From: Chitinivorax sp. PXF-14
GTDB taxonomy: Bacteria > Pseudomonadota > Gammaproteobacteria > Burkholderiales > SCOH01
Direction: 5' to 3'
DNA length: 64,000 bases
Assembly (NCBI RefSeq): GCF_040812015.1
Contig: NZ_JBFNXJ010000001.1
Span: forward strand, 124,001 to 188,000
Below are positions 1 to 64,000 of this stretch, piece after piece (the stretch's first letter is position 1; each line of letters opens with the position of its first letter). Made by a program: the position numbers and the translations under genes. The notes beneath the pieces are model-generated. The model saw only the letters and a program-made list of their open reading frames with translations, did not search any database and was not told the DNA's origin.

Positions 1-45
1 ATTCTCCTGTTGGCGGCCGACCGCTGGCTGCGGGCGGCCGCATGA
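1..45 (+). CDS. C-terminal end of an unidentified protein (partial)
   Basis: An open frame enters from the left edge and ends at a TGA at 43-45. The 14 visible residues are hydrophobic and alanine-rich with a terminal basic stretch (ILLLAADRWLRAAA). They fit the end of a membrane protein, but no family can be named. The frame converges on the minus-strand lipoprotein gene 10 bases further on. Without the upstream sequence this could also be a chance open frame. Confidence 0.35.
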   Translation: MLLLAADRWLRAAA

Positions 46-55
46 TTGCCGAGCC

Positions 56-307
56 CTACCGGACGGCCACCGGCTCGCCGCTGTCGGATTGGGTCAACGC
101 GAGGCTGTCGACCGCGATCGGCTCGCTGGCGTCGCTACTGGCGGCCACCTGTTGCGCCGTCGCTGTGGTGAAGGCATCTGCTGGGGCGCTCGGCGCGGGG
201 GCCGTGCTGGCGAGCGTGTCGCCGCCATTTCCGCCATCTTCCCCGCCGCCGCAGGCGCCGAGTGCCGCCGTGGCCAGCGCGATGGCCATCAACTTGATCA
301 TCTTCAT
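56..307 (-). CDS. small lipoprotein of unknown function
   Basis: An 83-residue protein with a lipoprotein signal peptide: basic start MKMIK, hydrophobic stretch, and lipobox LGAC with Cys at residue 19. The rest is Ala/Ser/Thr/Pro-rich, low in complexity and probably unstructured. The start is supported by an AAGGAGG Shine-Dalgarno overlapping the stop region of the upstream DUF4331 gene. The two genes are 13 bases apart and are probably co-transcribed. It should be anchored in the cell envelope, perhaps as a partner of the secreted DUF4331 protein; that role is inferred from context only. Confidence 0.7.
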   Translation of the reverse strand: MKMIKLMAIALATAALGACGGGEDGGNGGDTLASTAPAPSAPADAFTTATAQQVAASSDASEPIAVDSLALTQSDSGEPVAVR

Positions 308-320
308 GCTGGCGTCCTCC

Positions 321-1817
321 TTACTGCTTGCCGTCGAACGGCGAGCCCGGCAGCGGTGTCTTCAGGTAGGGGAAGGCCGCATCGAACTGGCTGTCGTTGA
401 CCAGTGCGCCGTCGGTAAAGTCAATGCCGCCCGCGGGCGCATCGGCCGGCCTGCAGCCGAGGTTGAGCGTGCACAGGCGGCCCATGGCGACGCGTAGCTC
501 GATGTCGACCACGTCGTCACCAGGGCGGCGGCCGTTCGGGAAGCCGGCGTTGTCGCCGCCGATCACGCCGAGGCGCTGCTGTGCGCCACGGGCCATGGCC
601 GGCGTGGCGGTGTTGAGCCGCAGCATTTCCGCGGCCTTGACCCCGGCCGGCTGGTTGAGCCCCGGCACGCCAGTGAGGAAGGCCGTGACGAGGTCGTTGC
701 GCGGGAAGTTGGTCGGCGCCTTGACGCCGACATTGCCGAACAGGATTTCGAGCAGCGCCGGCAGGGTCGGGTGGGTGACATAGCTGGCGAACTGTGCGTC
801 GTCACGCGGTTTTGACGCGTTGAAGCGGTCCTTGTCCTTCAAGCCGATCACCAGCTCGTTGACCAGCGGCATGCCGAGCCGCGATACCTGCGCCCAGGCG
901 CCGCCTTCCTTCGAGGCCGACCTGTTGTCGCTGCCGGGGACGGGGTTGATCAGCCGCGCCTGGCGGATGCTGGCGGTGGTCCAGGCGCCGATGACCGGGT
1001 CCGCGCCGTGGGTCAGGCAGGCGATCGGCAGCTCCAGCTCGATCGAGGTGATGTTCTTGTCGGTGGCGATGTTGAGGCCCTTGTCCTCGGCGCCGGGGTC
1101 GAAGGCGGTGGCGGGCGCCTTGATGTTGACCAGGTCGAAGATTTCGCCGAGGTTGACGCCGAAGCCTTCCTTGCGTTGGCCGACGAACATGCGGCCCGGC
1201 TTGCCGCAGCCCGGCACGTTGATGTTGTAGACGTGGCGCGCGGCGTAGCCTGCATAGTCGGGGATCGACTTGTTGCCGATATTGTCGACCGGCTTGTCGA
1301 ACACCGTCGCGCCGGTATCGGCGTTGCTCACCGCGTTGCGCTGCGGGCCGCGCCGCTCGCCGCGCGTGACGTTGACGCTGTAGGTCTCACGCACATTGAG
1401 CACCTCCGGGTTCACGCTGCTGATGCCGCCGATATTGAGCAGCGGCACCGATACCTTGCGGTCGCCGACCGGCACCTGCAGGTCCTTCAGCGTGTTCTTG
1501 AACTGGAACTGGAAGCTCAGGTCCTCCTTCGCGTCACCGTTGTTGTCGATGTGGATCTCGTACAGCGCATCGGGATCGAGCGAGAAGTAGTTGGGGCCGC
1601 CGTAGCTGTCCTGTAGCGGGCTGTAGTTGGCGATCAGCGTGACATAGTCGCCGCGCCCGGCCTCGTATGAGCGGAACATGTAGAAGTCGGTGCCGTCGAC
1701 CTTGGGCATGCGCGTGATGAACGGTGCCTCACGGTGGCTGGAAGCATAGGCGGGCAGGGCGGTGCCGAGCAGCACCGGGCCGAGCGCGACGAGAGTGGCA
1801 AGCAGACTGCGTTTCAT
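321..1817 (-). CDS. DUF4331 domain-containing exported protein
   Basis: The protein has 498 residues from the ATG at 1817, chosen because CAGGAGAACC lies just upstream and because translation begins directly with a signal peptide (MKRSLLATLVALGPVLLG, cleavage near AYA-SSHREAP). The mature N-terminus SSHREAPFI followed by a DGTDFYMFRSYE segment is the hallmark of the DUF4331 family, and family-like sequence continues through the protein. The frame stays open 40 codons upstream but that part has no ribosome site. The biochemical role of the family is unknown; the protein is expected in the periplasm or outside the cell. It is the first gene of a probable two-gene unit with the small lipoprotein gene at 56-307. 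Confidence 0.85.
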   Translation of the reverse strand: MKRSLLATLVALGPVLLGTALPAYASSHREAPFITRMPKVDGTDFYMFRSYEAGRGDYVTLIANYSPLQDSYGGPNYFSLDPDALYEIHIDNNGDAKEDLSFQFQFKNTLKDLQVPVGDRKVSVPLLNIGGISSVNPEVLNVRETYSVNVTRGERRGPQRNAVSNADTGATVFDKPVDNIGNKSIPDYAGYAARHVYNINVPGCGKPGRMFVGQRKEGFGVNLGEIFDLVNIKAPATAFDPGAEDKGLNIATDKNITSIELELPIACLTHGADPVIGAWTTASIRQARLINPVPGSDNRSASKEGGAWAQVSRLGMPLVNELVIGLKDKDRFNASKPRDDAQFASYVTHPTLPALLEILFGNVGVKAPTNFPRNDLVTAFLTGVPGLNQPAGVKAAEMLRLNTATPAMARGAQQRLGVIGGDNAGFPNGRRPGDDVVDIELRVAMGRLCTLNLGCRPADAPAGGIDFTDGALVNDSQFDAAFPYLKTPLPGSPFDGKQ

Positions 1818-1969
1818 GACGGTTCTCCTGTGGTGGTGGGAAGACACGTCCACTGATACGCGGCGCCCCCGCGTCTGGATGCAATTTGTTACGGGTTTTT
1901 GCCGAACGGCCGTGATCTGTGCCAGTCTTACCAGCATGAACCCAGGCCCTTGTGCGCGAGGAGGCCATC

Positions 1970-2359
1970 ATGTCATTCCATCCCACCCGTGCAGTGCTCG
2001 CGGCCGCCTTGCTCGGTGGCTGCGCCAGCTACCCGGCCGGCACCAGCCTGGTCGACGGCAACCGCTACCATCTGGCCAATATGCACACCTACACCACGCG
2101 CGTGACCAAGGTTGACGGCGTGGACACGCTCGTCAACCAGAACCCGGTGCCGATCGAGCCCGGCCAGCACGTGCTGACGCTGGAGACGCGGCCCGTGTCC
2201 GGTTTCCGCATCCCCGTGGAAAGAACGCTCGCGCTCGAGGTGGCGCCGTGCCAGCGCTATTGCATCGTCGCCGAGCGCGGCAACCGCCTGGCGCAGGACT
2301 GGGCGCCACGGGTCGAATACCAGGAATTCGCCCCGGGCTTCGGCTGCAAACAGCCATGA
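1970..2359 (+). CDS. small lipoprotein
   Basis: A 129-residue protein. The ATG at 1970 is chosen over one 18 bases upstream because GAGGAGG lies at ideal spacing and the signal peptide then begins at residue 1 (MSFHPTRAVLAAALLGGC, lipobox LGGC with Cys near residue 18). The mature part contains a predicted beta-rich segment, a CQRYCIVAERGN segment with two cysteines, and a Cys close to the C-terminus. It is divergent from the DUF4331 gene, with about 150 bases between the starts. No family was recognised beyond envelope lipoprotein. Confidence 0.7.
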   Translation: MSFHPTRAVLAAALLGGCASYPAGTSLVDGNRYHLANMHTYTTRVTKVDGVDTLVNQNPVPIEPGQHVLTLETRPVSGFRIPVERTLALEVAPCQRYCIVAERGNRLAQDWAPRVEYQEFAPGFGCKQP

Positions 2360-2442
2360 GCCTCGCCCACCCGATGAGGGCGGGATTGGTCTGCGGAATA
2401 ATTCAATCATTTGCTTGATCTTTTTGCTGATCGGGCATACGC

Positions 2443-2478
2443 TAACCAAAAAATGAATCAGGAATCACTTTTTGGTTT
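2443..2478. promoter_or_regulatory. inverted-repeat operator at the tetR start (probable autoregulation)
   Basis: A perfect 9-bp inverted repeat, AACCAAAAA at 2444-2452 and TTTTTGGTT at 2469-2477, centred at 2460.5. With two near-matching flanking bases each arm reaches about 12-14 bp. It contains the Shine-Dalgarno (AGGAA at 2460-2464) and the TTG start codon of the TetR gene. Operators of this size and position are usual for self-repressing TetR proteins, so binding would block transcription or translation start directly. Confidence 0.7.
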
Positions 2479-3080
2479 ACCGCCCAACCGCGAATACTGA
2501 AGCGAAGAAAGCCGATGTCCGCGCCCGCATCGTCAAGGCCGCCCAGGCGCTGGTTGCCGAGCGTGGCTTCATGGAAACGCAGATCGCCCAGGTGGCGAGC
2601 GCGGCCGGCATTGCGAACGGCACGGTGTACCGCTACTTCCCGGCCAAGGCCGACCTGTTCGCCGAGGTGTTCCGCACCGCGAGCAGCCACGAGGTCGAGG
2701 TGGTGAGCGCCGTCGCACAGGTGGCGGGCTCGGTGCACGAGCGGCTGGCCGGCGCGGTGCGCGTGTTCGTCGAGCGTGCGCTGCGCTCGCGGCGGCTGGC
2801 GTGGTCGCTGATCGCCGAGCCGGTCGACCCGCTGGTCGATGAGGAAAGGCTCAAGCTGCGCCAGGCCTACGCCGAGGTGTTTGCCGGGCTGCTCAACGAA
2901 GGCATGGCGCTGGGCGAGATCGCCCCCCAGCCGGCCAAGCTGGCCGCCGCCTGCCTGGTCGGCGCGCTGGCCGAGGCGCTGGTCGGGCCGCTGGCACCCG
3001 GCGAAGAGACGCTGGACGAAGCCGCTCGCGCGACGCTGACCGACGAGCTGGTCGCCTTCAGCCTGCGCGCGGTCGGGTGA
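2472..3080 (+). CDS. TetR/AcrR family transcriptional regulator
   Basis: A 202-residue TetR-type repressor. The helix-turn-helix occupies roughly residues 16-62: an ARIVKAAQALVAERGF helix, then TQIAQVASAAGIANGTVYRYF, the family signature, followed by PAKADLFAEVF. The C-terminal ligand domain is variable and its effector is unknown. The start is TTG because an in-frame TGA at 2454-2456 excludes any earlier start and no ATG precedes the conserved domain. AGGAA at seven bases spacing supports it. It is followed on the same strand by an acyl-CoA dehydrogenase gene, which suggests that it senses an acyl-CoA or fatty-acid-related ligand; this is inference from context. Confidence 0.88.
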   Translation: MVYRPTANTEAKKADVRARIVKAAQALVAERGFMETQIAQVASAAGIANGTVYRYFPAKADLFAEVFRTASSHEVEVVSAVAQVAGSVHERLAGAVRVFVERALRSRRLAWSLIAEPVDPLVDEERLKLRQAYAEVFAGLLNEGMALGEIAPQPAKLAAACLVGALAEALVGPLAPGEETLDEAARATLTDELVAFSLRAVG

Positions 3081-3306
3081 AGCGGGCTGCAGCCCAGTCT
3101 GGGCGCGCCTTGCCGGCCGATGGAACACCGCGCCGGGATTGGCCCGTAGCGTGGCAACGAACCCGCCCGCACCCTGTCATCAGGGGGGGGCAATAAGCCG
3201 CCCCCAGCCCTGACGGCGACAAGCGCGCCGTCGAACGAATACCCGGCCAGCCGCCGGCAAGAGCAGCAGCCGATTTTGGACAACAAGGAAGATCGAGGAG
3301 ACGATC
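3081..3306. other. tetR-acyl-CoA dehydrogenase intergenic region with GC hairpin
   Basis: 226 bases without a gene. An 8-base G run at 3183-3190 begins a hairpin (GGGGGC at 3186-3191 with GCCCCC at 3200-3205, 8-base loop). It has no T-run, so it is only weakly terminator-like. A strong Shine-Dalgarno (GAGGAG at about 3295-3300) precedes the GTG start of the next gene. Confidence 0.4.
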
Positions 3307-4941
3307 GTGCAAAGCTGGCAAACCCACGAAGTGCAAAACCAGACCCCGCCCTTGGGGGACATCAACCTGTTCACCATCGACAAGGTGCTGCAGGAAGGCG
3401 CGAGCCGCGAAGGCGCCGCCTGGGCGGCGGACTGGCTGTACCAAGCGGGAGCCGATCTGGGGCGGGCCGACCAGTTTGAACTGGGCCGGCTCGCCAACCA
3501 GTTCACGCCCCAATTCAAACCCTTCGATGCGCGCGGCAATCGCATCGATACCGTCGAGTTCCACCCGGCCTGGCACGAGATCCTGCGCGGCGTTGCCAAG
3601 CGCGGCCTGCACACCAGTCCCTGGGCCGACCCCAGGCGCGGCGCCCACGTGGCGCGCGCCGCGGGCTACATCATGCAGGCCCAGATCGAGGCCGGCTCGC
3701 TGTGTCCGACTACCATGACCTACGGCGCGATACCCGCGCTGGCCAAGGGCCCGCAAAGCGTGCGGACCTGGTTGCCGACCCTGTTCTCGCGCGAGCACGA
3801 CCCGCGCGACCTGCCGTTCGCCCAAAAACGCGGCGGCATGATCGGCATGGGCATGACCGAGAAGCAGGGCGGCTCGGACGTGCGCGCCAATACCACCTTC
3901 GCCACGGCGATCGGCGATGGCGAATACCTGATCACCGGCCACAAGTGGTTCTTCTCGGCGCCGATGTGCGATGCCCACCTGGTGCTCGCTCAGGCGCCCG
4001 GCGGCCTATCCTGCTTCTTCGTGCCGCGCTGGCGGCCCGACGGCAGCAAGAACCCGATCCATGTGCAGCGCTTGAAGGACAAGGTTGGCAACCGCTCGAA
4101 CTCGTCGAGCGAAGTCGAATTCCACGATGCCTGGGGCGTGCTGCTCGGCGAGGAAGGGCGCGGCGTGCCCACCATCCTCGAAATGGGCACCTACACGCGC
4201 CTCGATTGCGTCATCGGCACCGCCGGCGGCATGCGCCAGGCGCTGGTGCAGGGCCTGCATCACGCGCATCACCGCTCGACCTTCGGCGCGCGGCTGATCG
4301 ACCAGCCGCTGATGAAAAACGTGCTGGCCGATCTCGCGCTCGAAGTCGAGGCCGCCGTCACGATCGGCCTGCGCATGGCGCGTGCCTTCGATGCACAGGA
4401 CGACGAAGCCGAGACGCTGTACCGCCGCCTCGTTACGCCGGCCGTCAAATACTGGGTGTGCAAGCGCGGTCCCGAATTCGCGGCCGAGGCAATGGAAGTG
4501 CTCGGCGGCAACGGCTATGTCGAGGACGGCATACTCGGCCGCATCTACCGCGAGATGCCGGTCAACTCGATCTGGGAAGGCTCGGGCAACATCATGTGTC
4601 TCGACGTGCTGCGCGCCATCGGCAAATCGCCGCGTACGCTCGAAGTGCTGCAGGCCGAGCTTGCCCCCGCGCTGGGCCGCCATCGGGCATTCGATACCTT
4701 CGTCGCCAGGCTGCAACGCGACTTCATGCACGCCGACGGGCTCGAAACCCGCGCCCGCCGGCTCACCCAGGACCTAGCACTAGCGCTGCAGGCAGGTCTC
4801 TTGCTGCAGCACGCGCCGGATTACGTCAGCGACGCCTTCTGCCGCTCGCGCCTTGCCGGCGACTGGGGCCAGCACTTCGGCACGCTGCCGGCCGATGTCG
4901 ATTTCGATGGCCTGTTGCGTCGGAGCTGGCTGGAAGCCTGA
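3307..4941 (+). CDS. aidB: AidB-type acyl-CoA dehydrogenase
   Basis: A 544-residue FAD-dependent acyl-CoA dehydrogenase of the AidB/isovaleryl-CoA dehydrogenase-like class. Diagnostic segments are GMGMTEKQGGSDVRANT (about residues 180-196, flavin and substrate loop), GHKWFFSAPMCD, the FGARLIDQPLMKNVLADL helix and the C-terminal EVLGGNGYVEDG loop followed by YREMPVNSIWEGSGN. Length matches E. coli AidB. The GTG start has GAGGAG seven bases upstream. AidB proteins bind DNA and protect against alkylation in E. coli, while relatives may act on acyl-CoA; which applies here cannot be decided. The TetR gene upstream on the same strand may control it. The symbol reflects family similarity, not proven function. 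Confidence 0.85.
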   Translation: MQSWQTHEVQNQTPPLGDINLFTIDKVLQEGASREGAAWAADWLYQAGADLGRADQFELGRLANQFTPQFKPFDARGNRIDTVEFHPAWHEILRGVAKRGLHTSPWADPRRGAHVARAAGYIMQAQIEAGSLCPTTMTYGAIPALAKGPQSVRTWLPTLFSREHDPRDLPFAQKRGGMIGMGMTEKQGGSDVRANTTFATAIGDGEYLITGHKWFFSAPMCDAHLVLAQAPGGLSCFFVPRWRPDGSKNPIHVQRLKDKVGNRSNSSSEVEFHDAWGVLLGEEGRGVPTILEMGTYTRLDCVIGTAGGMRQALVQGLHHAHHRSTFGARLIDQPLMKNVLADLALEVEAAVTIGLRMARAFDAQDDEAETLYRRLVTPAVKYWVCKRGPEFAAEAMEVLGGNGYVEDGILGRIYREMPVNSIWEGSGNIMCLDVLRAIGKSPRTLEVLQAELAPALGRHRAFDTFVARLQRDFMHADGLETRARRLTQDLALALQAGLLLQHAPDYVSDAFCRSRLAGDWGQHFGTLPADVDFDGLLRRSWLEA

Positions 4942-5077
4942 CGCCCAGGCGCCGTGTCGCCCATCCGACGAGTGCGGGTGGATCGACGCGGGCAGCACAC
5001 GAAGCCGTGGTGTACCCACCGTGCTTGAGGTATTCGGGCACGGCCGCGGCGCAGCAGCACCCAATTGATGCCGCCGC

Positions 5078-5548
5078 TCAGGCTAAGGTATCGACGAGGT
5101 TTTGTTCGAACAAGGTGCCGGCTGCCAGCCCGCTCAACTCCGGGTTGGCCTTGAGGATCTGCGCCCAGGCCGTGTTGAGATTGTCGGGCATGGCCTGCAG
5201 CAGCCCGTGCGGGGTGTAGATGCCGCTGGCGATGCCGTCGCTGGGCAGGGTGTCGACGATGCCGCCGGCCAGCAGGTCCAGCGCTTGCGTGGTGGCGTCC
5301 TGCTGTGGCGCGATCGGCGCGGCCGTCGGCGTGCCGGCCAGGGCCAGCGCGTCGAACAGGCCGGTGGCGCTGTACGTGAGCGGTGCCTGCGCGGGGCTGC
5401 CCAAGCCGGCCACGATGGCATCCTGCAGCGACAGGTCGGCCGACGTTGCGGCGAGCGTGCCCGCATCGGTGCTGGACGGGATCAGCGGCTGGCTGGAAAC
5501 CGGCCAGGCCGGAAATAGGGCAGTGCTGGAAACAGGTGCGATTGCCAT
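5078..5548 (-). CDS. hypothetical protein
   Basis: A 156-residue frame with ATG at 5548. The sequence is rich in Ala, Leu, Pro, Thr and Ser, with few charged residues and no Cys. It has no signal peptide or clear transmembrane segment. Short hydrophobic repeats such as LQDAIVAGLG, LFDALALAG and LDLLAGGIVDTL may form amphipathic helices. The C-terminal half (GLLQAMPDNLNTAWAQILKANPELSGL) looks like a folded helical module. No strong ribosome site is visible. No family was recognised. It stands alone between the convergent acyl-CoA dehydrogenase gene and the riboswitch. Confidence 0.5.
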   Translation of the reverse strand: MAIAPVSSTALFPAWPVSSQPLIPSSTDAGTLAATSADLSLQDAIVAGLGSPAQAPLTYSATGLFDALALAGTPTAAPIAPQQDATTQALDLLAGGIVDTLPSDGIASGIYTPHGLLQAMPDNLNTAWAQILKANPELSGLAAGTLFEQNLVDTLA

Positions 5549-5719
5549 GGCGAGCCCTCGCGGTATGAGGCTATGTAGCTTAGGCCGCTACCCGGCCCCA
5601 GGGTGCCCGCGATAGGTGTAACAAACTGTTTCATCCTGGCCGAATGGCAAGCGGCCGTGCCCCGGCCAGTGCGCGCGGCGCCTGCCTTGCCCACCCGCAA
5701 TGCTGGCCGCCCGCAGCGC

Positions 5720-5748
5720 TCGACGGCTGCCACTGCCTTGCCTAGAAT
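5720..5748 (+). promoter_or_regulatory. predicted promoter of the guanidine riboswitch-sugE unit
   Basis: A sigma-70-like pair, TCGACG at 5720-5725 and TAGAAT at 5743-5748, separated by 17 bases. The expected transcript start is near 5755, so the RNA would begin about ten bases before the riboswitch. The -10 box matches consensus at five of six bases. Confidence 0.5.
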
Positions 5749-5763
5749 GACGCCTGTCAACGC

Positions 5764-5806
5764 CGCCGGGACGACCCGGTGCGCGCATCCTCATGGGGAC
5801 GACCCC
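5764..5806 (+). ncRNA. guanidine-II (mini-ykkC) riboswitch
   Basis: Two short GC hairpins, each with the ACGA tetraloop that defines this class. Hairpin 1 is CCGGG-ACGA-CCCGG at 5766-5779, extendable by one G-U pair. Hairpin 2 is GGGG-ACGA-CCCC at 5795-5806. They are 15 bases apart, and the Shine-Dalgarno GGAG (5817-5820) follows 10 bases later. In the known class each loop binds one guanidinium ion and ligand binding frees the ribosome site, turning on the exporter. The downstream gene is a SugE/Gdx protein, the typical partner. Confidence 0.92.
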
Positions 5807-5826
5807 GACCCTGATCGGAGTGGACC

Positions 5827-6153
5827 ATGTCTCCCGTTTCCCTTTCCTGGCTCATGCTCATTGTGGCGGGCCTGCTCGAAATCGGCTGGGCCGTCGGGCT
5901 CAAGTACACCGATGGCCTGTCGCGCCCGCTGCCTACCGTGCTGACGCTCGGCGCGATGGTCGCCAGCGTGGCGCTGCTCGGCCTCGCCGTGCGGCAGCTG
6001 CCGATCGGCACCGCCTACGCGGTGTGGACCGGTATCGGCGCTGCCGGCACCGTGGTCGTCGGCATGCTGGTGCTGGGCGAGCCGGCCACGGTGTGGCGCG
6101 CGGGTTGCGTGCTACTGATTCTGGTGGGCATCGTCGGCCTCAAGCTGGCCTGA
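5827..6153 (+). CDS. gdx: guanidinium exporter of the SMR family (SugE/Gdx)
   Basis: A 108-residue small multidrug resistance protein with four predicted membrane helices, the usual size. The essential membrane-embedded glutamate is E18 in LLEIGWAVGLKYT. Other family segments are PIGTAYAVWTGIGA (helix 3) and the VLGEPATVWR loop. It works as an antiparallel dimer that exchanges guanidinium for protons. Identification as the guanidinium-selective Gdx subtype, rather than a broad QacE-type drug pump, rests on the LEIGWA/AVWTGIGA signature and on the guanidine-II riboswitch directly upstream. GGAG lies six bases before the ATG. The 3' end overlaps the convergent GGDEF gene by 42 bases. Confidence 0.93.
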   Translation: MSPVSLSWLMLIVAGLLEIGWAVGLKYTDGLSRPLPTVLTLGAMVASVALLGLAVRQLPIGTAYAVWTGIGAAGTVVVGMLVLGEPATVWRAGCVLLILVGIVGLKLA

Positions 6154-7227
6154 GCCGGCCGCGATGTTGACGCGGTTGCGACCCTGTTGCTTGGCCTGGT
6201 AGAGCGCCTCGTCGGCGCGCGAGATCAGCTGCTCGATGCTTTCCCCGTGCTGGTAGGCCGCAATGCCGGCCGACAGGGTGATGCGGAAGTCGCCGGGCAG
6301 CGATTCGAACGCGGTGTCGGCGAGCCGCTCGCGCAGCCGGCCGAGCATGGCGCTGGCGGCTTCCGGCGCGGCATCGGGCAACAGCAGCAGGAATTCCTCG
6401 CCGCCATAGCGCGCGAACACGTCGCCGGCGCGCAGCGATGCCTGCGCCGTGCCGGCAAAGGTGGTGAGCACGACATCGCCGGCATGGTGGCCCCAGCTGT
6501 CATTGACGCGCTTGAAGTGGTCGAGATCGACGATGCCGATACAGAAACGGCCACGGTCACGGTCCGTCAGCGCCTTTTCGCGTGCCAGCAGTTCGAGGAT
6601 GTGGCGGCGGTTGTAGGCGCCTGTCAGCTCGTCGTGCGTGGCCTGGGCCGTCACCTTGGTCAGCAGCGCCTCGAGTTCCAGCGCGTTTTGCGCCAGCCGC
6701 TTGCGCATCTTGCTGATGCTGCCGGCGAGCAGCGATACGGCCGGCAGCAGGCCCGCGGTGGTGAGCCAGAGCGCCAGCTCCAGCGGCAGGTAGAAGGCGT
6801 AGCCGTCGTAGTGGCGCATCCACGGCAGCAGCGCGCCATACACCGCGACGGTGACGACGCTGAGCGTGAGCAGCGTGCGCGTGCTCAAGCGGTAGCAGCC
6901 GAACACGAAGATGACGAGCAGGATCAACAGGTAGGCGCCGCGCATCGGCCCGGCGTGCGCCAGGCCGTAGAGATCGAGCGGGATGGCGAACAGCATTTGC
7001 GATAGCGACAGGCTCGGGTCGGCGAAACGCAGGTTGATGCCGGAGCGGATCATCAGGTAGAACGCCAGGTTGGCCGTGGTGCCGAACAGGATCAGGAACG
7101 CCAGCAGCATTGGCGAGGTGAGCTCGAAATAGGCGCCGATGGCCAGCGGTACGGTGGCCATGACGTACATGAACACGCTGAGCCCCAGCCGGCGAATGCG
7201 CAGCGACTGGGCGGGTTCGTTCGGCAT
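6112..7227 (-). CDS. membrane-bound GGDEF diguanylate cyclase
   Basis: A 371-residue protein. About six membrane helices fill the N-terminal half, followed by a short coiled linker (KMRKRLAQNALELEALL) and a C-terminal GGDEF domain. The active-site motif is RYGGEEF. The metal-binding aspartate lies in GIVDLDHFKRVND. RAGD, five residues before GGEEF, is the c-di-GMP inhibitory I-site, so the enzyme should be active and feedback-inhibited. The ATG at 7227 lacks a good ribosome site. A TTG at 7248 preceded by GGAG at seven bases spacing is an alternative start. The last 14 codons overlap the 3' end of sugE. The sensed signal is unknown. Confidence 0.88.
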   Translation of the reverse strand: MPNEPAQSLRIRRLGLSVFMYVMATVPLAIGAYFELTSPMLLAFLILFGTTANLAFYLMIRSGINLRFADPSLSLSQMLFAIPLDLYGLAHAGPMRGAYLLILLVIFVFGCYRLSTRTLLTLSVVTVAVYGALLPWMRHYDGYAFYLPLELALWLTTAGLLPAVSLLAGSISKMRKRLAQNALELEALLTKVTAQATHDELTGAYNRRHILELLAREKALTDRDRGRFCIGIVDLDHFKRVNDSWGHHAGDVVLTTFAGTAQASLRAGDVFARYGGEEFLLLLPDAAPEAASAMLGRLRERLADTAFESLPGDFRITLSAGIAAYQHGESIEQLISRADEALYQAKQQGRNRVNIAAGSGQLEADDAHQNQ

Positions 7228-7403
7228 CAACCATGACAGTACGGACAATCTCGTTCTCCATGTCGCGGATCGGGTGCGTGGCCACCGTCTCCTCTGATCA
7301 ACATTATCAGATATCGCCGCCGCCGGGGCCGCCTGGCGCCGGCACCCCATGCCAAAGCCAGCCATCACGGGCACAATAGCAACATGGCCGCCTATCTTTC
7401 CGC

Positions 7404-8459
7404 ATGATGTCCCAGCGCAAGATCATTCACATCGACTGCGACTGCTTCTACGCCTCGATCGAGATGCGCGACGACCCCACGCTCGTCGGCAAGCCGGTGG
7501 CCGTCGGCGGCCAGCCGGACCGGCGCGGCGTGATCGCCACCTGCAACTACGAGGCGCGCAAGTTCGGCGTGCGCTCGGCTATGGCGTCGAGCCGCGCGGT
7601 CAAGCTGTGCCCGCCGCTGATCCTGCTGCCGCCACGCTTCGAGCAGTACCGCGAGGCCTCGTGCCAGATCCATCGCATCTACGAGCGCTATACCGACAAG
7701 ATCGAGCCGCTGTCGCTCGACGAAGCCTATCTCGACGTCACCGGCTTGCCGCACTGCCAGGGCAGCGCCACGCGGATCGCCCAGGCGATCCGCGAGCAGA
7801 TTCGCGCCGAGGTCGGTATTACGGCGTCGGCCGGCATTGCGCCCAACAAGTTCATCGCCAAGATCGCCTCGGACTGGAACAAGCCCAACGGCCAGTTCGT
7901 GGTGAAGCCCGCGATGGTGGACGAATTCGTGCGCGTGCTGCCGGTGGGCAAGTTGTTCGGCGTGGGCAAGGTCACCGAGGCGCGCATGCACAAGCTCGGC
8001 CTGTTTACCTGCGAGGATGTGCGCGGCCTGACGCCGGCTGAGCTGAGCCACCACTTCGGCAGTTTCGGCGAGCGGCTGTGGCAGCTCGCGCACGGCATCG
8101 ACCACCGCGAGGTAGAGTCGGACAGCCGGCGCAAATCGTTGTCGGTCGAGAACACCTATGTCGATGATCTGCCCACCGCTGCGGCCTGCTGCGCCGAGCT
8201 GCCGGCGCTCTACGACGATATGGTGCGGCGGCTGGCGCGGGTCGATGCCAGCTACCGCATCAGCAAGGCGTATTTCAAGATGAAGTTCGCCGATTTCACC
8301 CAGACCACGATGGAGTGCCCGCTGCTCGAGCCCACGCTGGCCATCTACGAGCAGTTGTGCGAGCGCTGTTTCGAGCGGGGTGGCAAGCCCGTCAGGCTGC
8401 TGGGGGTGGGCGTGCGCCTGGTGGACCGCGAGCCGGAGCTGCAGCCCTCGCTGTTCTGA
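7404..8459 (+). CDS. dinB: DNA polymerase IV (Y family, translesion)
   Basis: A 351-residue DinB of normal length. The catalytic acidic residues are in IIHIDCDCFYASIE near the N-terminus and SLDEAYLDVT near residue 105. The conserved GITASAGIAPNKFIAKIAS segment, the KLFGVGKVTEARM helix-hairpin-helix, and the little-finger domain follow. The C-terminus LQPSLF resembles the clamp-binding peptide QxSLF. There are two consecutive ATGs (7404, 7407) and no strong Shine-Dalgarno. No convincing LexA box was seen in the short region upstream. It copies past lesions with low fidelity. Confidence 0.95.
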   Translation: MMSQRKIIHIDCDCFYASIEMRDDPTLVGKPVAVGGQPDRRGVIATCNYEARKFGVRSAMASSRAVKLCPPLILLPPRFEQYREASCQIHRIYERYTDKIEPLSLDEAYLDVTGLPHCQGSATRIAQAIREQIRAEVGITASAGIAPNKFIAKIASDWNKPNGQFVVKPAMVDEFVRVLPVGKLFGVGKVTEARMHKLGLFTCEDVRGLTPAELSHHFGSFGERLWQLAHGIDHREVESDSRRKSLSVENTYVDDLPTAAACCAELPALYDDMVRRLARVDASYRISKAYFKMKFADFTQTTMECPLLEPTLAIYEQLCERCFERGGKPVRLLGVGVRLVDREPELQPSLF

Positions 8460-8545
8460 GCGGCCTGACCCCAGGCCATTGCGCCGGCCGAATGGCGCCG
8501 GCTTGCATGCCTATAATGGCATTACTCTCCACTTCGGGCCTTTTC

Positions 8546-11500
8546 ATGGCGCCTCACCGCTCGCATCTCGCCTCCTTGCGCTTCAACCTCGCCCTGCTGT
8601 TGGTCTGCATTGCGGTGCTGCTGCTGTCGGCCGCCGCCTGGCTGGTGTGGCGCAATCTGGTCGATACCCGTGCCGTGGCGCTGGAGCAGGATGCGGTGCT
8701 GGCGCGCGCGCTCGACGAGCACATCTCGGGTGTATTCGCCACCCTCGCCGCTTCTACCGAGCGGGTCGTGCAGAGCCCGCTGCTGCGCGAGCACATGGCC
8801 GATACGCCGGAGGCCTCGCTGCACATGTTGCTGGCCGAGGTGTCGCAGAGCCTGCCGCAGGTGAAGCGCATCGCGCTGTACAACGAGCGCGGCGTGGGCA
8901 TTGCGCATTCGCAGGAGTTTCCGTTCAAGCGCATCAACGTCTACGACCGCGAATATTTCCGTTACCACATGGCGAACCCAGGCCAGGGGCTGTTCGTCAG
9001 CAAGCCGGTATCGAGCCGCGTCGACAATGCTGCCATCCTACCCGTCTCGCGCCGCATCGATCACCGCGACGGCAGTTTCGCCGGGGTGCTGGTGATCGTG
9101 TTCGACTATTCCTACCTGCAGCGCTTCTACCAGGCGCTCGAACTCGATGGCGACCGCACGGTGATGCTGCTGCGCAACGATGCGGAAATCCTGCTGCGCT
9201 ATCCGCAGGGCGGTTTCGAGCCCGATCGTGGCCACCAGGCCGTGTCGTCGCTGTTCGACCCGGCCATGGCCAAGGTGCGTGACGGCATGGTCGAAGAGCC
9301 GCTGGCGGGGGATGGGCCGGTCAACCTGCTGAGCTTCCGGCGCACCGCCGGCCTGCCGCTGATCGTCACCGTCGGCATCGACAAGGACAGGCTGCTCGGT
9401 GGCTGGCGCGGCTACCTGTACGGCATGCTGCTGGTGGCCATGCTGCTGGTGGGCGTGCTGGCGGCGATCTGGCGGCTGCTGTCGCACCAGATCGAGCGCC
9501 TGGCGCGCACCGAGCAGCAATTGCTGCGCATCCAGTTCGTGGTCGACAACAGCGCCGACATGCTGTTCTGGGTCGATGGCGATGGCCGCTTCCGTTACGT
9601 CAACGACAGCGCCTGCCAGCGCCTGGGCTATACGCGCGAGCAATTGCTGGGCATGTCGGTGCCCGACATCGACCCGAACTACCCGCTCGCTGCCCATCTG
9701 CAACTGTTCCAGCGGCTGCGGCGCACACACTCGGACCGCCTCGATTCGGTGCTGCAGGCGCGTGACGGCACGCATTTTCCGGTCGAGATCGTGCTGTCCT
9801 ATTTCCAGCTCGACGAGCAGGAGTTGCTAAGTGCCTCGATACGCGACATGAGCGAGCGCGTCAGCGCGCAGATCGAGCTCAGCCGGCTGTCCGAGCGCCT
9901 GCGCCTGGCGCAGCGCGCGGTGCACATGGGGGTGTGGAACTGGGATATCGCCACCGGCCGGATCGAGTGGGACGAGGTGCAGCGCTGCATCTACGGCAGC
10001 GAGGCCGGCCAGTTCGGCGGCACGTTCGAGCACTGGCGCGAGCTGATCCACCCGTCCGACCGGCCGCGTTTCGATGCCGAGCTGCAAGGCGTGCTGCGTG
10101 GCGACCTGGGGCTCGACATCCAGTTCCGTGTCGTGCGGCCCAACGGCCAGGTCCGCTTCCTGCGCGCCTATGGCCAGCTGGAGCGCGATGACCGGGGCCA
10201 GCCGCTACGTCTGGTCGGCATCAATCTCGACGTTACCGAACATCGGCGCGCCGAAACGCTGGTCGAGAACATGATGCGCCTGACGGCCTCCGCCGTCGGC
10301 GACAGCTTTTTCCGCTCGCTGGTGATCGAGCTGTGCGGTGCGCTGGGCGTGCGGTATGCACTGGTGGCCGAGCTGGCGCCACGTGGCGAGCCCAGGTCGG
10401 CTATCACCGTGGCGCTCTGCTCCCGCGGTGAGATCGTGGACGGCGTGGAGTGGGAGCTCGACGGCACGCCCAGCGGCGACGTCTGCAGCCGAGGCGTGTG
10501 CGTGATCGCGCAAGGCGCGACCGGGCTCTACCCGCAAGACGAGAAGCTGAAGTGCAGCGCGATCGAGAGCTACGTCGGCGTGTTGCTCAAGGGCGCCCAC
10601 GACGAGCCCAATGGCCTGCTGGTGGTGATGCACGACAAGCCGATCCCCGATATCGAGCAGGCGCGTACCTTGCTGACCATCCTCGCCACGCGCGCGGGGG
10701 CCGAGCTCGAACGGCGCCAGGCCGAGGTGGCGCTGCGTGCGGAAAAACTGTACTCGGAGCAGATCCTCTTCAACTCGCCAGCGATCATCTGCAATATGGC
10801 GCCGGATGGCCGCATCCTGCGCATCAACCAGGCTTTCCAGGCGATCACCGGCTTCGTGCCGCAGGATGCCATCGGCCGCAACTGGGTCGAGGTGTTCGCA
10901 CCCGGTGGCCGCAGCCAGCCGGGTGAGCGCTTCCTGCTCGACACCAGCAGCTTGGGCGCGAGCGAGCTCGAGCTGACGATGCGCACTCGCAGCGGCGAGC
11001 TGCGCTCGCTGATGTGGAAGACGGCCGCGCGGGCGGGCACCTCGGGCAAGATTGACGAGATCATCGCGGTCGGCGTCGATTCCACCGCGCGCAAGTCGGC
11101 TGAGGCCGAAATCCGCAAGCTCAATGCCGAGCTCGAACAGCGCGTGGTCGACCGGACTGCCGAGCTGCAGGCGACGATCAAGGAGCTCGAATCGTTCAGC
11201 TACTCGGTGTCGCACGACCTGCGCACGCCGCTGCGCAGCATTTCCGGCTTCAGCGCCATCCTGCGCGAAGAGTATTACGGCCAGCTCGACCAGGAGGGGC
11301 GCGACTATCTGAACCGCATCGCCGCTTCCACCGAGCGCCTGTCGCAGCTGATCGACGATATGCTCAACCTGTCGCGCGTCTCGCGCCAGAGCTTCCAGCC
11401 GCGCCAGATCGATCTCGCGCCGATGGCGGGGCGCATCATTGCCGACCTGCGCTTTGGCGACCCGCAGCGGCAGGTGGCATTTGCCTGCCCGCCGCACCTG

Positions 11501-11905
11501 CCGGCCTGGGGCGACGAGCGCCTGGTGCTGATCGTGCTGGAAAACCTGCTGCGCAATGCCTGGAAATTCACCAACAAGCAGCCTGAGGCGCAGATCGAGC
11601 TGGGCATGGCCGAGCGCGCCGGCAAGGCGGTGTACCTGGTGCGCGACAACGGCGCGGGCTTTGACATGCAATATGTCGAGAAGCTGTTCGGTGCGTTTCA
11701 GCGCCTGCACGACGGCAAGGATTTCGAAGGCACCGGCATCGGCCTCGCCATCGTCCAGCGCATCATCCATCGCCATGGCGGCGAGGTGTGGGCCGAGGGC
11801 GCCCTGGGCCGCGGCGCGACCTTCTTCTTCACCTTGCCGCGCGGGCCTGTGCTGCATGTGGACAGCCTGCCCGACACGGGCGGCGGCGACGACGCATCCA
11901 TCTAA
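8546..11905 (+). CDS. multi-PAS hybrid-sensor histidine kinase (no receiver domain)
   Basis: About 1119 residues from the ATG at 8546. Order of domains: membrane helix 1 (about 14-34); a periplasmic Cache-like sensor (about 40-285); membrane helix 2 (about 288-312); PAS (about 325-435, FVVDNSADMLFWVDGDG); PAS/PAC (about 450-570, LAQRAVHMGVWNWD); GAF-like (about 578-725); PAS (about 740-850, FNSPAIICNMAPDGRI); HisKA with phospho-acceptor H890 in SVSHDLRTPLRS; and HATPase (N-box ENLLRNAWKFTN near 998, then VRDNGAGFD and GTGIGLAIV). The kinase module resembles phytochrome-type kinases. The frame is open further upstream, but that part overlaps dinB and is not membrane-protein-like. ATG 8516 is an alternative start. 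No response regulator lies beside it, so the partner is unknown. Confidence 0.9.
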   Translation: MAPHRSHLASLRFNLALLLVCIAVLLLSAAAWLVWRNLVDTRAVALEQDAVLARALDEHISGVFATLAASTERVVQSPLLREHMADTPEASLHMLLAEVSQSLPQVKRIALYNERGVGIAHSQEFPFKRINVYDREYFRYHMANPGQGLFVSKPVSSRVDNAAILPVSRRIDHRDGSFAGVLVIVFDYSYLQRFYQALELDGDRTVMLLRNDAEILLRYPQGGFEPDRGHQAVSSLFDPAMAKVRDGMVEEPLAGDGPVNLLSFRRTAGLPLIVTVGIDKDRLLGGWRGYLYGMLLVAMLLVGVLAAIWRLLSHQIERLARTEQQLLRIQFVVDNSADMLFWVDGDGRFRYVNDSACQRLGYTREQLLGMSVPDIDPNYPLAAHLQLFQRLRRTHSDRLDSVLQARDGTHFPVEIVLSYFQLDEQELLSASIRDMSERVSAQIELSRLSERLRLAQRAVHMGVWNWDIATGRIEWDEVQRCIYGSEAGQFGGTFEHWRELIHPSDRPRFDAELQGVLRGDLGLDIQFRVVRPNGQVRFLRAYGQLERDDRGQPLRLVGINLDVTEHRRAETLVENMMRLTASAVGDSFFRSLVIELCGALGVRYALVAELAPRGEPRSAITVALCSRGEIVDGVEWELDGTPSGDVCSRGVCVIAQGATGLYPQDEKLKCSAIESYVGVLLKGAHDEPNGLLVVMHDKPIPDIEQARTLLTILATRAGAELERRQAEVALRAEKLYSEQILFNSPAIICNMAPDGRILRINQAFQAITGFVPQDAIGRNWVEVFAPGGRSQPGERFLLDTSSLGASELELTMRTRSGELRSLMWKTAARAGTSGKIDEIIAVGVDSTARKSAEAEIRKLNAELEQRVVDRTAELQATIKELESFSYSVSHDLRTPLRSISGFSAILREEYYGQLDQEGRDYLNRIAASTERLSQLIDDMLNLSRVSRQSFQPRQIDLAPMAGRIIADLRFGDPQRQVAFACPPHLPAWGDERLVLIVLENLLRNAWKFTNKQPEAQIELGMAERAGKAVYLVRDNGAGFDMQYVEKLFGAFQRLHDGKDFEGTGIGLAIVQRIIHRHGGEVWAEGALGRGATFFFTLPRGPVLHVDSLPDTGGGDDASI

Positions 11906-12062
11906 ACATGACGCGACTATGACGGTTTGACTAAAATTTGGGCAGGCAAGAAAAAATGCTTGCCCATCCAAGGCTTTGACCGCTTCCTACCGGCTTGCGA
12001 ACAGGCTTATCCACAGCAGCTGTGAATTGCGCGGCGCCGGCTCGCGCCTTACATTGACGGGC

Positions 12063-13040
12063 ATGGACCGCACCGAACGCTTCTACAAGATCGACCAGCT
12101 GCTCAACGACCATCGTGTCGTGCCGGTCGCCACTTTTCTCGACCAGCTCGGTATCTCGCTCGCCACCTTCAAGCGCGACCTCGACTATCTGCGCGACCGC
12201 CTGCACGCACCCATCGTGTGGGACCGCGAGGCGCGCGGCTACCGTTTCGAACGCCAGCACGGCGGCGCGCGCTACGAGCTGCCAGGGCTGTGGTTCAATG
12301 CGCAGGAGATCCACGCACTGCTGACCATGCGCCAGTTGCTCGCCAGCCTCTCGCCCGGCCTGCTGTCGCAGCATGTCGAACCGCTGCTGGCGCGCCTGCA
12401 AAGCGTGCTGGCCGAAAGCCACGCGCCCGAGGAGATCGACCGGCGCATCCGCATCCTGCGCGCCAGCGCCCGCGCCATGCCGTATCGCCAGTTCGAGCTG
12501 GTGGCCACGGCCACCCTCAAACGCCGCCGGCTGGCGCTGTGCTATTACAACCGCAGCCGCGACGACGACACCGAGCGGCAGGTATCGCCGCAACGCCTCG
12601 TGCACTACCGCGACAACTGGTATCTCGACGCCTGGTGCCACTTGCGCGGCGGCCTGCGCAGCTTCGCGCTCGACGCCATCCGCAGCGCCAGCCCGAGCGA
12701 CGAGGCCGCCCTCGACATCGCCGAGGCCGAGCTCGACCGCGTACTGGCTGCCGGCTACGGTATTTTCGGCGGCGCCGAGGTGCAATGGGCCGACCTGCTG
12801 TTCAGCGCCGAACGCGCGCGCTGGGTCGCCGCCGAGCATTGGCATCCCGGGCAGCAGGGCGCCTGGCAGGACGACGGCCGTTACCGCCTGCGGCTACCCT
12901 ACAGCGACGACCGCGAGCTACTGATGGACATCCTGCGCTACGGTGCCGACGTCGAAGTGTTGGCCCCAGCCAACCTCAGACAACGACTGATCGACGCCGT
13001 GGCAGCGATGCAGCGCGTGTACGGCGGCGAAGACTGTTAG
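12063..13040 (+). CDS. WYL-domain transcriptional regulator (YafY/DeoR-like)
   Basis: A 325-residue regulator. The N-terminal winged helix-turn-helix is RFYKIDQLLNDHRVVPVATF then LGISLATFKRDLDYLRDRL. A linker and a WYL domain follow, with RLVHYRDNWYLDAWC carrying the family-naming W-Y-L. A C-terminal WCX-like extension ends at VYGGEDC. WYL proteins bind nucleic-acid-like or nucleotide ligands and often respond to DNA damage or control defence systems. It lies 1.7 kb before cas3, but two unrelated genes and a base-composition change separate them, so a link to CRISPR control is only a possibility. The start at 12063 is chosen over 11976 because the domain begins there. Confidence 0.88.
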   Translation: MDRTERFYKIDQLLNDHRVVPVATFLDQLGISLATFKRDLDYLRDRLHAPIVWDREARGYRFERQHGGARYELPGLWFNAQEIHALLTMRQLLASLSPGLLSQHVEPLLARLQSVLAESHAPEEIDRRIRILRASARAMPYRQFELVATATLKRRRLALCYYNRSRDDDTERQVSPQRLVHYRDNWYLDAWCHLRGGLRSFALDAIRSASPSDEAALDIAEAELDRVLAAGYGIFGGAEVQWADLLFSAERARWVAAEHWHPGQQGAWQDDGRYRLRLPYSDDRELLMDILRYGADVEVLAPANLRQRLIDAVAAMQRVYGGEDC

Positions 13041-13440
13041 CCAGATTTTCGAGGCAGCGGAACAAAGAAACAAAGAAACAAAGAAACAACAGATAACAGT
13101 TCGACAGCACCAAACCCCCTCTCCCCTCGTGGGATGACCAGCGACCTGGTCGGCGTTCTTTGCCGGCCTGGTTGATTTGCCAGTTGCTGGATCAGAGGGC
13201 AGGCGAGGCGGCCGCCACAATCGGCAGCCGCATTCCCACTTCCCCCATTTCTCCCTCACACGATGACTACGATGACCAACCCTTGCCGGCTTGGCCGGCT
13301 GGTCTGTTGCCCGGCCTAAGGGGGGCGGAAGGCCACCCCATCCCGCCCACAGCTTTTTTCAATCACACTCTACACAGGCTCACGCCATGAGCCACAGCAC
13401 CCCGCATACTGTGCCCACACCCTGACCCAGGAGCCACAGC
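13041..13440. other. 400-base intergenic region with short tandem repeat
   Basis: No convincing gene. A near-perfect tandem of an 8-base unit (ACAAAGAA, about three copies) occupies 13062-13087. The rest is C-rich and holds short GC-rich inverted repeats such as GCCGGCTTGGCCGGC near 13290. Small frames here have no ribosome site and no family-like sequence. An AGGAGCC Shine-Dalgarno at its right end serves the next gene. Confidence 0.5.
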
Positions 13441-13707
13441 ATGCACACCGCCCCCCGTTTCCGCCTCAGCGACTACGCCCGCATCCGCCTCGCCCAGAGC
13501 CGCCTGCCCATGTCCGCGCTGGAAAGCCTGCTGCTGCATGGCCGCAGCGAGCCCCAGCGCGATGGCGGCCAGCTCGTCATCCTCGACCGCGCGAGCCTGG
13601 GCCTGGTCGAGCAGCCCGAGCTGCGCGGCCAACTGCGCCGCTACCTGGGCACCTACGCCGTGCTCGGGCGTGACGGCGCGATCAACATCGTCGGCCGGCT
13701 GAACTGA
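13441..13707 (+). CDS. small conserved-looking hypothetical protein
   Basis: An 88-residue protein with an AGGAG site well placed before the ATG. It is mostly helical, basic in its first third (RFRLSDYARIRLAQSRLP) and ends RDGAINIVGRLN. It has no signal peptide or membrane segment. It lies 11 bases before the 5'-nucleotidase gene and is surely co-transcribed and probably translationally coupled with it. No family recognised. Confidence 0.6.
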   Translation: MHTAPRFRLSDYARIRLAQSRLPMSALESLLLHGRSEPQRDGGQLVILDRASLGLVEQPELRGQLRRYLGTYAVLGRDGAINIVGRLN

Positions 13708-13718
13708 AGGGGCACGCC

Positions 13719-14606
13719 ATGGACATCGACAACCCGCTCGTCGTCGCCATCTCCTCGCGCGCCCTGTTCGACCTCGACGCCAGCCACGCCGTGTACGACA
13801 GCGCCGGTGTGGAAGCCTTCAGCCGCTACCAGATCGAGCACGAAGACGAAGCGCTGGCGCCCGGCGTCGCCTTCCCGCTGGTGAAAAAGCTGCTCGCGCT
13901 CAACGGCGACGGCGGCACCCGCGTCGAGATCGTGCTGGTATCGCGCAACAGCGGCGACAGCGGCCTGCGCGTGATGCACTCGATCCGCGAGCACGGGCTC
14001 GACATCGTGCGCGCCGTGTTCACCAACGGCGAGCCGCCCTACCGCTACATCCCGGCGCTCGGCGCCCAGCTGTTTCTCTCCGCCAACCCGGCCGACGTCC
14101 GCGCCGCGCTCGACGCCGGCCACGCCGCCGCCACCATCCTGCCATCGCAGCACAGCCCCAACGGCTCGGGTCAGCTGCGCCTCGCTTTCGACGGCGACGC
14201 CGTGCTGTTCTCCGACGAAGCCGAGCGCGTCTACCAGCAGCACGGCCTCGCCGCCTGGCAGCAACACGAACACCTGCACGCCGACAAGCCGCTGCCCGGC
14301 GGCCCGTTCAAGCCCTTCCTCGACCTGCTGGCCCACATCCAGCGCCAGTTCCCGGCCGACGCCAACCCCATCCGCACCGCCCTCGTCACCGCCCGCGGCG
14401 CCCCGGCCCACGAGCGTGTGATCAAGACGCTGAGAAGCTGGAACGTGCGCATCGACGAAGCCCTGTTCCTCGGCGGCCGCCCCAAGGGCCCCTTCCTCGC
14501 CGCCTTCGGCGCCGACCTGTTCTTCGACGACCAGATGCACAACTGCGCCACCGCCTGCGAGCACGTCCCGACGGGGCATGTGCCGAGTGGGGTGGTGAAT
14601 GAGTGA
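13719..14606 (+). CDS. 5'-nucleotidase (cytosolic NT5C1-like family)
   Basis: A 295-residue protein resembling the bacterial 5'-nucleotidase family related to eukaryotic cytosolic nucleotidase I. Supporting segments are LVVAISSRALFDLDASH at the N-terminus (the FDLD pair stands for the HAD nucleophile motif), EIVLVSRNSGDSGLRV, GEPPYRYI, LRLAFDGDAVLFSDEAE in the middle, and the C-terminal GRPKGPFLAAFGADLFFDDQ. It should hydrolyse nucleoside 5'-monophosphates in the cytoplasm. It is the second gene of a two-gene unit. It ends where the base composition falls abruptly at the border of the CRISPR-Cas region. Confidence 0.8.
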   Translation: MDIDNPLVVAISSRALFDLDASHAVYDSAGVEAFSRYQIEHEDEALAPGVAFPLVKKLLALNGDGGTRVEIVLVSRNSGDSGLRVMHSIREHGLDIVRAVFTNGEPPYRYIPALGAQLFLSANPADVRAALDAGHAAATILPSQHSPNGSGQLRLAFDGDAVLFSDEAERVYQQHGLAAWQQHEHLHADKPLPGGPFKPFLDLLAHIQRQFPADANPIRTALVTARGAPAHERVIKTLRSWNVRIDEALFLGGRPKGPFLAAFGADLFFDDQMHNCATACEHVPTGHVPSGVVNE

Positions 14607-14718
14607 GGGGCGGTCGGGTGGATCATAGACTGAAAATATATTTATGCGCATATCGATAGTTTCTGTTTGGTTGTGCCAATAATGATTGGCGTGGCAGTGG
14701 CTATGGGAAGGTGATTGC

Positions 14719-17409
14719 ATGACACAAGCTGTTTTTCACTACTGGGGTAAGGCAAAACCGTTGATAGACGATGGAATTGCCTATCACCTACTGCCATACC
14801 ACTCTCTGGACGTAGCTGCGGTTGCTGCCGCCTGGTGGGATGCCAGCCCAACCGTTGAACGCCTGTTTTGTACGCTGTGTGCTGGACAGGAATCACACAT
14901 AGTGCGGGCATGGGTGCTCTTTTTTGTTGCAATGCACGACCTGGGCAAATTCGACATTCGATTCCAGGCTCAATCGAGCCAATCCGTGTTGTGCTGCCGA
15001 ATAGACATGACCGAAGATTTGCTGAGTCGCGTTGGGGGAACGCATGAATACAACCATCGTCCTTTTAACCATGGGCCACGCGGTGCTTTTTGGTTTTTCA
15101 GCGAATATCAAAACTGGTTCGGTATTGTCGACAGTCGACGCCGATGTGCGCGGGCTTGGCAACCATGGGTTGCTGCCGTTACCGGGCATCACGGAGTGAT
15201 TCCGGATGGAATTGCATCAGAGCAACGCCTAACCGTCCCGGTGGATCGCTCCTTGCTTGAATATGACCGTCAAGCCCGCCGCGATTGGATACTGGTGCTC
15301 GAGCAGCTGTTTCTTCAACCGGTAGGACTGGATCTACGTGCATTACCGCCAATAATGTCCGATGCAGATGTGGCGCTGTTGGCGGGATTTTGTTCGATCT
15401 GTGATTGGATCGGTTCCAATGAAGAAGACTTTCAGTACTGCTCACAGCCGTTAGATAGTACTAGCGATCTAGCAAACTATTTCAACAGTAGGCTTGAGCA
15501 GGTCTCCAAAGACCAATGTTTGGTCCGTTTTGGCCTCGTCCATGCAGTAAAGCCATATCAGGGAGTGGGGGCCCTGCTTGCTGCTAACCGTTTACCTCGG
15601 CAGGTGCAAACCTTGGTCGACGAATTACCTCTGAGTTGCGGCCTCACCTTGGTCGAAGCACCGACTGGCTCGGGTAAAACAGAAGCGGCGCTGGCTTATG
15701 CTTGGCGATTGCTGTCGGCTGGGCTAGCGGAAGGGGTCATATTCGCCCTGCCTACTCAGGCAACCGCAAACGCAATGCTGGCGCGTTTGACCATTCTTGC
15801 CGATCACCTTTTTGAGGATGGGGCCAATGTCGTTCTGGCGCATGGAAAGGCGAAGTATCACAGTGGATTTCAGCGCCTCAAGGAAATAGGCTACCAAGCG
15901 AGTTTGCAGGCAGATGACGATATCCGTGTGCAGTGTGTCGAGTGGCTGGCCCAGAGCCGTAAGCGGGTTTTCCTTGGGCAAATTGGTGTTTGCACCATCG
16001 ATCAGGTGCTCTTGTCAGTGCTGCCATTCAAGCATCGTTTTGTGCGTGGATTCGGTCTGATGAAAAGCGTGCTGATTGTGGATGAGGTGCACGCCTACGA
16101 CGCCTATATGTATGGCTTGCTTGAACGGGTATTGGCTGCACAGTGCAGGGTTGGGGCAAGCGCAATCTTGCTGTCAGCCACGCTGCCCTCTTCTCAGCGG
16201 GGTAAGCTTGCTGGTGCGTGGGGAGCGAAGCCTGAACTGGATGCTGAGGCGCCATACCCTTTAGTTACCTCCATCCAGCAGGATGGGGAATCGACTTCCT
16301 TTCAATTACAGGATCCTGCACAACAACCTCCTGAGCGAAAGGTACAGATCGAATGCCTGACGAAACAGGGGCTGCTCCCGGACGAAACCCTGCTAGCTCA
16401 AATTGTTGATGCGGTTAACGGCGGTGCGCATGTTGCCGTTGTTTGCAATCTGGTCGCAGACGCCCAGCGCGTTGCTCGCCAGCTGCGCTGCATGGCCCCA
16501 ACGTGCCAGGTCGACTTGTTTCATGCGCGCTACCGGTTCTACGACCGAGCACAGATTGAACAGCAAGTATTGCAGACCTACGGCCCTGGAAATCGGTTGG
16601 GAGGTGGGCGTGTGCTCGTGGCGACCCAGGTCATCGAGCAGAGCCTTGATTTGGATGGGGACTGGCTCATTACGCAGCTATGTCCTGTGGACCTGTTATT
16701 TCAGCGTCTTGGACGTTTGCACCGGCATTTGCGTAGCACCAGGCCGAAAGGTTTTGAGCAACCTCATTGCACGGTGTTGATGCCCGTTGACTCTGACTAC
16801 GGTGCGCACAAGGCCATCTATGGCAATACCCGTGTGTTATGGCGTACTCAACAGATGTTGCAAGGTCTTGATGGCTTGCCGCTATGCTTTCCATTCGCAT
16901 ACAGATCCTGGATCGAGCGAGTGTACCAAGAATCCCCATGGCTCGATGAACCTGCCGATATTTCAATGGGATATGACTGTTTTTACGGAGAGGAGCGGGC
17001 CAAGGCAAATAATGCGACGCACTGGTGCATGACTTCGATGAGCGAGTTTGCTGAAAGTGAGCAAGCGATTCGCGTCTTGACGCGAGATGGCGAGATGGCC
17101 CGCGCTGTTTTGCTGATAGATGAAGAGGGTAAGCCATTGGGTCTCGATCCTGCATTGGATCCGGACGAGGCACTCGACCTGGCCACCATCGGCGTTCCAA
17201 ACAGTTGGCAGTCGTGCTTGCCACCCGCGGATGACGACGGCCGCCATCGCCTGACAGTTCGTGCAGACGGGGAGGGGTGGATGGGTTCCGTGGGTGAGGC
17301 TCGATTTCGCTACGACATGGAGTTCGGCCTGGAAATGAGTAGATCGGGCGATGCCGTCCAGGTATCGCCCGAGCAGTCCCCACAAGAGTGGGGAACAGGA
17401 CCTGTGTAA
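14719..17409 (+). CDS. cas3: Cas3 helicase-nuclease, type I-E
   Basis: An 896-residue fused HD nuclease and superfamily 2 helicase. HD residues: H28 in the YHSLD motif, H73-D74 in AMHDLGKFD, and GHH in VTGHHGVIPDG. Helicase: Walker A PTGSGKTEAA near 315-324, DEVH at 455-458, SATLPS (motif III), and motif VI QRLGRLHRH near 662-670. All are intact. The start at 14719 is set by GGAAGGTG upstream; the frame extends 11 codons further but without a ribosome site. Cascade recruits Cas3 to unwind and shred target DNA. The last 14 codons run through a degenerate CRISPR repeat lying on the opposite strand (17370-17398), so the C-terminus SPEQSPQEWGTGPV is probably not constrained by Cas3 function. Confidence 0.97.
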   Translation: MTQAVFHYWGKAKPLIDDGIAYHLLPYHSLDVAAVAAAWWDASPTVERLFCTLCAGQESHIVRAWVLFFVAMHDLGKFDIRFQAQSSQSVLCCRIDMTEDLLSRVGGTHEYNHRPFNHGPRGAFWFFSEYQNWFGIVDSRRRCARAWQPWVAAVTGHHGVIPDGIASEQRLTVPVDRSLLEYDRQARRDWILVLEQLFLQPVGLDLRALPPIMSDADVALLAGFCSICDWIGSNEEDFQYCSQPLDSTSDLANYFNSRLEQVSKDQCLVRFGLVHAVKPYQGVGALLAANRLPRQVQTLVDELPLSCGLTLVEAPTGSGKTEAALAYAWRLLSAGLAEGVIFALPTQATANAMLARLTILADHLFEDGANVVLAHGKAKYHSGFQRLKEIGYQASLQADDDIRVQCVEWLAQSRKRVFLGQIGVCTIDQVLLSVLPFKHRFVRGFGLMKSVLIVDEVHAYDAYMYGLLERVLAAQCRVGASAILLSATLPSSQRGKLAGAWGAKPELDAEAPYPLVTSIQQDGESTSFQLQDPAQQPPERKVQIECLTKQGLLPDETLLAQIVDAVNGGAHVAVVCNLVADAQRVARQLRCMAPTCQVDLFHARYRFYDRAQIEQQVLQTYGPGNRLGGGRVLVATQVIEQSLDLDGDWLITQLCPVDLLFQRLGRLHRHLRSTRPKGFEQPHCTVLMPVDSDYGAHKAIYGNTRVLWRTQQMLQGLDGLPLCFPFAYRSWIERVYQESPWLDEPADISMGYDCFYGEERAKANNATHWCMTSMSEFAESEQAIRVLTRDGEMARAVLLIDEEGKPLGLDPALDPDEALDLATIGVPNSWQSCLPPADDDGRHRLTVRADGEGWMGSVGEARFRYDMEFGLEMSRSGDAVQVSPEQSPQEWGTGPV

Positions 17410-17459
17410 GAGGCTTCCGCTTCCTGCAGTCGGTTCATCCCCATTTTGATGAGGATGAA
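17370..17459 (-). ncRNA. candidate Cas-regulating crRNA-like RNA (CreR type): degenerate repeat-guide-repeat
   Basis: Two degenerate copies of the array repeat lie on the minus strand with exactly 32 nt between them, giving the same 61-nt spacing as the array. The upstream repeat (17459 to 17431) matches the last 13 bases exactly, TGGGGATGAACCG, including the 8-nt handle. Its 5' part has changed but still pairs as CCTCAT-CAAA-ATGGGG: one pair is replaced by a compensatory U-A and one is G-U. That G-U pair would be a C-A mismatch in a plus-strand RNA, so the structure favours minus-strand transcription. The downstream repeat (17398 to 17370) keeps CTGTTCCCCAC and GTGGGGA with only the loop altered (TCTT), but has lost the handle, which is not needed there. 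The guide (17430 to 17399) starts ACTGCAGGAAGCGG. Processing by Cas6e would give a normal 61-nt crRNA. It overlaps the 3' end of cas3. Its own promoter is not certain. Confidence 0.82.
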
Positions 17460-17472
17460 TAGATTTTAGCCG

Positions 17473-17507
17473 AGTCAGGAGTTATTGGCTACTCTTCCAA
17501 CAGTCTT
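17473..17507 (-). promoter_or_regulatory. partial protospacer with AAG PAM for the CreR-like guide, at the cas8e promoter
   Basis: On the minus strand AAG (17507-17505) is followed by ACTGTTGGAAGAG. The guide of the neighbouring repeat-flanked RNA begins ACTGCAGGAAGCG. Positions 1-4, 7-11 and 13 match. The mismatches in this stretch are 5, 6 and 12, and position 6 is one that type I-E Cascade does not read. Later matches are scattered (14 of 32 overall). Seed-limited pairing of this kind allows Cascade binding without full target cleavage in known systems. The PAM overlaps the first two bases of the predicted -35 box of cas8e. Confidence 0.75.
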
Positions 17508-17534
17508 GAATAATTTATCGACTGGCGATAGTAT
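17506..17534 (+). promoter_or_regulatory. predicted promoter of the cas8e-cas2 operon
   Basis: TTGAAT at 17506-17511 and TAGTAT at 17529-17534 are separated by 17 bases, each box matching consensus at four of six positions. The transcript would start near 17541 and have a leader of about 140 bases. Cascade bound at the adjoining protospacer would cover the -35 region. No other pair of this quality was seen between 17460 and 17680. Confidence 0.5.
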
Positions 17535-17680
17535 CTGTCTGGCTCTGGTCGCTAATGGGCGGAACATCAAGCTGATCGAGGGGCTGTGGGAGGTGTGGGC
17601 AAGATAGAGCCATAGGGCTTGGTGTTGCTTGCGCTAGTGATCGTCATCATTGTGCGGGCGCTAATGGAGGCAAAAATTTA

Positions 17681-19168
17681 ATGAAACTGCTTGTCGATCC
17701 GTTCATTCCTGTCGCTGATGGCCAGCGGCACACACTGGTAACCCTCCGGCATGTGCTTTGCACAGACAACCCATTCGAACTGGTGCTGCCTCGAGATGAC
17801 ATGGAGCTTGCCTGTCTGCAATTGATCATTTGTTTGGTGCAGGCGATCTTCCCTCCGAGGGATGTCGATTCGTGGTGGGATCGGCTTGATTCACCAATGG
17901 ATGAGGTGGAGTTTGATGCCGGTATCGCTCCCTATCTCGATTGGTTTGATCTTGATCATCCGACGCAGCCGTTCATGCAGGCCCGAGGTGTCAAGGCCGG
18001 TGAACCCACTCCGGTACAAAAACTGCTGGTGGGGCTGCCTGAGGGCAATAACCACGCTTTCTTCAACGACGCAGGGGAGGTCACCCATTTGTCGCCTCCT
18101 GCCGCTGCCATTGCGCTATTCAATCAAGCCAGCTGCGCGCCAAATTTTGGTGGCGGGTTCAAGGGGGCATTACGTGGTGTTCCCATCACCACGCTTATTG
18201 CAGGGGAGCATCTGCGCGATACGGTGTGGCGAAATGTGCTGCATGAAGAGAGTTTACGAAAGCTGCTGCCGGCCTACGATGAGACTCGTGCTCAGCCACC
18301 GGTCTGGGTGAAGCCGATTCAGCCTGCCGAGCGGATTCATGCAACATCGATAGGATTGTTGCGCGGGCTGTTCTGGCAACCGGCTCGTGTCGAATTGATG
18401 TTTTCGGCCTTCGCAGCTGAGTGTGGCTTGCTTGATGGCCCGCCACAGCGGGGGTACGCCGGGTTCAACAAGGAAAAGTTCGTCTTTGATGTCCAGGGCT
18501 TGTGGCCTCATCCACATAGCCCGAGTGAATTCGAGATCAAGAAAAACGAGAAGACCGAGCGTTGCCTTGCTTTTACAACGATTGCGCCTGCCTGGACACA
18601 ATGCAGCCGTTTCCTGTTTGAACATCCTAGTCCCAAAGAAGGGTCGTCTGCCGCGGCGGTTGTGCGGCAGTGGCGGTCGTGTAGTGGAGCGCCGCTACGC
18701 CTGATTGTTGGCGGATACCGTAACAAGCAGGCATCGGTTATCGAGAGACGGCATGAACTCTTCTCGATTGCAGCTGGCTGGAGTAGCGCAGAAGGTGGGG
18801 GGCGTATCGAAAGAACAATTCAACGTGCGCTCGACTACAAGAAATTGCTCCGCGGCAAATTGTACCGAGTTGTAAAAGGCGACCGCGATAAGCACTTGCG
18901 CGGGGTTGGGGGCGCGTTGCAGGAGATTGGAGAGGAGCGGTTTTACCATCGCACTGAGCCGCTCATACACCGCAACCTATCTGAGCCCATTGTTGTAGAC
19001 GAGTTTGCTGACTTTCTACTGTTCAACAAAGCACTTGGGACGATTTGCCGAAACCTGTTCGATGAAATGACCGAGCCTTATACGCGTGATCCTATATTGC
19101 TGCGTACGGTCGCCTTGGCGCGCGTCAGCTTGAATAATGATCTCAAACCTCTGGAGGAAGGCCAATGA
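17681..19168 (+). CDS. cas8e: Cascade large subunit Cas8e (Cse1/CasA)
   Basis: A 495-residue type I-E large subunit, normal length. The N-terminal KLLVDPFIPV segment, the PFMQARGV region, and NNHAFFND and PPAAAIALFNQASCAPNFGGGFKG in the middle are family hallmarks. The C-terminal part is the four-helix bundle. Cas8e reads the PAM and recruits Cas3. It starts at an ATG with GGAGG about 12 bases upstream. It is the first gene of the Cascade operon; the next gene overlaps its stop by four bases. Its promoter region contains the putative self-regulating protospacer. Confidence 0.96.
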   Translation: MKLLVDPFIPVADGQRHTLVTLRHVLCTDNPFELVLPRDDMELACLQLIICLVQAIFPPRDVDSWWDRLDSPMDEVEFDAGIAPYLDWFDLDHPTQPFMQARGVKAGEPTPVQKLLVGLPEGNNHAFFNDAGEVTHLSPPAAAIALFNQASCAPNFGGGFKGALRGVPITTLIAGEHLRDTVWRNVLHEESLRKLLPAYDETRAQPPVWVKPIQPAERIHATSIGLLRGLFWQPARVELMFSAFAAECGLLDGPPQRGYAGFNKEKFVFDVQGLWPHPHSPSEFEIKKNEKTERCLAFTTIAPAWTQCSRFLFEHPSPKEGSSAAAVVRQWRSCSGAPLRLIVGGYRNKQASVIERRHELFSIAAGWSSAEGGGRIERTIQRALDYKKLLRGKLYRVVKGDRDKHLRGVGGALQEIGEERFYHRTEPLIHRNLSEPIVVDEFADFLLFNKALGTICRNLFDEMTEPYTRDPILLRTVALARVSLNNDLKPLEEGQ

Positions 19169-19617
19169 GCGGTATCGACTTTATCGCCTTGCATGACCGG
19201 TATCAGGCGCTAGCCAAGGCGGACGGTGGGTTCCGTTCCCAATTGGGCAAGCGCATCGGCCATCCGGATGACCTTTATGATAGGCCGGCCTTTTACCAGT
19301 TGTTTGCAGGTTACAGGGAGCTGCCGAAATGGGCTGCCCGTGTCGCGTTCATGTTGCCGTGTTGCCGGCATGCTACCGACGCAAAACCTTTGGGGGCGCA
19401 ATTGGCGGCGGCGAAAGTAGGGGAGGCTCGGGTCATGCAGGTTGCGCGGGCTGGTGCACCAAACGACTTGATCCAATTGCGCCGACTGCTGATGCGTATC
19501 GAACCGACCGTCAATTGGGCGGAGTTTGGCTGGACGCTGGTGGGGTGGGAAACCCCGGATAAGAAGCGACAGTTGATTGCCGATTTTTTTATTGGCCAAT
19601 CCATTCAAACCAAATAA
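19165..19617 (+). CDS. cas11: Cascade small subunit Cas11 (Cse2/CasB)
   Basis: A 150-residue helical protein at the position and of the size of Cse2. ALAKADGGFRSQLGKRIGHP and LIQLRRLLMRIEPTVNWAEF resemble the conserved family helices, the latter near the usual C-terminal RFxxLL-type motif. Two copies line the inner face of Cascade and stabilise the displaced strand. The ATGA overlap with cas8e couples their translation. cas7 follows after 12 bases. Confidence 0.93.
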   Translation: MSGIDFIALHDRYQALAKADGGFRSQLGKRIGHPDDLYDRPAFYQLFAGYRELPKWAARVAFMLPCCRHATDAKPLGAQLAAAKVGEARVMQVARAGAPNDLIQLRRLLMRIEPTVNWAEFGWTLVGWETPDKKRQLIADFFIGQSIQTK

Positions 19618-19629
19618 AGGGGAATCACC

Positions 19630-20721
19630 ATGTCCAAGAACTTCGTCAATTTCCACGTCCTCATCTCGCATAGTCCTTCGTGCTTAAATCGCGACGACAT
19701 GAACATGCAGAAGAGTGCTGTGTTCGGCGGTGCCCGTCGAGTGCGCGTATCCAGCCAGAGCTTGAAAAGAGCCATGCGCACCAGTGATTACTACCAACAG
19801 TATTTAGGGGAACGTTCGATCCGTACTCGTGAGCTTGGCCGCTTGCAAGGCTCATTGGAGAGGGCGTTGCATGAACGCTTTGATGCGAAGCTTGTTGAAC
19901 GGACGCTGTCGCTGGTGAGTGGCAAGGAGGGCATCGCCGCCGATACACGAGCCGATGCCGTTGCGCCTTGGTCTGTCGAAGAGTTCGCGAAGTTGTGTGA
20001 ATTGGTAAAACGCGCAGATGCTGAGGGGCTGGATTCGAAGAAAACCGAGAAGCTGGTTGCCAATGAGGCGTTGGTAATCAAACAGGCGATGGCACGGAAT
20101 GTCGATATCGCGCTGTCTGGTCGCATGGCGACCAGTGGCCTCATGGGCAGTGTAGATGGCGCGATGGCGATGGCCCACTCGATTACGACGCATGCCGTTG
20201 ATACCGATATTGATTGGTTTACCGCTGTTGACGACCTGATTGCTGATGCCGGTGAGGTTGGTGCTGGCCACCTTGATACACAGGAGTTCTCCTCTGGGGT
20301 GTTCTACCGTTATGCCAGTTTGAATCTACCCCAGCTTCAATTGAACCTTGGGGGGGCGGGCAGGGAGCGTGCGCTCGAAATCGCGGCTCACTTGCTGCAC
20401 ATGATGGCCACTGTCGTACCGACGGCGAAGCAGCAATCCTTTGCCGCCCACAACTTGGCTGACTTTGCGCTGGTTACCTTGGCTGATCAGCCCATTTCTT
20501 TGGCAAATGCATTCGAAGCGCCAGTCAAAGCCGCTCGAGAGGGTGGCTATCTGGCTCCCTCAATCAGCAAACTGACTGAATACTGGCAGGGGATTCATCA
20601 GGGGTATGGCCTGGATGAGTATGCCGCCGTATTCCAGCTGCGAGAGCAACTGGATGAGGTGAAAACCTTCAACAAGCTGCCTCAACTGGAGGCGTGGTTG
20701 TTGGCTGACGGGCAAGTGTAA
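19630..20721 (+). CDS. cas7: Cascade backbone subunit Cas7 (Cse4/CasC)
   Basis: A 363-residue RAMP protein. The N-terminus FVNFHVLISHSPSCLNRDD is the Cse4/CasC signature, followed by KSAVFGGARRVRVSSQSLKRAMR, which grips the guide. RMATSGLMGSVDGAMAMAHSITTHAV and FSSGVFYRYASLNL are further conserved blocks. Six copies form the helical backbone along the guide. AAAGGGGAATC precedes the ATG. cas5 follows after 10 bases. Confidence 0.97.
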   Translation: MSKNFVNFHVLISHSPSCLNRDDMNMQKSAVFGGARRVRVSSQSLKRAMRTSDYYQQYLGERSIRTRELGRLQGSLERALHERFDAKLVERTLSLVSGKEGIAADTRADAVAPWSVEEFAKLCELVKRADAEGLDSKKTEKLVANEALVIKQAMARNVDIALSGRMATSGLMGSVDGAMAMAHSITTHAVDTDIDWFTAVDDLIADAGEVGAGHLDTQEFSSGVFYRYASLNLPQLQLNLGGAGRERALEIAAHLLHMMATVVPTAKQQSFAAHNLADFALVTLADQPISLANAFEAPVKAAREGGYLAPSISKLTEYWQGIHQGYGLDEYAAVFQLREQLDEVKTFNKLPQLEAWLLADGQV

Positions 20722-20731
20722 GGGAGCCAAG

Positions 20732-21430
20732 ATGGCCGACTATCTGATACTTAAGCTTGATGGCGTGATGCAGTCCTGGGGTGACCACACGTACGAGGAT
20801 TTCCGACCGACTGTTGGCTTCCCTACGCGATCCGGATTGGTGGGCCTGCTTGCGGCATGTCTTGGCATAGATCGATCAGCAAGCGACGAGCTTACCGTGC
20901 TCAACCGTGATCTCGAGTTCGCAGTGCGTGCCGAAGCGCGCAGGAGGGCTGATGCCGTCGGTGTGGTGCATTCTGCACCGGTAGTGCGAATTACCGATTT
21001 CCACACCGTTATGGATGCCCGAAAGGTGGATGGTTCATCGAGAGAGTTTCCTGTGGTATCCAAACGTCAATACCTTTGCGACGCTGTATTTACTGTGGCA
21101 CTTCGGCCGCGCCATGGCTCGACTTGGTCGCTCGATCAGATTGAAGCTGCGGTAAAACGGCCAGTCTATACGCCCAGCCTTGGCCGACGGGCCTGCGCTC
21201 TGTCTAGGCCTCTGTTTGAAGGGCGTGTCGAGGCCGCCGATGCACTGATCGCCCTGGCTCAAGTTGGCCCAGAGGAGGCAATCGGCGACGTGGTCTACGC
21301 AGACGCAGACGCGGGAAGTGCCGGCCCAATATTGAGGTTACGGGACGATCCCATATTTGGCCGGCGGCGCCAATTTGCCAATCGGCCGGTACTGGTGTTG
21401 GGTACAGGGAGTGGCCATGTATCTGAGTAA
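20732..21430 (+). CDS. cas5: Cascade subunit Cas5e (CasD)
   Basis: A 232-residue RAMP protein of the CasD group. MADYLILKLDGVMQSWGDHTYEDFRPT at the N-terminus and PTRSGLVGLLAACLGI are diagnostic. GRRACALSRPL lies near residue 150. It caps the crRNA by binding the 8-nt 5' handle. Its last 14 bases overlap the cas6e start. All conserved segments are present. Confidence 0.96.
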   Translation: MADYLILKLDGVMQSWGDHTYEDFRPTVGFPTRSGLVGLLAACLGIDRSASDELTVLNRDLEFAVRAEARRRADAVGVVHSAPVVRITDFHTVMDARKVDGSSREFPVVSKRQYLCDAVFTVALRPRHGSTWSLDQIEAAVKRPVYTPSLGRRACALSRPLFEGRVEAADALIALAQVGPEEAIGDVVYADADAGSAGPILRLRDDPIFGRRRQFANRPVLVLGTGSGHVSE

Positions 21431-22006
21431 GGTGTTTCTCGATTGGGAGGTCAGCCGTAACCCCTACGATTGGCATCGAGCGCTATGGCGCTTGTTTCCG
21501 GATAGGGACGGCGAGGCACGTGATTTTCTTTATCGTGTCGAGCAGATGCAGGTGGGGCAAGGTGTGTGGATTCTAATGCTGTCCGCGATGAAGCCTCAAA
21601 GGGAGTCTAAAGGTGTGCGCCTGATTGCGGAGGCCAAGTCTGTCGATTGGCTTGACCTTCCTGACGGTATTGCATTGCGTTTCAAATTGACGGCAAATCC
21701 CACCAAAAAGATTCGTGATAGAGAACATCCTGAGCGCGCTTTACGTGTGCCCCTGATTCGTGAAGATGAACAAATTGCTTGGCTTGAACGCAAGCTGGAG
21801 GGGGCAGCCAGCTTGGAGTCAGTCATTGTCACATCCAATCCCCCCGTGTTTTTCCGCAAGGGCGGGAGCGCCGGTAAGGTGGCAACCGTCACGTTCCAAG
21901 GGGTATTGCAGATCATATCCAGCGAGGCAGTTGCCCGCTTGATGGAAGGTGGCTTGGGCTCGGCAAAGTCTTTTGGATGCGGGTTGCTGAGTTTGGCGCG
22001 CGTTTG

Positions 22007-22007
<1 letters not shown>
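21417..22007 (+). CDS. cas6e: CRISPR RNA endonuclease Cas6e (CasE/Cse3)
   Basis: 196 residues from the ATG at 21417, chosen for the GGGAG site and because MYLSKVFLDW is the usual family N-terminus. The catalytic histidine is H20 in NPYDWHRALWRLFP, the same position as in E. coli CasE. The glycine-rich C-terminal motif GGLGSAKSFGCGLLSL is intact. It cleaves after base 21 of each repeat and stays bound to the 3' hairpin. The same hairpin is kept in the minus-strand repeats near 17.4 kb. Its stop overlaps the cas1 start (TGATG). Confidence 0.97.
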
Positions 22008-23195
<1,188 letters not shown>

Positions 23196-23197
<2 letters not shown>

Positions 23198-23291
23198 AAA
23201 TGGATGAAATTGGGCGGGTGTTAGGCGCCTGAAGTTTGGTGGTTTTGTCGGTGTTGGAATTTTTGCATTAGATCAAATACTTATTTTTGGT
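23196..23291 (+). promoter_or_regulatory. CRISPR leader with IHF-like site
   Basis: 96 bases between cas2 and the first repeat. The part near the array is AT-rich. GATCAAATACTTA at 23271-23283 fits the IHF consensus WATCARNNNNTTR at every defined position but the first. It ends nine bases before the first repeat, the spacing used in the E. coli I-E leader for IHF-guided spacer integration. A clear promoter was not identified here, so the array may be read from the cas operon, from a weak leader promoter, or both. Confidence 0.7.
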
Positions 23292-26200
23292 CTGTTCCCC
23301 ACGCCCGTGGGGATGAACCGCCGTTTGATAGCGTCAATCTTGACGAAGAAACCTGTTCCCCACGCCCGTGGGGATGAACCGTCAGCGTATTCGTATCGGT
23401 CGAATCGGCCTGACTGTTCCCCACGCCCGTGGGGATGAACCGTGGTATAAAAGTACGCTATCGCAACTACGGAACTGTTCCCCACGCCCGTGGGGATGAA
23501 CCAGCGCGAAGTTCGCCGCGTTTGAATGCTGCAATCTGTTCCCCACGCCCGTGGGGATGAACCGCTGCATGGGGCGCACCGCAGGGCCAGCAGCAACTGT
23601 TCCCCACGCCCGTGGGGATGAACCGCCGCCAAACGCAACATTTCCTTCGCCGAGTTCCTGTTCCCCACGCCCGTGGGGATGAACCGGTCAGCGATGAACT
23701 CGCCACCAAACTCGTCCCCTGTTCCCCACGCCCGTGGGGATGAACCGTCTCTCTATGAAGAGCTGAGCCGCAAGCCGGACTGTTCCCCACGCCCGTGGGG
23801 ATGAACCGGTGGCTCGCTCGAACGGCACCACCAAGGCGGCCTGTTCCCCACGCCCGTGGGGATGAACCGGCGCGTCGCGGCTTGTTGGCGGTATCGGCGG
23901 TCTGTTCCCCACGCCCGTGGGGATGAACCGCCGGCAGGCCGAATGCCACGCCGGCCACCCATCTGTTCCCCACGCCCGTGGGGATGAACCGCCGGCAGGC
24001 CGAATGCCACGCCGGCCACCCATCTGTTCCCCACGCCCGTGGGGATGAACCGCCAGTACTCACCCCGGCGATAGCCCCATTGCTCCTGTTCCCCACGCCC
24101 GTGGGGATGAACCGATGTTTGTCCAACTGAAACGCTCCAACAACGGCTGTTCCCCACGCCCGTGGGGATGAACCGAAGGAGAAACGGGATGAACAAGACC
24201 AACGAACCTGTTCCCCACGCCCGTGGGGATGAACCGAACTTGCAAGATGTGCGGCACATGTTGCGAAACCTGTTCCCCACGCCCGTGGGGATGAACCGAC
24301 ATTCTGCCAGCTCGAATTTGCGCGCGAGGTCTGTTCCCCACGCCCGTGGGGATGAACCGACATTCTGCCAGCTCGAATTTGCGCGCGAGGTCTGTTCCCC
24401 ACGCCCGTGGGGATGAACCGCCGTTCTGGGATTGGGTAGCGAGCTGGGCGCGCTGTTCCCCACGCCCGTGGGGATGAACCGCCGGTGCATATCGTGCCTA
24501 TATGGGATAGCAACTGTTCCCCACGCCCGTGGGGATGAACCGCAACCTGGGCAATTCTTGCGACTGTCGCCAAACTGTTCCCCACGCCCGTGGGGATGAA
24601 CCGCCATCGATTGCCGGCTTCGGCATGAACTGGCACTGTTCCCCACGCCCGTGGGGATGAACCGAATCACGGCATTGAGGTCTAACCCAACTTGCTCTGT
24701 TCCCCACGCCCGTGGGGATGAACCGGCTGCGGCCACCATGGCCATCTTGTCCATGTGCTGTTCCCCACGCCCGTGGGGATGAACCGAACAGTTTCTTGCT
24801 GGCCCAGTCGGTGAATTTCTGTTCCCCACGCCCGTGGGGATGAACCGGGTAGGGCGGACATGATTGATTGGTGTCTGCACTGTTCCCCACGCCCGTGGGG
24901 ATGAACCGGGAAGATTTAGGGATAGTGGGAAAAGTGCGAACTGTTCCCCACGCCCGTGGGGATGAACCGTCACATTTAGTGACTTGTCACTTTATGCGTA
25001 ACTGTTCCCCACGCCCGTGGGGATGAACCGCGATCATAAATGCGGCGCATAGTTTCGCGCTGCTGTTCCCCACGCCCGTGGGGATGAACCACACTACTTG
25101 GCACCGACACGAATAGCGCGCCGCTGTTCCCCACGCCCGTGGGGATGAACCGGCGCATGGTGGCGATCAGGCCGGGGGTTGCGCCTGTTCCCCACGCCCG
25201 TGGGGATGAACCGATTTAACCGGCCCGGTTAATCGTGTTCAAACTCTGTTCCCCACGCCCGTGGGGATGAACCGTGGCCTGAGTTTGTGCTGACGCGGCA
25301 GCCTGCCTGTTCCCCACGCCCGTGGGGATGAACCGGGCATGCAGGCGTTGAAGCTCCTCAGTGGCGCCTGTTCCCCACGCCCGTGGGGATGAACCGGGAG
25401 CGGGCAACGTGGCGAGCGGCGTGGTTACCTGTTCCCCACGCCCGTGGGGATGAACCTCCCCCCTATCCGCCGCCTGCGCCGCCTCTACACTGTTCCCCAC
25501 GCCCGTGGGGATGAACCGCGCGGCAACCTGCCGCTCCAATACTGCCACGCCTGTTCCCCACGCCCGTGGGGATGAACCGCCGGCCAGAACAGGCCGGCTT
25601 TTTTCACGTCACTGTTCCCCACGCCCGTGGGGATGAACCGTACGTCGAGAAATCGGCGGCACTCGCCACCAGCTGTTCCCCACGCCCGTGGGGATGAACC
25701 GTATGACGGGGCAACGCCACGCGACGCGCAGCACTGTTCCCCACGCCCGTGGGGATGAACCGACAGGCGCAAAAGGACTCGCAGAGCATTACCACTGTTC
25801 CCCACGCCCGTGGGGATGAACCGGCGCCGCTGGCCAGCGCGGCGCTAACCGGTGTCTGTTCCCCACGCCCGTGGGGATGAACCGGTTATTCGTAAGCAAA
25901 ACGGCTTCTTGGTTTTCTGTTCCCCACGCCCGTGGGGATGAACCGATCGTGGGCCAGTACCAAGGCGGCCTCAAGCACTGTTCCCCACGCCCGTGGGGAT
26001 GAACCGCAACTCGAAGCGCGACGAGAAGGTTTTACGAACTGTTCCCCACGCCCGTGGGGATGAACCGGCTTCGGCGGTCGGCTTCACGATTTCGCGCATC
26101 TGTTCCCCACGCCCGTGGGGATGAACCGAAGTGATAGTCGCCCACGACGAAGCGGTTAGACTGTTCCCCACGCCCGTGGGGATGAACCTCCCCCCTATCC

Positions 26201-29200
26201 GCCGCCTGCGCCGCCTCTACACTGTTCCCCACGCCCGTGGGGATGAACCTACATCGAGCGCGACATGTTGACCGGAGAGGTCCTGTTCCCCACGCCCGTG
26301 GGGATGAACCGGTGCGATGCGGGTAATCGTCGACCAGCAACATCTGTTCCCCACGCCCGTGGGGATGAACCGCTGCACCACGTCATTCTGCTGCCGGGCG
26401 ACAACTGTTCCCCACGCCCGTGGGGATGAACCGGCTGGCTCGGGCATCGAGGCTGGCTCGGGCATCTGTTCCCCACGCCCGTGGGGATGAACCGTGCAGG
26501 CCGGGTGAGATGGGGGGCTATGTCAACTGTTCCCCACGCCCGTGGGGATGAACCGACCAAAAAAAGGCGGGCGGAGATGGAACGAAACTGTTCCCCACGC
26601 CCGTGGGGATGAACCGACCTGCTACGCTCGATCATTTCCGCCGCCATTCTGTTCCCCACGCCCGTGGGGATGAACCGACTTGTTCAGCCGGTCGGCTGCG
26701 CTGTCGCCCTGTTCCCCACGCCCGTGGGGATGAACCGGGGTTGAATCATGGCATGGACTAAGCGCGAATCTGTTCCCCACGCCCGTGGGGATGAACCAGC
26801 GCCGCTTCTTCGAACGCAGCCGCCATAGCACTGTTCCCCACGCCCGTGGGGATGAACCGCATGGCTCGACGCGGAAATCACCCGCCTGACCCTGTTCCCC
26901 ACGCCCGTGGGGATGAACCGTTCTATCGAACACAAATAAATAACATTGTTGCCTGTTCCCCACGCCCGTGGGGATGAACCGAAAGGAAAAGCGCGATGCA
27001 GCCCGAACAAGACCTGTTCCCCACGCCCGTGGGGATGAACCGATTGTTACCAATGCGCGCGCCGGGCAATCGTTCTGTTCCCCACGCCCGTGGGGATGAA
27101 CCGTCGGTTAAACGATTCGACGCCGGTTATATCGTCTGTTCCCCACGCCCGTGGGGATGAACCGTCGGCATCGGTTGTGGTGTTGTTGATTTGGACCTGT
27201 TCCCCACGCCCGTGGGGATGAACCGTCGAGGATTTTATTAGGAAATCCCTGCACTAACTGTTCCCCACGCCCGTGGGGATGAACCGATATCGGCGCAGGC
27301 GTCGCCGCCCGCATCAACCTGTTCCCCACGCCCGTGGGGATGAACCGCATCTGCGCTGACGCAGAGTGAGGCAGCAGCCCTGTTCCCCACGCCCGTGGGG
27401 ATGAACCGGGCGATGTTGAGGGTACTACGTATGACAATACCTGTTCCCCACGCCCGTGGGGATGAACCGGCCGCTGGCTTCATGTTCGTTGCCGGTCTGA
27501 TCTGTTCCCCACGCCCGTGGGGATGAACCAGTCGAATTTAAATCGGTTGATCGTGTAATTCCCTGTTCCCCACGCCCGTGGGGATGAACCGGCCATACGC
27601 GCGCCTTCAACATCATCGAACTGCTGTTCCCCACGCCCGTGGGGATGAACCGCTGTTCGCCCGAGTCAAAGCGGAGCGCGACACCTGTTCCCCACGCCCG
27701 TGGGGATGAACCGGATTTCCGTGCCATCGAACCATCGCATCGGGCCTGTTCCCCACGCCCGTGGGGATGAACCGTCATGCGTCTGGTTATCCTTGCCGGT
27801 CAGCAGCTGTTCCCCACGCCCGTGGGGATGAACCGGCGGTTGTGGAGACCTTGGTACTGTCGTCGAACTGTTCCCCACGCCCGTGGGGATGAACCGTAGG
27901 GGACGCCGGCCTCGGTGTCGAGGAACCACCTGTTCCCCACGCCCGTGGGGATGAACCGGATTACCTCTTTGCCGGGATGGGTTGGTCGAGCTGTTCCCCA
28001 CGCCCGTGGGGATGAACCAGATTCTTTCGAGTCCGACTTTCCCTGCGCGCACTGTTCCCCACGCCCGTGGGGATGAACCAGCCGCGCTCCGGCTCGACCT
28101 GGTAGATATGGTCTGTTCCCCACGCCCGTGGGGATGAACCGGCGTGAATAACGGCCTGCTGGCCCCTGGCATGCTGTTCCCCACGCCCGTGGGGATGAAC
28201 CGCGATCTCGTTCGCCAGCTTCATGATGAGCATCCTGTTCCCCACGCCCGTGGGGATGAACCGATAGGGATTCTGGCGAATTCCTGTATCCGAGCCTGTT
28301 CCCCACGCCCGTGGGGATGAACCTCCTTGACACGGCGAACCTGCCAATATCAAATCCTGTTCCCCACGCCCGTGGGGATGAACCGCGTTTTGATAACGGG
28401 GATATTGGCGTTGATAACTGTTCCCCACGCCCGTGGGGATGAACCGCTAACCGGTCGGGCCGGGCGCTCCAATTCTGGACTGTTCCCCACGCCCGTGGGG
28501 ATGAACCGGCCGGGCTGCGCATGTTCCCGGCCGACCGCACCCTGTTCCCCACGCCCGTGGGGATGAACCGACGCCCCATCATAAAAATATTGACCTTTGG
28601 CACTGTTCCCCACGCCCGTGGGGATGAACCGCAATAGTCCAAATATACCGGCCAAATTGACGCCTGTTCCCCACGCCCGTGGGGATGAACCGAATTCAAC
28701 AAGCTCAAACACAATACATTTCCGCTGTTCCCCACGCCCGTGGGGATGAACCGAACGCGTCGTTGATGGGCTTCTGCACTAATCGCTGTTCCCCACGCCC
28801 GTGGGGATGAACCGTCTTGATGCTCACTTGGCAACGCTCACGCGAACTGTTCCCCACGCCCGTGGGGATGAACCGCAGATTTGAACGATCATTTTTTCAG
28901 CCCTGCTCTGTTCCCCACGCCCGTGGGGATGAACCGCATTCGCTTTGGGCGCGTATTCCTACCATTGTCTGTTCCCCACGCCCGTGGGGATGAACCGGAC
29001 GGCGGTCACTGCTTCGAGTTTATGAGCCGCCTGTTCCCCACGCCCGTGGGGATGAACCGTTCGTCGCCAAGGCCCGTGAGCAGGGCTGGGACTGTTCCCC
29101 ACGCCCGTGGGGATGAACCGACACCACCGCGCCATCCCATACGCCCCCCTCGCTGTTCCCCACGCCCGTGGGGATGAACCGCCGGGCAGCGGAGATGATG

Positions 29201-31690
29201 ATTTAGATCAGGACTGTTCCCCACGCCCGTGGGGATGAACCTTTTCCTCGGTCGCAATCTCCAGTGCCTCAACCCTGTTCCCCACGCCCGTGGGGATGAA
29301 CCGTCGCCAGACTTGACTGCGGCGATCGCGTCCTCGCTGTTCCCCACGCCCGTGGGGATGAACCGTGGTGTGGATCAACCCCGCCTGCTCTGACGCGCTG
29401 TTCCCCACGCCCGTGGGGATGAACCGCAGGAAAACGCCGCCCGGCTGCTGGCCGCCAGCTGTTCCCCACGCCCGTGGGGATGAACCGAGGTACTTCTGGC
29501 CGTAGAGGGTGCGGTAGAACTGTTCCCCACGCCCGTGGGGATGAACCGACGGCAGACAGCATTGCGCGTGACGCCAAGGTCTGTTCCCCACGCCCGTGGG
29601 GATGAACCGTAGTTGATCACTTCATCTTCTAGTTCCGCCGCGCTGTTCCCCACGCCCGTGGGGATGAACCGCCCGATCACCTCGCCCGTCTGCTCACACA
29701 CCGCCTGTTCCCCACGCCCGTGGGGATGAACCGGCTAGGTCGGTGGCGATGGGGCAGCCGCCGCTCTGTTCCCCACGCCCGTGGGGATGAACCGCCGAGA
29801 AATATCTGCGCCAATGGATCGGTCGACCTGTTCCCCACGCCCGTGGGGATGAACCGTCGCGTAGGAACGTCGTTCACAGCCCCACCTGCTGTTCCCCACG
29901 CCCGTGGGGATGAACCTGGGTCAGCGTCACCGGCACGACGGCGGCGGCCCTGTTCCCCACGCCCGTGGGGATGAACCGTTGCAGGCGGCTGCGCGCGGTA
30001 CCGCACTGGACTGTTCCCCACGCCCGTGGGGATGAACCGCAGCAGATGGCCAAGTCGGTAGTCACGCCGCACTGTTCCCCACGCCCGTGGGGATGAACCG
30101 TCGGGGAGCCCTCTATGGTTCAGGGCCGGCAGCTGTTCCCCACGCCCGTGGGGATGAACCGGGCACGGTCCAGGCCGAAGAGCTTCGGGGGCACTGTTCC
30201 CCACGCCCGTGGGGATGAACCGGATGTGGGCTTTTTGGCGTCATTGGTCAGCGACTGTTCCCCACGCCCGTGGGGATGAACCGTCTCAGAGATCAGCATG
30301 CCGGCCAGGAAGGCGCTGTTCCCCACGCCCGTGGGGATGAACCGCTGCGATCCAGTCTGCTATAGGCGAGCACGCCCTGTTCCCCACGCTCGTGGGGATG
30401 AACCGGTGAACACCTACCTGGACGCTGAGAGCATTGCCTGTTCCCCACGCCCGTGGGGATGAACCGGAGCTAATCGCCGAGGTCAAGGCCGGCTACAACC
30501 TGTTCCCCACGCCCGTGGGGATGAACCGCGGTGACCCTCAAGATCAACCCCGCGTCCTGCACTGTTCCCCACGCCCGTGGGGATGAACCGGCTTTACGCG
30601 TTCGCCCGGAATGGCTTCATTCCCTGTTCCCCACGCCCGTGGGGATGAACCGTGAAGCCGTCGGAACAGGCGCGCCAATTCTGCCTGTTCCCCACGCCCG
30701 TGGGGATGAACCGAAAAAATCCGTGAAACACTTCAATATGGGGCTCTGTTCCCCACGCCCGTGGGGATGAACCGACATGGGATGCAACGCTCGGTGCACC
30801 GAGCCTCTGTTCCCCACGCCCGTGGGGATGAACCGGAGCGTGTGACGCAAGAGCATGTCGGTGCCAACTGTTCCCCACGCCAGTGGGGATGAACCGTGAC
30901 GCCGGAGCAGTAATCCATGGCCGACCTGCTGTTCCCCACGCCCGTGGGGATGAACCGCACAGTGCGAGCACCCCCTGAATCCTGAATCCCTGTTCCCCAC
31001 GCCCGTGGGGATGAACCGACACCGATTTTCAAGACCACCACACATGAGGCCTGTTCCCCACGCCCGTGGGGATGAACCGGCCGCTGAGGGCAAGGAGTAC
31101 CACGACCCCAACTGTTCCCCACGCCCGTGGGGATGAACCGGTGCAGCGGGTCAACCAGATGATCCGCCACCCCTGTTCCCCACGCCCGTGGGGATGAACC
31201 GTCGGGGTTGGTGAGTGGTGTTCGGCATTTTTACTGTTCCCCACACCCGTGGGGATGAACCGGCGCTCGCCGCATACAGTTGGGGCGAGGGCAACTGTTC
31301 CCCACGCCCGTGGGGATGAACCGCCAGAATCCTCAACCGCTTCTGCCGCAAGCCGCTGTTCCCCACGCCCGTGGGGATGAACCGATTCCGTGCAGCGAGT
31401 CGATGTTGCCATAGGCCTGTTCCCCACGCCCGTGGGGATGAACCGCCGCCAGTATTGTTGGGGATGATCCCCATCAGCTGCTCCCCACGCCCGTGGGGAT
31501 GAACCGCTGGCGAGCCCGGCCTCGCGTCACTTTGTCACCTGTTCCCCACGCCCGTGGGGATGAACCGATGCGCTCAATACCTTCTTGCAGACACGAGCCC
31601 TGTTCCCCACGCCCGTGGGGATGAACCGGTGGCGGACGCCGAGGCCAGAATTGGCTGGCCACTGTTCCCCACACCTGTGGGGATGAGCCG
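23292..31690 (+). CRISPR. type I-E CRISPR array, 138 repeats and 137 spacers
   Basis: The 29-base repeat begins CTGTTCCCCAC, has loop GCCC, then GTGGGG, and ends with the handle ATGAACCG. Counting every repeat start from 23292 to 31662 gives 138 copies. Spacers are 32 nt, except fourteen of 33 and one of 31 (before 26709). Repeats are nearly identical except at the last base (G in 126; A in six; T in six) and in single changes at 30377, 30868, 31234, 31478 and 31662, all near the distal end. The leader end, where new spacers enter, is beside cas2. Spacers 11 and 12, 17 and 18, and 36 and 48 are identical pairs. The long frames in the array, full of PTGVGN or SSPRAWG motifs, are translations of the repeat and are not genes. 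Confidence 0.99.
25579..25604 (+). terminator. intrinsic-terminator-like spacer within the array (spacer 38)
   Basis: The last repeat base G25579 plus CCGGCC (25580-25585) pair with GGCCGGC (25592-25598) around a 6-base loop. Six Ts follow at 25599-25604. This is a textbook Rho-independent terminator in the direction of pre-crRNA synthesis. It was probably captured from the end of a phage or plasmid gene. It could stop transcription after the first 38 spacers unless antitermination acts. Confidence 0.65.
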
Positions 31691-31725
31691 TGTAAACACT
31701 ATTCACATGAAATGCTATCCTGCGG

Positions 31726-31755
31726 CGGCGGCCCACGCCTGTGGGAATGTGAGCC
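31726..31755 (+). repeat. decayed terminal CRISPR repeat
   Basis: After the last clear repeat a 35-base stretch is followed by CCCACGCCTGTGGGAATG. This keeps the repeat stem (CCCAC with GTGGG) and part of the handle region, with many changes at both ends. It marks the oldest, eroded end of the array. The last clear repeat (31662-31690) already carries three changes. Confidence 0.7.
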
Positions 31756-31971
31756 CCACCCGCAGTGAGCGTCCAAATATGAAGCTCCGACCGACTGATG
31801 CCGGAGAAGTGTATGTCCATGGCCGGACTGGTTCGCCCTTCTCAGGGAAGTGGTGTGTCAACGCATAGGCACGCCCAAATCACCCCCACGCCCCCAATTC
31901 GTGCATAACCGCTAACGCATGTGGCGATGTCGGCTTGCCGTTGCACCATGTCAAGGCGTGGGTGGCCGGTT

Positions 31972-31992
31972 TTGGTGCACCAATTTGGACCT
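31972..31992 (+). promoter_or_regulatory. NtrC-like enhancer candidate
   Basis: TTGGTGCACCAA (31972-31983) is a perfect palindrome. The overlapping TGCACCAATTTGGACCT (31976-31992) has one exact half of the NtrC consensus TGCACC-N5-GGTGCA and a weaker second half. It lies about 90-110 bases before the predicted sigma-54 start, the usual enhancer distance. Confidence 0.45.
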
Positions 31993-32054
31993 GTGCCTGC
32001 CAGCCGGGCCGGAATTAAGCTGCATCATATTGATTATTAGTTGATTTGTATTGG

Positions 32055-32070
32055 TGGCACAACCTTTGCA
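32055..32070 (+). promoter_or_regulatory. sigma-54 (RpoN) promoter of the nitrate reductase gene
   Basis: TGGCACA-ACCT-TTGCA fits the RpoN consensus TGGCACG-N4-TTGCW at all but one defined base, with correct GG and GC spacing. The transcript would start near 32081. GGAGAG (32089-32094) and the ATG (32099) follow directly, so the leader is very short. This points to control by nitrogen supply through an NtrC-type activator. Confidence 0.8.
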
Positions 32071-32098
32071 TGTGGCCAGTCAAAAGCTGGAGAGATAC

Positions 32099-34798
32099 AT
32101 GCAAACGACTAAGGCAACCTGTTGTTATTGCGGCGTAGGCTGCGGGGTGCTCATCAAGACTGATAACGACAAGATCATTGATGTGCAGGGCGATCCGGCG
32201 CATCCGGCGAATTTCGGGCGGCTGTGCACCAAGGGCTCGACACTGCATCTGACGGCCGGGCTCGATGCGCGGCTGTTGTACCCCGAGTTGCGCGGCGAGC
32301 GCGGTGAGGTGCGCGAGCGGGCGGATTGGGATGCGACGCTGGAGCATCTGGCGGCGCGTTTCGCCGAGACCATCCGTGAGCACGGGCCCGATAGCGTGGC
32401 CTTTTACATCTCGGGGCAGTTGCTGACCGAGGATTATTACGTCTTCAACAAGCTGGCCAAAGGCCTGATCGGCACCAATAACGTCGATACCAATTCGCGG
32501 CTGTGCATGTCGTCCGCGGTGGCGGGCTACAAGGCCACGCTGGGGTCGGATGCGCCGCCGGCCTGTTACGACGACGTGAACCATGCCGAGACGATCTTTA
32601 TCGCCGGCTCGAACACCGCCTATGCGCATCCGATCCTGTTCCGCCGCATCGAGGATGCGAAGCAGGCCAACCCGCAGCTGAAGCTGATCGTGGTCGACCC
32701 GCGCCGCACTGATACGGCGGCGTCGGCTGATCTGCACCTGGCCATCCTGCCCGGCACCGATGTGGCGTTGTTCAACGGCATGCTGCATGTGCTGCTGTGG
32801 GAGGGGCTGTGCGACCAGGCCTTCATCCGCGAGCACACCGAGGGATTCGATGCGCTGAAGGCGCTGGTGCGCGAGTACACGCCGCAGTTCGTGGCCGATA
32901 TCTGCGGTATCCCGGCCGAGCAGGTGGTGCAGGCGGCGAAGTGGTTCGGTGAGTCGAAGGCGACGCTGAGCCTCTATTGCATGGGGCTGAACCAGTCCAG
33001 CCGTGGTACCGACAAGAACGCGGCGCTGATCAACCTGCATCTGGCCACACGCCAGATCGGCCGGCCCGGCGCCGGGCCATTCTCGCTCACCGGCCAGCCC
33101 AATGCGATGGGTGGGCGCGAGGTGGGGGGCATGGCCAACCTGCTGTCGGCGCACCGCGACCTCGCCAACCCTGAGCATTGTGCCGAAGTGGCGCGGCTGT
33201 GGGGGGTCGACGAGGTGCCGGCGCGGCCCGGCAAGACGGCGGTGGAGCTGTTCGAGGCCGTGCGCAGCGGCGAGATCAAGGCCGTGTGGATCGCCTGCAG
33301 CAACCCGGCGCAGTCGATGCCGGACGTGAACCTGGTGCGTGAGGCGCTGGAGACGGCCGAGCTGGTGGTGGTGCAGGAGGCATTCAGGCAGACCGATACC
33401 ACGGCCTACGCCGATGTGCTGCTGCCGGCCACCACCTGGGGCGAGCGCGAGGGCACGGTGACCAACTCCGAGCGGCGCATCTCGCATGTGCGGCCGGCCA
33501 TCCCGGCGCCGGGCGAGGCGCGCGCCGATTGGCGCATCGCGGTCGATTTCGCACGCCGGCTCGAAGCCCGGCTGCGCCCCGGCCTGCCCACGCTGTTCCC
33601 GTATGAGCGGGTGGAGCAGGTGTTCGACGAGCACAAGGAAAGCACGCGTGGCCGCGATCTCGACATCACCGGCCTGAGCTACCAGCGGCTGGATAGCCTG
33701 GGCCCGCAGCAGTGGCCGTTCCCCGAGGCCGCGAGCAGCGGCAGGGCGCGGCTCTACGAGGATTTCAAGTTCGAGACCGCATCGGGCAAGGCGCAGTTTG
33801 TCGCGACGCGCTTCCTGCCGGTGGCCGAGCCGGCCGATGCCCGCTATCCGCTGCGGCTGACCACGGGCCGCCTGCGCGACCAGTGGCACGGCATGAGCCG
33901 CACCGGCACGGTGGCGCGGCTGTACAACCACGTCGAGGAGCCGACGCTGGTGCTGAATCAGGACGACATGAGCCGGCGCAAGCTCGTGGCCGGCGACATC
34001 GTGCGCGTCAAGAGCCGCCGTGGCGCCACGGTGCTGCGCGTGCAGGCATCCGACGATGTGCGCGTGGGCCAGGCCTTCCTGCCCATGCACTGGGGCGGGC
34101 AGTTCATGTCGGGTGTGGGCGTTAACGCGCTGACCACCGGCAAGTTCGACCCGGTATCCAAGCAGCCCGAGCTCAAGCACGCCGCGGTGCAGGTCGAGAA
34201 GGTCGAGCTGCCGTGGCAGATGGTGATCATGCGCAAGGGCGACGCGCTGTCTCGCATGCAGGCACTGCAGCCGTATCTGAGCCGATTTACCTATGCTACC
34301 GTGGGCCTGTTCGGGTGCGATGAGCCGGCGACGATCCTGCGCGTGGCCTGCACCGAGGCGCCGGACGCCGCGCTGCTGCACGAGCTCGATGTGCTGCTCG
34401 ACATGGTGGACGAAGGCAACTGCATGACCTATACCGACCCGAAGCGCGGTATTTCCAAGCGCGTGCTGGTCGGGGCGGATGGCGGCATCGAAGGTGTACG
34501 CCTGACCGGCGAGACTGCCGCACGCGACTGGCTCAAGGAGCTGATGGCCGAAGGCCATGCCGCCGCCGAGCTGCGGCCGTGGATGCTGGCGCCGACGGCC
34601 AACCCGCCTGTCGGCGGCGAAAGTCGCGGTAAAATCGTCTGCAACTGCCTCAATGTGTCGGAACGCGACATCCAGGCGGGGATTGCCGCCGGGCTCGACT
34701 TGGTGCGGCTGCAGGAAAAGCTCAAATGCGGCACCTCGTGCGGTTCGTGCGTGCCGGAAATCAAGCGGATGATCACGCTCAAGCCAATACCGGCCTGA
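32099..34798 (+). CDS. nasA: assimilatory nitrate reductase, molybdopterin catalytic subunit with C-terminal [2Fe-2S] domain
   Basis: 899 residues. The N-terminal CCYCGVGCGV with a later GRLC binds a [4Fe-4S] cluster. Next come the molybdopterin guanine dinucleotide domains (TNSRLCMSSAVAGYKATLGSD, FIAGSNTAYAHPI, LPATTWGEREGTVTNSERR, LRLTTGRLRDQWHGMSRTG). The C-terminus is a BFD-like domain (KIVCNCLNVSERDI with KCGTSCGSCVPEIKRM) with four cysteines, as in NasA-type enzymes. It reduces nitrate to nitrite in the cytoplasm. The start at 32099 is fixed by GGAGAG; an upstream TTG frame lies inside the promoter. No nitrite reductase or transporter gene is adjacent; ybiB follows after 54 bases. Formate dehydrogenase alpha subunits are related, but they lack this C-terminal domain. 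Confidence 0.88.
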   Translation: MQTTKATCCYCGVGCGVLIKTDNDKIIDVQGDPAHPANFGRLCTKGSTLHLTAGLDARLLYPELRGERGEVRERADWDATLEHLAARFAETIREHGPDSVAFYISGQLLTEDYYVFNKLAKGLIGTNNVDTNSRLCMSSAVAGYKATLGSDAPPACYDDVNHAETIFIAGSNTAYAHPILFRRIEDAKQANPQLKLIVVDPRRTDTAASADLHLAILPGTDVALFNGMLHVLLWEGLCDQAFIREHTEGFDALKALVREYTPQFVADICGIPAEQVVQAAKWFGESKATLSLYCMGLNQSSRGTDKNAALINLHLATRQIGRPGAGPFSLTGQPNAMGGREVGGMANLLSAHRDLANPEHCAEVARLWGVDEVPARPGKTAVELFEAVRSGEIKAVWIACSNPAQSMPDVNLVREALETAELVVVQEAFRQTDTTAYADVLLPATTWGEREGTVTNSERRISHVRPAIPAPGEARADWRIAVDFARRLEARLRPGLPTLFPYERVEQVFDEHKESTRGRDLDITGLSYQRLDSLGPQQWPFPEAASSGRARLYEDFKFETASGKAQFVATRFLPVAEPADARYPLRLTTGRLRDQWHGMSRTGTVARLYNHVEEPTLVLNQDDMSRRKLVAGDIVRVKSRRGATVLRVQASDDVRVGQAFLPMHWGGQFMSGVGVNALTTGKFDPVSKQPELKHAAVQVEKVELPWQMVIMRKGDALSRMQALQPYLSRFTYATVGLFGCDEPATILRVACTEAPDAALLHELDVLLDMVDEGNCMTYTDPKRGISKRVLVGADGGIEGVRLTGETAARDWLKELMAEGHAAAELRPWMLAPTANPPVGGESRGKIVCNCLNVSERDIQAGIAAGLDLVRLQEKLKCGTSCGSCVPEIKRMITLKPIPA

Positions 34799-34852
34799 GC
34801 TTGCGGAAACAACACCAGCGCGGGCATCGACCCGCGACAGATCGGAACAGGC

Positions 34853-35842
34853 ATGCTGAATATCCCCCGTTTTTTGCGCGAGATCGGGCGCGGCCGCGAT
34901 GGCTCGCGTGACTTGAACCAGGAGGAAGCCTACGAACTGTTCTCCGCCGTACTCGATGGCGGGGTCTCCGACCTCGAGCTCGGCGGCATCCTGATCGCCT
35001 TCCGCATGAAGTCGGAAGCGCACGACGAACTCTGCGGCTTCTACCGCGCGGCGGACGAGCGGCTGATGCGCCTGCGCCGCCCCAGCGGCAAGCCTTCGCC
35101 AGTGGTGATCCCAAGCTACAACGGCGCGCGCCACCAGCCCAATCTGCTGCCCTTGCTGGCGCTCTTGCTGCAGGGCCGCTTCGGCATTCCGGTGCTGATC
35201 CACGGCCCGCTGGAGGGCATGGGCCGCGTCGGCACCGCCACCATCCTGCGCGAACTGGGGGTGCAGCCATCGCCGACCCTGTCGCGCGCGCAGGATGCGA
35301 TCGACCGCGACGGCATCGCCTTCGTGCCGACCCAGGTCATCTCGCCGGGGCTCGCCAGCCTGCTCGCATTGCGCCAGCGGCTCGGCGTGCGCGGCAGCGC
35401 GCATAGCCTGATCAAGATGATCGACCCGTTCGACGGCAACAGCGTGCGGCTGGTCAGCGTGAGCCACCCCGAATACCTGACCAAGATGCGCGATTTCTAT
35501 CTCGGCAGCTCGGCCACGGCCATGCTGATGCGCGGCACCGAGGGCGAGGCCTTTGCCAACCCCAAGCGGCGTCCGCAGATCGAGCTGTTCAAGGATGGCC
35601 TGCACGAGGTGCTGTTCGAGGCCGAGGCCGGCCCGATCACGCACCTGCCGAAGCTGCCCGAGGCCATCGACGCCGCCACCACGGCAGCCTGGATCAAGGA
35701 GGCGCTGGCCGGCCACCAGCCGTTGCCGACGCCGCTCGTCAACCAGCTCGCCTGCTGCCTGTATGCATGCGGCTACGCCGACGACATGAATCAGGCCAAG
35801 GCCATCGTGGCGGTGGAAACCGGCAGCCTCGCAGCCGTCTGA
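34853..35842 (+). CDS. ybiB: DNA-binding protein YbiB (TrpD2 family)
   Basis: A 329-residue relative of anthranilate phosphoribosyltransferase. The N-terminal helical domain is LNQEEAYELFSAVLDGGVSD with LELGGILIAFRMKSEA. The alpha/beta domain carries NGARHQPNLLPLLALLLQ and LIHGPLEGMGRVGTATIL, where the catalytic loop of TrpD (GTGGD) is absent. This matches YbiB, which binds nucleic acids rather than phosphoribosyl pyrophosphate. It follows nasA by 54 bases on the same strand and is probably in the same nitrogen-controlled transcript; its role there is unknown. Confidence 0.87.
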   Translation: MLNIPRFLREIGRGRDGSRDLNQEEAYELFSAVLDGGVSDLELGGILIAFRMKSEAHDELCGFYRAADERLMRLRRPSGKPSPVVIPSYNGARHQPNLLPLLALLLQGRFGIPVLIHGPLEGMGRVGTATILRELGVQPSPTLSRAQDAIDRDGIAFVPTQVISPGLASLLALRQRLGVRGSAHSLIKMIDPFDGNSVRLVSVSHPEYLTKMRDFYLGSSATAMLMRGTEGEAFANPKRRPQIELFKDGLHEVLFEAEAGPITHLPKLPEAIDAATTAAWIKEALAGHQPLPTPLVNQLACCLYACGYADDMNQAKAIVAVETGSLAAV

Positions 35843-35923
35843 TTTTTATGCATTTAGAGTAAGCGCTCGTCAAGATAGGGCAATATTTGGTAGATTGCAT
35901 GACATACGAAAATAAGGATTGTC

Positions 35924-37015
35924 ATGCATATCCGACCGATTCGTGAGGATGACGCCGACGCGTTCGCGGCGATGTTCCGCGCGCTCATCCTCGATACCCC
36001 CTTCATGCTGTTGACCGCGCGTGACCGCCTGCCGAGCGGCGCGATCATGGAGGGCACGATCCGCTCCACACTGTCCACCGACAACAGCATGATCTTCGTC
36101 GCCGACCCCGGTAACGGCCGGCTGGCGGGGTTTCTGCGGCTGATCGGCGGCAATATCAGCCGCGACCGGCATCGCGGCTACCTGATCGTCGGCGTGCTGC
36201 CCGAGTACCGCATGCAGGGGGTGGGCAAGCATCTGCTGCAAGAGGCCGAGGCCTGGGCGCGCGAGCAGAACATGACGCGCATCGAGCTGACCGTGATCGC
36301 CCACAACCGGCCCGCGCAGCAGCTCTACCTGTCGCTCGGCTACCGCTGCGAGGGCATCAAGCGCCACTCGCTGAAGCTCGACGATGGCAGCTACTGGGAC
36401 GAATACCACTTCGGCAAGCTGCTCGATGAGCCGGCCAAGCCGCAACCGGCGATCCCGCCCTTGCCGGCCAATGCCTGTCTGCTGCTCATCGACATGCAGC
36501 AGGCGATCGACCAGCCGTGCTGGGGTGCACGCAACAACCCGGATGCCGAGCAGCAGGTCGCGCGCCTGCTGGCCGCCTGGCGCGAACGTGGCATGCCGGT
36601 CGTGCATGTGCGCCATATGTCGACCGAGCCCGATTCGCCCTATCGCCCGAGCCAGCCCGGCAACGACTTCAAGCCCGAGTCACTGCCACTGCCGGGCGAG
36701 CGCGTGATCGAGAAACAGACCAACAGCGCCTTCGTCGGCACCGCACTGGAAGCCGAGCTCAGGGCTGCCGGCAGCGGCACGCTGGTTGTCGCCGGGGTGA
36801 CCACCAACAACTCGGTCGAGGCGACCGTGCGCATGGCCGGCAATCTCGGCTTCAACACCTGGCTCGCGCAGGATGCCTGCTTCACCTTCGGCCGCACCGA
36901 CTGGAATGGCCGCTACTGGCCGGCCGACGAGGTGCATGCGCTGGCGCTCGCCAATCTCGATGGCGAGTATGCCTCGGTGACGGCCGCGGCGCAGGTGCTG
37001 GCCGCCTTGCCCTGA
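35924..37015 (+). CDS. GNAT acetyltransferase-isochorismatase-like hydrolase fusion
   Basis: A 363-residue two-domain protein. Residues 1-165 form a GNAT N-acetyltransferase with the acetyl-CoA loop VGVLPEYRMQGVGKHLL and the RPAQQLYLSLGYRCEG end. After a Pro-rich linker (EPAKPQPAIPPLPA) residues 183-363 form a cysteine-hydrolase/isochorismatase fold. Its catalytic Asp is in LLLIDMQQA and its Lys in VIEKQTNSAF. The usual nucleophile motif TNxCVEAT reads TTNNSVEAT, so the Cys is Ser. It may therefore use the Asp-Lys isochorismatase-type mechanism, or be altered in activity. Substrates are unknown. The gene stands alone. Confidence 0.85.
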   Translation: MHIRPIREDDADAFAAMFRALILDTPFMLLTARDRLPSGAIMEGTIRSTLSTDNSMIFVADPGNGRLAGFLRLIGGNISRDRHRGYLIVGVLPEYRMQGVGKHLLQEAEAWAREQNMTRIELTVIAHNRPAQQLYLSLGYRCEGIKRHSLKLDDGSYWDEYHFGKLLDEPAKPQPAIPPLPANACLLLIDMQQAIDQPCWGARNNPDAEQQVARLLAAWRERGMPVVHVRHMSTEPDSPYRPSQPGNDFKPESLPLPGERVIEKQTNSAFVGTALEAELRAAGSGTLVVAGVTTNNSVEATVRMAGNLGFNTWLAQDACFTFGRTDWNGRYWPADEVHALALANLDGEYASVTAAAQVLAALP

Positions 37016-37369
37016 TGGGCCGGCCTGCTGGGCCGCGTCAAGGCCAGAAGCCGCTTACGCACCGGCTCCTGGCCTTGACGCGCGATCAGCGCTGCGGCTG
37101 CCGTCGGCCAGAGCGCTTGCATCCCGCCCGGCGTATCGCTGTCAGCGGCAATGGCGGCGACTGCGTTGATGGTGGAGGCTGCGATGCCTGTCGCGGCAGC
37201 GACTGAACCCGGACGCCACCCACTTGTCGATATCGTTATCTTTTTCCGGCTGCAACCCTGGCCTGACCCAGCACCTGTTCACGCGGCGTTGCGAGCGGCG
37301 CATGGGCCCCGATCGCAGGGCCTGCGCTGGGCGCCCGCCAGGTTTGTCTTTTTGGAGTAAACCATCACC
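37016..37369. other. 354-base intergenic region with long inverted repeat
   Basis: Contains the 14-bp inverted repeat at 37034-37082. No gene is supported: a 69-codon frame at 37151 has no ribosome site or recognisable content. GGAG at about 37354 is 12-13 bases from the ATG of the next gene, longer than usual. Confidence 0.5.
37034..37082. repeat. perfect 14-bp inverted repeat with 21-base loop
   Basis: CGCGTCAAGGCCAG (37034-37047) pairs with CTGGCCTTGACGCG (37069-37082). It lies 18 bases after the stop of the GNAT-hydrolase gene. No T-run follows, so it is either a transcript-end stabilising hairpin, an element that ends transcription with Rho, or part of a mobile or regulatory repeat. Confidence 0.75.
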
Positions 37370-40129
37370 ATGCATATGCGTCGTCTAGCATTGGCTCTGA
37401 GCCTGGCCCTGAGCCTGCTGCCCGAGGCCGCGCCAGTGGCGGCACCGCTGGCCGCGGCCCCGGCTGGCGTCCAGCGTGTCACCCGTGTCGAGGGGATTAC
37501 CGAATACCGGCTGGCCAACGGCTTGCGCGTGCTGCTGGCGCCGGACCAATCCAAGCCCACGACCACGGTGAATGTGACCTATCTCGTCGGCTCGCGCTAC
37601 GAGCACTATGGCGAGACCGGCATGGCGCACCTGCTCGAACACCTGATGTTCAAGGGCACGCCGCGCCACCCGCATATCGACGAGGACTACACGCGGCGGG
37701 CCATGCAGTCCAACGGCACCACCTCGTTCGACCGCACCAACTATTTCGAGACCTTCCCGGCGTCGGGCGACAACCTGCAGTGGGCGCTGCGCATGGAGGC
37801 CGACCGCATGGTCAACTCCTTCATCGCCAAGCGCGATCTCGACAGCGAGATGACGGTCGTGCGCAACGAGATGGAGTCGGGCGAGAACGACCCGATGTCC
37901 GTGCTGTGGCAGAAGATGACGGCCGTTGCCTACCAGTGGCACAACTACGGCAAGGACACCATCGGCGCCCGTGCCGACGTCGAGAACGTCAACATCGCCC
38001 ATCTGCAGGCCTTCTATCGCCAGTACTACCAGCCCGACAACGCCGTGCTGACGGTCAGCGGCAAGTTCGACGAGGCGCAGACGCTGCGCTGGGTGCAGCA
38101 GCATTTCGGCGCGCTGAAAAAGCCACTGCGCGTGCTTGAGCCGACCTACACCACCGAGCCCACGCAAGACGGCGAACGCGAGATCACCCTGCGCCGCGCG
38201 GGCGACGCGCAGATCGTGGCGGCGCTGTACCACGGCCCCGATGGCGGCCACGCCGATGCCGCAGTCTTCGAGCTGCTGGCCGATGTACTCGGCGGCACGC
38301 CCAATGGCCGGCTGTACAAGCGGCTGGTCGAGCAGAAGCTGGCGACCGAGGTGTTCGGCGAACAGATGAACCTGAACGAGCCCGGCTATGCCTTGTTCGG
38401 CGCCAAGCTGCGCGTCGATGGTGACCGCGAAGCGGTGCGGCAGGCGCTGCTGACCGAGCTCGAAGGCCTGGCACAGCGGCCGATCACCGACGACGAGGTG
38501 GAGGCCGCGCGTGCACGCTGGCTCAACGGCTTCGACAAGTTGATGAACGACCCGGAAGCGCTCGGCGTGCGGCTGTCCGAGAGCATCGCGCTGGGTGACT
38601 GGCGCAGCCTGTTCCTGCTGCGCGACCGCATCGAGCACGCTACGGCCACGGACTTGCAGCGTGTGGCGGTCCACTACCTGCTGTCGAGCAACCGCACGCT
38701 CGGCCAGTTCATCCCGGATGCCAAGCCGCAACGCGCCGTCATCCCGCCCCAGTCTGACCTGAAGCTGGCGCTGGCGGGCTACCAGGGCAAGCCGCCGGTG
38801 GCGCAGGGCGAGGCCTTTGACCCGACGCCCGAACATATCGAGGCACGCACCGAACGCACGGCACTGAAAAACGGCATGCGGCTGGCCCTGTTGCCGAAAA
38901 AGACCCGGGGCGAGGCGGTGTCGCTGACGCTGGCGTTGCACTTTGGCGATGAGCAGTCGCTCGCCGGGCAGCGCGAGATCGGCCGGCTGGCCGCCGCCAT
39001 GCTGGGGCGTGGCAGCGAGCACAAGAGCCGGCAGCAGCTGCAATCGGCCTTCGATGCGCTGAAGACGCAATGGCGTTACGACGGCAACGCCGAGGGCGGC
39101 GCGCTGACCTTGCAGAGCTCGCGCCAGTCGTTGCCGCAGGCCTTGCGGCTGGTGCGTGAGCTGCTGCGCGAGCCGGCATTCTCCGAGGCCGAATTTGCGC
39201 AACTGCGCAACGAGTCGCTGGCGCACGTCGAGGAAAGCCGCAGCGACCCGCAAGCCCTGGCGATGAATACGCTGTATCGGCATTTCAACCACTACGCGGT
39301 CGGCGATGTGCGCTACCAGCCGAGCTTCGACGAGTCGACAGCGGCGCTCCAGTCGGTGACGCTGGCGCAGGTCAAGGGCTTTCACCAGCGCTTTTACGGC
39401 GGCGACAGCGCCCAGCTCGCCATCGTCGGCGATTTCGACGCAGCCGCGATCAAGCCCGAGCTCGACGCCCTGTTCGGCGACTGGCGCAGCGCCAGCCCCT
39501 ATCGGCGGGTGGCGCGGCCGTTTGACGCGGGCCAGCCGGCCGAACTCAGTGTGCAGCTGGCGGACAAGGCCAATGCTTTCTTCGTCGCCGCCCTGCCGCT
39601 GCGGCTGACCGACCGTTCGCCCGACTACCCGGCGCTGCTCGTGGCCAACTACATACTTGGCCAGGGCAGCGGCCTGAGCTCGCGCCTGATCAACCGCTTA
39701 CGCCAACAGGACGGCATCAGCTACTATGCGGGCTCGTTTCTGAACGTGAGCGCGCAGGATGACGATGCCGAGCTGCGCGCCATGGCGATCTACGCGCCGC
39801 AGAACCTTGAGCGGCTGAAGCGCGGGTTCAGCGAGGAGCTGAGCCGTTTCGCGCACGATGGCGTCAGCGAGCAGGAAGTCAGCGACGCCAAGGCGGGCCT
39901 GCTGCAGGAAATCAAGCTCGGCCGGGCGCAGGATGCCGCACTCGCGGGCGAGTTGGCGGAACAGTTGCGGCTCGGCCGCAGCATGCGCGATGCGGCAGCG
40001 CTGCAGGACAAGGTGGCGCGGCTCACGGCCGCCGATATCAATGCCGCGCTCAAGCGCCAGCTCGACCCGGCAGGCTTTACCCGCGTGTTCGCCGGTGAAC
40101 TGAAGGCACAGGCCGACAGCAAACAATAA
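37370..40129 (+). CDS. M16 family zinc peptidase (periplasmic, two-repeat)
   Basis: 919 residues with a signal peptide (MHMRRLALALSLALSLL, Ala-rich cleavage region near 30). The inverted zinc motif is HLLEH at 87-91, with the third ligand E167 in VVRNEMESGE; all are present. The C-terminal half is a second inactive M16 fold, as in pitrilysin. FDRTNYFETFPASGDN is the conserved insertion after the zinc motif. The next gene, 13 bases on, is a close paralogue. It should degrade peptides in the periplasm. The Shine-Dalgarno is distant, so start choice is uncertain; ATG 37376 is an alternative. Confidence 0.9.
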   Translation: MHMRRLALALSLALSLLPEAAPVAAPLAAAPAGVQRVTRVEGITEYRLANGLRVLLAPDQSKPTTTVNVTYLVGSRYEHYGETGMAHLLEHLMFKGTPRHPHIDEDYTRRAMQSNGTTSFDRTNYFETFPASGDNLQWALRMEADRMVNSFIAKRDLDSEMTVVRNEMESGENDPMSVLWQKMTAVAYQWHNYGKDTIGARADVENVNIAHLQAFYRQYYQPDNAVLTVSGKFDEAQTLRWVQQHFGALKKPLRVLEPTYTTEPTQDGEREITLRRAGDAQIVAALYHGPDGGHADAAVFELLADVLGGTPNGRLYKRLVEQKLATEVFGEQMNLNEPGYALFGAKLRVDGDREAVRQALLTELEGLAQRPITDDEVEAARARWLNGFDKLMNDPEALGVRLSESIALGDWRSLFLLRDRIEHATATDLQRVAVHYLLSSNRTLGQFIPDAKPQRAVIPPQSDLKLALAGYQGKPPVAQGEAFDPTPEHIEARTERTALKNGMRLALLPKKTRGEAVSLTLALHFGDEQSLAGQREIGRLAAAMLGRGSEHKSRQQLQSAFDALKTQWRYDGNAEGGALTLQSSRQSLPQALRLVRELLREPAFSEAEFAQLRNESLAHVEESRSDPQALAMNTLYRHFNHYAVGDVRYQPSFDESTAALQSVTLAQVKGFHQRFYGGDSAQLAIVGDFDAAAIKPELDALFGDWRSASPYRRVARPFDAGQPAELSVQLADKANAFFVAALPLRLTDRSPDYPALLVANYILGQGSGLSSRLINRLRQQDGISYYAGSFLNVSAQDDDAELRAMAIYAPQNLERLKRGFSEELSRFAHDGVSEQEVSDAKAGLLQEIKLGRAQDAALAGELAEQLRLGRSMRDAAALQDKVARLTAADINAALKRQLDPAGFTRVFAGELKAQADSKQ

Positions 40130-40142
40130 CGAAGAGGAATAG

Positions 40143-42920
40143 ATGAGACTGAAATCCACTGCGCTGGCCCTGAGCCTGGCGCTGGCCAGCCTGTGCGCAC
40201 CGCTGCCGGCCTGGTCCGAACAGACCCCGGTGGCCGTGACGCTGCCTGCCGGCATCAGCCGCTACACCGAGGTCGAAGGCATCACCGAATACCGGCTCGC
40301 TAACGGCCTGCGCGTGCTGCTGGCGCCCGACGCCGCCAAGCCGACCACGACCGTCAACGTCACCTACCTGGTCGGCTCGCGTCTCGAAAACTATGGTGAG
40401 ACCGGCATGGCCCACCTGCTCGAACACCTGGTGTTCAAGGGTACGCCGGGCCTGCCCGGCACCAGCATCGTGCAGGAGCTGGGCAAGCGCGGCATGCGCT
40501 ACAACGGCACCACCTCGTTCGACCGCACAAATTATTTCGAGACCTTTGCCGCATCCGACGACAACCTCGACTGGGTGCTGAAGATGGAGGCCGACCGTAT
40601 GGTCAATTCCTTCATCGCCAGGAAGGATCTCGACAGCGAGATGACCGTCGTGCGCAACGAGATGGAGATGGGTGAGAACGACCCCGCCGGCGTGCTGATG
40701 CAGCGCATGGTGGCGACGGCCTTCCTGTGGCACAACTACGGCAAGTTCCCGATCGGCGCGCGCTCGGATGTCGAGAACGTCAGGATCGAGAACCTGCAGG
40801 CCTTCTACCGCAAGTATTACCAGCCCGACAACGCGGTGCTGGTGGTGGCCGGGCGCTTCGATCCGGCCGCCACGCTGCGCCGCATCGCGGGCTATTTCGG
40901 CGCAATCGCGAAGCCATCCCGCGTGCTCGAACCGAGCTATACCGTCGAGCCGGCGCAGGATGGTGCCCGTTCTGTGACGCTCAAGCGCGTGGGCGACATG
41001 CAGCTCGTCGGCGCGATGTACCACGTGCCAGCGGCGAGCCATGCCGACTATCCGCCATTCTGGGTGCTGGCGGAAATCCTTGGCGACACGCCCAACGGCC
41101 GCCTGCACAAGGCACTCGTCGAGAAGGGCAAGGCCGCCGCAGCCTGGTCCAACGGCTTTGCGCTGAAAGAACCCGGTTACGGCCTGTTCTTCGCCAAGCT
41201 CAACAAGCAGCAGTCGCGCGACGAGGCAAAGCAGCAGCTGCTCGATGTCGTCGAGGGCGTGGGCCGCAGGCCGATCACCGAAGACGAGTTGAAGCGCGCC
41301 AAGACCTCGCTGCTTAACGATTTCGAGGACTTGCAGAACGATCCGTCCGCGCTCGGGGTGGCCCTGTCGAGCGCGATCGCGGTCGGTGACTGGCGCCTGT
41401 TCTTCGTCGGGCGCGACCGTATTGCCGCAGTCACATTGGCCGATGTGCAGCGCGTTGCCGAGACGTATCTGCGCGAGCCCAACCGCACGCTCGGCGAATT
41501 CATTCCCACCGACAAGGCCGAGCGTGTCGCGATCCCGCCGACACCGGAGGTCGCGCCGCTGGTCGAGGGCTACCAGGGCCGCGCCGCGCTGGCCGAGGGC
41601 GAGGCCTTCGACCCGACGCCGGCCAATATCGAGCAGCGCACCACGCGCACCGCGCTGGCCAACGGCATGAAGCTCGCGCTGCTGCCCAAGACGACGCGTG
41701 GCAACACGGTGAACGGCAGCCTGGTGCTGCGGTTTGGCGACGAGAGCAGCCTCAAGGGCCGGAAATCGGTGGCCGCGATGACGGCCGGCATGCTGCGCCG
41801 AGGCACGAGCAAGCTGAGCCGTCAGCAGATCGCCGACCGTCTCGACGAACTGAAGGCGAGCATGAGTATCGGCGGCGATGGCGGCGTGGTCAGCATCAAC
41901 TTCGAGACCCGCCGCAACGCCTTGCCGGCCTTTCTCGACCTGTTGCGCGAGATACTGCGCGAGCCCGCCTTCCCGCAGGGCGAGTTCGAGCAGTTCCGCA
42001 CCAGCTGGCTGACCAATGTCGAAGGCCAGCGGCGCGAGCCCGGCGCGGTCGCGCAGAACGCCCTGGCGCGTTATGCCAACCCCTATCCCCAGGGCGACGT
42101 GCGCTATGTCGAGAGCGTGGACGAGTCACTGGCCAGCATCAACGCGATCAAGCTCGATGAGCTCAAGGCCTTCCATCGCCAGTTCTATGGCGCGAACAAC
42201 GGTGAACTGGCGCTGGTGGGCGATTTCGATGCCGCTGCCGTGCAACCGCAGCTGGCCAGGCTGTTCGGCGGCTGGAACAGCCCCGCCAGCTATGCGCGCG
42301 TGCCGGGCCCGTTCGTGCCCGCCGAGCCGACTGCGATGCGCTTCGAGACACCGGACAAGGCCAACGCCGTGCTGCTCGCGACGCAGCGCCTGCCGCTTCG
42401 GGATGACGATGCGGATTACCCGGCGCTGTTGATCGGCGAGCACGTCTTCGGTGGCGGCAGCCTCAAGTCGCGCCTGATGGATCGCCTGCGCCAGAAGGAG
42501 GGTCTCAGCTACGGTGCGGGCTCCTGGCTGGTGGCGGGCAGCCAGGATGCAAACGGCGGGCTTGGCATTCAGGCCATCTTCGCGCCGCAGAACCTGGCGC
42601 GCGTGCAGCAGGGCGTGCAGGAAGAGCTTACCCGCCTGCTCAAGGATGGTGTGACCGAGCAGGAGGTCGAAGAGGCCAAGAGCGGCCTGCTGCAGGCGTC
42701 ACGCGTGGCGCGCGCGCAGGACGGCACGCTGGCCGGTGGGCTGGCCAACCAGCTGTACCTGAAGCGAACCATGGCCTTCTCGGCAGAGCGTGAGGAAAAA
42801 ATCAAGGCCGCCACGGCGAACGAGGTCAACGCGGCGCTGCGCAAGTATCTCGATGCCGGCAAGCTGGTGCAGGTGGTGGCCGGTGATTTTGCCGCTGCCG
42901 GCAAGGGCGACAGGAAGTAG
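40143..42920 (+). CDS. M16 family zinc peptidase (tandem paralogue)
   Basis: 925 residues with a signal peptide (MRLKSTALALSLALASLCAP, cleavage near AWS). The zinc motif is HLLEH at 91-95, with a third ligand in VVRNEMEMGE. Long stretches are identical to the upstream gene, for example EGITEYRLANGLRVLLAP, so the pair arose by duplication. The C-terminal halves are more divergent. GAAGAGG precedes the ATG, and the 13-base gap shows an operon. Both copies keep the catalytic residues; they may differ in substrate or form a heterodimer, as some M16 pairs do, but there the partner usually lacks the zinc site. Confidence 0.9.
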   Translation: MRLKSTALALSLALASLCAPLPAWSEQTPVAVTLPAGISRYTEVEGITEYRLANGLRVLLAPDAAKPTTTVNVTYLVGSRLENYGETGMAHLLEHLVFKGTPGLPGTSIVQELGKRGMRYNGTTSFDRTNYFETFAASDDNLDWVLKMEADRMVNSFIARKDLDSEMTVVRNEMEMGENDPAGVLMQRMVATAFLWHNYGKFPIGARSDVENVRIENLQAFYRKYYQPDNAVLVVAGRFDPAATLRRIAGYFGAIAKPSRVLEPSYTVEPAQDGARSVTLKRVGDMQLVGAMYHVPAASHADYPPFWVLAEILGDTPNGRLHKALVEKGKAAAAWSNGFALKEPGYGLFFAKLNKQQSRDEAKQQLLDVVEGVGRRPITEDELKRAKTSLLNDFEDLQNDPSALGVALSSAIAVGDWRLFFVGRDRIAAVTLADVQRVAETYLREPNRTLGEFIPTDKAERVAIPPTPEVAPLVEGYQGRAALAEGEAFDPTPANIEQRTTRTALANGMKLALLPKTTRGNTVNGSLVLRFGDESSLKGRKSVAAMTAGMLRRGTSKLSRQQIADRLDELKASMSIGGDGGVVSINFETRRNALPAFLDLLREILREPAFPQGEFEQFRTSWLTNVEGQRREPGAVAQNALARYANPYPQGDVRYVESVDESLASINAIKLDELKAFHRQFYGANNGELALVGDFDAAAVQPQLARLFGGWNSPASYARVPGPFVPAEPTAMRFETPDKANAVLLATQRLPLRDDDADYPALLIGEHVFGGGSLKSRLMDRLRQKEGLSYGAGSWLVAGSQDANGGLGIQAIFAPQNLARVQQGVQEELTRLLKDGVTEQEVEEAKSGLLQASRVARAQDGTLAGGLANQLYLKRTMAFSAEREEKIKAATANEVNAALRKYLDAGKLVQVVAGDFAAAGKGDRK

Positions 42921-42926
42921 CGCCAG

Positions 42927-42956
42927 CAGCCCTCCCCGCGGTCAAGGGGAGGGCTG
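42927..42956 (+). terminator. possible transcription-end hairpin
   Basis: CAGCCCTCCCC (42927-42937) pairs perfectly with GGGGAGGGCTG (42946-42956) across an 8-base loop, seven bases after the stop of the second M16 gene. There is no T-run, so termination would need Rho or be weak. Confidence 0.45.
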
Positions 42957-42998
42957 TCGTGCTAGACTGCCGCCGACTTCAGCCCTGACGGACTCATC

Positions 42999-43643
42999 AT
43001 GCAATTCAAGATCATCCCGGTTACCCCATTCCAGCAGAACTGCTCGCTGATCTGGTGCGACGCCACGCGCGAGGCCGCCGTGGTCGACCCCGGTGGCGAC
43101 GTGGCGCGCATCCTGGCCGAAGTGGAAAAACATGGGCTGATGCTGAAGAAGATCCTGCTCACGCACGGCCATCTCGATCATGTCGGCGGCACGGCCGAAC
43201 TGGCCAGCAAGCTCGGCCTGCCGATCGAGGGCCCGCACATGGACGACCAGTTCTGGATCGAGGCCCTGCCGCAGCAGGCGCAGATGTTTGGCTTCGGCGA
43301 CGCCAAGACCTTTGTACCGGATCGCTGGCTGGCCCAGGGCGATGTGGTCGAGCTAGGCCCGCTTCGCTTGCTGGTGCGTTTCTGCCCAGGCCACACGCCG
43401 GGCCATGTGATCTTCTTCGAGCCCGAGAGCCGCGTCGCCTTCGTCGGCGACGTGCTGTTCGCCGGCTCGATCGGCCGCACCGATTTCCCGGGCGGCAATC
43501 ATCAGCAGCTGATCGATTCGATCAAGCAGCAGCTGTGGACGCTTGGCGACGACGTGCGTTTCGTGCCGGGGCATGGCCCGATGTCGACCTTCGGTCAGGA
43601 GCGTGCGACCAACCCCTTCGTGGCTGACAAGCGTTACGGCTGA
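42999..43643 (+). CDS. metallo-beta-lactamase-fold hydrolase (YcbL/glyoxalase II-like)
   Basis: 214 residues, a single MBL domain. The metal motif is THGHLDH (H56, H58, D60, H61), with further ligands in PGHTPGH, FVGDVLFAGSIGRTDF and PGHGP. The short length and lack of the glyoxalase II C-terminal substrate domain place it in the YcbL group, for which glyoxalase II-like thioester hydrolysis is known. It acts in the cytoplasm. Its end overlaps the convergent methyltransferase gene by 10 bases. Confidence 0.88.
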   Translation: MQFKIIPVTPFQQNCSLIWCDATREAAVVDPGGDVARILAEVEKHGLMLKKILLTHGHLDHVGGTAELASKLGLPIEGPHMDDQFWIEALPQQAQMFGFGDAKTFVPDRWLAQGDVVELGPLRLLVRFCPGHTPGHVIFFEPESRVAFVGDVLFAGSIGRTDFPGGNHQQLIDSIKQQLWTLGDDVRFVPGHGPMSTFGQERATNPFVADKRYG

Positions 43644-44815
43644 TCGGCCTGGGCCGAGTCCTTGCGGTTGCTGCCGGCCACCATCTTGTATTCGAACAGG
43701 CGGCATTCGAGCGCGCCGTTGAACAATACCGTGCGCTTCGAGGCCGACAGGCGGATCAGCTTGGCCAGCGCCGGGTCGGCCGTGAAGAAATAGGCGCGCC
43801 AGCCCGAGAATTTCTTCTTCAACACGGCGCCGATCTGCGGGTACATCTCGGCCAGCTTGTCGAGTTCGTCCAGCCGTACCCCGTAAGGTGGGTTGGCGAC
43901 CAGTACGCCGGTCTCGGTCGGCGCCGATACTTCCATCAGGTCGACCTGCTTGAGCTGCACGCAATCGGCAAGGCCGGCGTGCTCGAGGTTGGCGCGCGCC
44001 GCCTTGAGCGCGTCGCCGTACTTGTCGCTGCCGTAGATCGCCAGCGGGTGCGGCGGCTGGGCGGCGGTGCGTGCCTCGTCCAGCAAGGCCTGCCACTTGA
44101 TGCGGTGGAAGGTCTTGAGCTTTTCGAAGCCGAAGCTGCGCTTGAGCCCGGGCGCAATATTGAGCGCCATCATCGCCGCCTCGAGCAGGAAGGTGCCGCT
44201 GCCGCACATCGGGTCGAGCAGCGTCTGCTCGGGCGTCCAGCCGGCGAGCATGAGAATGCCCGCGGCGAGGTTCTCGCGGATTGGCGCCTCGTTGGTGGCC
44301 ACGCGCCAGCCGCGCTTGAACAGCGGCTCGCCGGAGAAATCCACATACAGGGTGCAGCGCGTGCCGTCGAGAAAGCCATGGATGCGCACGTCGGGATTGG
44401 CGCGGTCGACACTCGGACGCTCGCCGCATGTGTCGCGGAAGCGGTCGCACACGGCGTCCTTGACGCGCAGCGTGACAAATTCGACGCTCTGGATCGGCGC
44501 CTTCTTGTTTGCGGTCATCTGTACGCGAATGGTCCGCTTCACGTCGAATAGCCAGTCCCATTCGGTGTTGCGTGCAAGCGCATAGATGTCCTGATCTGTC
44601 CGGTACTGGCCGTCGCCCACGCGCCATAGTACGCGGCTCGCGGTGCGGCTCCAGAGATTGGCTTTTGCCCCCATCAACCAGTCGCCGTTAAAATGGACGC
44701 CACCGTCCACCGCCTTGATGCCACCCGCGCCCAGGCTGCTCAATTCTTCCGCCAGCGCGGGTTCCAGTCCGCGAGGGCAGGGGGCGAAATACTGGTGCGT
44801 GGGCTTTTGCGACAT
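43634..44815 (-). CDS. THUMP-domain class I SAM-dependent RNA methyltransferase (RlmL N-terminal/YcbY-like)
   Basis: 393 residues from the ATG at 44815, chosen for the GAGGACC ribosome site (the frame is open 17 codons earlier). The N-terminal ferredoxin-like and THUMP region (YFAPCPRGLEPALAEEL, GVHFNGDW) is followed by a Rossmann methyltransferase domain. The DPMCGSGTFLLEAA loop binds S-adenosylmethionine, and VANPPYGVRL holds the NPPY motif typical of N2-guanine methylation of RNA. It corresponds to the N-terminal enzyme of E. coli RlmKL, which modifies G2445 of 23S rRNA. The exact site here is inferred. Confidence 0.87.
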   Translation of the reverse strand: MSQKPTHQYFAPCPRGLEPALAEELSSLGAGGIKAVDGGVHFNGDWLMGAKANLWSRTASRVLWRVGDGQYRTDQDIYALARNTEWDWLFDVKRTIRVQMTANKKAPIQSVEFVTLRVKDAVCDRFRDTCGERPSVDRANPDVRIHGFLDGTRCTLYVDFSGEPLFKRGWRVATNEAPIRENLAAGILMLAGWTPEQTLLDPMCGSGTFLLEAAMMALNIAPGLKRSFGFEKLKTFHRIKWQALLDEARTAAQPPHPLAIYGSDKYGDALKAARANLEHAGLADCVQLKQVDLMEVSAPTETGVLVANPPYGVRLDELDKLAEMYPQIGAVLKKKFSGWRAYFFTADPALAKLIRLSASKRTVLFNGALECRLFEYKMVAGSNRKDSAQADQP

Positions 44816-44884
44816 ATCAAGGTCCTCTTTGGGCAAGCGCGGCAGAATAGCACAATTGACTGTCACGGCTGGCTCTAAGTTTAG

Positions 44885-45910
<1,026 letters not shown>

Positions 45911-45922
45911 GCCGGGAAACGG

Positions 45923-46690
45923 TTATTCGCTGAGCTGGCGGGCGCGGAACTTGCGCTCCTGCTCCAGGATGTAGCGCTGGATGATCTGCTCGGTCTGCGG
46001 TGTCAGGTCGAGAAAGCGGCAACCCGAACGCCGCGTGCGCAGGCCGGTGCGCAACACGAAGTCGAAGCTGGAGCGGATCTGCAGCGTCGTCACGATGAGC
46101 CCTACGCCGGGCAGGCTGATGCTGCAATTCTCATAGGTCAGCCCGGGTTCCAGCTCGATTTCCAGCGGATAGCCGATCATGCCGATACCGCCGAGGCTGA
46201 TGTCCATGACTTCGACCTCGACCGGCATCTGCCCGGCAATCGGGATGACGCACTTGAGCGTCTGACTGTAGGGGATGCTGAGCCGGTAGTAGTTGCGCCG
46301 TTGCAGCTTCAGCAGCTTGTCCGGTATCGGCACGGTGAAGGCCGAGCGCCCCTGGTACTGGATAGGGCGGAACGGCCCGGTGTCGAACTGTACCTTGACC
46401 TTGTCGTGCGAGCTGACGCACATCACCTTGCCGGCCTGGGTCAGTTGCGCATTGGCGGTGGCACTGGGGCTCGGGTCGATGATCAGCTGGTGCGACTTGG
46501 TGTCGATGGCGAGCAGCGTGACCGAGGCAAACTCCTGGCGCTCGTTGTAAAAGGCCGTGATGCTGCTGTGGTGCTTGACCAGGGACGCCAGTACATAGGC
46601 GATGTCCACCGCACCGCGCAGCAGATAGGGGCTGTCGCTGCTGATAGGTTTGACCGGGTCCGTCGGGGTGTGGCGCTTGTCACCGCTCAT
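45923..46690 (-). CDS. ycgR: flagellar brake protein YcgR (PilZ domain)
   Basis: 255 residues with an N-terminal YcgR domain (about 20-120) and a C-terminal PilZ domain. The c-di-GMP binding residues are the RRNYYR arginines (RxxxR) near 130 and the DISLGGIG motif (DxSxxG). With c-di-GMP bound it slows the flagellar motor. It begins 15 bases after the end of the upstream gene on the same strand, so both are probably co-transcribed. The window also encodes a diguanylate cyclase (6112-7227), but no functional link can be shown. Confidence 0.9.
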   Translation of the reverse strand: MSGDKRHTPTDPVKPISSDSPYLLRGAVDIAYVLASLVKHHSSITAFYNERQEFASVTLLAIDTKSHQLIIDPSPSATANAQLTQAGKVMCVSSHDKVKVQFDTGPFRPIQYQGRSAFTVPIPDKLLKLQRRNYYRLSIPYSQTLKCVIPIAGQMPVEVEVMDISLGGIGMIGYPLEIELEPGLTYENCSISLPGVGLIVTTLQIRSSFDFVLRTGLRTRRSGCRFLDLTPQTEQIIQRYILEQERKFRARQLSE

Positions 46691-46705
46691 CTTGGCCTGT
46701 TCTCT

Positions 46706-47353
46706 TCATTCTGCCGTCTGGCCTGCTTCGATTGCGATTCCCGCGCCATCTGGCCCGGGCGTCTCCTGCAATAGCAATTCGACCTGATCGATGCGTGCCC
46801 GTTCCAGTTGCTGCATGTCGTGGCGCGAACTGGTGCGGCGCATGTCGTCATGGGGGTAGACGGTGAGGCTGACCGGAATATCGTTGGAGTAGAAGCTGAC
46901 GCTCATTTCCGCCCGATCGTTTGGGAGCGGCTGGTGACGGAAGTCGATGCGCCGGTTGAGCAGGTCGATCTCGACCTCCTTGGCCGAGTCGGTAAACAGC
47001 TGCAGATTGATGTCCGAATAGCGGCCCGCCGTGCCGCTCAGCACCGAGCCGACGAGGTAGGGCGAGAAATCCCGGAACTGGCTCATCACGCGCAGCGCCT
47101 CGCGGCGCAGTGACGCCAGCAGCTCCGCATGTCCTTCCTTGAAATAGATGTCGCGATAGGCCTTGAGTGCCTGTTCGATCTCACCGTTGGTCGGCAGATT
47201 CTGCGGGTCGTCGATACCGGCCTGCCGCGCCGCCTTCTTCTTGGCGAGGGCAAAATCCTCGATGCCATCGATGGCGATAAGACGAGCCGCGCTGTGGGCG
47301 ATCATCTCGCGGATGGCCAAGTGCCGTCCACTCTTGTCTCGTGCCTTGGGCAT
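46706..47353 (-). CDS. conserved hypothetical protein with nucleotidyltransferase-like motif
   Basis: 215 residues, soluble. The N-terminal helical part (HLAIREMIAHSAARLIAIDG) is followed by a segment like a nucleotidyltransferase core, GSVLSGTAGRYSDINLQLF, with the GS and SDxN spacing of the superfamily and a later EIDLLNRRIDF. The second acidic residue of the usual DxD is replaced (SDINL), so catalysis is uncertain. It is followed 15 bases on by ycgR. Function unknown. The ATG at 47353 has a weak GGATAGG site. Confidence 0.7.
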   Translation of the reverse strand: MPKARDKSGRHLAIREMIAHSAARLIAIDGIEDFALAKKKAARQAGIDDPQNLPTNGEIEQALKAYRDIYFKEGHAELLASLRREALRVMSQFRDFSPYLVGSVLSGTAGRYSDINLQLFTDSAKEVEIDLLNRRIDFRHQPLPNDRAEMSVSFYSNDIPVSLTVYPHDDMRRTSSRHDMQQLERARIDQVELLLQETPGPDGAGIAIEAGQTAE

Positions 47354-47472
47354 GATGAACCTATCCTGGGGGCTGCGCCTACCTGTTGGGTTTCAAACAG
47401 GGGTGGCGCCGGGCCACCCTATCCCGCCGCCAGCCTGCATCGGCAGGCCGGGCGGAAACGCTGTCAGCGGTG

Positions 47473-49773
47473 TCAGAACAGCATGTCTTTCACCTCATCT
47501 TGCGCCTGGCTGGATGGTGTGCCGCTGTCCAGACCCAGATTAGGATTGGTTTGGGTGAACTCCTGGTAGAAGTAGTCGGAGAAGCCGCCGTTCTCGGTCT
47601 CGAAGGTGCGTGCAATCACGCCCTCGGGCACGACCGGCTCGTATTCGGGCACGCCTTTGAGCGCCTTGCCCATGTAGTTGATCCAGATCGGCAAGGCCGC
47701 GATACCGCCCGTTTCGCCGCTGCCTAATGACTTGGGTTGATCATAGCCCATCCAGACTATCGCAACCAGATTGCGCTGGTAGCCGGCGAACCATGCGTCG
47801 AACTGGTCGTTGGTGGTGCCTGTCTTGCCTGCGAGGTCCTTGCGGCCCAGAGTCATCGCCTTGGCCGCGGTGCCGCGCCGCACCACGTCGCCCATCATCG
47901 AGGTCATGATGAAGGCGTTGCGCGGGTCGATCACCTGTGGCGCATTGCTGCCCGCCTGTTCCGGCTGTGTCTTGGCCAGCACATTGCCCCGGCTGTCCTC
48001 GATTCGATCGATGAAATACGGGGTGACACGGTAGCCGCCGTTGGCAAATACCGAATAGGCGCCCGCCATCTGCAGGGGAGTCACCGAGCCCGCGCCCAAC
48101 GCCATCGTCAGATAGGGGGGGTGGTTCTTCGGGTCAAAGCCGAACTTGGTGATGTAGCTCTGCGCATACTGCGGCGTGATCGACATCAGGATGCGGATCG
48201 ATACCAGATTCTTCGACTTGGTCAGCGCGTTGCGCATGGTGATCGGGCCGGAGAAGGTGCCATCGTAGTTCTTCGGCTCCCAGCTCTGGCCGCCGATCGT
48301 CGCCGGGTCGATCACCAGCGGCGCATCGTTGATGATGGTCTGCGGGGTGAATCCCTTTTCGAGTGCGGACGAGTAGATGAAAGGCTTGAAACTCGAGCCT
48401 GGCTGGCGCCATGCCTGGGTTACGTGATTGAAATTGTTGCGGTTGAAGTCGAACCCGCCCACCAGCGCGCGGACGGCACCGCTATTGGGGTCCACCGCTA
48501 CGAAGGCGGTCTCGATCTGCGGCAGCTGGACAATATTCCACTGCCCCTTGTCGTCGTGTTGCAAGCGAATGATCGCGCCGCGGCGGATACGGTTGGCCGG
48601 GTTGACCTTGTCCGACAGATTACGCTGGGCGAATTTGAGGCCGGCCCCGCTGACCGTCGCAATTTCCCCGCCTTTCAGGTAGGCCTTGATCTGTTTGCTG
48701 TCTGCTGCGAGCACCAGCGCTGGCTGCAGATCATCGGCATCGGTAACCTTCTGCAGCTCGTCTTCGAAGGCGTCGTCGCTGGCGTCGCTGGCCAGCTCGA
48801 CGAAGGACTCCGGCCCGCGATAGCCGTGGCGACGGTCATACTCGGTCAGGCCGCGCCGCACCGATTCGTAGGCTGCCTGCTGGTGCGCGGCGCCAATCGT
48901 CGTGTAGACCTTGAAGCCCTGGGTGTAGGCCTCTTCCTTGTAACGTTCGAACATCAACTGTCGCACCATCTCGGCGACATAGAGCGCATTGCCGGAGAAA
49001 ATCGCCGTGCCGCGCTGCACGTGAAGCTTTTCGTGCACGGCCTGCTGGTATTGCTCATCGTTGATGAAATTGAGTTCAAGCATGCGGTGCAGCACATATT
49101 CCTGACGCTGTTTCGCACGCTTGGGGTTGGCCACCGGATTGAAGGTGGACGGCGCTTTCGGCAGGCCGGCCAGCATTGCCATCTCGGCCGTACTCAAGCG
49201 ATCGAGGTTTTTGCCGAAATAGGTTTGGGCCGCCGCAGCAAAGCCATAAGCACGCTGGCCAAGAAATATCTGGTTGACGTAGAGCTCCAGAATCTTGTCT
49301 TTGCTCAAATTATGTTCAATCTTGAAAGCTAGCAGCGCTTCGTTGAACTTACGGCTGTAGGTCTGCTCCCGCGTCAGGAAGAAGTTGCGGGCAACCTGCA
49401 TGGTGATGGTGCCGGCACCGGAGCGGGTGTGGTTGGGAATCAGATTGGAGAGGGCAGCACGCGTCACGGCGATGAAATCGACGCCGCCATGTTCGTAGAA
49501 TCGTTCGTCTTCCGCCGCGAGAATCGCCTGCTTCATGCGCTGCGGAACTTGCTCGATTTTTGCGAAGGCACGCCGCTCCTCGCCGAATTCCCCGATCTGT
49601 GCGCCGTCGGAGGTGTAGACTCGCAGCGGAATCTTGGGCTTGTAATCGGTGATGGTGTCGAGAGAGGGGAGTCTGGGGTAGGTCAGGATGACCAGCAAAG
49701 CTACCGCGCCAGCCGCCAGCAGCAGGATGCCGAAGAGCGCCGCGAGCGGATACACAATCCAACGGTTTGACAT
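47473..49773 (-). CDS. mrcA: penicillin-binding protein 1A (bifunctional transglycosylase-transpeptidase)
   Basis: 766 residues, anchored by one membrane helix at 7-29. The GT51 glycosyltransferase domain (about 50-230) has the catalytic AILAAEDERFYEHGGVD and GAGTITMQVARNFFL motifs. The transpeptidase domain has SSFK (in RQPGSSFKPFIYSSAL), SKN and KTGTT. It polymerises and cross-links peptidoglycan in the periplasm. It is divergent from pilM, an arrangement common in betaproteobacteria and pseudomonads. All catalytic residues are present. Confidence 0.96.
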   Translation of the reverse strand: MSNRWIVYPLAALFGILLLAAGAVALLVILTYPRLPSLDTITDYKPKIPLRVYTSDGAQIGEFGEERRAFAKIEQVPQRMKQAILAAEDERFYEHGGVDFIAVTRAALSNLIPNHTRSGAGTITMQVARNFFLTREQTYSRKFNEALLAFKIEHNLSKDKILELYVNQIFLGQRAYGFAAAAQTYFGKNLDRLSTAEMAMLAGLPKAPSTFNPVANPKRAKQRQEYVLHRMLELNFINDEQYQQAVHEKLHVQRGTAIFSGNALYVAEMVRQLMFERYKEEAYTQGFKVYTTIGAAHQQAAYESVRRGLTEYDRRHGYRGPESFVELASDASDDAFEDELQKVTDADDLQPALVLAADSKQIKAYLKGGEIATVSGAGLKFAQRNLSDKVNPANRIRRGAIIRLQHDDKGQWNIVQLPQIETAFVAVDPNSGAVRALVGGFDFNRNNFNHVTQAWRQPGSSFKPFIYSSALEKGFTPQTIINDAPLVIDPATIGGQSWEPKNYDGTFSGPITMRNALTKSKNLVSIRILMSITPQYAQSYITKFGFDPKNHPPYLTMALGAGSVTPLQMAGAYSVFANGGYRVTPYFIDRIEDSRGNVLAKTQPEQAGSNAPQVIDPRNAFIMTSMMGDVVRRGTAAKAMTLGRKDLAGKTGTTNDQFDAWFAGYQRNLVAIVWMGYDQPKSLGSGETGGIAALPIWINYMGKALKGVPEYEPVVPEGVIARTFETENGGFSDYFYQEFTQTNPNLGLDSGTPSSQAQDEVKDMLF

Positions 49774-49893
49774 GAGGAAAAAGAATTCTACTAGATGTAG
49801 TTGTCGTTAAAGATGTAGTAGCAAATTATAGGTGGGAACAGGGGTTTAAAGAAGCCAGTCGCTACTTTACATGACATTTTCTTACTGCTACAT

Positions 49894-49922
49894 TTGAATA
49901 AGATTAGCATAAACTTATGCTA
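49894..49922 (+). promoter_or_regulatory. predicted pilM promoter overlapped by an 18-bp palindrome
   Basis: TTGAAT (49894-49899) and TATGCT (49916-49921) are 16 bases apart. TAGCATAA-AC-TTATGCTA (49905-49922) is a perfect 8-bp inverted repeat covering the -10 box. The whole mrcA-pilM gap is unusually AT-rich for this genome, consistent with two divergent promoters. Confidence 0.5.
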
Positions 49923-49952
49923 CGAGCCTGAACTATAAAAAGGATAAATGGT

Positions 49953-51026
49953 TTGAAAATCCTCGATTTCCTGAAGCCGAAATCGCCGCCGTTGATAGGA
50001 GTGGACATCAGCTCTTCTGCCGTGAAAATGGTCGAGCTGAGCCACAACGGCAAGGCGTATAGCATCGAGCGCTACGTGGTCGAGCCGCTGCCCAAGGACG
50101 CCGTGACTGACGGAAATATCGTCAATCTGGAGGCAGTGGGCGAGGCCGTCAAGCGTGCCTGGCGCCTGATGGGGACACGTATCAAGAGCGTGGCCCTGGC
50201 CTTGCCGTCGGCTGCGGTCATTACCAAGAAAATCACGGTCGCCTCCAGCCAGAACGAAAACGAACTGGAATTGCAGGTCGAGACTGAGGCAAATCAGTAC
50301 ATTCCTTTTGCGCTCGACGAGGTGAATCTTGATTTCCAGGTACTGGGGCCATCGCCCGCCACACCTGATGAAGTCGAGGTGCTGGTGGCTGCATCGCGCA
50401 AGGAAAAGGTCGAAGACCGTGTTGCCGCCGTTGAATCGGCCGGCCTCAAGGCTGTCGTCATGGATGTCGAGTCGTTCGCAACCTTGACCGCCTATGAGCT
50501 GATCCAGCGCCAGTTGCCTGGTGATGGCGAGAACCAGGTGGTGGCGATTGTCGATATTGGCTCGACGATGATGCACATCAACGTCGTCCGCAACGGGCAG
50601 CAAATCTATTTCCGGGAACAGGCTTTCGGCGGCAACCAGCTGACGCAGGATATCCAGCGCCGCTACAACCTGTCGTCGGAAGAGGCGGAAGCCGCCAAGC
50701 GCAGCGGTGGCCTGCCAGAAAACTACGAACCCGAGGTCCTGCAGCCGTTCATGGACGGCCTGGCGCTGGAGGTATCTCGCGCTTTGCAATTCTTCTACAC
50801 GTCCACACAGTTCAATAAAGTCGACCACATTCTTCTCGCCGGCGGTTGTGGCAGCATCCATGGCCTCGATGAAGTGGTGGCGAACCGTACACAAGTGGGC
50901 ACCATGATTGCCAATCCCTTCCTCAATATGACGCAATCCAGCCGCATCAAGCCGCGCCAGTTGCTGCTCGATGCCCCGGCGCTGTTGATCGCCTGTGGCC
51001 TTGCCCTGCGGAGGTTTGACGCATGA
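49953..51026 (+). CDS. pilM: type IV pilus inner-membrane platform protein PilM
   Basis: A 357-residue actin-like cytoplasmic ATPase-fold protein. LIGVDISSSAVKMVEL is phosphate loop 1, VAIVDIGSTMMHINVV is phosphate loop 2, and ILLAGGCGSIHGLDE is the adenosine loop. It binds the N-terminal peptide of PilN. The start is TTG at 49953 with AGGA eight bases upstream; an ATG at 49948 in another frame meets a stop at once. It is the first gene of pilMNOPQ. Confidence 0.94.
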   Translation: MKILDFLKPKSPPLIGVDISSSAVKMVELSHNGKAYSIERYVVEPLPKDAVTDGNIVNLEAVGEAVKRAWRLMGTRIKSVALALPSAAVITKKITVASSQNENELELQVETEANQYIPFALDEVNLDFQVLGPSPATPDEVEVLVAASRKEKVEDRVAAVESAGLKAVVMDVESFATLTAYELIQRQLPGDGENQVVAIVDIGSTMMHINVVRNGQQIYFREQAFGGNQLTQDIQRRYNLSSEEAEAAKRSGGLPENYEPEVLQPFMDGLALEVSRALQFFYTSTQFNKVDHILLAGGCGSIHGLDEVVANRTQVGTMIANPFLNMTQSSRIKPRQLLLDAPALLIACGLALRRFDA

Positions 51027-51619
51027 TCCGCATAAACCTGCTTCCCCACCGGGAAGAGAAACGCAAGGCGCGCGCGGCCCGCTTCTACATCGTCGCCGGG
51101 ATGGCCGCCGGGCTCGGTATCTTGATCGTCCTCGCGGGTTACACCGTGCTCGAGGAACGCATCAATACCCAGCGCAGCCGGAATGAATTCCTCAAGCAGG
51201 AAATTGCCAAGCTCGATAAGGAAATCAGCGAAATCGACGTGCTCAAGGCCAAGCGCAAGGATCTGCTCGATCGCAAGCGTGTGATCGAGAAGCTGCAGGC
51301 AAATCGCAGCGAAGTCGTTCGCATGCTTGACCAGATTACACGCCAGACGCCGGACGGGATCTACTACAAGAAGATCACACAGAAGGACGACGTGGTGACG
51401 CTCAACGGCTATTCGTTGTCCAACGCCCGTGTCTCCACGCTGATGCGTGCGCTGAATGATTCTCCTGCGTTCGAAATGCCCAACCTCGAGCAGATTCAAG
51501 CTGTCAGGGTGGACAATCAGCGGCTCAACGAGTTCAAGATGAACGTCAAACTGAAGCGTCAGGAAGAGAAGGACCAGAAGGGTGGCGCCAAGCCAGCGGC
51601 AAAGGATGCTAAGAAATGA
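51023..51619 (+). CDS. pilN: type IV pilus assembly protein PilN
   Basis: 198 residues. The cytoplasmic tail MIRINLLPHREEKRK (the INLLP motif binds PilM) is followed by a membrane helix at about 22-42 and a coiled-coil plus ferredoxin-like periplasmic domain. It dimerises with PilO. ATGA overlap with pilM. A Lys-rich tail (KRQEEKDQKGGAKPAAKDAKK) ends the protein. Confidence 0.95.
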   Translation: MIRINLLPHREEKRKARAARFYIVAGMAAGLGILIVLAGYTVLEERINTQRSRNEFLKQEIAKLDKEISEIDVLKAKRKDLLDRKRVIEKLQANRSEVVRMLDQITRQTPDGIYYKKITQKDDVVTLNGYSLSNARVSTLMRALNDSPAFEMPNLEQIQAVRVDNQRLNEFKMNVKLKRQEEKDQKGGAKPAAKDAKK

Positions 51620-52266
51620 CGCTCGACGAACTGCGACAACTCGACCCCAAGGATATCGGCAACTGGCCGTTGCCGGTTCAGTTGGGCTCACTGGTGATTA
51701 TCATCTCCCTGGTGCTTGGCCTGGGGTATTGGCAGGTCTGGAGCGGTCAGCTCGACGACCTTGAGGTCGGACGGACGGACGAAGCCAAGCTCAAGGAGAC
51801 CTTTCTGGACAAGAAGGGCAAGGCCGTCAACCTCGATGCATACAAGCAGCAGCTGTATGAAATCGAGCAGAGCTTCGGTGCCATGCTGAAACAGCTGCCC
51901 AAGAAGTCCGAGATCGATGCCTTGCTGACCGAGGTTAACCAGGTCGGCCTTGGCCGTGGCCTTCAGTTCATCCTGTTCAAGCCGGGGCCGGAAATCAAGA
52001 CGACAGAAATGGCAGAACTCCCCGTGGAGGTTAGAGTGGGCGGGTCCTATCATGACTTTGCTGCGTTCGCCAGCGATATCGCCCAGCTCTCGCGGATCGT
52101 GACGCTCAACGACATCGAGGTGAAGGTGCCCGAGGACGAAAAGGAGCGTAAGGAATACGGCTTCGTTCTCAGCGCGATCGCCAAGACCTATCGCTACCTG
52201 GAGCCTGAAGAGGCATTGGCAGTGAAGAAGGCTGCAGCCGAGAAGAACAAGGACAAGAAGAAATGA
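51616..52266 (+). CDS. pilO: type IV pilus assembly protein PilO
   Basis: 216 residues. A short cytoplasmic end (LDPKDIGNWPLPVQ), one membrane helix (about 20-40), then a coiled coil and a periplasmic domain (LPVEVRVGGSYHDFAAFASDIAQL). It aligns the inner-membrane complex with PilP and the secretin. It overlaps both neighbours by four bases. Its C-terminus is Lys/Glu-rich. Confidence 0.95.
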   Translation: MTLDELRQLDPKDIGNWPLPVQLGSLVIIISLVLGLGYWQVWSGQLDDLEVGRTDEAKLKETFLDKKGKAVNLDAYKQQLYEIEQSFGAMLKQLPKKSEIDALLTEVNQVGLGRGLQFILFKPGPEIKTTEMAELPVEVRVGGSYHDFAAFASDIAQLSRIVTLNDIEVKVPEDEKERKEYGFVLSAIAKTYRYLEPEEALAVKKAAAEKNKDKKK

Positions 52267-52820
52267 TGGCTGATCGAGCACGCATGCCTACTTGGCTGGG
52301 TATCGGCACCTTGGCGCTGTGTGGCCTGCTGACCGCTTGTGCCGGGGAAGAGTTCGGCGACCTCAAGCAGTGGATGGACGACAGCAGCAAGTCGTTGGTG
52401 GGGAAGGTCGAACCGCTTCCCGAAGTCAAACCCTACGAGCCTTACATCTACAATGCCTTCAATCTGACCGATCCGTTCAGTCCGATTAAGCTCAAGATGG
52501 AGCGTGGCAAGGCAAGCGCCTTTGCTCCCGACACCAACAGGCCTAAGGAACCTCTCGAGTCGTTTGATCTCGAGAAACTGAAGATGGTTGGGACGCTGGA
52601 GCGGGACAAGGCAATTTATGCATTGATCAGGACGCCGGAGCCGGACAAAACGATGTACCGGGTCAAGGTTGGCAACTATATCGGGCAGAATTTCGGCCTC
52701 ATCACTTCGATCACCGAGACCGAAGTCAAGCTCAAGGAGATCGTCGAGGACAGCAATGGGGATTGGGTAGAGAGGACCAGTTCTATCGTGCTCGATGAGA
52801 CACAACAGGAGAAAAAATAA
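52263..52820 (+). CDS. pilP: type IV pilus lipoprotein PilP
   Basis: 185 residues. The lipoprotein signal has lipobox LTAC with Cys near residue 26. A flexible part (YIYNAFNLTDPFSPIKL, a PilNO-binding segment) and a beta-sandwich HR domain (LKMVGTLERDKAIYALIR, YRVKVGNYIGQNFG) follow. It connects PilNO to the secretin PilQ. Overlaps pilO by four bases and ends one base into the pilQ start. Confidence 0.95.
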   Translation: MMADRARMPTWLGIGTLALCGLLTACAGEEFGDLKQWMDDSSKSLVGKVEPLPEVKPYEPYIYNAFNLTDPFSPIKLKMERGKASAFAPDTNRPKEPLESFDLEKLKMVGTLERDKAIYALIRTPEPDKTMYRVKVGNYIGQNFGLITSITETEVKLKEIVEDSNGDWVERTSSIVLDETQQEKK

Positions 52821-54943
52821 TGATAAAGGCCAAACCGATCTTTGGATTTGTCGGTGCCCGTGTACTACTGGGCCTGGCGCTGCTTTTCCATGTCGCTGCA
52901 GCGCTGGCTGCGGATGCGGTGACCAACAGCATTCGAGCCATTGATGTGTCTTCGCAGGTAGGGGACAAGCTGGTGCTCAAGTTCACCATGCAGAATCCGG
53001 CTGCGGCACCTGCCAGCTTTGCCGTCAATACTCCACCGAGGATTGCACTTGATTTCCCTGGCACGACCAACGAGATGGGCAAGAGCACCTTGAACATCAA
53101 TTCGGGTCTGCTCCGCAGCGTGAACGTGGTCGAAGTGACCGGGCGTACCCGCGTGGTGTTGAATCTGGACAAGTCCGCCAACTATGAAACGCGCGTAGAC
53201 GGCAATCAGCTCTATCTGACCCTGTCGAACACGGTCGCTGGCAACCAGTCCGCCAATGTGACGACGCAATTCGCGCCGGCCCAGAAGCCCACCACACCGG
53301 TCATCACCGCCAACAGCGTGCGCGGTATTGATTTCCGCCGCGGCAAGGATGGCGAGGGCAAGATCGTTGTCGACATGCGCAACGCCAATGCCGGTATCGA
53401 TATTCGCCAGCAGGGCAAGAACCTCATTGTCGAACTGGTGAACATCAAGCTGCCACGTGAGCTCGAGCGTCGTCTCGACGTCACGGACTTCGGTACGCCG
53501 GTTCAGCGCGTGGACGCATTTGCCCAGGGCTCCAACGTCAAGCTGGTGATTGAACCCAAGGGGCTGTGGGAATACTCGGCCTACCAGACCGACACGCAGT
53601 TTGTCGTGGATGTGAAGACTGTCGTCGAAGATCCGACGAAGCTGGTGCAGGGCGGCAAGCAAGGTTACAAGGGCGACAAGCTGTCGTTGAACTTCCAGAA
53701 CGTTGAAGTTCGTACCGTGCTGCAGGTGATCGCCGAGTTTACCGGTTTGAACATCATCACCAGCGACACCGTCACCGGCAATCTGACGCTGCGTTTGAAG
53801 GATGTGCCGTGGGACCAGGCGCTCGACATCATTCTGCAGAGCCGTGGCCTCGATCAGCGCAAGAACGGCAATGTCGTTTGGATCGCGCCGCGTGACGAGC
53901 TGGCAGCCAAGGAAAAGGCCGAGCTCGAAGCCAAGCAGAAGGTCAACGAACTGGAGCCGTTGCGTACTGAGACCTTCCAGCTCAAGTATCACAATGCGGA
54001 AGCCTTCCAGAAGATTCTGTCCGACGATAAGCAGAAGCTGCTGTCGGCTCGCGGCAGCGCCGTGATCGATACGCGCACGAATACCCTGTTCATCTCGGAT
54101 ATTCCGACCCGTCTGGAGGAGATCCGTACCCTGGTCAACAAGGTTGACGTCGCTGCCAAGCAGGTGGTGATCGAGGCACGCATCGTGATCGCATCTGACG
54201 CTTTCTCGCGTGACTTGGGTGTGAAGCTTGGCCTGCAAGGGCAGAACATCAAGAACTCGACCAAGACCGGCTTCTCCGGCTCGGCTAGCGGCGCTACGTC
54301 GCTGGCGAGCGGCACGGCGGTAGGTAGCCTTGGCTCGTCGGATTTCAACGTGAATCTGCCATCTGCCGCAACGACCAATGGATCGCTCGGTGTGGCCGTC
54401 TTGAACGCCGCGCGTGGCGTGCTGTTGAACCTTGAGCTGCAGGCGATGGAAACCGACGGACGAGGCAAGGTGGTGTCGAGCCCGCGCGTCGTGACCGGCG
54501 ATCGTCAAAAGGCCAAGATCGAGCAAGGTACGGAGGTGCCCTACCGCGTGACGACGTGTAACGGCGGGACGTGTACGCAGACCGTGCAGTTCAAGAATGC
54601 TGCACTGTCGCTCGAAGTGACCCCGCGCATCACACCGGACGGTAAGATCTCGATGGACTTGGCGGTGACCAAGGATCAGGTCGACAAGGTGGCTGGCTTC
54701 GACGATTTCGTCATCAACAACAAGCGGGTGAATACGACCGTGCTGGTTGGCAATGGCGACACGGCGATTATCGGTGGCATCTATGAGCAGGATCTGCAGA
54801 GCATCGAAAGCAAGGTTCCGTTCCTCGGTGATGTGCCGATTCTCGGTCATCTGTTCAAGTCGAACTCCAAGAGTGACAAGAAGACCGAACTGCTGATTTT
54901 CATCACGCCCAAGGTGCTCGACGAGAATCTCTCGCTTCGCTAA
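52820..54943 (+). CDS. pilQ: type IV pilus secretin PilQ
   Basis: 707 residues with a signal peptide. Two AMIN domains that bind peptidoglycan occupy about 35-125 and 165-260. An STN/N0 domain (LSLNFQNVEVRTVLQVIAEF), an N1 domain (FQLKYHNAEAFQKIL) and the secretin barrel (VVIEARIVIASDAFSRDLGV, then VPFLGDVPILGHLFKSNSKS) follow. It forms the outer-membrane pore for the pilus. A short Gly/Ser/Ala-rich stretch lies in the barrel. It is followed by aroK after 28 bases. Confidence 0.97.
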   Translation: MIKAKPIFGFVGARVLLGLALLFHVAAALAADAVTNSIRAIDVSSQVGDKLVLKFTMQNPAAAPASFAVNTPPRIALDFPGTTNEMGKSTLNINSGLLRSVNVVEVTGRTRVVLNLDKSANYETRVDGNQLYLTLSNTVAGNQSANVTTQFAPAQKPTTPVITANSVRGIDFRRGKDGEGKIVVDMRNANAGIDIRQQGKNLIVELVNIKLPRELERRLDVTDFGTPVQRVDAFAQGSNVKLVIEPKGLWEYSAYQTDTQFVVDVKTVVEDPTKLVQGGKQGYKGDKLSLNFQNVEVRTVLQVIAEFTGLNIITSDTVTGNLTLRLKDVPWDQALDIILQSRGLDQRKNGNVVWIAPRDELAAKEKAELEAKQKVNELEPLRTETFQLKYHNAEAFQKILSDDKQKLLSARGSAVIDTRTNTLFISDIPTRLEEIRTLVNKVDVAAKQVVIEARIVIASDAFSRDLGVKLGLQGQNIKNSTKTGFSGSASGATSLASGTAVGSLGSSDFNVNLPSAATTNGSLGVAVLNAARGVLLNLELQAMETDGRGKVVSSPRVVTGDRQKAKIEQGTEVPYRVTTCNGGTCTQTVQFKNAALSLEVTPRITPDGKISMDLAVTKDQVDKVAGFDDFVINNKRVNTTVLVGNGDTAIIGGIYEQDLQSIESKVPFLGDVPILGHLFKSNSKSDKKTELLIFITPKVLDENLSLR

Positions 54944-54971
54944 GCCTGACGGTTTGGTTACAATGCCTGCC

Positions 54972-55532
54972 ATGAAAATGGCAGGCAATATTTTTTTGGT
55001 CGGCATGATGGGGGCCGGCAAAACCACTGTTGGGCGTCTGCTGGCGAAGAAGCTCCATCTCGAATTTATCGATTCCGATCATGAAATCGAGCATCGCACC
55101 GGCGTCCGGATTCCGGTGATATTCGAGATCGAGGGCGAGGCGGGGTTTCGCGAACGCGAGCATGAAACCATCGTCGATCTGGTCAAGCGCCCCAACATTG
55201 TGTTGGCGACCGGCGGCGGTGCCGTGTTGCGCGAGGACAATCGTACCGCCTTGCGTGCCCATGGCACGGTCATCTACCTGTGCGCCAGCATCGATGCGAT
55301 TCTCGAGCGCACCAAGCACGACAAGAGCCGCCCGCTGCTGCAAACCGAGAATCCACGCGCCAAGCTGATGGCCTTGCTTGAGCAGCGCGATGCACTGTAT
55401 CGCGATGTCGCCGACATCGTGATCGATACCGCCCATCAGAACGTCCACAGCCTCACTGCCTTGGTCGAACGCAAAATCTGCAGCCTGAAAGAAGCGAATA
55501 CCCATGCCGGCAATGCAAACCCTTCAGCTTGA
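54972..55532 (+). CDS. aroK: shikimate kinase
   Basis: 186 residues from the ATG at 54972, chosen because it gives the same N-terminal length as E. coli AroK; ATGs at 54963 and 54978 are possible. Walker A is GMMGAGKTT, the shikimate-binding part is [18 protein letters not shown] follows, and the lid holds KSRPLL. It phosphorylates shikimate in aromatic amino-acid synthesis. No strong ribosome site is visible, so translation may depend on read-through from pilQ. aroB overlaps its last 29 bases. Confidence 0.95.
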
Positions 55533-56598
55533 ACTCGATAACCACGCCTATCCGATCCATATTGGCGAGGGGCTGCTGGCCAATGCCGACCTGATCAAGC
55601 CGGCACTCAAGGGGCAAAAGCGGGCTGTCGTCGTCACCAATGAGACGGTGGCACCCCTGTATCTCGCCCAATTGCAGGCAACCCTGGCCAGCCTGGACTG
55701 CAGTATCGTCCCGATCGTGTTGCCCGACGGTGAGCACCACAAGAACTGGCAGACGCTGAACCTGATCTATGAAGGCATGCTGCGCGCCAACTGCGAGCGC
55801 AAGACACCTGTGATCGCGCTGGGTGGTGGCGTGGTGGGCGACATGGCGGGCTTTGCCGCCGCGACCTATCAGCGCGGTGTGCCTTTCATTCAGGTACCGA
55901 CGACCTTGCTGTCCCAGGTCGACTCGTCGGTTGGCGGTAAGACGGCGATCAACCATGAGCTGGGCAAGAACATGATCGGTGCGTTCTACCAGCCGAACCT
56001 CGTGCTTGCCGACACCTCGGTGCTGGCGACGCTGTCTGATCGCGAGCTGCGCGCGGGCCTGGCGGAGGTCATCAAGTACGGTATTCTGGGCGACCTGCCA
56101 TTCTTCGAGTGGCTGGAACAGAACATCGATGCGCTGATCGCTCGCGATACGGATGCACTGCAATATGCGATCAAGCGCTCTTGCGAAGACAAGGCCCGCA
56201 TCGTCGAGGCGGATGAGAAAGAGGGCGGGGTGCGTGCGCTGCTGAATCTTGGGCACACCTTTGGCCACGCCATCGAAACCGGCCTCGGTTACGGCGCATG
56301 GCTGCACGGCGAGGCCGTTGCCGCCGGCATGGTGATTGCGGCTGATGTTTCCCGGCGTTTGGGCATACTGGGTGCCGCCGAGCAGACACGTATCGTCGAG
56401 CTGATCCGTCGCGCGCGGTTGCCGACCCAGTCGCCTGATCTGGGGATCGACCGTTACCTTGAGCTCATGGGGCACGACAAGAAGGTCGAGTCCGGCAAGA
56501 TTCGTTTCGTGCTGGTCTCTGCCATCGGCCAGGCGGTGATCCGTGGTGACGTGCCGGAATCGGTCTTGGGCGACGCCATTACTGCCTGCCTCGCGTGA
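55504..56598 (+). CDS. aroB: 3-dehydroquinate synthase
   Basis: 364 residues. The NAD-binding [38 protein letters not shown] and metal-binding E and H residues in [20 protein letters not shown] and [11 protein letters not shown] are all present. It converts DAHP to 3-dehydroquinate, the step feeding the shikimate pathway with aroK beside it. Start at 55504; ATG 55513 is equally possible. A strong terminator follows. Confidence 0.97.
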
Positions 56599-56648
56599 GG
56601 GGCTGGCGGTCGGGGTGATATCTCCCCGATACCGGCCAAATGATTGGA

Positions 56649-56677
56649 AGAGCCCGCTGTGCGGGCTCTTTGTTTTT
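56649..56677 (+). terminator. intrinsic terminator after aroB
   Basis: AGAGCCCGC (56649-56657), loop TGT, GCGGGCTCT (56661-56669), then a T-rich run to 56677. The 9-bp perfect stem marks the end of the pilMNOPQ-aroKB transcript. It has no T-run on the other strand. Confidence 0.92.
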
Positions 56678-56686
56678 GGGTTGCAA

Positions 56687-57751
56687 CTATTCTCGATGCA
56701 GGCCCTCGGCCATTGATGCGGTACGCCAGCGTTGCGGACTATCCCCGGTCCAGCGGCGGAATGCCCGGCAAAGCGCGCTGGGCTCAGACAGCCCGATACG
56801 GCTGGCGATCTCCGGCAGCGCCAGCGTGGTCGTCTTCATGAGTAGCAGGCATTGTGCCTGCCGGACCTGGTCTAGCAAGCGCAGAAAGCTGGTCCCGTGC
56901 GCCTGCGCCAGGCGGCGCGCCAGCGTGCGTTCGGACAGGCCCAGGTAGCGCGCTGCAGCAGCCCGGTTGATATCCGGCTGCGCCAAGTGTTGGCGCAGCC
57001 AGCCATCGAGGCTGTCCAGCAGGTCGCCATGCTGGGCAAGCGCTTCGAGCTGGGCCGCCGCATATTCGCTGTGCAGGCTGGCGAGCGTTGCATCGGCCTG
57101 GGGCAGCGGCCGGTCGAGCAAATCATTGGTGAGCAGCAGGCCGTTGAATGCGCCCTCAAAGGTAATCGGTGCACCTAGCGCCGCCTGATACTCGTCCATC
57201 GCCGCATGGGGGGCATGGGCAAACTGGACTGCCTGGGGCGCAATCCGCTCGCCAACGGCCCAGTGCGCAATATGCACCACCGTGACAAGCACCGCTTCGA
57301 TCTGATGATGGCTGAATGCCAGGTCGCCCTGTTGCGGGTGATAGATCAGCCAGCTTTCCTGCCCCCCCGCCAGTAGTTGAAAACGGCCGCCGTCGCTGAT
57401 CAGCCGCTGAAACGACTGCAGCAGTGCAAGTGCGCTGCGCAGACTGGCGCTCGACATCAGCAGATAGCTGACGATATTGAGGCTGGCCGGGCCGATCAGC
57501 ATGCCGGTGCGCAAGCCGAAGCCCGGCATGCCGCTCATGCTGCCACCCGCGCGCCACAGGCGCGTAATGCCGTCGATGGGCAGGCGCGGCTGCGCCACAT
57601 CGGATTCGGTCAGGCCGGCCTGGGCCAACAGGGCCGCACGCGCGATGCCCAAACGCTGTGCCGATGCCAGCACGGTATCTACCCAACTCTTGGATGCGCT
57701 GGCCTTTGCTGTCAATTTTGTGGCCTCACGGGTCAATTTCTGCTTCAGCAT
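56687..57751 (-). CDS. AraC family transcriptional regulator
   Basis: 354 residues from the ATG at 57751. The N-terminal part (about 20-220) resembles the arabinose-binding-like domain of the OruR/ArgR group (LGIARAALLAQAGLTESDV, GFGLRTGMLIGPASLNIVSY). The C-terminal AraC domain has two helix-turn-helix motifs, INRAAAARYLGLSERTLARRL and LPEIASRIGLSEPSALCRAF, ending RWTGDSPQRWR. The frame stays open far upstream, but that is antisense to the oxidoreductase gene. It is divergent from that gene with only about 40 bases between, and is its probable regulator. Confidence 0.9.
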   Translation of the reverse strand: MLKQKLTREATKLTAKASASKSWVDTVLASAQRLGIARAALLAQAGLTESDVAQPRLPIDGITRLWRAGGSMSGMPGFGLRTGMLIGPASLNIVSYLLMSSASLRSALALLQSFQRLISDGGRFQLLAGGQESWLIYHPQQGDLAFSHHQIEAVLVTVVHIAHWAVGERIAPQAVQFAHAPHAAMDEYQAALGAPITFEGAFNGLLLTNDLLDRPLPQADATLASLHSEYAAAQLEALAQHGDLLDSLDGWLRQHLAQPDINRAAAARYLGLSERTLARRLAQAHGTSFLRLLDQVRQAQCLLLMKTTTLALPEIASRIGLSEPSALCRAFRRWTGDSPQRWRTASMAEGLHRE

Positions 57752-57790
57752 AGCGGCGTATAGTGATCGCAACAAGTGCGGGAGGTGGCG

Positions 57791-59431
57791 GTGGAACAGA
57801 TTGCAGATGTGCTGGTCATTGGCGGTGGCATCGCCGGCGTCACCACGGCGTTGGCCCTGCTCGACAGCGGCTATCGCGTCACCTTGCTGGATCGCGACGA
57901 GCAGGCCAATTTCGGTGGCCTGGCGCGTGAAGCGTTTGGTGGGATGTTCGTGGTGGACAGCGCCGAGCAACGGCGCGTGGGGATCCGCGATACCCCCGAG
58001 CTTGCCTACCAGGACTGGTGTGCTTTTGCCGAGTTCGGCGAAAACGAGCTGTGGCCGAAGCGATGGGCGCAAGCCTATGTCGAACGCTGCACGTCCGATG
58101 TATATGCCTGGCTCAAGGATAGGGGGGTGCGCTACTTCCCGGTGCCGAATTGGGTCGAGCGTGGCCAATACCGTCCCGGCAATTCCGTGCCGCGCTTTCA
58201 CATGGTGTGGGGGACGGGCCAAGCGTTGATGGATGTGTTGATCGCGGCGCTTGAGCGTCACCCGCAGCGCCAGCGGCTGCAGCTCCGGTTCGGCCACCGG
58301 GTGACGGGCTTGCTGCGGGAAGCCGGGCATATCTGTGGCTGCCATGGGCAGACCGAGCAGGATGGGCGGGCGTTCGAGTTCAGGAGCGATGCCGTGGTGA
58401 TTGCCGCGGGCGGCATCAACGGCAATCTGGCGCGTGTGCGTGAGCATTGGCACGGTGACTGGGGCCGTGCACCCGATATGCTGCTCAACGGCTCCCACCG
58501 TTTCGCCGACGGCACGCTGCATGATGCGGCGCAGGCGTACGGTGCACAGGTCACGCATCTCGACCGCATGTGGAACTACGCGGCGGGCGTGCGCCATTTC
58601 GCACCACGCAAGCCCGACCACGGGCTGAGTCTCGTGCCACCGCGATCGGCACTGTGGCTGGACTGGCAGGGGCGGCGCTTTGGCCCCGAGCCATTGATTA
58701 CCGGTTTCGATACCCGCGAACTGATCCGGCGCATCTGCGCGACCGAGCGGCCCTATTCGTGGCAGCTGCTGAACCGCCGTATCGCCCTGAAGGAGCTGGC
58801 TGTCTCCGGGGCCGAGTTCAATCCCTCCATCCGGCAGAAGAAATGGCTGGCCTTTCTGTGCGACATCCTGTTTGGCAACCGCTGGCTGGTGGACACGCTG
58901 ACCCAGCATTGCCCCGACTTCGTCGTGGCCGACACCCTGCCGGAACTGGTGGTGCGCATGAATACCCTGCAGGGCGATGGCTCGGTCAGCCGGGCCGCGG
59001 TGGAGCAGGCCGTGGCCGGCTACGATGCCCAGCTGGACCGCCCGCCATCGCTGATGAACGACGAGCAGTTGCGCCGGCTCGACTATCTGCGCCGTTATCG
59101 CGGGGACCGGGTGCGCACCTGCCATCGCCAGAAGATCGTCGACCCGGCCGCCGGGCCGCTGATCGCGATCCGCGAATCCATCATCAGCCGCAAGAGCTTG
59201 GGTGGCTTGCAGACCGACCTGCAATGCCGCGTGCTGGATGACGGCGGCCAGCCGATCGGCGGGCTGTATGCCGTCGGTGAGGCCGCCGGTTTTGGCGGTG
59301 GCGGCATGCACGGCCTGCGCGCGCTCGAAGGCACCTTTCTCGGTGGCTGCGTGCTGACCGCGCGCGTGGCCGCCGCGAGTCTGGCCGGCAAGCCGATGTT
59401 GAGCGACCCATCGGGCGGCCCGATGTGTTGA
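57791..59431 (+). CDS. FAD-dependent oxidoreductase (3-ketosteroid dehydrogenase/fumarate reductase-like)
   Basis: 546 residues from the GTG at 57791, chosen because GGGAGG precedes it at the right distance (GTG at 57776 and 57785 are in frame). The FAD-binding Rossmann motif is VLVIGGGIAGVTTALALLDSG, with AREAFGGMF after it. VVIAAGGINGN and the C-terminal GLYAVGEAAGFGGGGMHG are typical of the fumarate reductase/KsdD flavoprotein group. It probably oxidises a hydrophobic substrate; which one is unknown. The divergent AraC regulator suggests induction by that substrate. Confidence 0.85.
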   Translation: MEQIADVLVIGGGIAGVTTALALLDSGYRVTLLDRDEQANFGGLAREAFGGMFVVDSAEQRRVGIRDTPELAYQDWCAFAEFGENELWPKRWAQAYVERCTSDVYAWLKDRGVRYFPVPNWVERGQYRPGNSVPRFHMVWGTGQALMDVLIAALERHPQRQRLQLRFGHRVTGLLREAGHICGCHGQTEQDGRAFEFRSDAVVIAAGGINGNLARVREHWHGDWGRAPDMLLNGSHRFADGTLHDAAQAYGAQVTHLDRMWNYAAGVRHFAPRKPDHGLSLVPPRSALWLDWQGRRFGPEPLITGFDTRELIRRICATERPYSWQLLNRRIALKELAVSGAEFNPSIRQKKWLAFLCDILFGNRWLVDTLTQHCPDFVVADTLPELVVRMNTLQGDGSVSRAAVEQAVAGYDAQLDRPPSLMNDEQLRRLDYLRRYRGDRVRTCHRQKIVDPAAGPLIAIRESIISRKSLGGLQTDLQCRVLDDGGQPIGGLYAVGEAAGFGGGGMHGLRALEGTFLGGCVLTARVAAASLAGKPMLSDPSGGPMC

Positions 59432-59611
59432 GCGCACTTTATGGTCCATCCAGAAGCCAGCTACACGGGCTGTATCCGGCACTGCATGCCAAAACCGGCC
59501 TCGGCTGCCGCTCGGCAATGGCCCGGCCCACGGGCCCGGACTGAACCTCGTCGCTCGTGACGGCGGGTCGAGACACCGTGTAGAAAAAACAGATCAAGAG
59601 GAGACAGTAAT

Positions 59612-61345
59612 ATGCAGAAATCCGGCGCCTGGCTTGCCCGCTATGCCCTTGAGCAACTCGGTATCCGCTACACCTTCGGCATTCCCGGGGTGCAGAACAC
59701 CGAGCTTTACGACGAACTCAACAACTCCGAATCGATTACGCCCATCCTGGTCAGTCACGAGGGGGGTGGCGCCTTCATGGCTGATGCGATGAGCCGGCTG
59801 TCCGATAGCGTCGGCGCGCTGGTGGTGGTGCCGGGCGCCGGCCTGACCCATGCCGCCAGCGGCATCGGCGAGGCCTTCCTCGACGGCATCCCGATGCTGG
59901 TGATCTGCGGCGGGGTGCGTACCGATCTGCCGTTCCGCTTCCAGCTGCATCAGATGGACCTGCACCAGTTCATGCGCGGGCTGACCAAGGCGACCTACCA
60001 CATCACCCGGCACGAGGACATCGTGCCGATCCTGTTCGAGGCCTATCGCACCGCGACTGGCGGCGAGCCGGGGCCGGTGTTCATCGAGTTGCCGGTCAAC
60101 CTGCAGCTGCAGACCACGACGATAGGCGAGCTGCCGGCCTGGGCGCCGCCCGCGCCGCCGGCCCAGCCCGAGGCGGCATTGCTGAGCCGGGCCGTGAGCC
60201 TGCTGCGAGGTGCCAGGCGCCCCGGCATCTTCGTTGGCTGGGGCGCACGCCAGGTCAGTGCGGAGGTGGCCGCCCTGGCCGACTACCTGCAGGCTCCCGT
60301 GGCGACGACCTTGCAGGGCTTCGCTGCCTTTCCGGCGAGCCACCCGCTGCATGCCGGCTTCGGTTTCGGGCCGGCCGCCGTGCCCGCCGCGCGCGAGGCG
60401 TTTGCCGAATGCGATGCGCTGCTCGCCATCGGTACGCGCTTTGCCGAGATCGCTACCGGCAGCTTCGGCGTCACCGTGCCGGACAAGCTGATTCACATCG
60501 ACATCAACCCCGATACCATCGGCGCCAATTATCCGGCCATGGTCGGCATCGCCTGCGATGCGCGCGTGGCCGTGCCGGCGCTGCTGTCGGCGCTGCGCCA
60601 GGCCGGGCCGGCGCTACCGCGCAATGACCGCCTGTTGCTGCAGATCGCGCGCGACAAGCAAGGCTATCGCGAGGAATGGCGCCGCCATGCCTCGGGCGGG
60701 CGGGTCAATCCGGTGCATTTCTTCGATGCCTTGCGCACTGTCGCGCCGGACGACGCCCTCACCGTCGTCGACGACGGCAACCACACCTATCTGGTGGCCG
60801 AGCTGTTCCCCGTGCTGGCGGCCGAATCGGGCATCGTGCCGACCGATTTCAACGCCATGGGCTACTCCATCCCCGCGGCTATCGGCGCCAAGCTGGCCTG
60901 GCCTGGGCGGGCGGTCAACTGCATCGTCGGCGACGGCTGCTTCCGCATGACCTGCATGGAGATCGTCACCGCCGTCAGCCATGGCCTCGGCGTGGTCTAC
61001 TATGTGTTCAACGACGGCGAGCTTTCGCAGATTGCCCAGGCCCAGCAACTGCCCTATAACCGCAAGCCCTGCACGGTGCTGACACCGGTCGATATCGGCG
61101 CGATCGCGCAAGGTGTCGGTGCCGATTACCGCAAGCTCACCGCCACCAGCGATCTGCAGGCCACCATGCGTGATGCGCAGGAACTGGCGGCCAAGGGGCG
61201 CCCGGTGATTGTCGAGGTGGAGATCGACTATTCGAAGAAGACGGCCTTCACCCAGGGTATCCTCAAGACCAATTTCCAGCGTTTCCCCATGCCGCAGAAG
61301 CTGCGCATGCTAGGCCGCGCCGCGCTGCGCCGCGTCACCGGCTAG
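59612..61345 (+). CDS. thiamine pyrophosphate-dependent enzyme (acetolactate synthase-like)
   Basis: 577 residues with the three-domain POX/AHAS fold. The catalytic glutamate is in LVSHEGGGAFMADA near residue 50. The central domain begins near 190 (GARRPGIFVGWGA). The TPP-binding motif is VGDGCFRMTCMEI through YYVFNDGELSQI. It is not a canonical IlvB: the FAD-binding pattern is weak and no small regulatory subunit gene is beside it. It may act on a 2-oxo acid or an acyl-CoA. AGAGGAGA precedes the ATG. Confidence 0.85.
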   Translation: MQKSGAWLARYALEQLGIRYTFGIPGVQNTELYDELNNSESITPILVSHEGGGAFMADAMSRLSDSVGALVVVPGAGLTHAASGIGEAFLDGIPMLVICGGVRTDLPFRFQLHQMDLHQFMRGLTKATYHITRHEDIVPILFEAYRTATGGEPGPVFIELPVNLQLQTTTIGELPAWAPPAPPAQPEAALLSRAVSLLRGARRPGIFVGWGARQVSAEVAALADYLQAPVATTLQGFAAFPASHPLHAGFGFGPAAVPAAREAFAECDALLAIGTRFAEIATGSFGVTVPDKLIHIDINPDTIGANYPAMVGIACDARVAVPALLSALRQAGPALPRNDRLLLQIARDKQGYREEWRRHASGGRVNPVHFFDALRTVAPDDALTVVDDGNHTYLVAELFPVLAAESGIVPTDFNAMGYSIPAAIGAKLAWPGRAVNCIVGDGCFRMTCMEIVTAVSHGLGVVYYVFNDGELSQIAQAQQLPYNRKPCTVLTPVDIGAIAQGVGADYRKLTATSDLQATMRDAQELAAKGRPVIVEVEIDYSKKTAFTQGILKTNFQRFPMPQKLRMLGRAALRRVTG

Positions 61346-61360
61346 GGTCTCCCACCGTCA

Positions 61361-61413
61361 GACGCCCGTGCTGCTTTCCGCCTTGGCGGCAAGCACGCGG
61401 GCGTCGTCTTTTT
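61361..61413 (+). terminator. intrinsic terminator after the TPP enzyme gene
   Basis: GACGCCCG (61361-61368) pairs with CGGGCGTC (61398-61405), with TGCT and AGCA extending the stem inwards and a small GC hairpin in the loop. A T-run (61407-61413) follows. Confidence 0.85.
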
Positions 61414-61587
61414 GTCGCAAAAACTCGGCACAATGCGATCGAGTATCAAATACTTCAGAAAAAGAAGCCGCCGCTGTCGATTTTTGTGTTGCGCGTCCGT
61501 CGTGGCCATGAGCCGACGCCTTGCATGGACGACAGCCCCGCGAGACGGCTCGACCCCCTAACCATCTGGATACGGAAAGGAAACATC

Positions 61588-62001
61588 ATGCTGGTGCAAG
61601 CCTATCTGTTTTACGAGGGCCGTTGCGAAGAGGCCATCGAGTTCTACCGCAAGGCGCTGGGCGCCGAAACGATCATGCTGATGCGCTACAGCGACAGCCC
61701 CGAGCCCACGCAGCCGGGCATGATCCCGCCCGGTGCCGAGAACAAGATCATGCACGCGAGCTTCCGCATCGGCGAGACGACGGTGATGGCCTCCGATGGC
61801 CGTTGCGACGGCAATGCCAGCTTCCACGGTTTCTCGCTGTCGGTGACGGCTGCGGATGACGCCGAAGCCGCGCGCCTGTTCAATGCGCTGGCCGATGGCG
61901 GGCAGGTGCAGCTGCCGCTCGGCAAGACCTTCTTCGCATCGAGCTTCGGCATGGTGGCCGACCGCTTCGGTGTGGGCTGGATGGTGATCACCGGGCAGTA
62001 A
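61588..62001 (+). CDS. VOC family protein (PhnB-like glyoxalase/bleomycin-resistance fold)
   Basis: 137 residues from the ATG at 61588, supported by an AAAGGAAA site. QAYLFYEGRCEEAIEFYRKALGAE at the N-terminus and the ALADGGQVQLPLGKTFFASSFGMVADRFGVGWMV end are the PhnB/YjdN hallmarks. Metal-binding residues of true glyoxalases are mostly absent. Function unknown. Genes of this group often sit beside extracytoplasmic sigma factors; here only a fragment of one follows. Confidence 0.87.
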   Translation: MLVQAYLFYEGRCEEAIEFYRKALGAETIMLMRYSDSPEPTQPGMIPPGAENKIMHASFRIGETTVMASDGRCDGNASFHGFSLSVTAADDAEAARLFNALADGGQVQLPLGKTFFASSFGMVADRFGVGWMVITGQ

Positions 62002-62032
62002 CACCTCCCGGCGCGAAGACGGAGGGTACGCC

Positions 62033-62233
62033 ATGCGATTCATGCTGCACGATGAGCCCCGGCGCAAGCCCTCCCACCTGCGGCAGAGCGTACGTGGTGA
62101 GCTGCTCCTCAGGCTGGGCCGATCCGACGCCGCCCGCCAGGGCTTCGCGCACGCCGCTGCGCTGGCCCAGAACCCGCGCCAGCTGCCACCGCTGTTGCCG
62201 CGTGCCCAAGCCGGCATGGCATCGAACCGACGG
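62033..62233 (+). pseudogene. remnant of an ECF-like RNA polymerase sigma factor (C-terminal end)
   Basis: The frame reads SVRGELLLRLGRSDAARQGF then AHAAALAQNPRQLPPLLPRAQA. This resembles the extreme C-terminus (DUF6596 helical repeat) of sigma factors that usually accompany YCII/PhnB-like genes, as found directly upstream. The catalytic sigma domains are absent, no stop follows at the expected place, and the frame runs on antisense to the next gene. A chance resemblance cannot be excluded. Confidence 0.5.
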
Positions 62234-62299
62234 CTGCCCCTCGTCCGTCGCGCCGGCCAGGGTGCCCGGCCAGCCAAGCCGGCCCCGGGCCTGGGCGCA

Positions 62300-63118
62300 T
62301 CAGTGCTCGCGCAGGAATTCGGCGATCAGGCCGGCGATGGCCTCGGGCTGCTCGCGGTGCGGCATATGGGCGGCATCCTGCACGATCTCCACCCGCGATT
62401 TGCCCCGGCCCAGCCGGCCTATGGTTTCGGGGTGGATGAGCGAGCCATATTCGTCGTGCAGCCCATGGATCGCCAGCGTGGGGCAGCTCACCTGCGGCAG
62501 CGTGGCGTCGAGCGACCAAGAGGCGAACTCGGGATGGAGCCAGGTCTCGGTCCAGGCGTCGAGCACCCATCCTGCCTTGTCGCCGTGGTATTTCTGCAGA
62601 CGCTCGATCTGCTTTTTGTCCTCGAGTTGCGCCTTGGCGACGCGGATGCCATGCAGCGTCTTGTCTTCGGGGAAGGTCTGCGCCGCGATCGTGATCAGCG
62701 CGTCGCAGTCGGCCGCAAACGCCGCCGCGCAGTTGACCGCCATGCCGCCGCCGACGCTGTGGCCCAGCACGACGAAGCGCTGCAGGCCCAGCTGTTGCCG
62801 GATCAGCGGAAACACGCGCCTGGCCTCGTCGGCGATGAAGTCCAGGGCCGGCGGGCTGCTCAGCGCGTCGGAGCGGCCGAAGCCCAGCCGGTCGTAGGCA
62901 ATCACCTCGCGCCCGGTGGCGCTGCACAGCATGGCGGGGAAGTCCCGCCACAGCTCGACGCAACCGAGCGAGTCATGGAATAGCACGATAGGCGAGCGCG
63001 GGCCGGGCGTCGTGGCGTCCTTGCCGGGTGGGTGCCAGCGCCGGACGAAGACCCGGCCTCGCGGGCTGTCGAGCCAGCTGTCGGTGGTAACGGGCGTGGG
63101 TGCTTCGACCGTGTGCAT
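62300..63118 (-). CDS. alpha/beta hydrolase
   Basis: 272 residues from the ATG at 63118, which has GGAG about seven bases upstream; an ATG at 63133 in frame overlaps that site and is less likely. The nucleophile serine is in VVLGHSVGGGMA, the acid in AIHGLHDEYGS and the histidine in DAAHMPHREQP, a complete triad. The oxyanion segment is LFHDSLGCVELW. No signal peptide; the substrate is unknown. 78 bases downstream of the start of the thioesterase's 3' end on the same strand. Confidence 0.88.
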   Translation of the reverse strand: MHTVEAPTPVTTDSWLDSPRGRVFVRRWHPPGKDATTPGPRSPIVLFHDSLGCVELWRDFPAMLCSATGREVIAYDRLGFGRSDALSSPPALDFIADEARRVFPLIRQQLGLQRFVVLGHSVGGGMAVNCAAAFAADCDALITIAAQTFPEDKTLHGIRVAKAQLEDKKQIERLQKYHGDKAGWVLDAWTETWLHPEFASWSLDATLPQVSCPTLAIHGLHDEYGSLIHPETIGRLGRGKSRVEIVQDAAHMPHREQPEAIAGLIAEFLREH

Positions 63119-63196
63119 TATCGTGTTCTCCATGTAACGCCGCCATGCCTGCTGCGAGGCGGCGGCTCCTCCGGCATTGACTGCCGGGCCTGTGTA

Positions 63197-63586
63197 TCAG
63201 TTCAGCCGGTAGGACATGCCGCTGAACTGCGCCAGCAGCGTCCCCTCGCGGTTCGTCACGTCGACGAGGTAGTGCGCCAGCCTGGATTTGCAGGATACCT
63301 CCCGGGCTTCCGCAAACAGTTCGCCCGCGCTGGCGCTGTTGATGTAATGAATGTGTGCGTTGATGCCGACGGCCTTCTGCCCGCGCGTGTTGCAGGCCAC
63401 GGCAAAGGCGATGTCGGCCAGCGCGAAGATGACGCCGCCGTGCACGCCGCCGAGGCCGTTCAGGTGCGTACCGCTGGCGTCGAGCCTCACTTTCGAGCCG
63501 CCGTCGTTGGCGGCGACCAGTTCAACGCCAAGCAGCTTGGCAAAGCAGTCGTGGGCGAAATATTCTGCCGAGGGTTGCGACAGCAT
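63197..63586 (-). CDS. PaaI-type hotdog-fold thioesterase
   Basis: 129 residues. HLNGLGGVHGGVIFALADIA is the PaaI/YbgC-like signature with the active-site region, and the rest fits a hotdog fold. Enzymes of this kind hydrolyse acyl- or phenylacetyl-CoA esters. GGAGAGAC lies just before the ATG. It precedes the alpha/beta hydrolase gene on the minus strand and may share its transcript. Confidence 0.9.
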   Translation of the reverse strand: MLSQPSAEYFAHDCFAKLLGVELVAANDGGSKVRLDASGTHLNGLGGVHGGVIFALADIAFAVACNTRGQKAVGINAHIHYINSASAGELFAEAREVSCKSRLAHYLVDVTNREGTLLAQFSGMSYRLN

Positions 63587-63682
63587 GTCGAGTCTCTCCG
63601 GATTAGGTGATGGCTCGATGGTAATGGCTCGGCAGCCCTCTTCAACTGGCGCAACAGGTCAAATTTCGGGCGGATCGGATCA

Positions 63683-64000
63683 GTGCTGACATTGTCGATA
63701 TTTTTGCTGGATGGCTGCTGGGGGTCGCAATTGATGGCCATCCTCGACTTTGTCGCCATCTACCGGTTGGTGGCAGCGGAATACCCCGATGCAACCGAGA
63801 TCGACGTCAGGCTTTGCGGCAGGGCCGGCGGCCAGGTCGTGCTCGGCAACGGGCTGCCGATGCCCGTCGAGGCGTGGCCGGCCGCTGCGGGCAGCAATCA
63901 GCTGGTGGTGGTGCCGGGTATCGAGTACGGCCAGCTCAGGCGGGTGCTGAACGATACATCGATCGACCGTGCAACGCTGAGGGCGGTTGTCGCGGCGGGT
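63683..64000 (+). CDS. GlxA-like AraC-family regulator, N-terminal DJ-1/PfpI domain (partial)
   Basis: An open frame runs off the right edge. From the GTG at 63683 it reads VLTLSIFLLDGCWGSQLMAILD, then NQLVVVPGIEYGQL, matching the N-terminal class I glutamine-amidotransferase-like domain of GlxA-type AraC regulators. ATG at 63734 is in frame but would cut off the first strand. The DNA-binding part would lie outside the window. It is divergent from the thioesterase gene. Confidence 0.6.
   Translation, partial: MLTLSIFLLDGCWGSQLMAILDFVAIYRLVAAEYPDATEIDVRLCGRAGGQVVLGNGLPMPVEAWPAAAGSNQLVVVPGIEYGQLRRVLNDTSIDRATLRAVVAAG

What the first reader, a model, noticed from the sequence alone, without database searches (positions are those of the whole stretch)
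17370..17459. Repeat-flanked 32-nt guide opposite the cas3 end: a type I-E Cas-regulating RNA candidate
Seen directly: two degenerate array repeats on the minus strand, 61-nt period, exactly 32 nt between them. The upstream copy keeps the 8-nt handle and a full 6-bp Cas6e stem rebuilt with one compensatory pair and one G-U pair that exists only in minus-strand RNA. The downstream copy keeps the 3' stem with only the loop changed and has lost the handle. Each repeat therefore retains just the part a mature crRNA would use. Established: CreR-type guides with degenerate repeats repress cas promoters in several type I and V systems. Inference: this is such an element, embedded in the end of cas3.
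Basis: partly seen in the sequence, partly recalled or inferred. Interest (0 to 1): 0.96.

Follow-up and report, generated by a model that had tools for sequence, protein, structure and literature searches.

The report
Antisense guide RNA tuning CRISPR genes
Opposite the end of the CRISPR gene cas3 lies a tiny one-spacer CRISPR unit whose guide fits a site at the start of the next CRISPR gene, so the immune system probably uses its own RNA-guided machinery to hold its own genes down, and the same arrangement recurs in distantly related bacteria.

Summary
In detail: on the minus strand two degenerate I-E repeats (17459-17431, 17398-17370) flank a 32-nt guide (17430-17399). The pair scores 40/58 against the array repeat; 100 shuffles reach at most 34. 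The guide has a target 74 nt upstream on the same strand (17504-17473), behind an AAG PAM, matching 9 of the 10 guide positions within 1-11 that should pair. The site abuts the predicted cas8e promoter. Of 61 related cas8e loci scanned, 22 carry the same antisense unit. In all 23 (window included) the guide matches a nearby AAG site: 20 at all ten positions, 3 (window included) at nine. Guide sequences differ; controls never give ten. Matching is lost at positions 6 and 12. I conclude it is a CreR-type cas-repressing guide. CreRs of type I-E are already reported, so this is a new member of a known kind. A small membrane-helix ORF lies between target and cas8e in 13 carriers and one truncated relative but is broken in the window, so a toxin (CreTA-like) origin is possible, untested. 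No RNA data exist.

The parts
17431..17459 (-). Upstream degenerate repeat (R1) with 6-bp Cas6e-type stem and intact 8-nt handle ATGAACCG (17438-17431)
   Evidence: hairpin -13.6 kcal/mol, z -5.2
17399..17430 (-). 32-nt guide ACTGCAGGAAGCGGAAGCCTCTTACACAGGTC
   Evidence: no phage match, only 19-nt plasmid matches at E 0.7
17370..17398 (-). Downstream degenerate repeat (R2): hairpin kept (17398-17377), handle lost; antisense to the last codons of cas3
17378..17438 (-). Predicted mature 61-nt crRNA-like RNA (8-nt handle + 32-nt guide + 21-nt 3' hairpin)
   Evidence: inference from type I-E crRNA anatomy; not observed
17473..17504 (-). Predicted target (protospacer strand) of the guide; 9 of 10 pairing positions among 1-5 and 7-11 match (mismatch at 5); positions 6 and 12, expected to be flipped out, differ
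   Evidence: pattern AAGACTGNNGGAAG occurs once in the 4.42-Mb genome, here
17505..17507 (-). PAM AAG; its complement CTT begins the cas8e -35-like stretch CTTGAAT
17506..17534 (+). Predicted cas8e promoter: -35 TTGAAT (17506-17511), 17 nt, -10 TAGTAT (17529-17534). The mechanical scan instead prefers TTGGCT-18-AATAAT at 17485-17514, which overlaps the target
   Evidence: spacing from the PAM shared by 17 of 22 carriers examined; second best in the window by score
17463..17491 (-). Predicted promoter of the guide RNA: TAGCCA (17491-17486), 17 nt, TAAAAT (17468-17463), ending 3 nt before R1; its -35 lies inside the target
17616..17681 (+). Remnant of a small single-membrane-helix ORF (GLVLLALVIVIIVRALMEAKI), stop overlapping the cas8e start; no intact frame in the window
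   Evidence: intact in 13 carriers and L031; not detected in the window by the HMM
14686..17409 (+). cas3 (Cas3e), ORF as listed; stop codon lies inside the guide
17681..19168 (+). cas8e (cse1), first complete gene downstream of the target
19165..23195 (+). cas11e, cas7e, cas5e, cas6e, cas1e, cas2e
23292..31690 (+). Canonical I-E CRISPR array, 138 repeats, opposite strand to the element

Best explanation
The minus strand carries a one-spacer pseudo-CRISPR whose RNA is cut by Cas6e into a crRNA-like guide (inferred). Loaded on Cascade (inferred), it pairs through positions 1-4, 7-11, 13 and 15 with an AAG-flanked site that touches the predicted -35 region of the cas8e promoter (sequence shown; binding inferred). 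The pairing is too short for Cas3 attack but sits where RNA polymerase must bind (inferred). Cascade therefore represses cas8e and the Cascade genes behind it, and probably the guide's own promoter, whose predicted -35 lies inside the target. The result is negative feedback on Cascade level, relieved when ordinary crRNAs or anti-CRISPRs draw Cascade away (as PMC12737573 describes for CreR). In short, it works as a CreR.
For: Repeat pair beyond chance and stable hairpins. Target with AAG PAM, the only genome match of the pattern used. 21 loci chosen on their repeats (18 score 30 or more and all 18 are antisense; L029, L039 and L027, scoring 27-29, were picked by eye) plus the window were then scanned for targets: in 22 of 22 the top-ranked match is antisense, behind AAG, 63-135 nt upstream of the guide; 19 match 10/10 and 3 match 9/10. 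Of 456 cross-guide controls none reaches 10 and 6 reach 9. A second scan by AAG, seed and handle found 20 of 62 loci (window included) antisense with 10/10, against 0 on the sense strand and 0 for 12 other triplets on either strand, and added carrier L044. Over 20 less redundant loci matches per position are 19-20 of 20 at 1-5 and 7-11, 4 at position 6, 2 at 12, 16 at 13, 37 of 80 cells at 14-17 and 25% at 18-32; seeds differ by 6.8 of 10 on average. A TANNNT -10 lies 23-24 nt from the PAM complement in 17 of 22. Presence goes with a cas3-cas8e gap: 193-513 nt in the 18 carriers where it could be read, overlap in 37 of 39 non-carriers. Review passages state that CreRs autorepress type I-B, I-E and V-A cas genes through partial promoter complementarity (PMC13131331; also PMC12737573).
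Against: The window has one seed mismatch (position 5, rC against dA); 20 of 23 carriers have none among the ten positions. Positions 14, 16 and 17 do not pair. PMC5904413 (passages) reports that off-target Cascade binding through short seeds in E. coli did not change transcription, and cites work in which promoter repression falls greatly with as few as 6 PAM-distal mismatches. In an I-F CreA each of positions 2-5, 7-9 and 13-17 mattered (PMC10097628, passages). In L030 a sense-strand AAG site also matches 9 of 10. The guide promoter in the window is weak (9 of 12), and a -10 just before R1 is not clearly enriched across loci (14 of 22 against 6-12 in other windows). The -10 test was framed after seeing the sequences. 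No transcript has been seen.
Confidence: 0.8

Rival explanations
1. CreTA-type addiction module. The guide is an antitoxin (CreA) and the repressed promoter first drives a toxic small membrane protein, with cas8e behind it. Loss of Cascade would release the toxin. In the window the toxin gene has decayed.
For: A 33-50-codon single-helix ORF lies between target and cas8e in 13 of 23 carriers and in L031, most with a Shine-Dalgarno-like stretch by eye (none evident in L073, L024, L029); dN/dS 0, 0.12 and 0.26 in the three pairs that can be measured. An HMM of these ORFs has no significant hit in the 38 non-carriers other than L031. I-F CreTA of Acinetobacter has the same geometry in the same gap: divergent creA, target, SD-led mini-ORF, next cas gene (PMC10097628, section 6). 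The three carriers with an imperfect seed (window, L043, L030) all lack an intact mini-ORF.
Against: The mini-ORF is broken in the window. In nine other carriers no intact one was found, and 7 of those 9 still match 10/10, so pairing is kept without it. In L038, L066, L067 and L043 no candidate appears in the short space before cas8e. Toxicity untested; 3 of 10 against 0 of 13 imperfect seeds is not significant (hypergeometric p about 0.07, by hand).
Confidence: 0.15
2. Relic: the unit was a working CreR in an ancestor but is decaying in this genome (mismatch at seed position 5, broken mini-ORF) and no longer represses.
For: Seed mismatch and broken mini-ORF; weak guide promoter.
Against: R1 stem rebuilt by a compensatory change, handle intact, R2 stem intact; PAM and its spacing to the promoter intact.
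Confidence: 0.18
3. An ordinary short or ectopic CRISPR array: a defence spacer integrated off-site and then degraded.
For: Spacer length and repeat hairpins are those of an array.
Against: No phage match; plasmid matches only 19 nt at E 0.7. Same site, orientation and promoter match in 22 other loci. Matching is at chance beyond position 17 and is lost at 6 and 12, unlike a recently copied spacer.
Confidence: 0.02
4. Chance resemblance within cas3 coding sequence.
For: None beyond the overlap with cas3.
Against: Pair score beyond 100 shuffles and recurrence with covarying targets.
Confidence: 0.005

Closest known systems
CreR (cas-regulating RNA; recalled: Liu et al. 2023, Cell Host Microbe; that paper is not held; seen through passages of PMC13131331, PMC12737573 and PMC12948488)
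   Same: Mini-CRISPR guide with limited complementarity, behind a PAM, at a cas promoter; type I-E is among the reported subtypes.
   Different: I could not check whether the published I-E examples are antisense, sit in the cas3-cas8e gap or carry the mini-ORF. RNA and repression not shown here.
CreTA of Acinetobacter type I-F (PMC10097628; passages and section 6)
   Same: Same gap (cas3 to the next cas gene), closed in most species without the module; divergent guide, PAM-flanked partial target, SD-led mini-ORF downstream.
   Different: Subtype I-E, PAM AAG. The mini-ORF here is 33-50 codons with a membrane helix (theirs 33 bp), toxicity unknown, and it is broken in the window.
Archaeal CreTA with degenerate repeats (PMC8501985: abstract start in a listing and two reference lines; PMC9458426: abstract and passages)
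   Same: Two degenerate repeats, the first more diverged than the second (here 19/29 and 21/29).
   Different: Different subtype (type I-B, recalled); the toxin there is an RNA that sequesters a tRNA.
Single-guide (long-form tracrRNA) autoregulation of Cas9 (Workman et al. 2021; seen only as a reference line in PMC10651486)
   Same: An effector turned on its own promoter by a short-pairing guide (recalled).
   Different: Type II, tracrRNA-derived (recalled).

Membership tests
CreR (cas-regulating RNA) | Mini-CRISPR with two degenerate repeats close to the cas genes | tested here: met
CreR (cas-regulating RNA) | Guide with PAM-flanked, limited complementarity to a cas promoter | tested here: met
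   AAG plus 9 of 10 pairing positions at the predicted cas8e promoter; kept in 22 other carriers with different guides
CreR (cas-regulating RNA) | Transcribed and processed to a crRNA-like RNA by Cas6 | not testable with these tools
   Only a weak promoter-like site and intact hairpins
CreR (cas-regulating RNA) | Cascade-dependent repression of cas genes, relieved by crRNA competition or anti-CRISPRs | not testable with these tools
   No expression data
CreR (cas-regulating RNA) | Not coupled to a toxin gene | tested here: inconclusive
   Mini-ORF broken in the window, intact in 13 of 23 carriers and L031; toxicity unknown
CreTA (CRISPR-regulated toxin-antitoxin) | Toxin gene downstream of the guide's target | tested here: not met
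   In the window only a broken remnant of the mini-ORF; a toxin RNA without an ORF was not tested for; relatives have an intact mini-ORF of unknown effect
CreTA (CRISPR-regulated toxin-antitoxin) | Cells die or stall when Cascade is lost | not testable with these tools
   Needs genetics
Type I-E CRISPR-Cas host system | Cas3, Cas8e, Cas11e, Cas7e, Cas5e, Cas6e, Cas1e and Cas2e present | tested here: met
   PADLOC models

The most novel reading that the evidence does not exclude
The family descends from a type I-E CRISPR-addiction module. A conserved small single-helix membrane protein (8 peptides scanned, none above a Pfam or NCBIfam cut-off) is the first gene after the repressed promoter and is kept silent by an antisense Cascade guide, so that losing Cascade or meeting an anti-CRISPR switches on a membrane toxin together with cas8e. 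The window shows a lineage that lost the toxin and kept the guide as a pure cas regulator. In most members the PAM is built into the -35 region of the repressed promoter.
Probability: 0.3. Interest if true: 0.78.

Novelty: new member of a known kind. Interest (0 to 1): 0.62.

Why it matters
It ties RNA-guided self-repression of type I-E CRISPR genes to a recurring arrangement that can be found from sequence alone: cas3-cas8e gap, antisense mini-CRISPR, AAG at the -35 region. Co-varying guides and targets give a natural read-out of which base pairs matter (1-5, 7-11, then 13 and partly 14-17, with 6 and 12 free), independent of E. coli assays. The linked small membrane protein makes a concrete, testable question: does Cascade guard a toxin in type I-E systems?

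Tried and rejected
Chance repeats: rejected. Defence spacer: no phage match, chance-level plasmid match. Known RNA family: an Rfam scan of 17000-24500 gave only three hits, below their gathering score and inside the array. Close relatives: the four family-level genomes scanned (G001-G004) have no match to this DNA or to Cas8e; the nearest Cas8e is about 51% identical, so short-range evolution of this copy could not be followed. A guide unit upstream of cas3 in non-carriers: a scan of the fetched loci with four PAM triplets gave non-carrier hits only in L037 (a repetitive stretch) and L078, both without repeat-like flanks. Extra genomes from the class and phylum: six further loci, two of them duplicates (L082 of L045, L086 of L032); none of the six carries the unit, and L087 has a 183-nt gap without it, so a gap alone does not imply the unit. 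R1 stem covariation is weak (own arms 4.5 of 6 pairs, arms swapped between loci 3.85), so I do not rest the case on it. A -10 box before R1 is not clearly enriched. A fixed-offset TATAAT profile for the cas8e promoter peaked at offsets 7 and 4, in the A+T-rich stretch after the PAM complement, not at 23-24; the TANNNT test was made after looking at the sequences. Mini-ORF elsewhere: no match in plasmids with one peptide and 0 of 274 class genomes, with G050, whose ORF is a row of the model, as a positive control. Literature searches on mini-CRISPR regulation, CreR and an I-E small membrane protein gave reviews and related CreTA papers but no primary account of an I-E CreR; the two key papers are not held.

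Rows dropped or not examined: L074 was left out of the upstream scans because its match starts at residue 121. L007-L018, distant Cas8e matches, were not scanned for the unit. L021 (near copy of L023), L058 and L067 (close sisters) were left out of the per-position count, L021 also out of the promoter scans; L074 and L078 are not in the tree. L029, L052 and L080 gave unreliable cas3 stops and are not used for the gap figures; L021 and L054 gave none; L031 is cut at its contig end and is counted as a non-carrier with unknown gap, although its mini-ORF suggests a truncated carrier. Distances to cas8e run to the start of the tblastn match, which in a few loci (L027, L036, L054, L052, L058) begins some residues into the protein.
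Full report
What is there. The window holds a complete type I-E system: Cas3e, Cas8e, Cas11e, Cas7e, Cas5e, Cas6e, Cas1e and Cas2e are all recognised, followed by an array of 138 repeats on the plus strand, 23292-31690. On the minus strand, across the end of cas3, lie two degenerate copies of the array repeat with 32 nt between them. R1 (17459-17431) keeps the handle and a 6-bp stem with one compensatory and one G-U pair. R2 (17398-17370) keeps its stem and has lost the handle. The pair scores 40 of 58 against the array repeat; the rest of the window outside the array reaches 32, and 100 shuffles reach at most 34. Both hairpins fold better than every one of 200 shuffles.

The missing piece: a target. 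A type I-E guide needs an AAG-like PAM and a seed, with every sixth base flipped out of the pairing (recalled; PMC5904413 passages give AAG and a seed of positions 1-5 and 7-8). Scanning for that, the best site near the element is on the same strand, 74 nt upstream of the guide: AAG-ACTGTTGGAAGAG (17507-17492) against guide ACTGCAGGAAGCG. Of the ten positions 1-5 and 7-11, nine match; the mismatch is at 5. Positions 13, 15 and 18 also match. AAGACTGNNGGAAG occurs once in the 4.42-Mb genome, at this place; the pattern was written after seeing the site.

Relatives. A Cas8e alignment retrieved 62 loci from named genomes, 38-51% identical to the window's Cas8e in the best segment, apart from one at 34%; 61 were scanned over 1000 nt upstream of cas8e. 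Of repeat pairs 60-62 nt apart, the 18 that score 30 or more are all antisense to cas8e, 109-309 nt upstream. Below 30, sense and antisense hits mix; I picked three more by eye for handle and hairpin (L029, L039, L027, up to 359 nt upstream). With the window these 22 were then searched for targets. In 22 of 22 the top-ranked match lies on the antisense strand behind AAG, 63-135 nt upstream of the guide. Nineteen match all ten positions; the window, L043 and L030 match nine, and in L030 a sense-strand AAG site also matches nine. Guides tried against promoters of other loci (456 pairs, near copies excluded) never reach ten and reach nine six times. A second scan, by AAG, seed match and a handle-like octamer, finds 20 of 62 loci (61 plus the window) at ten of ten on the antisense strand, and none on the sense strand or for twelve other triplets on either strand. 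It added L044, making 23 carriers including the window. L021 and L023 are near copies, and L066/L067 and L052/L058 are close sisters.

What the pairing looks like. Over 20 less redundant loci the guide equals its target in 19, 20, 20, 20, 19 loci at positions 1-5; in 4 at position 6; in 20, 20, 20, 20, 19 at 7-11; in 2 at 12; in 16 at 13; in 37 of 80 cells (46%) at 14-17; and in 25% of cells at 18-32, which is chance. The seeds differ between loci by 6.8 of 10 positions on average. Guide and target thus change together while the pairing is kept. The collapse at 6 and 12 and the end of matching near 17 argue against recent copies of the promoter as spacers and for selection on Cascade binding without a full R-loop (inference).

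Where Cascade would sit. Read towards cas8e, the PAM complement CTT is followed by G in 18 of 22 loci, giving a TTG -35 start, and a TANNNT -10 lies 23-24 nt on in 17 of 22; the highest count at a non-overlapping offset is 7 (the test was framed after seeing the sequences, and a TATAAT profile had not shown it). In the window this is TTGAAT, 17 nt, TAGTAT at 17506-17534; the mechanical scan prefers another sense site, TTGGCT-18-AATAAT at 17485-17514, which the target overlaps too. If the phased promoter is right, the PAM and the -35 box share bases and the seed lies directly upstream. The guide's own likely promoter (TAGCCA, 17 nt, TAAAAT, ending 3 nt before R1) has its -35 inside the target. 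In 17 of the 22 carriers the target is at most 91 nt upstream of the guide, close enough to overlap a promoter placed at R1, so repression of the guide itself is likely there (inference). I could not show clearly that a -10 sits before R1 (14 of 22 against 6-12 in other windows).

When the unit is present. The unit goes with a gap between cas3 and cas8e. In the 18 carriers whose cas3 stop could be read, the gap is 193-513 nt; in 37 of 39 non-carriers the two genes overlap by 1-20 nt; L062 has 87 nt and L031 is cut by its contig end. Of six loci found later (two duplicates), none has the unit, and L087 has a 183-nt gap without it: among the loci seen, the gap is needed but not sufficient. In 6 of those 18 carriers, the window included, cas3 ends inside R2 or the guide. 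On a quick Cas8e tree the carrier label needs 10 changes among 60 labelled rows against a mean of 18.8 for shuffled labels: old or mobile, and gained or lost repeatedly.

A second gene in the gap. Between target and cas8e, 13 of the 23 carriers and L031 have a 33-50-codon ORF with an amphipathic-looking start and one membrane helix. The three pairs that can be measured give dN/dS 0, 0.12 and 0.26; three more are saturated at synonymous sites. Of the 12 distinct peptides, 8 were scanned and none reaches a Pfam or NCBIfam cut-off. An HMM built from the 12 hits these 14 loci, by construction, and a remnant in L036 (E 0.0013); in the 38 non-carriers other than L031 nothing is better than E 2. The window has only a broken remnant: the helix part follows a stop, and the helix-forming start lies in another frame; the HMM does not detect it. 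Carriers in which no intact mini-ORF was found still keep ten of ten pairing in 7 of 10 cases, so regulation of cas8e alone is a sufficient reason for the guide there. All three imperfect seeds belong to carriers without an intact mini-ORF (3 of 10 against 0 of 13, not significant).

Comparison with known systems. I read passages of two reviews: PMC13131331 says cas-regulating RNAs autorepress type I-B, I-E and V-A systems through partial promoter complementarity, and PMC12737573 describes CreR as a crRNA-like guide of type I and V-A systems, generally not coupled to a toxin gene. The primary paper and a survey of CRISPR-derived regulatory elements are not held, so I cannot say whether this antisense cas3-cas8e form or its mini-ORF has been printed; searches of the held library listed no primary description. 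The nearest architecture that I could read is the I-F CreTA of three Acinetobacter strains (PMC10097628, section 6): a gap of about 400 bp between cas3 and csy1, absent in most species, with a divergent creA, a PAM-flanked partial target and an SD-led mini-ORF. Against the model, PMC5904413 passages report that short-seed Cascade binding in E. coli left transcription unchanged, and cite that promoter repression drops greatly with 6 or more PAM-distal mismatches, although most of their sites were expected to be intragenic; and in the I-F CreA positions 2-5, 7-9 and 13-17 all mattered, of which the window does not pair 5, 14, 16 and 17.

Verdict. Shown: the repeat pair, its position, the covarying AAG targets, the spacing to a promoter-like site and the conserved mini-ORF in relatives. 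Inferred: transcription, Cas6e processing, Cascade loading and repression. I hold CreR-type repression of cas8e as the explanation at 0.8, a relic at about 0.18, and a CreTA ancestry of the family at about 0.3 (these are not exclusive). The kind is known, so the window's element is a new member; its interest lies in the breadth and clarity of the comparative evidence and in the linked membrane mini-gene.

Noticed in passing
L072, L070, L065, L073, L023, L021, L031, L024, L029, L058, L052, L039, L027, L044, upstream of cas8e: Conserved 33-50-codon single-membrane-helix ORF, under purifying selection in the pairs that could be measured, first gene after the guide's target; no Pfam or NCBIfam match above cut-off for the 8 peptides scanned.
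   Followed up: partly
window 23292-31690: Array of 138 repeats; 12 repeats end in A or T instead of G (the last repeat base can derive from the PAM, recalled), and the last repeat is degenerate. The 31-base stretch at 24293 recurs at 24354, so two neighbouring spacers appear largely identical.
   Followed up: no
window 17431-17459: R1 can fold as an 11-bp hairpin that takes up the first bases of the 5' handle (UUCAU with AUGAA).
   Followed up: partly
window 37460-41711: Two long direct repeats about 2.79 kb apart, 74-80% identical in pieces: probably tandem paralogous genes.
   Followed up: no
L087, 183 nt upstream of cas8e: A cas3-cas8e gap without any guide unit.
   Followed up: partly
L066 and L067: Close Ectothiorhodospira sisters with nearly the same guide and target whose guide-target distance differs by 26 nt (83 and 109).
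   Followed up: no
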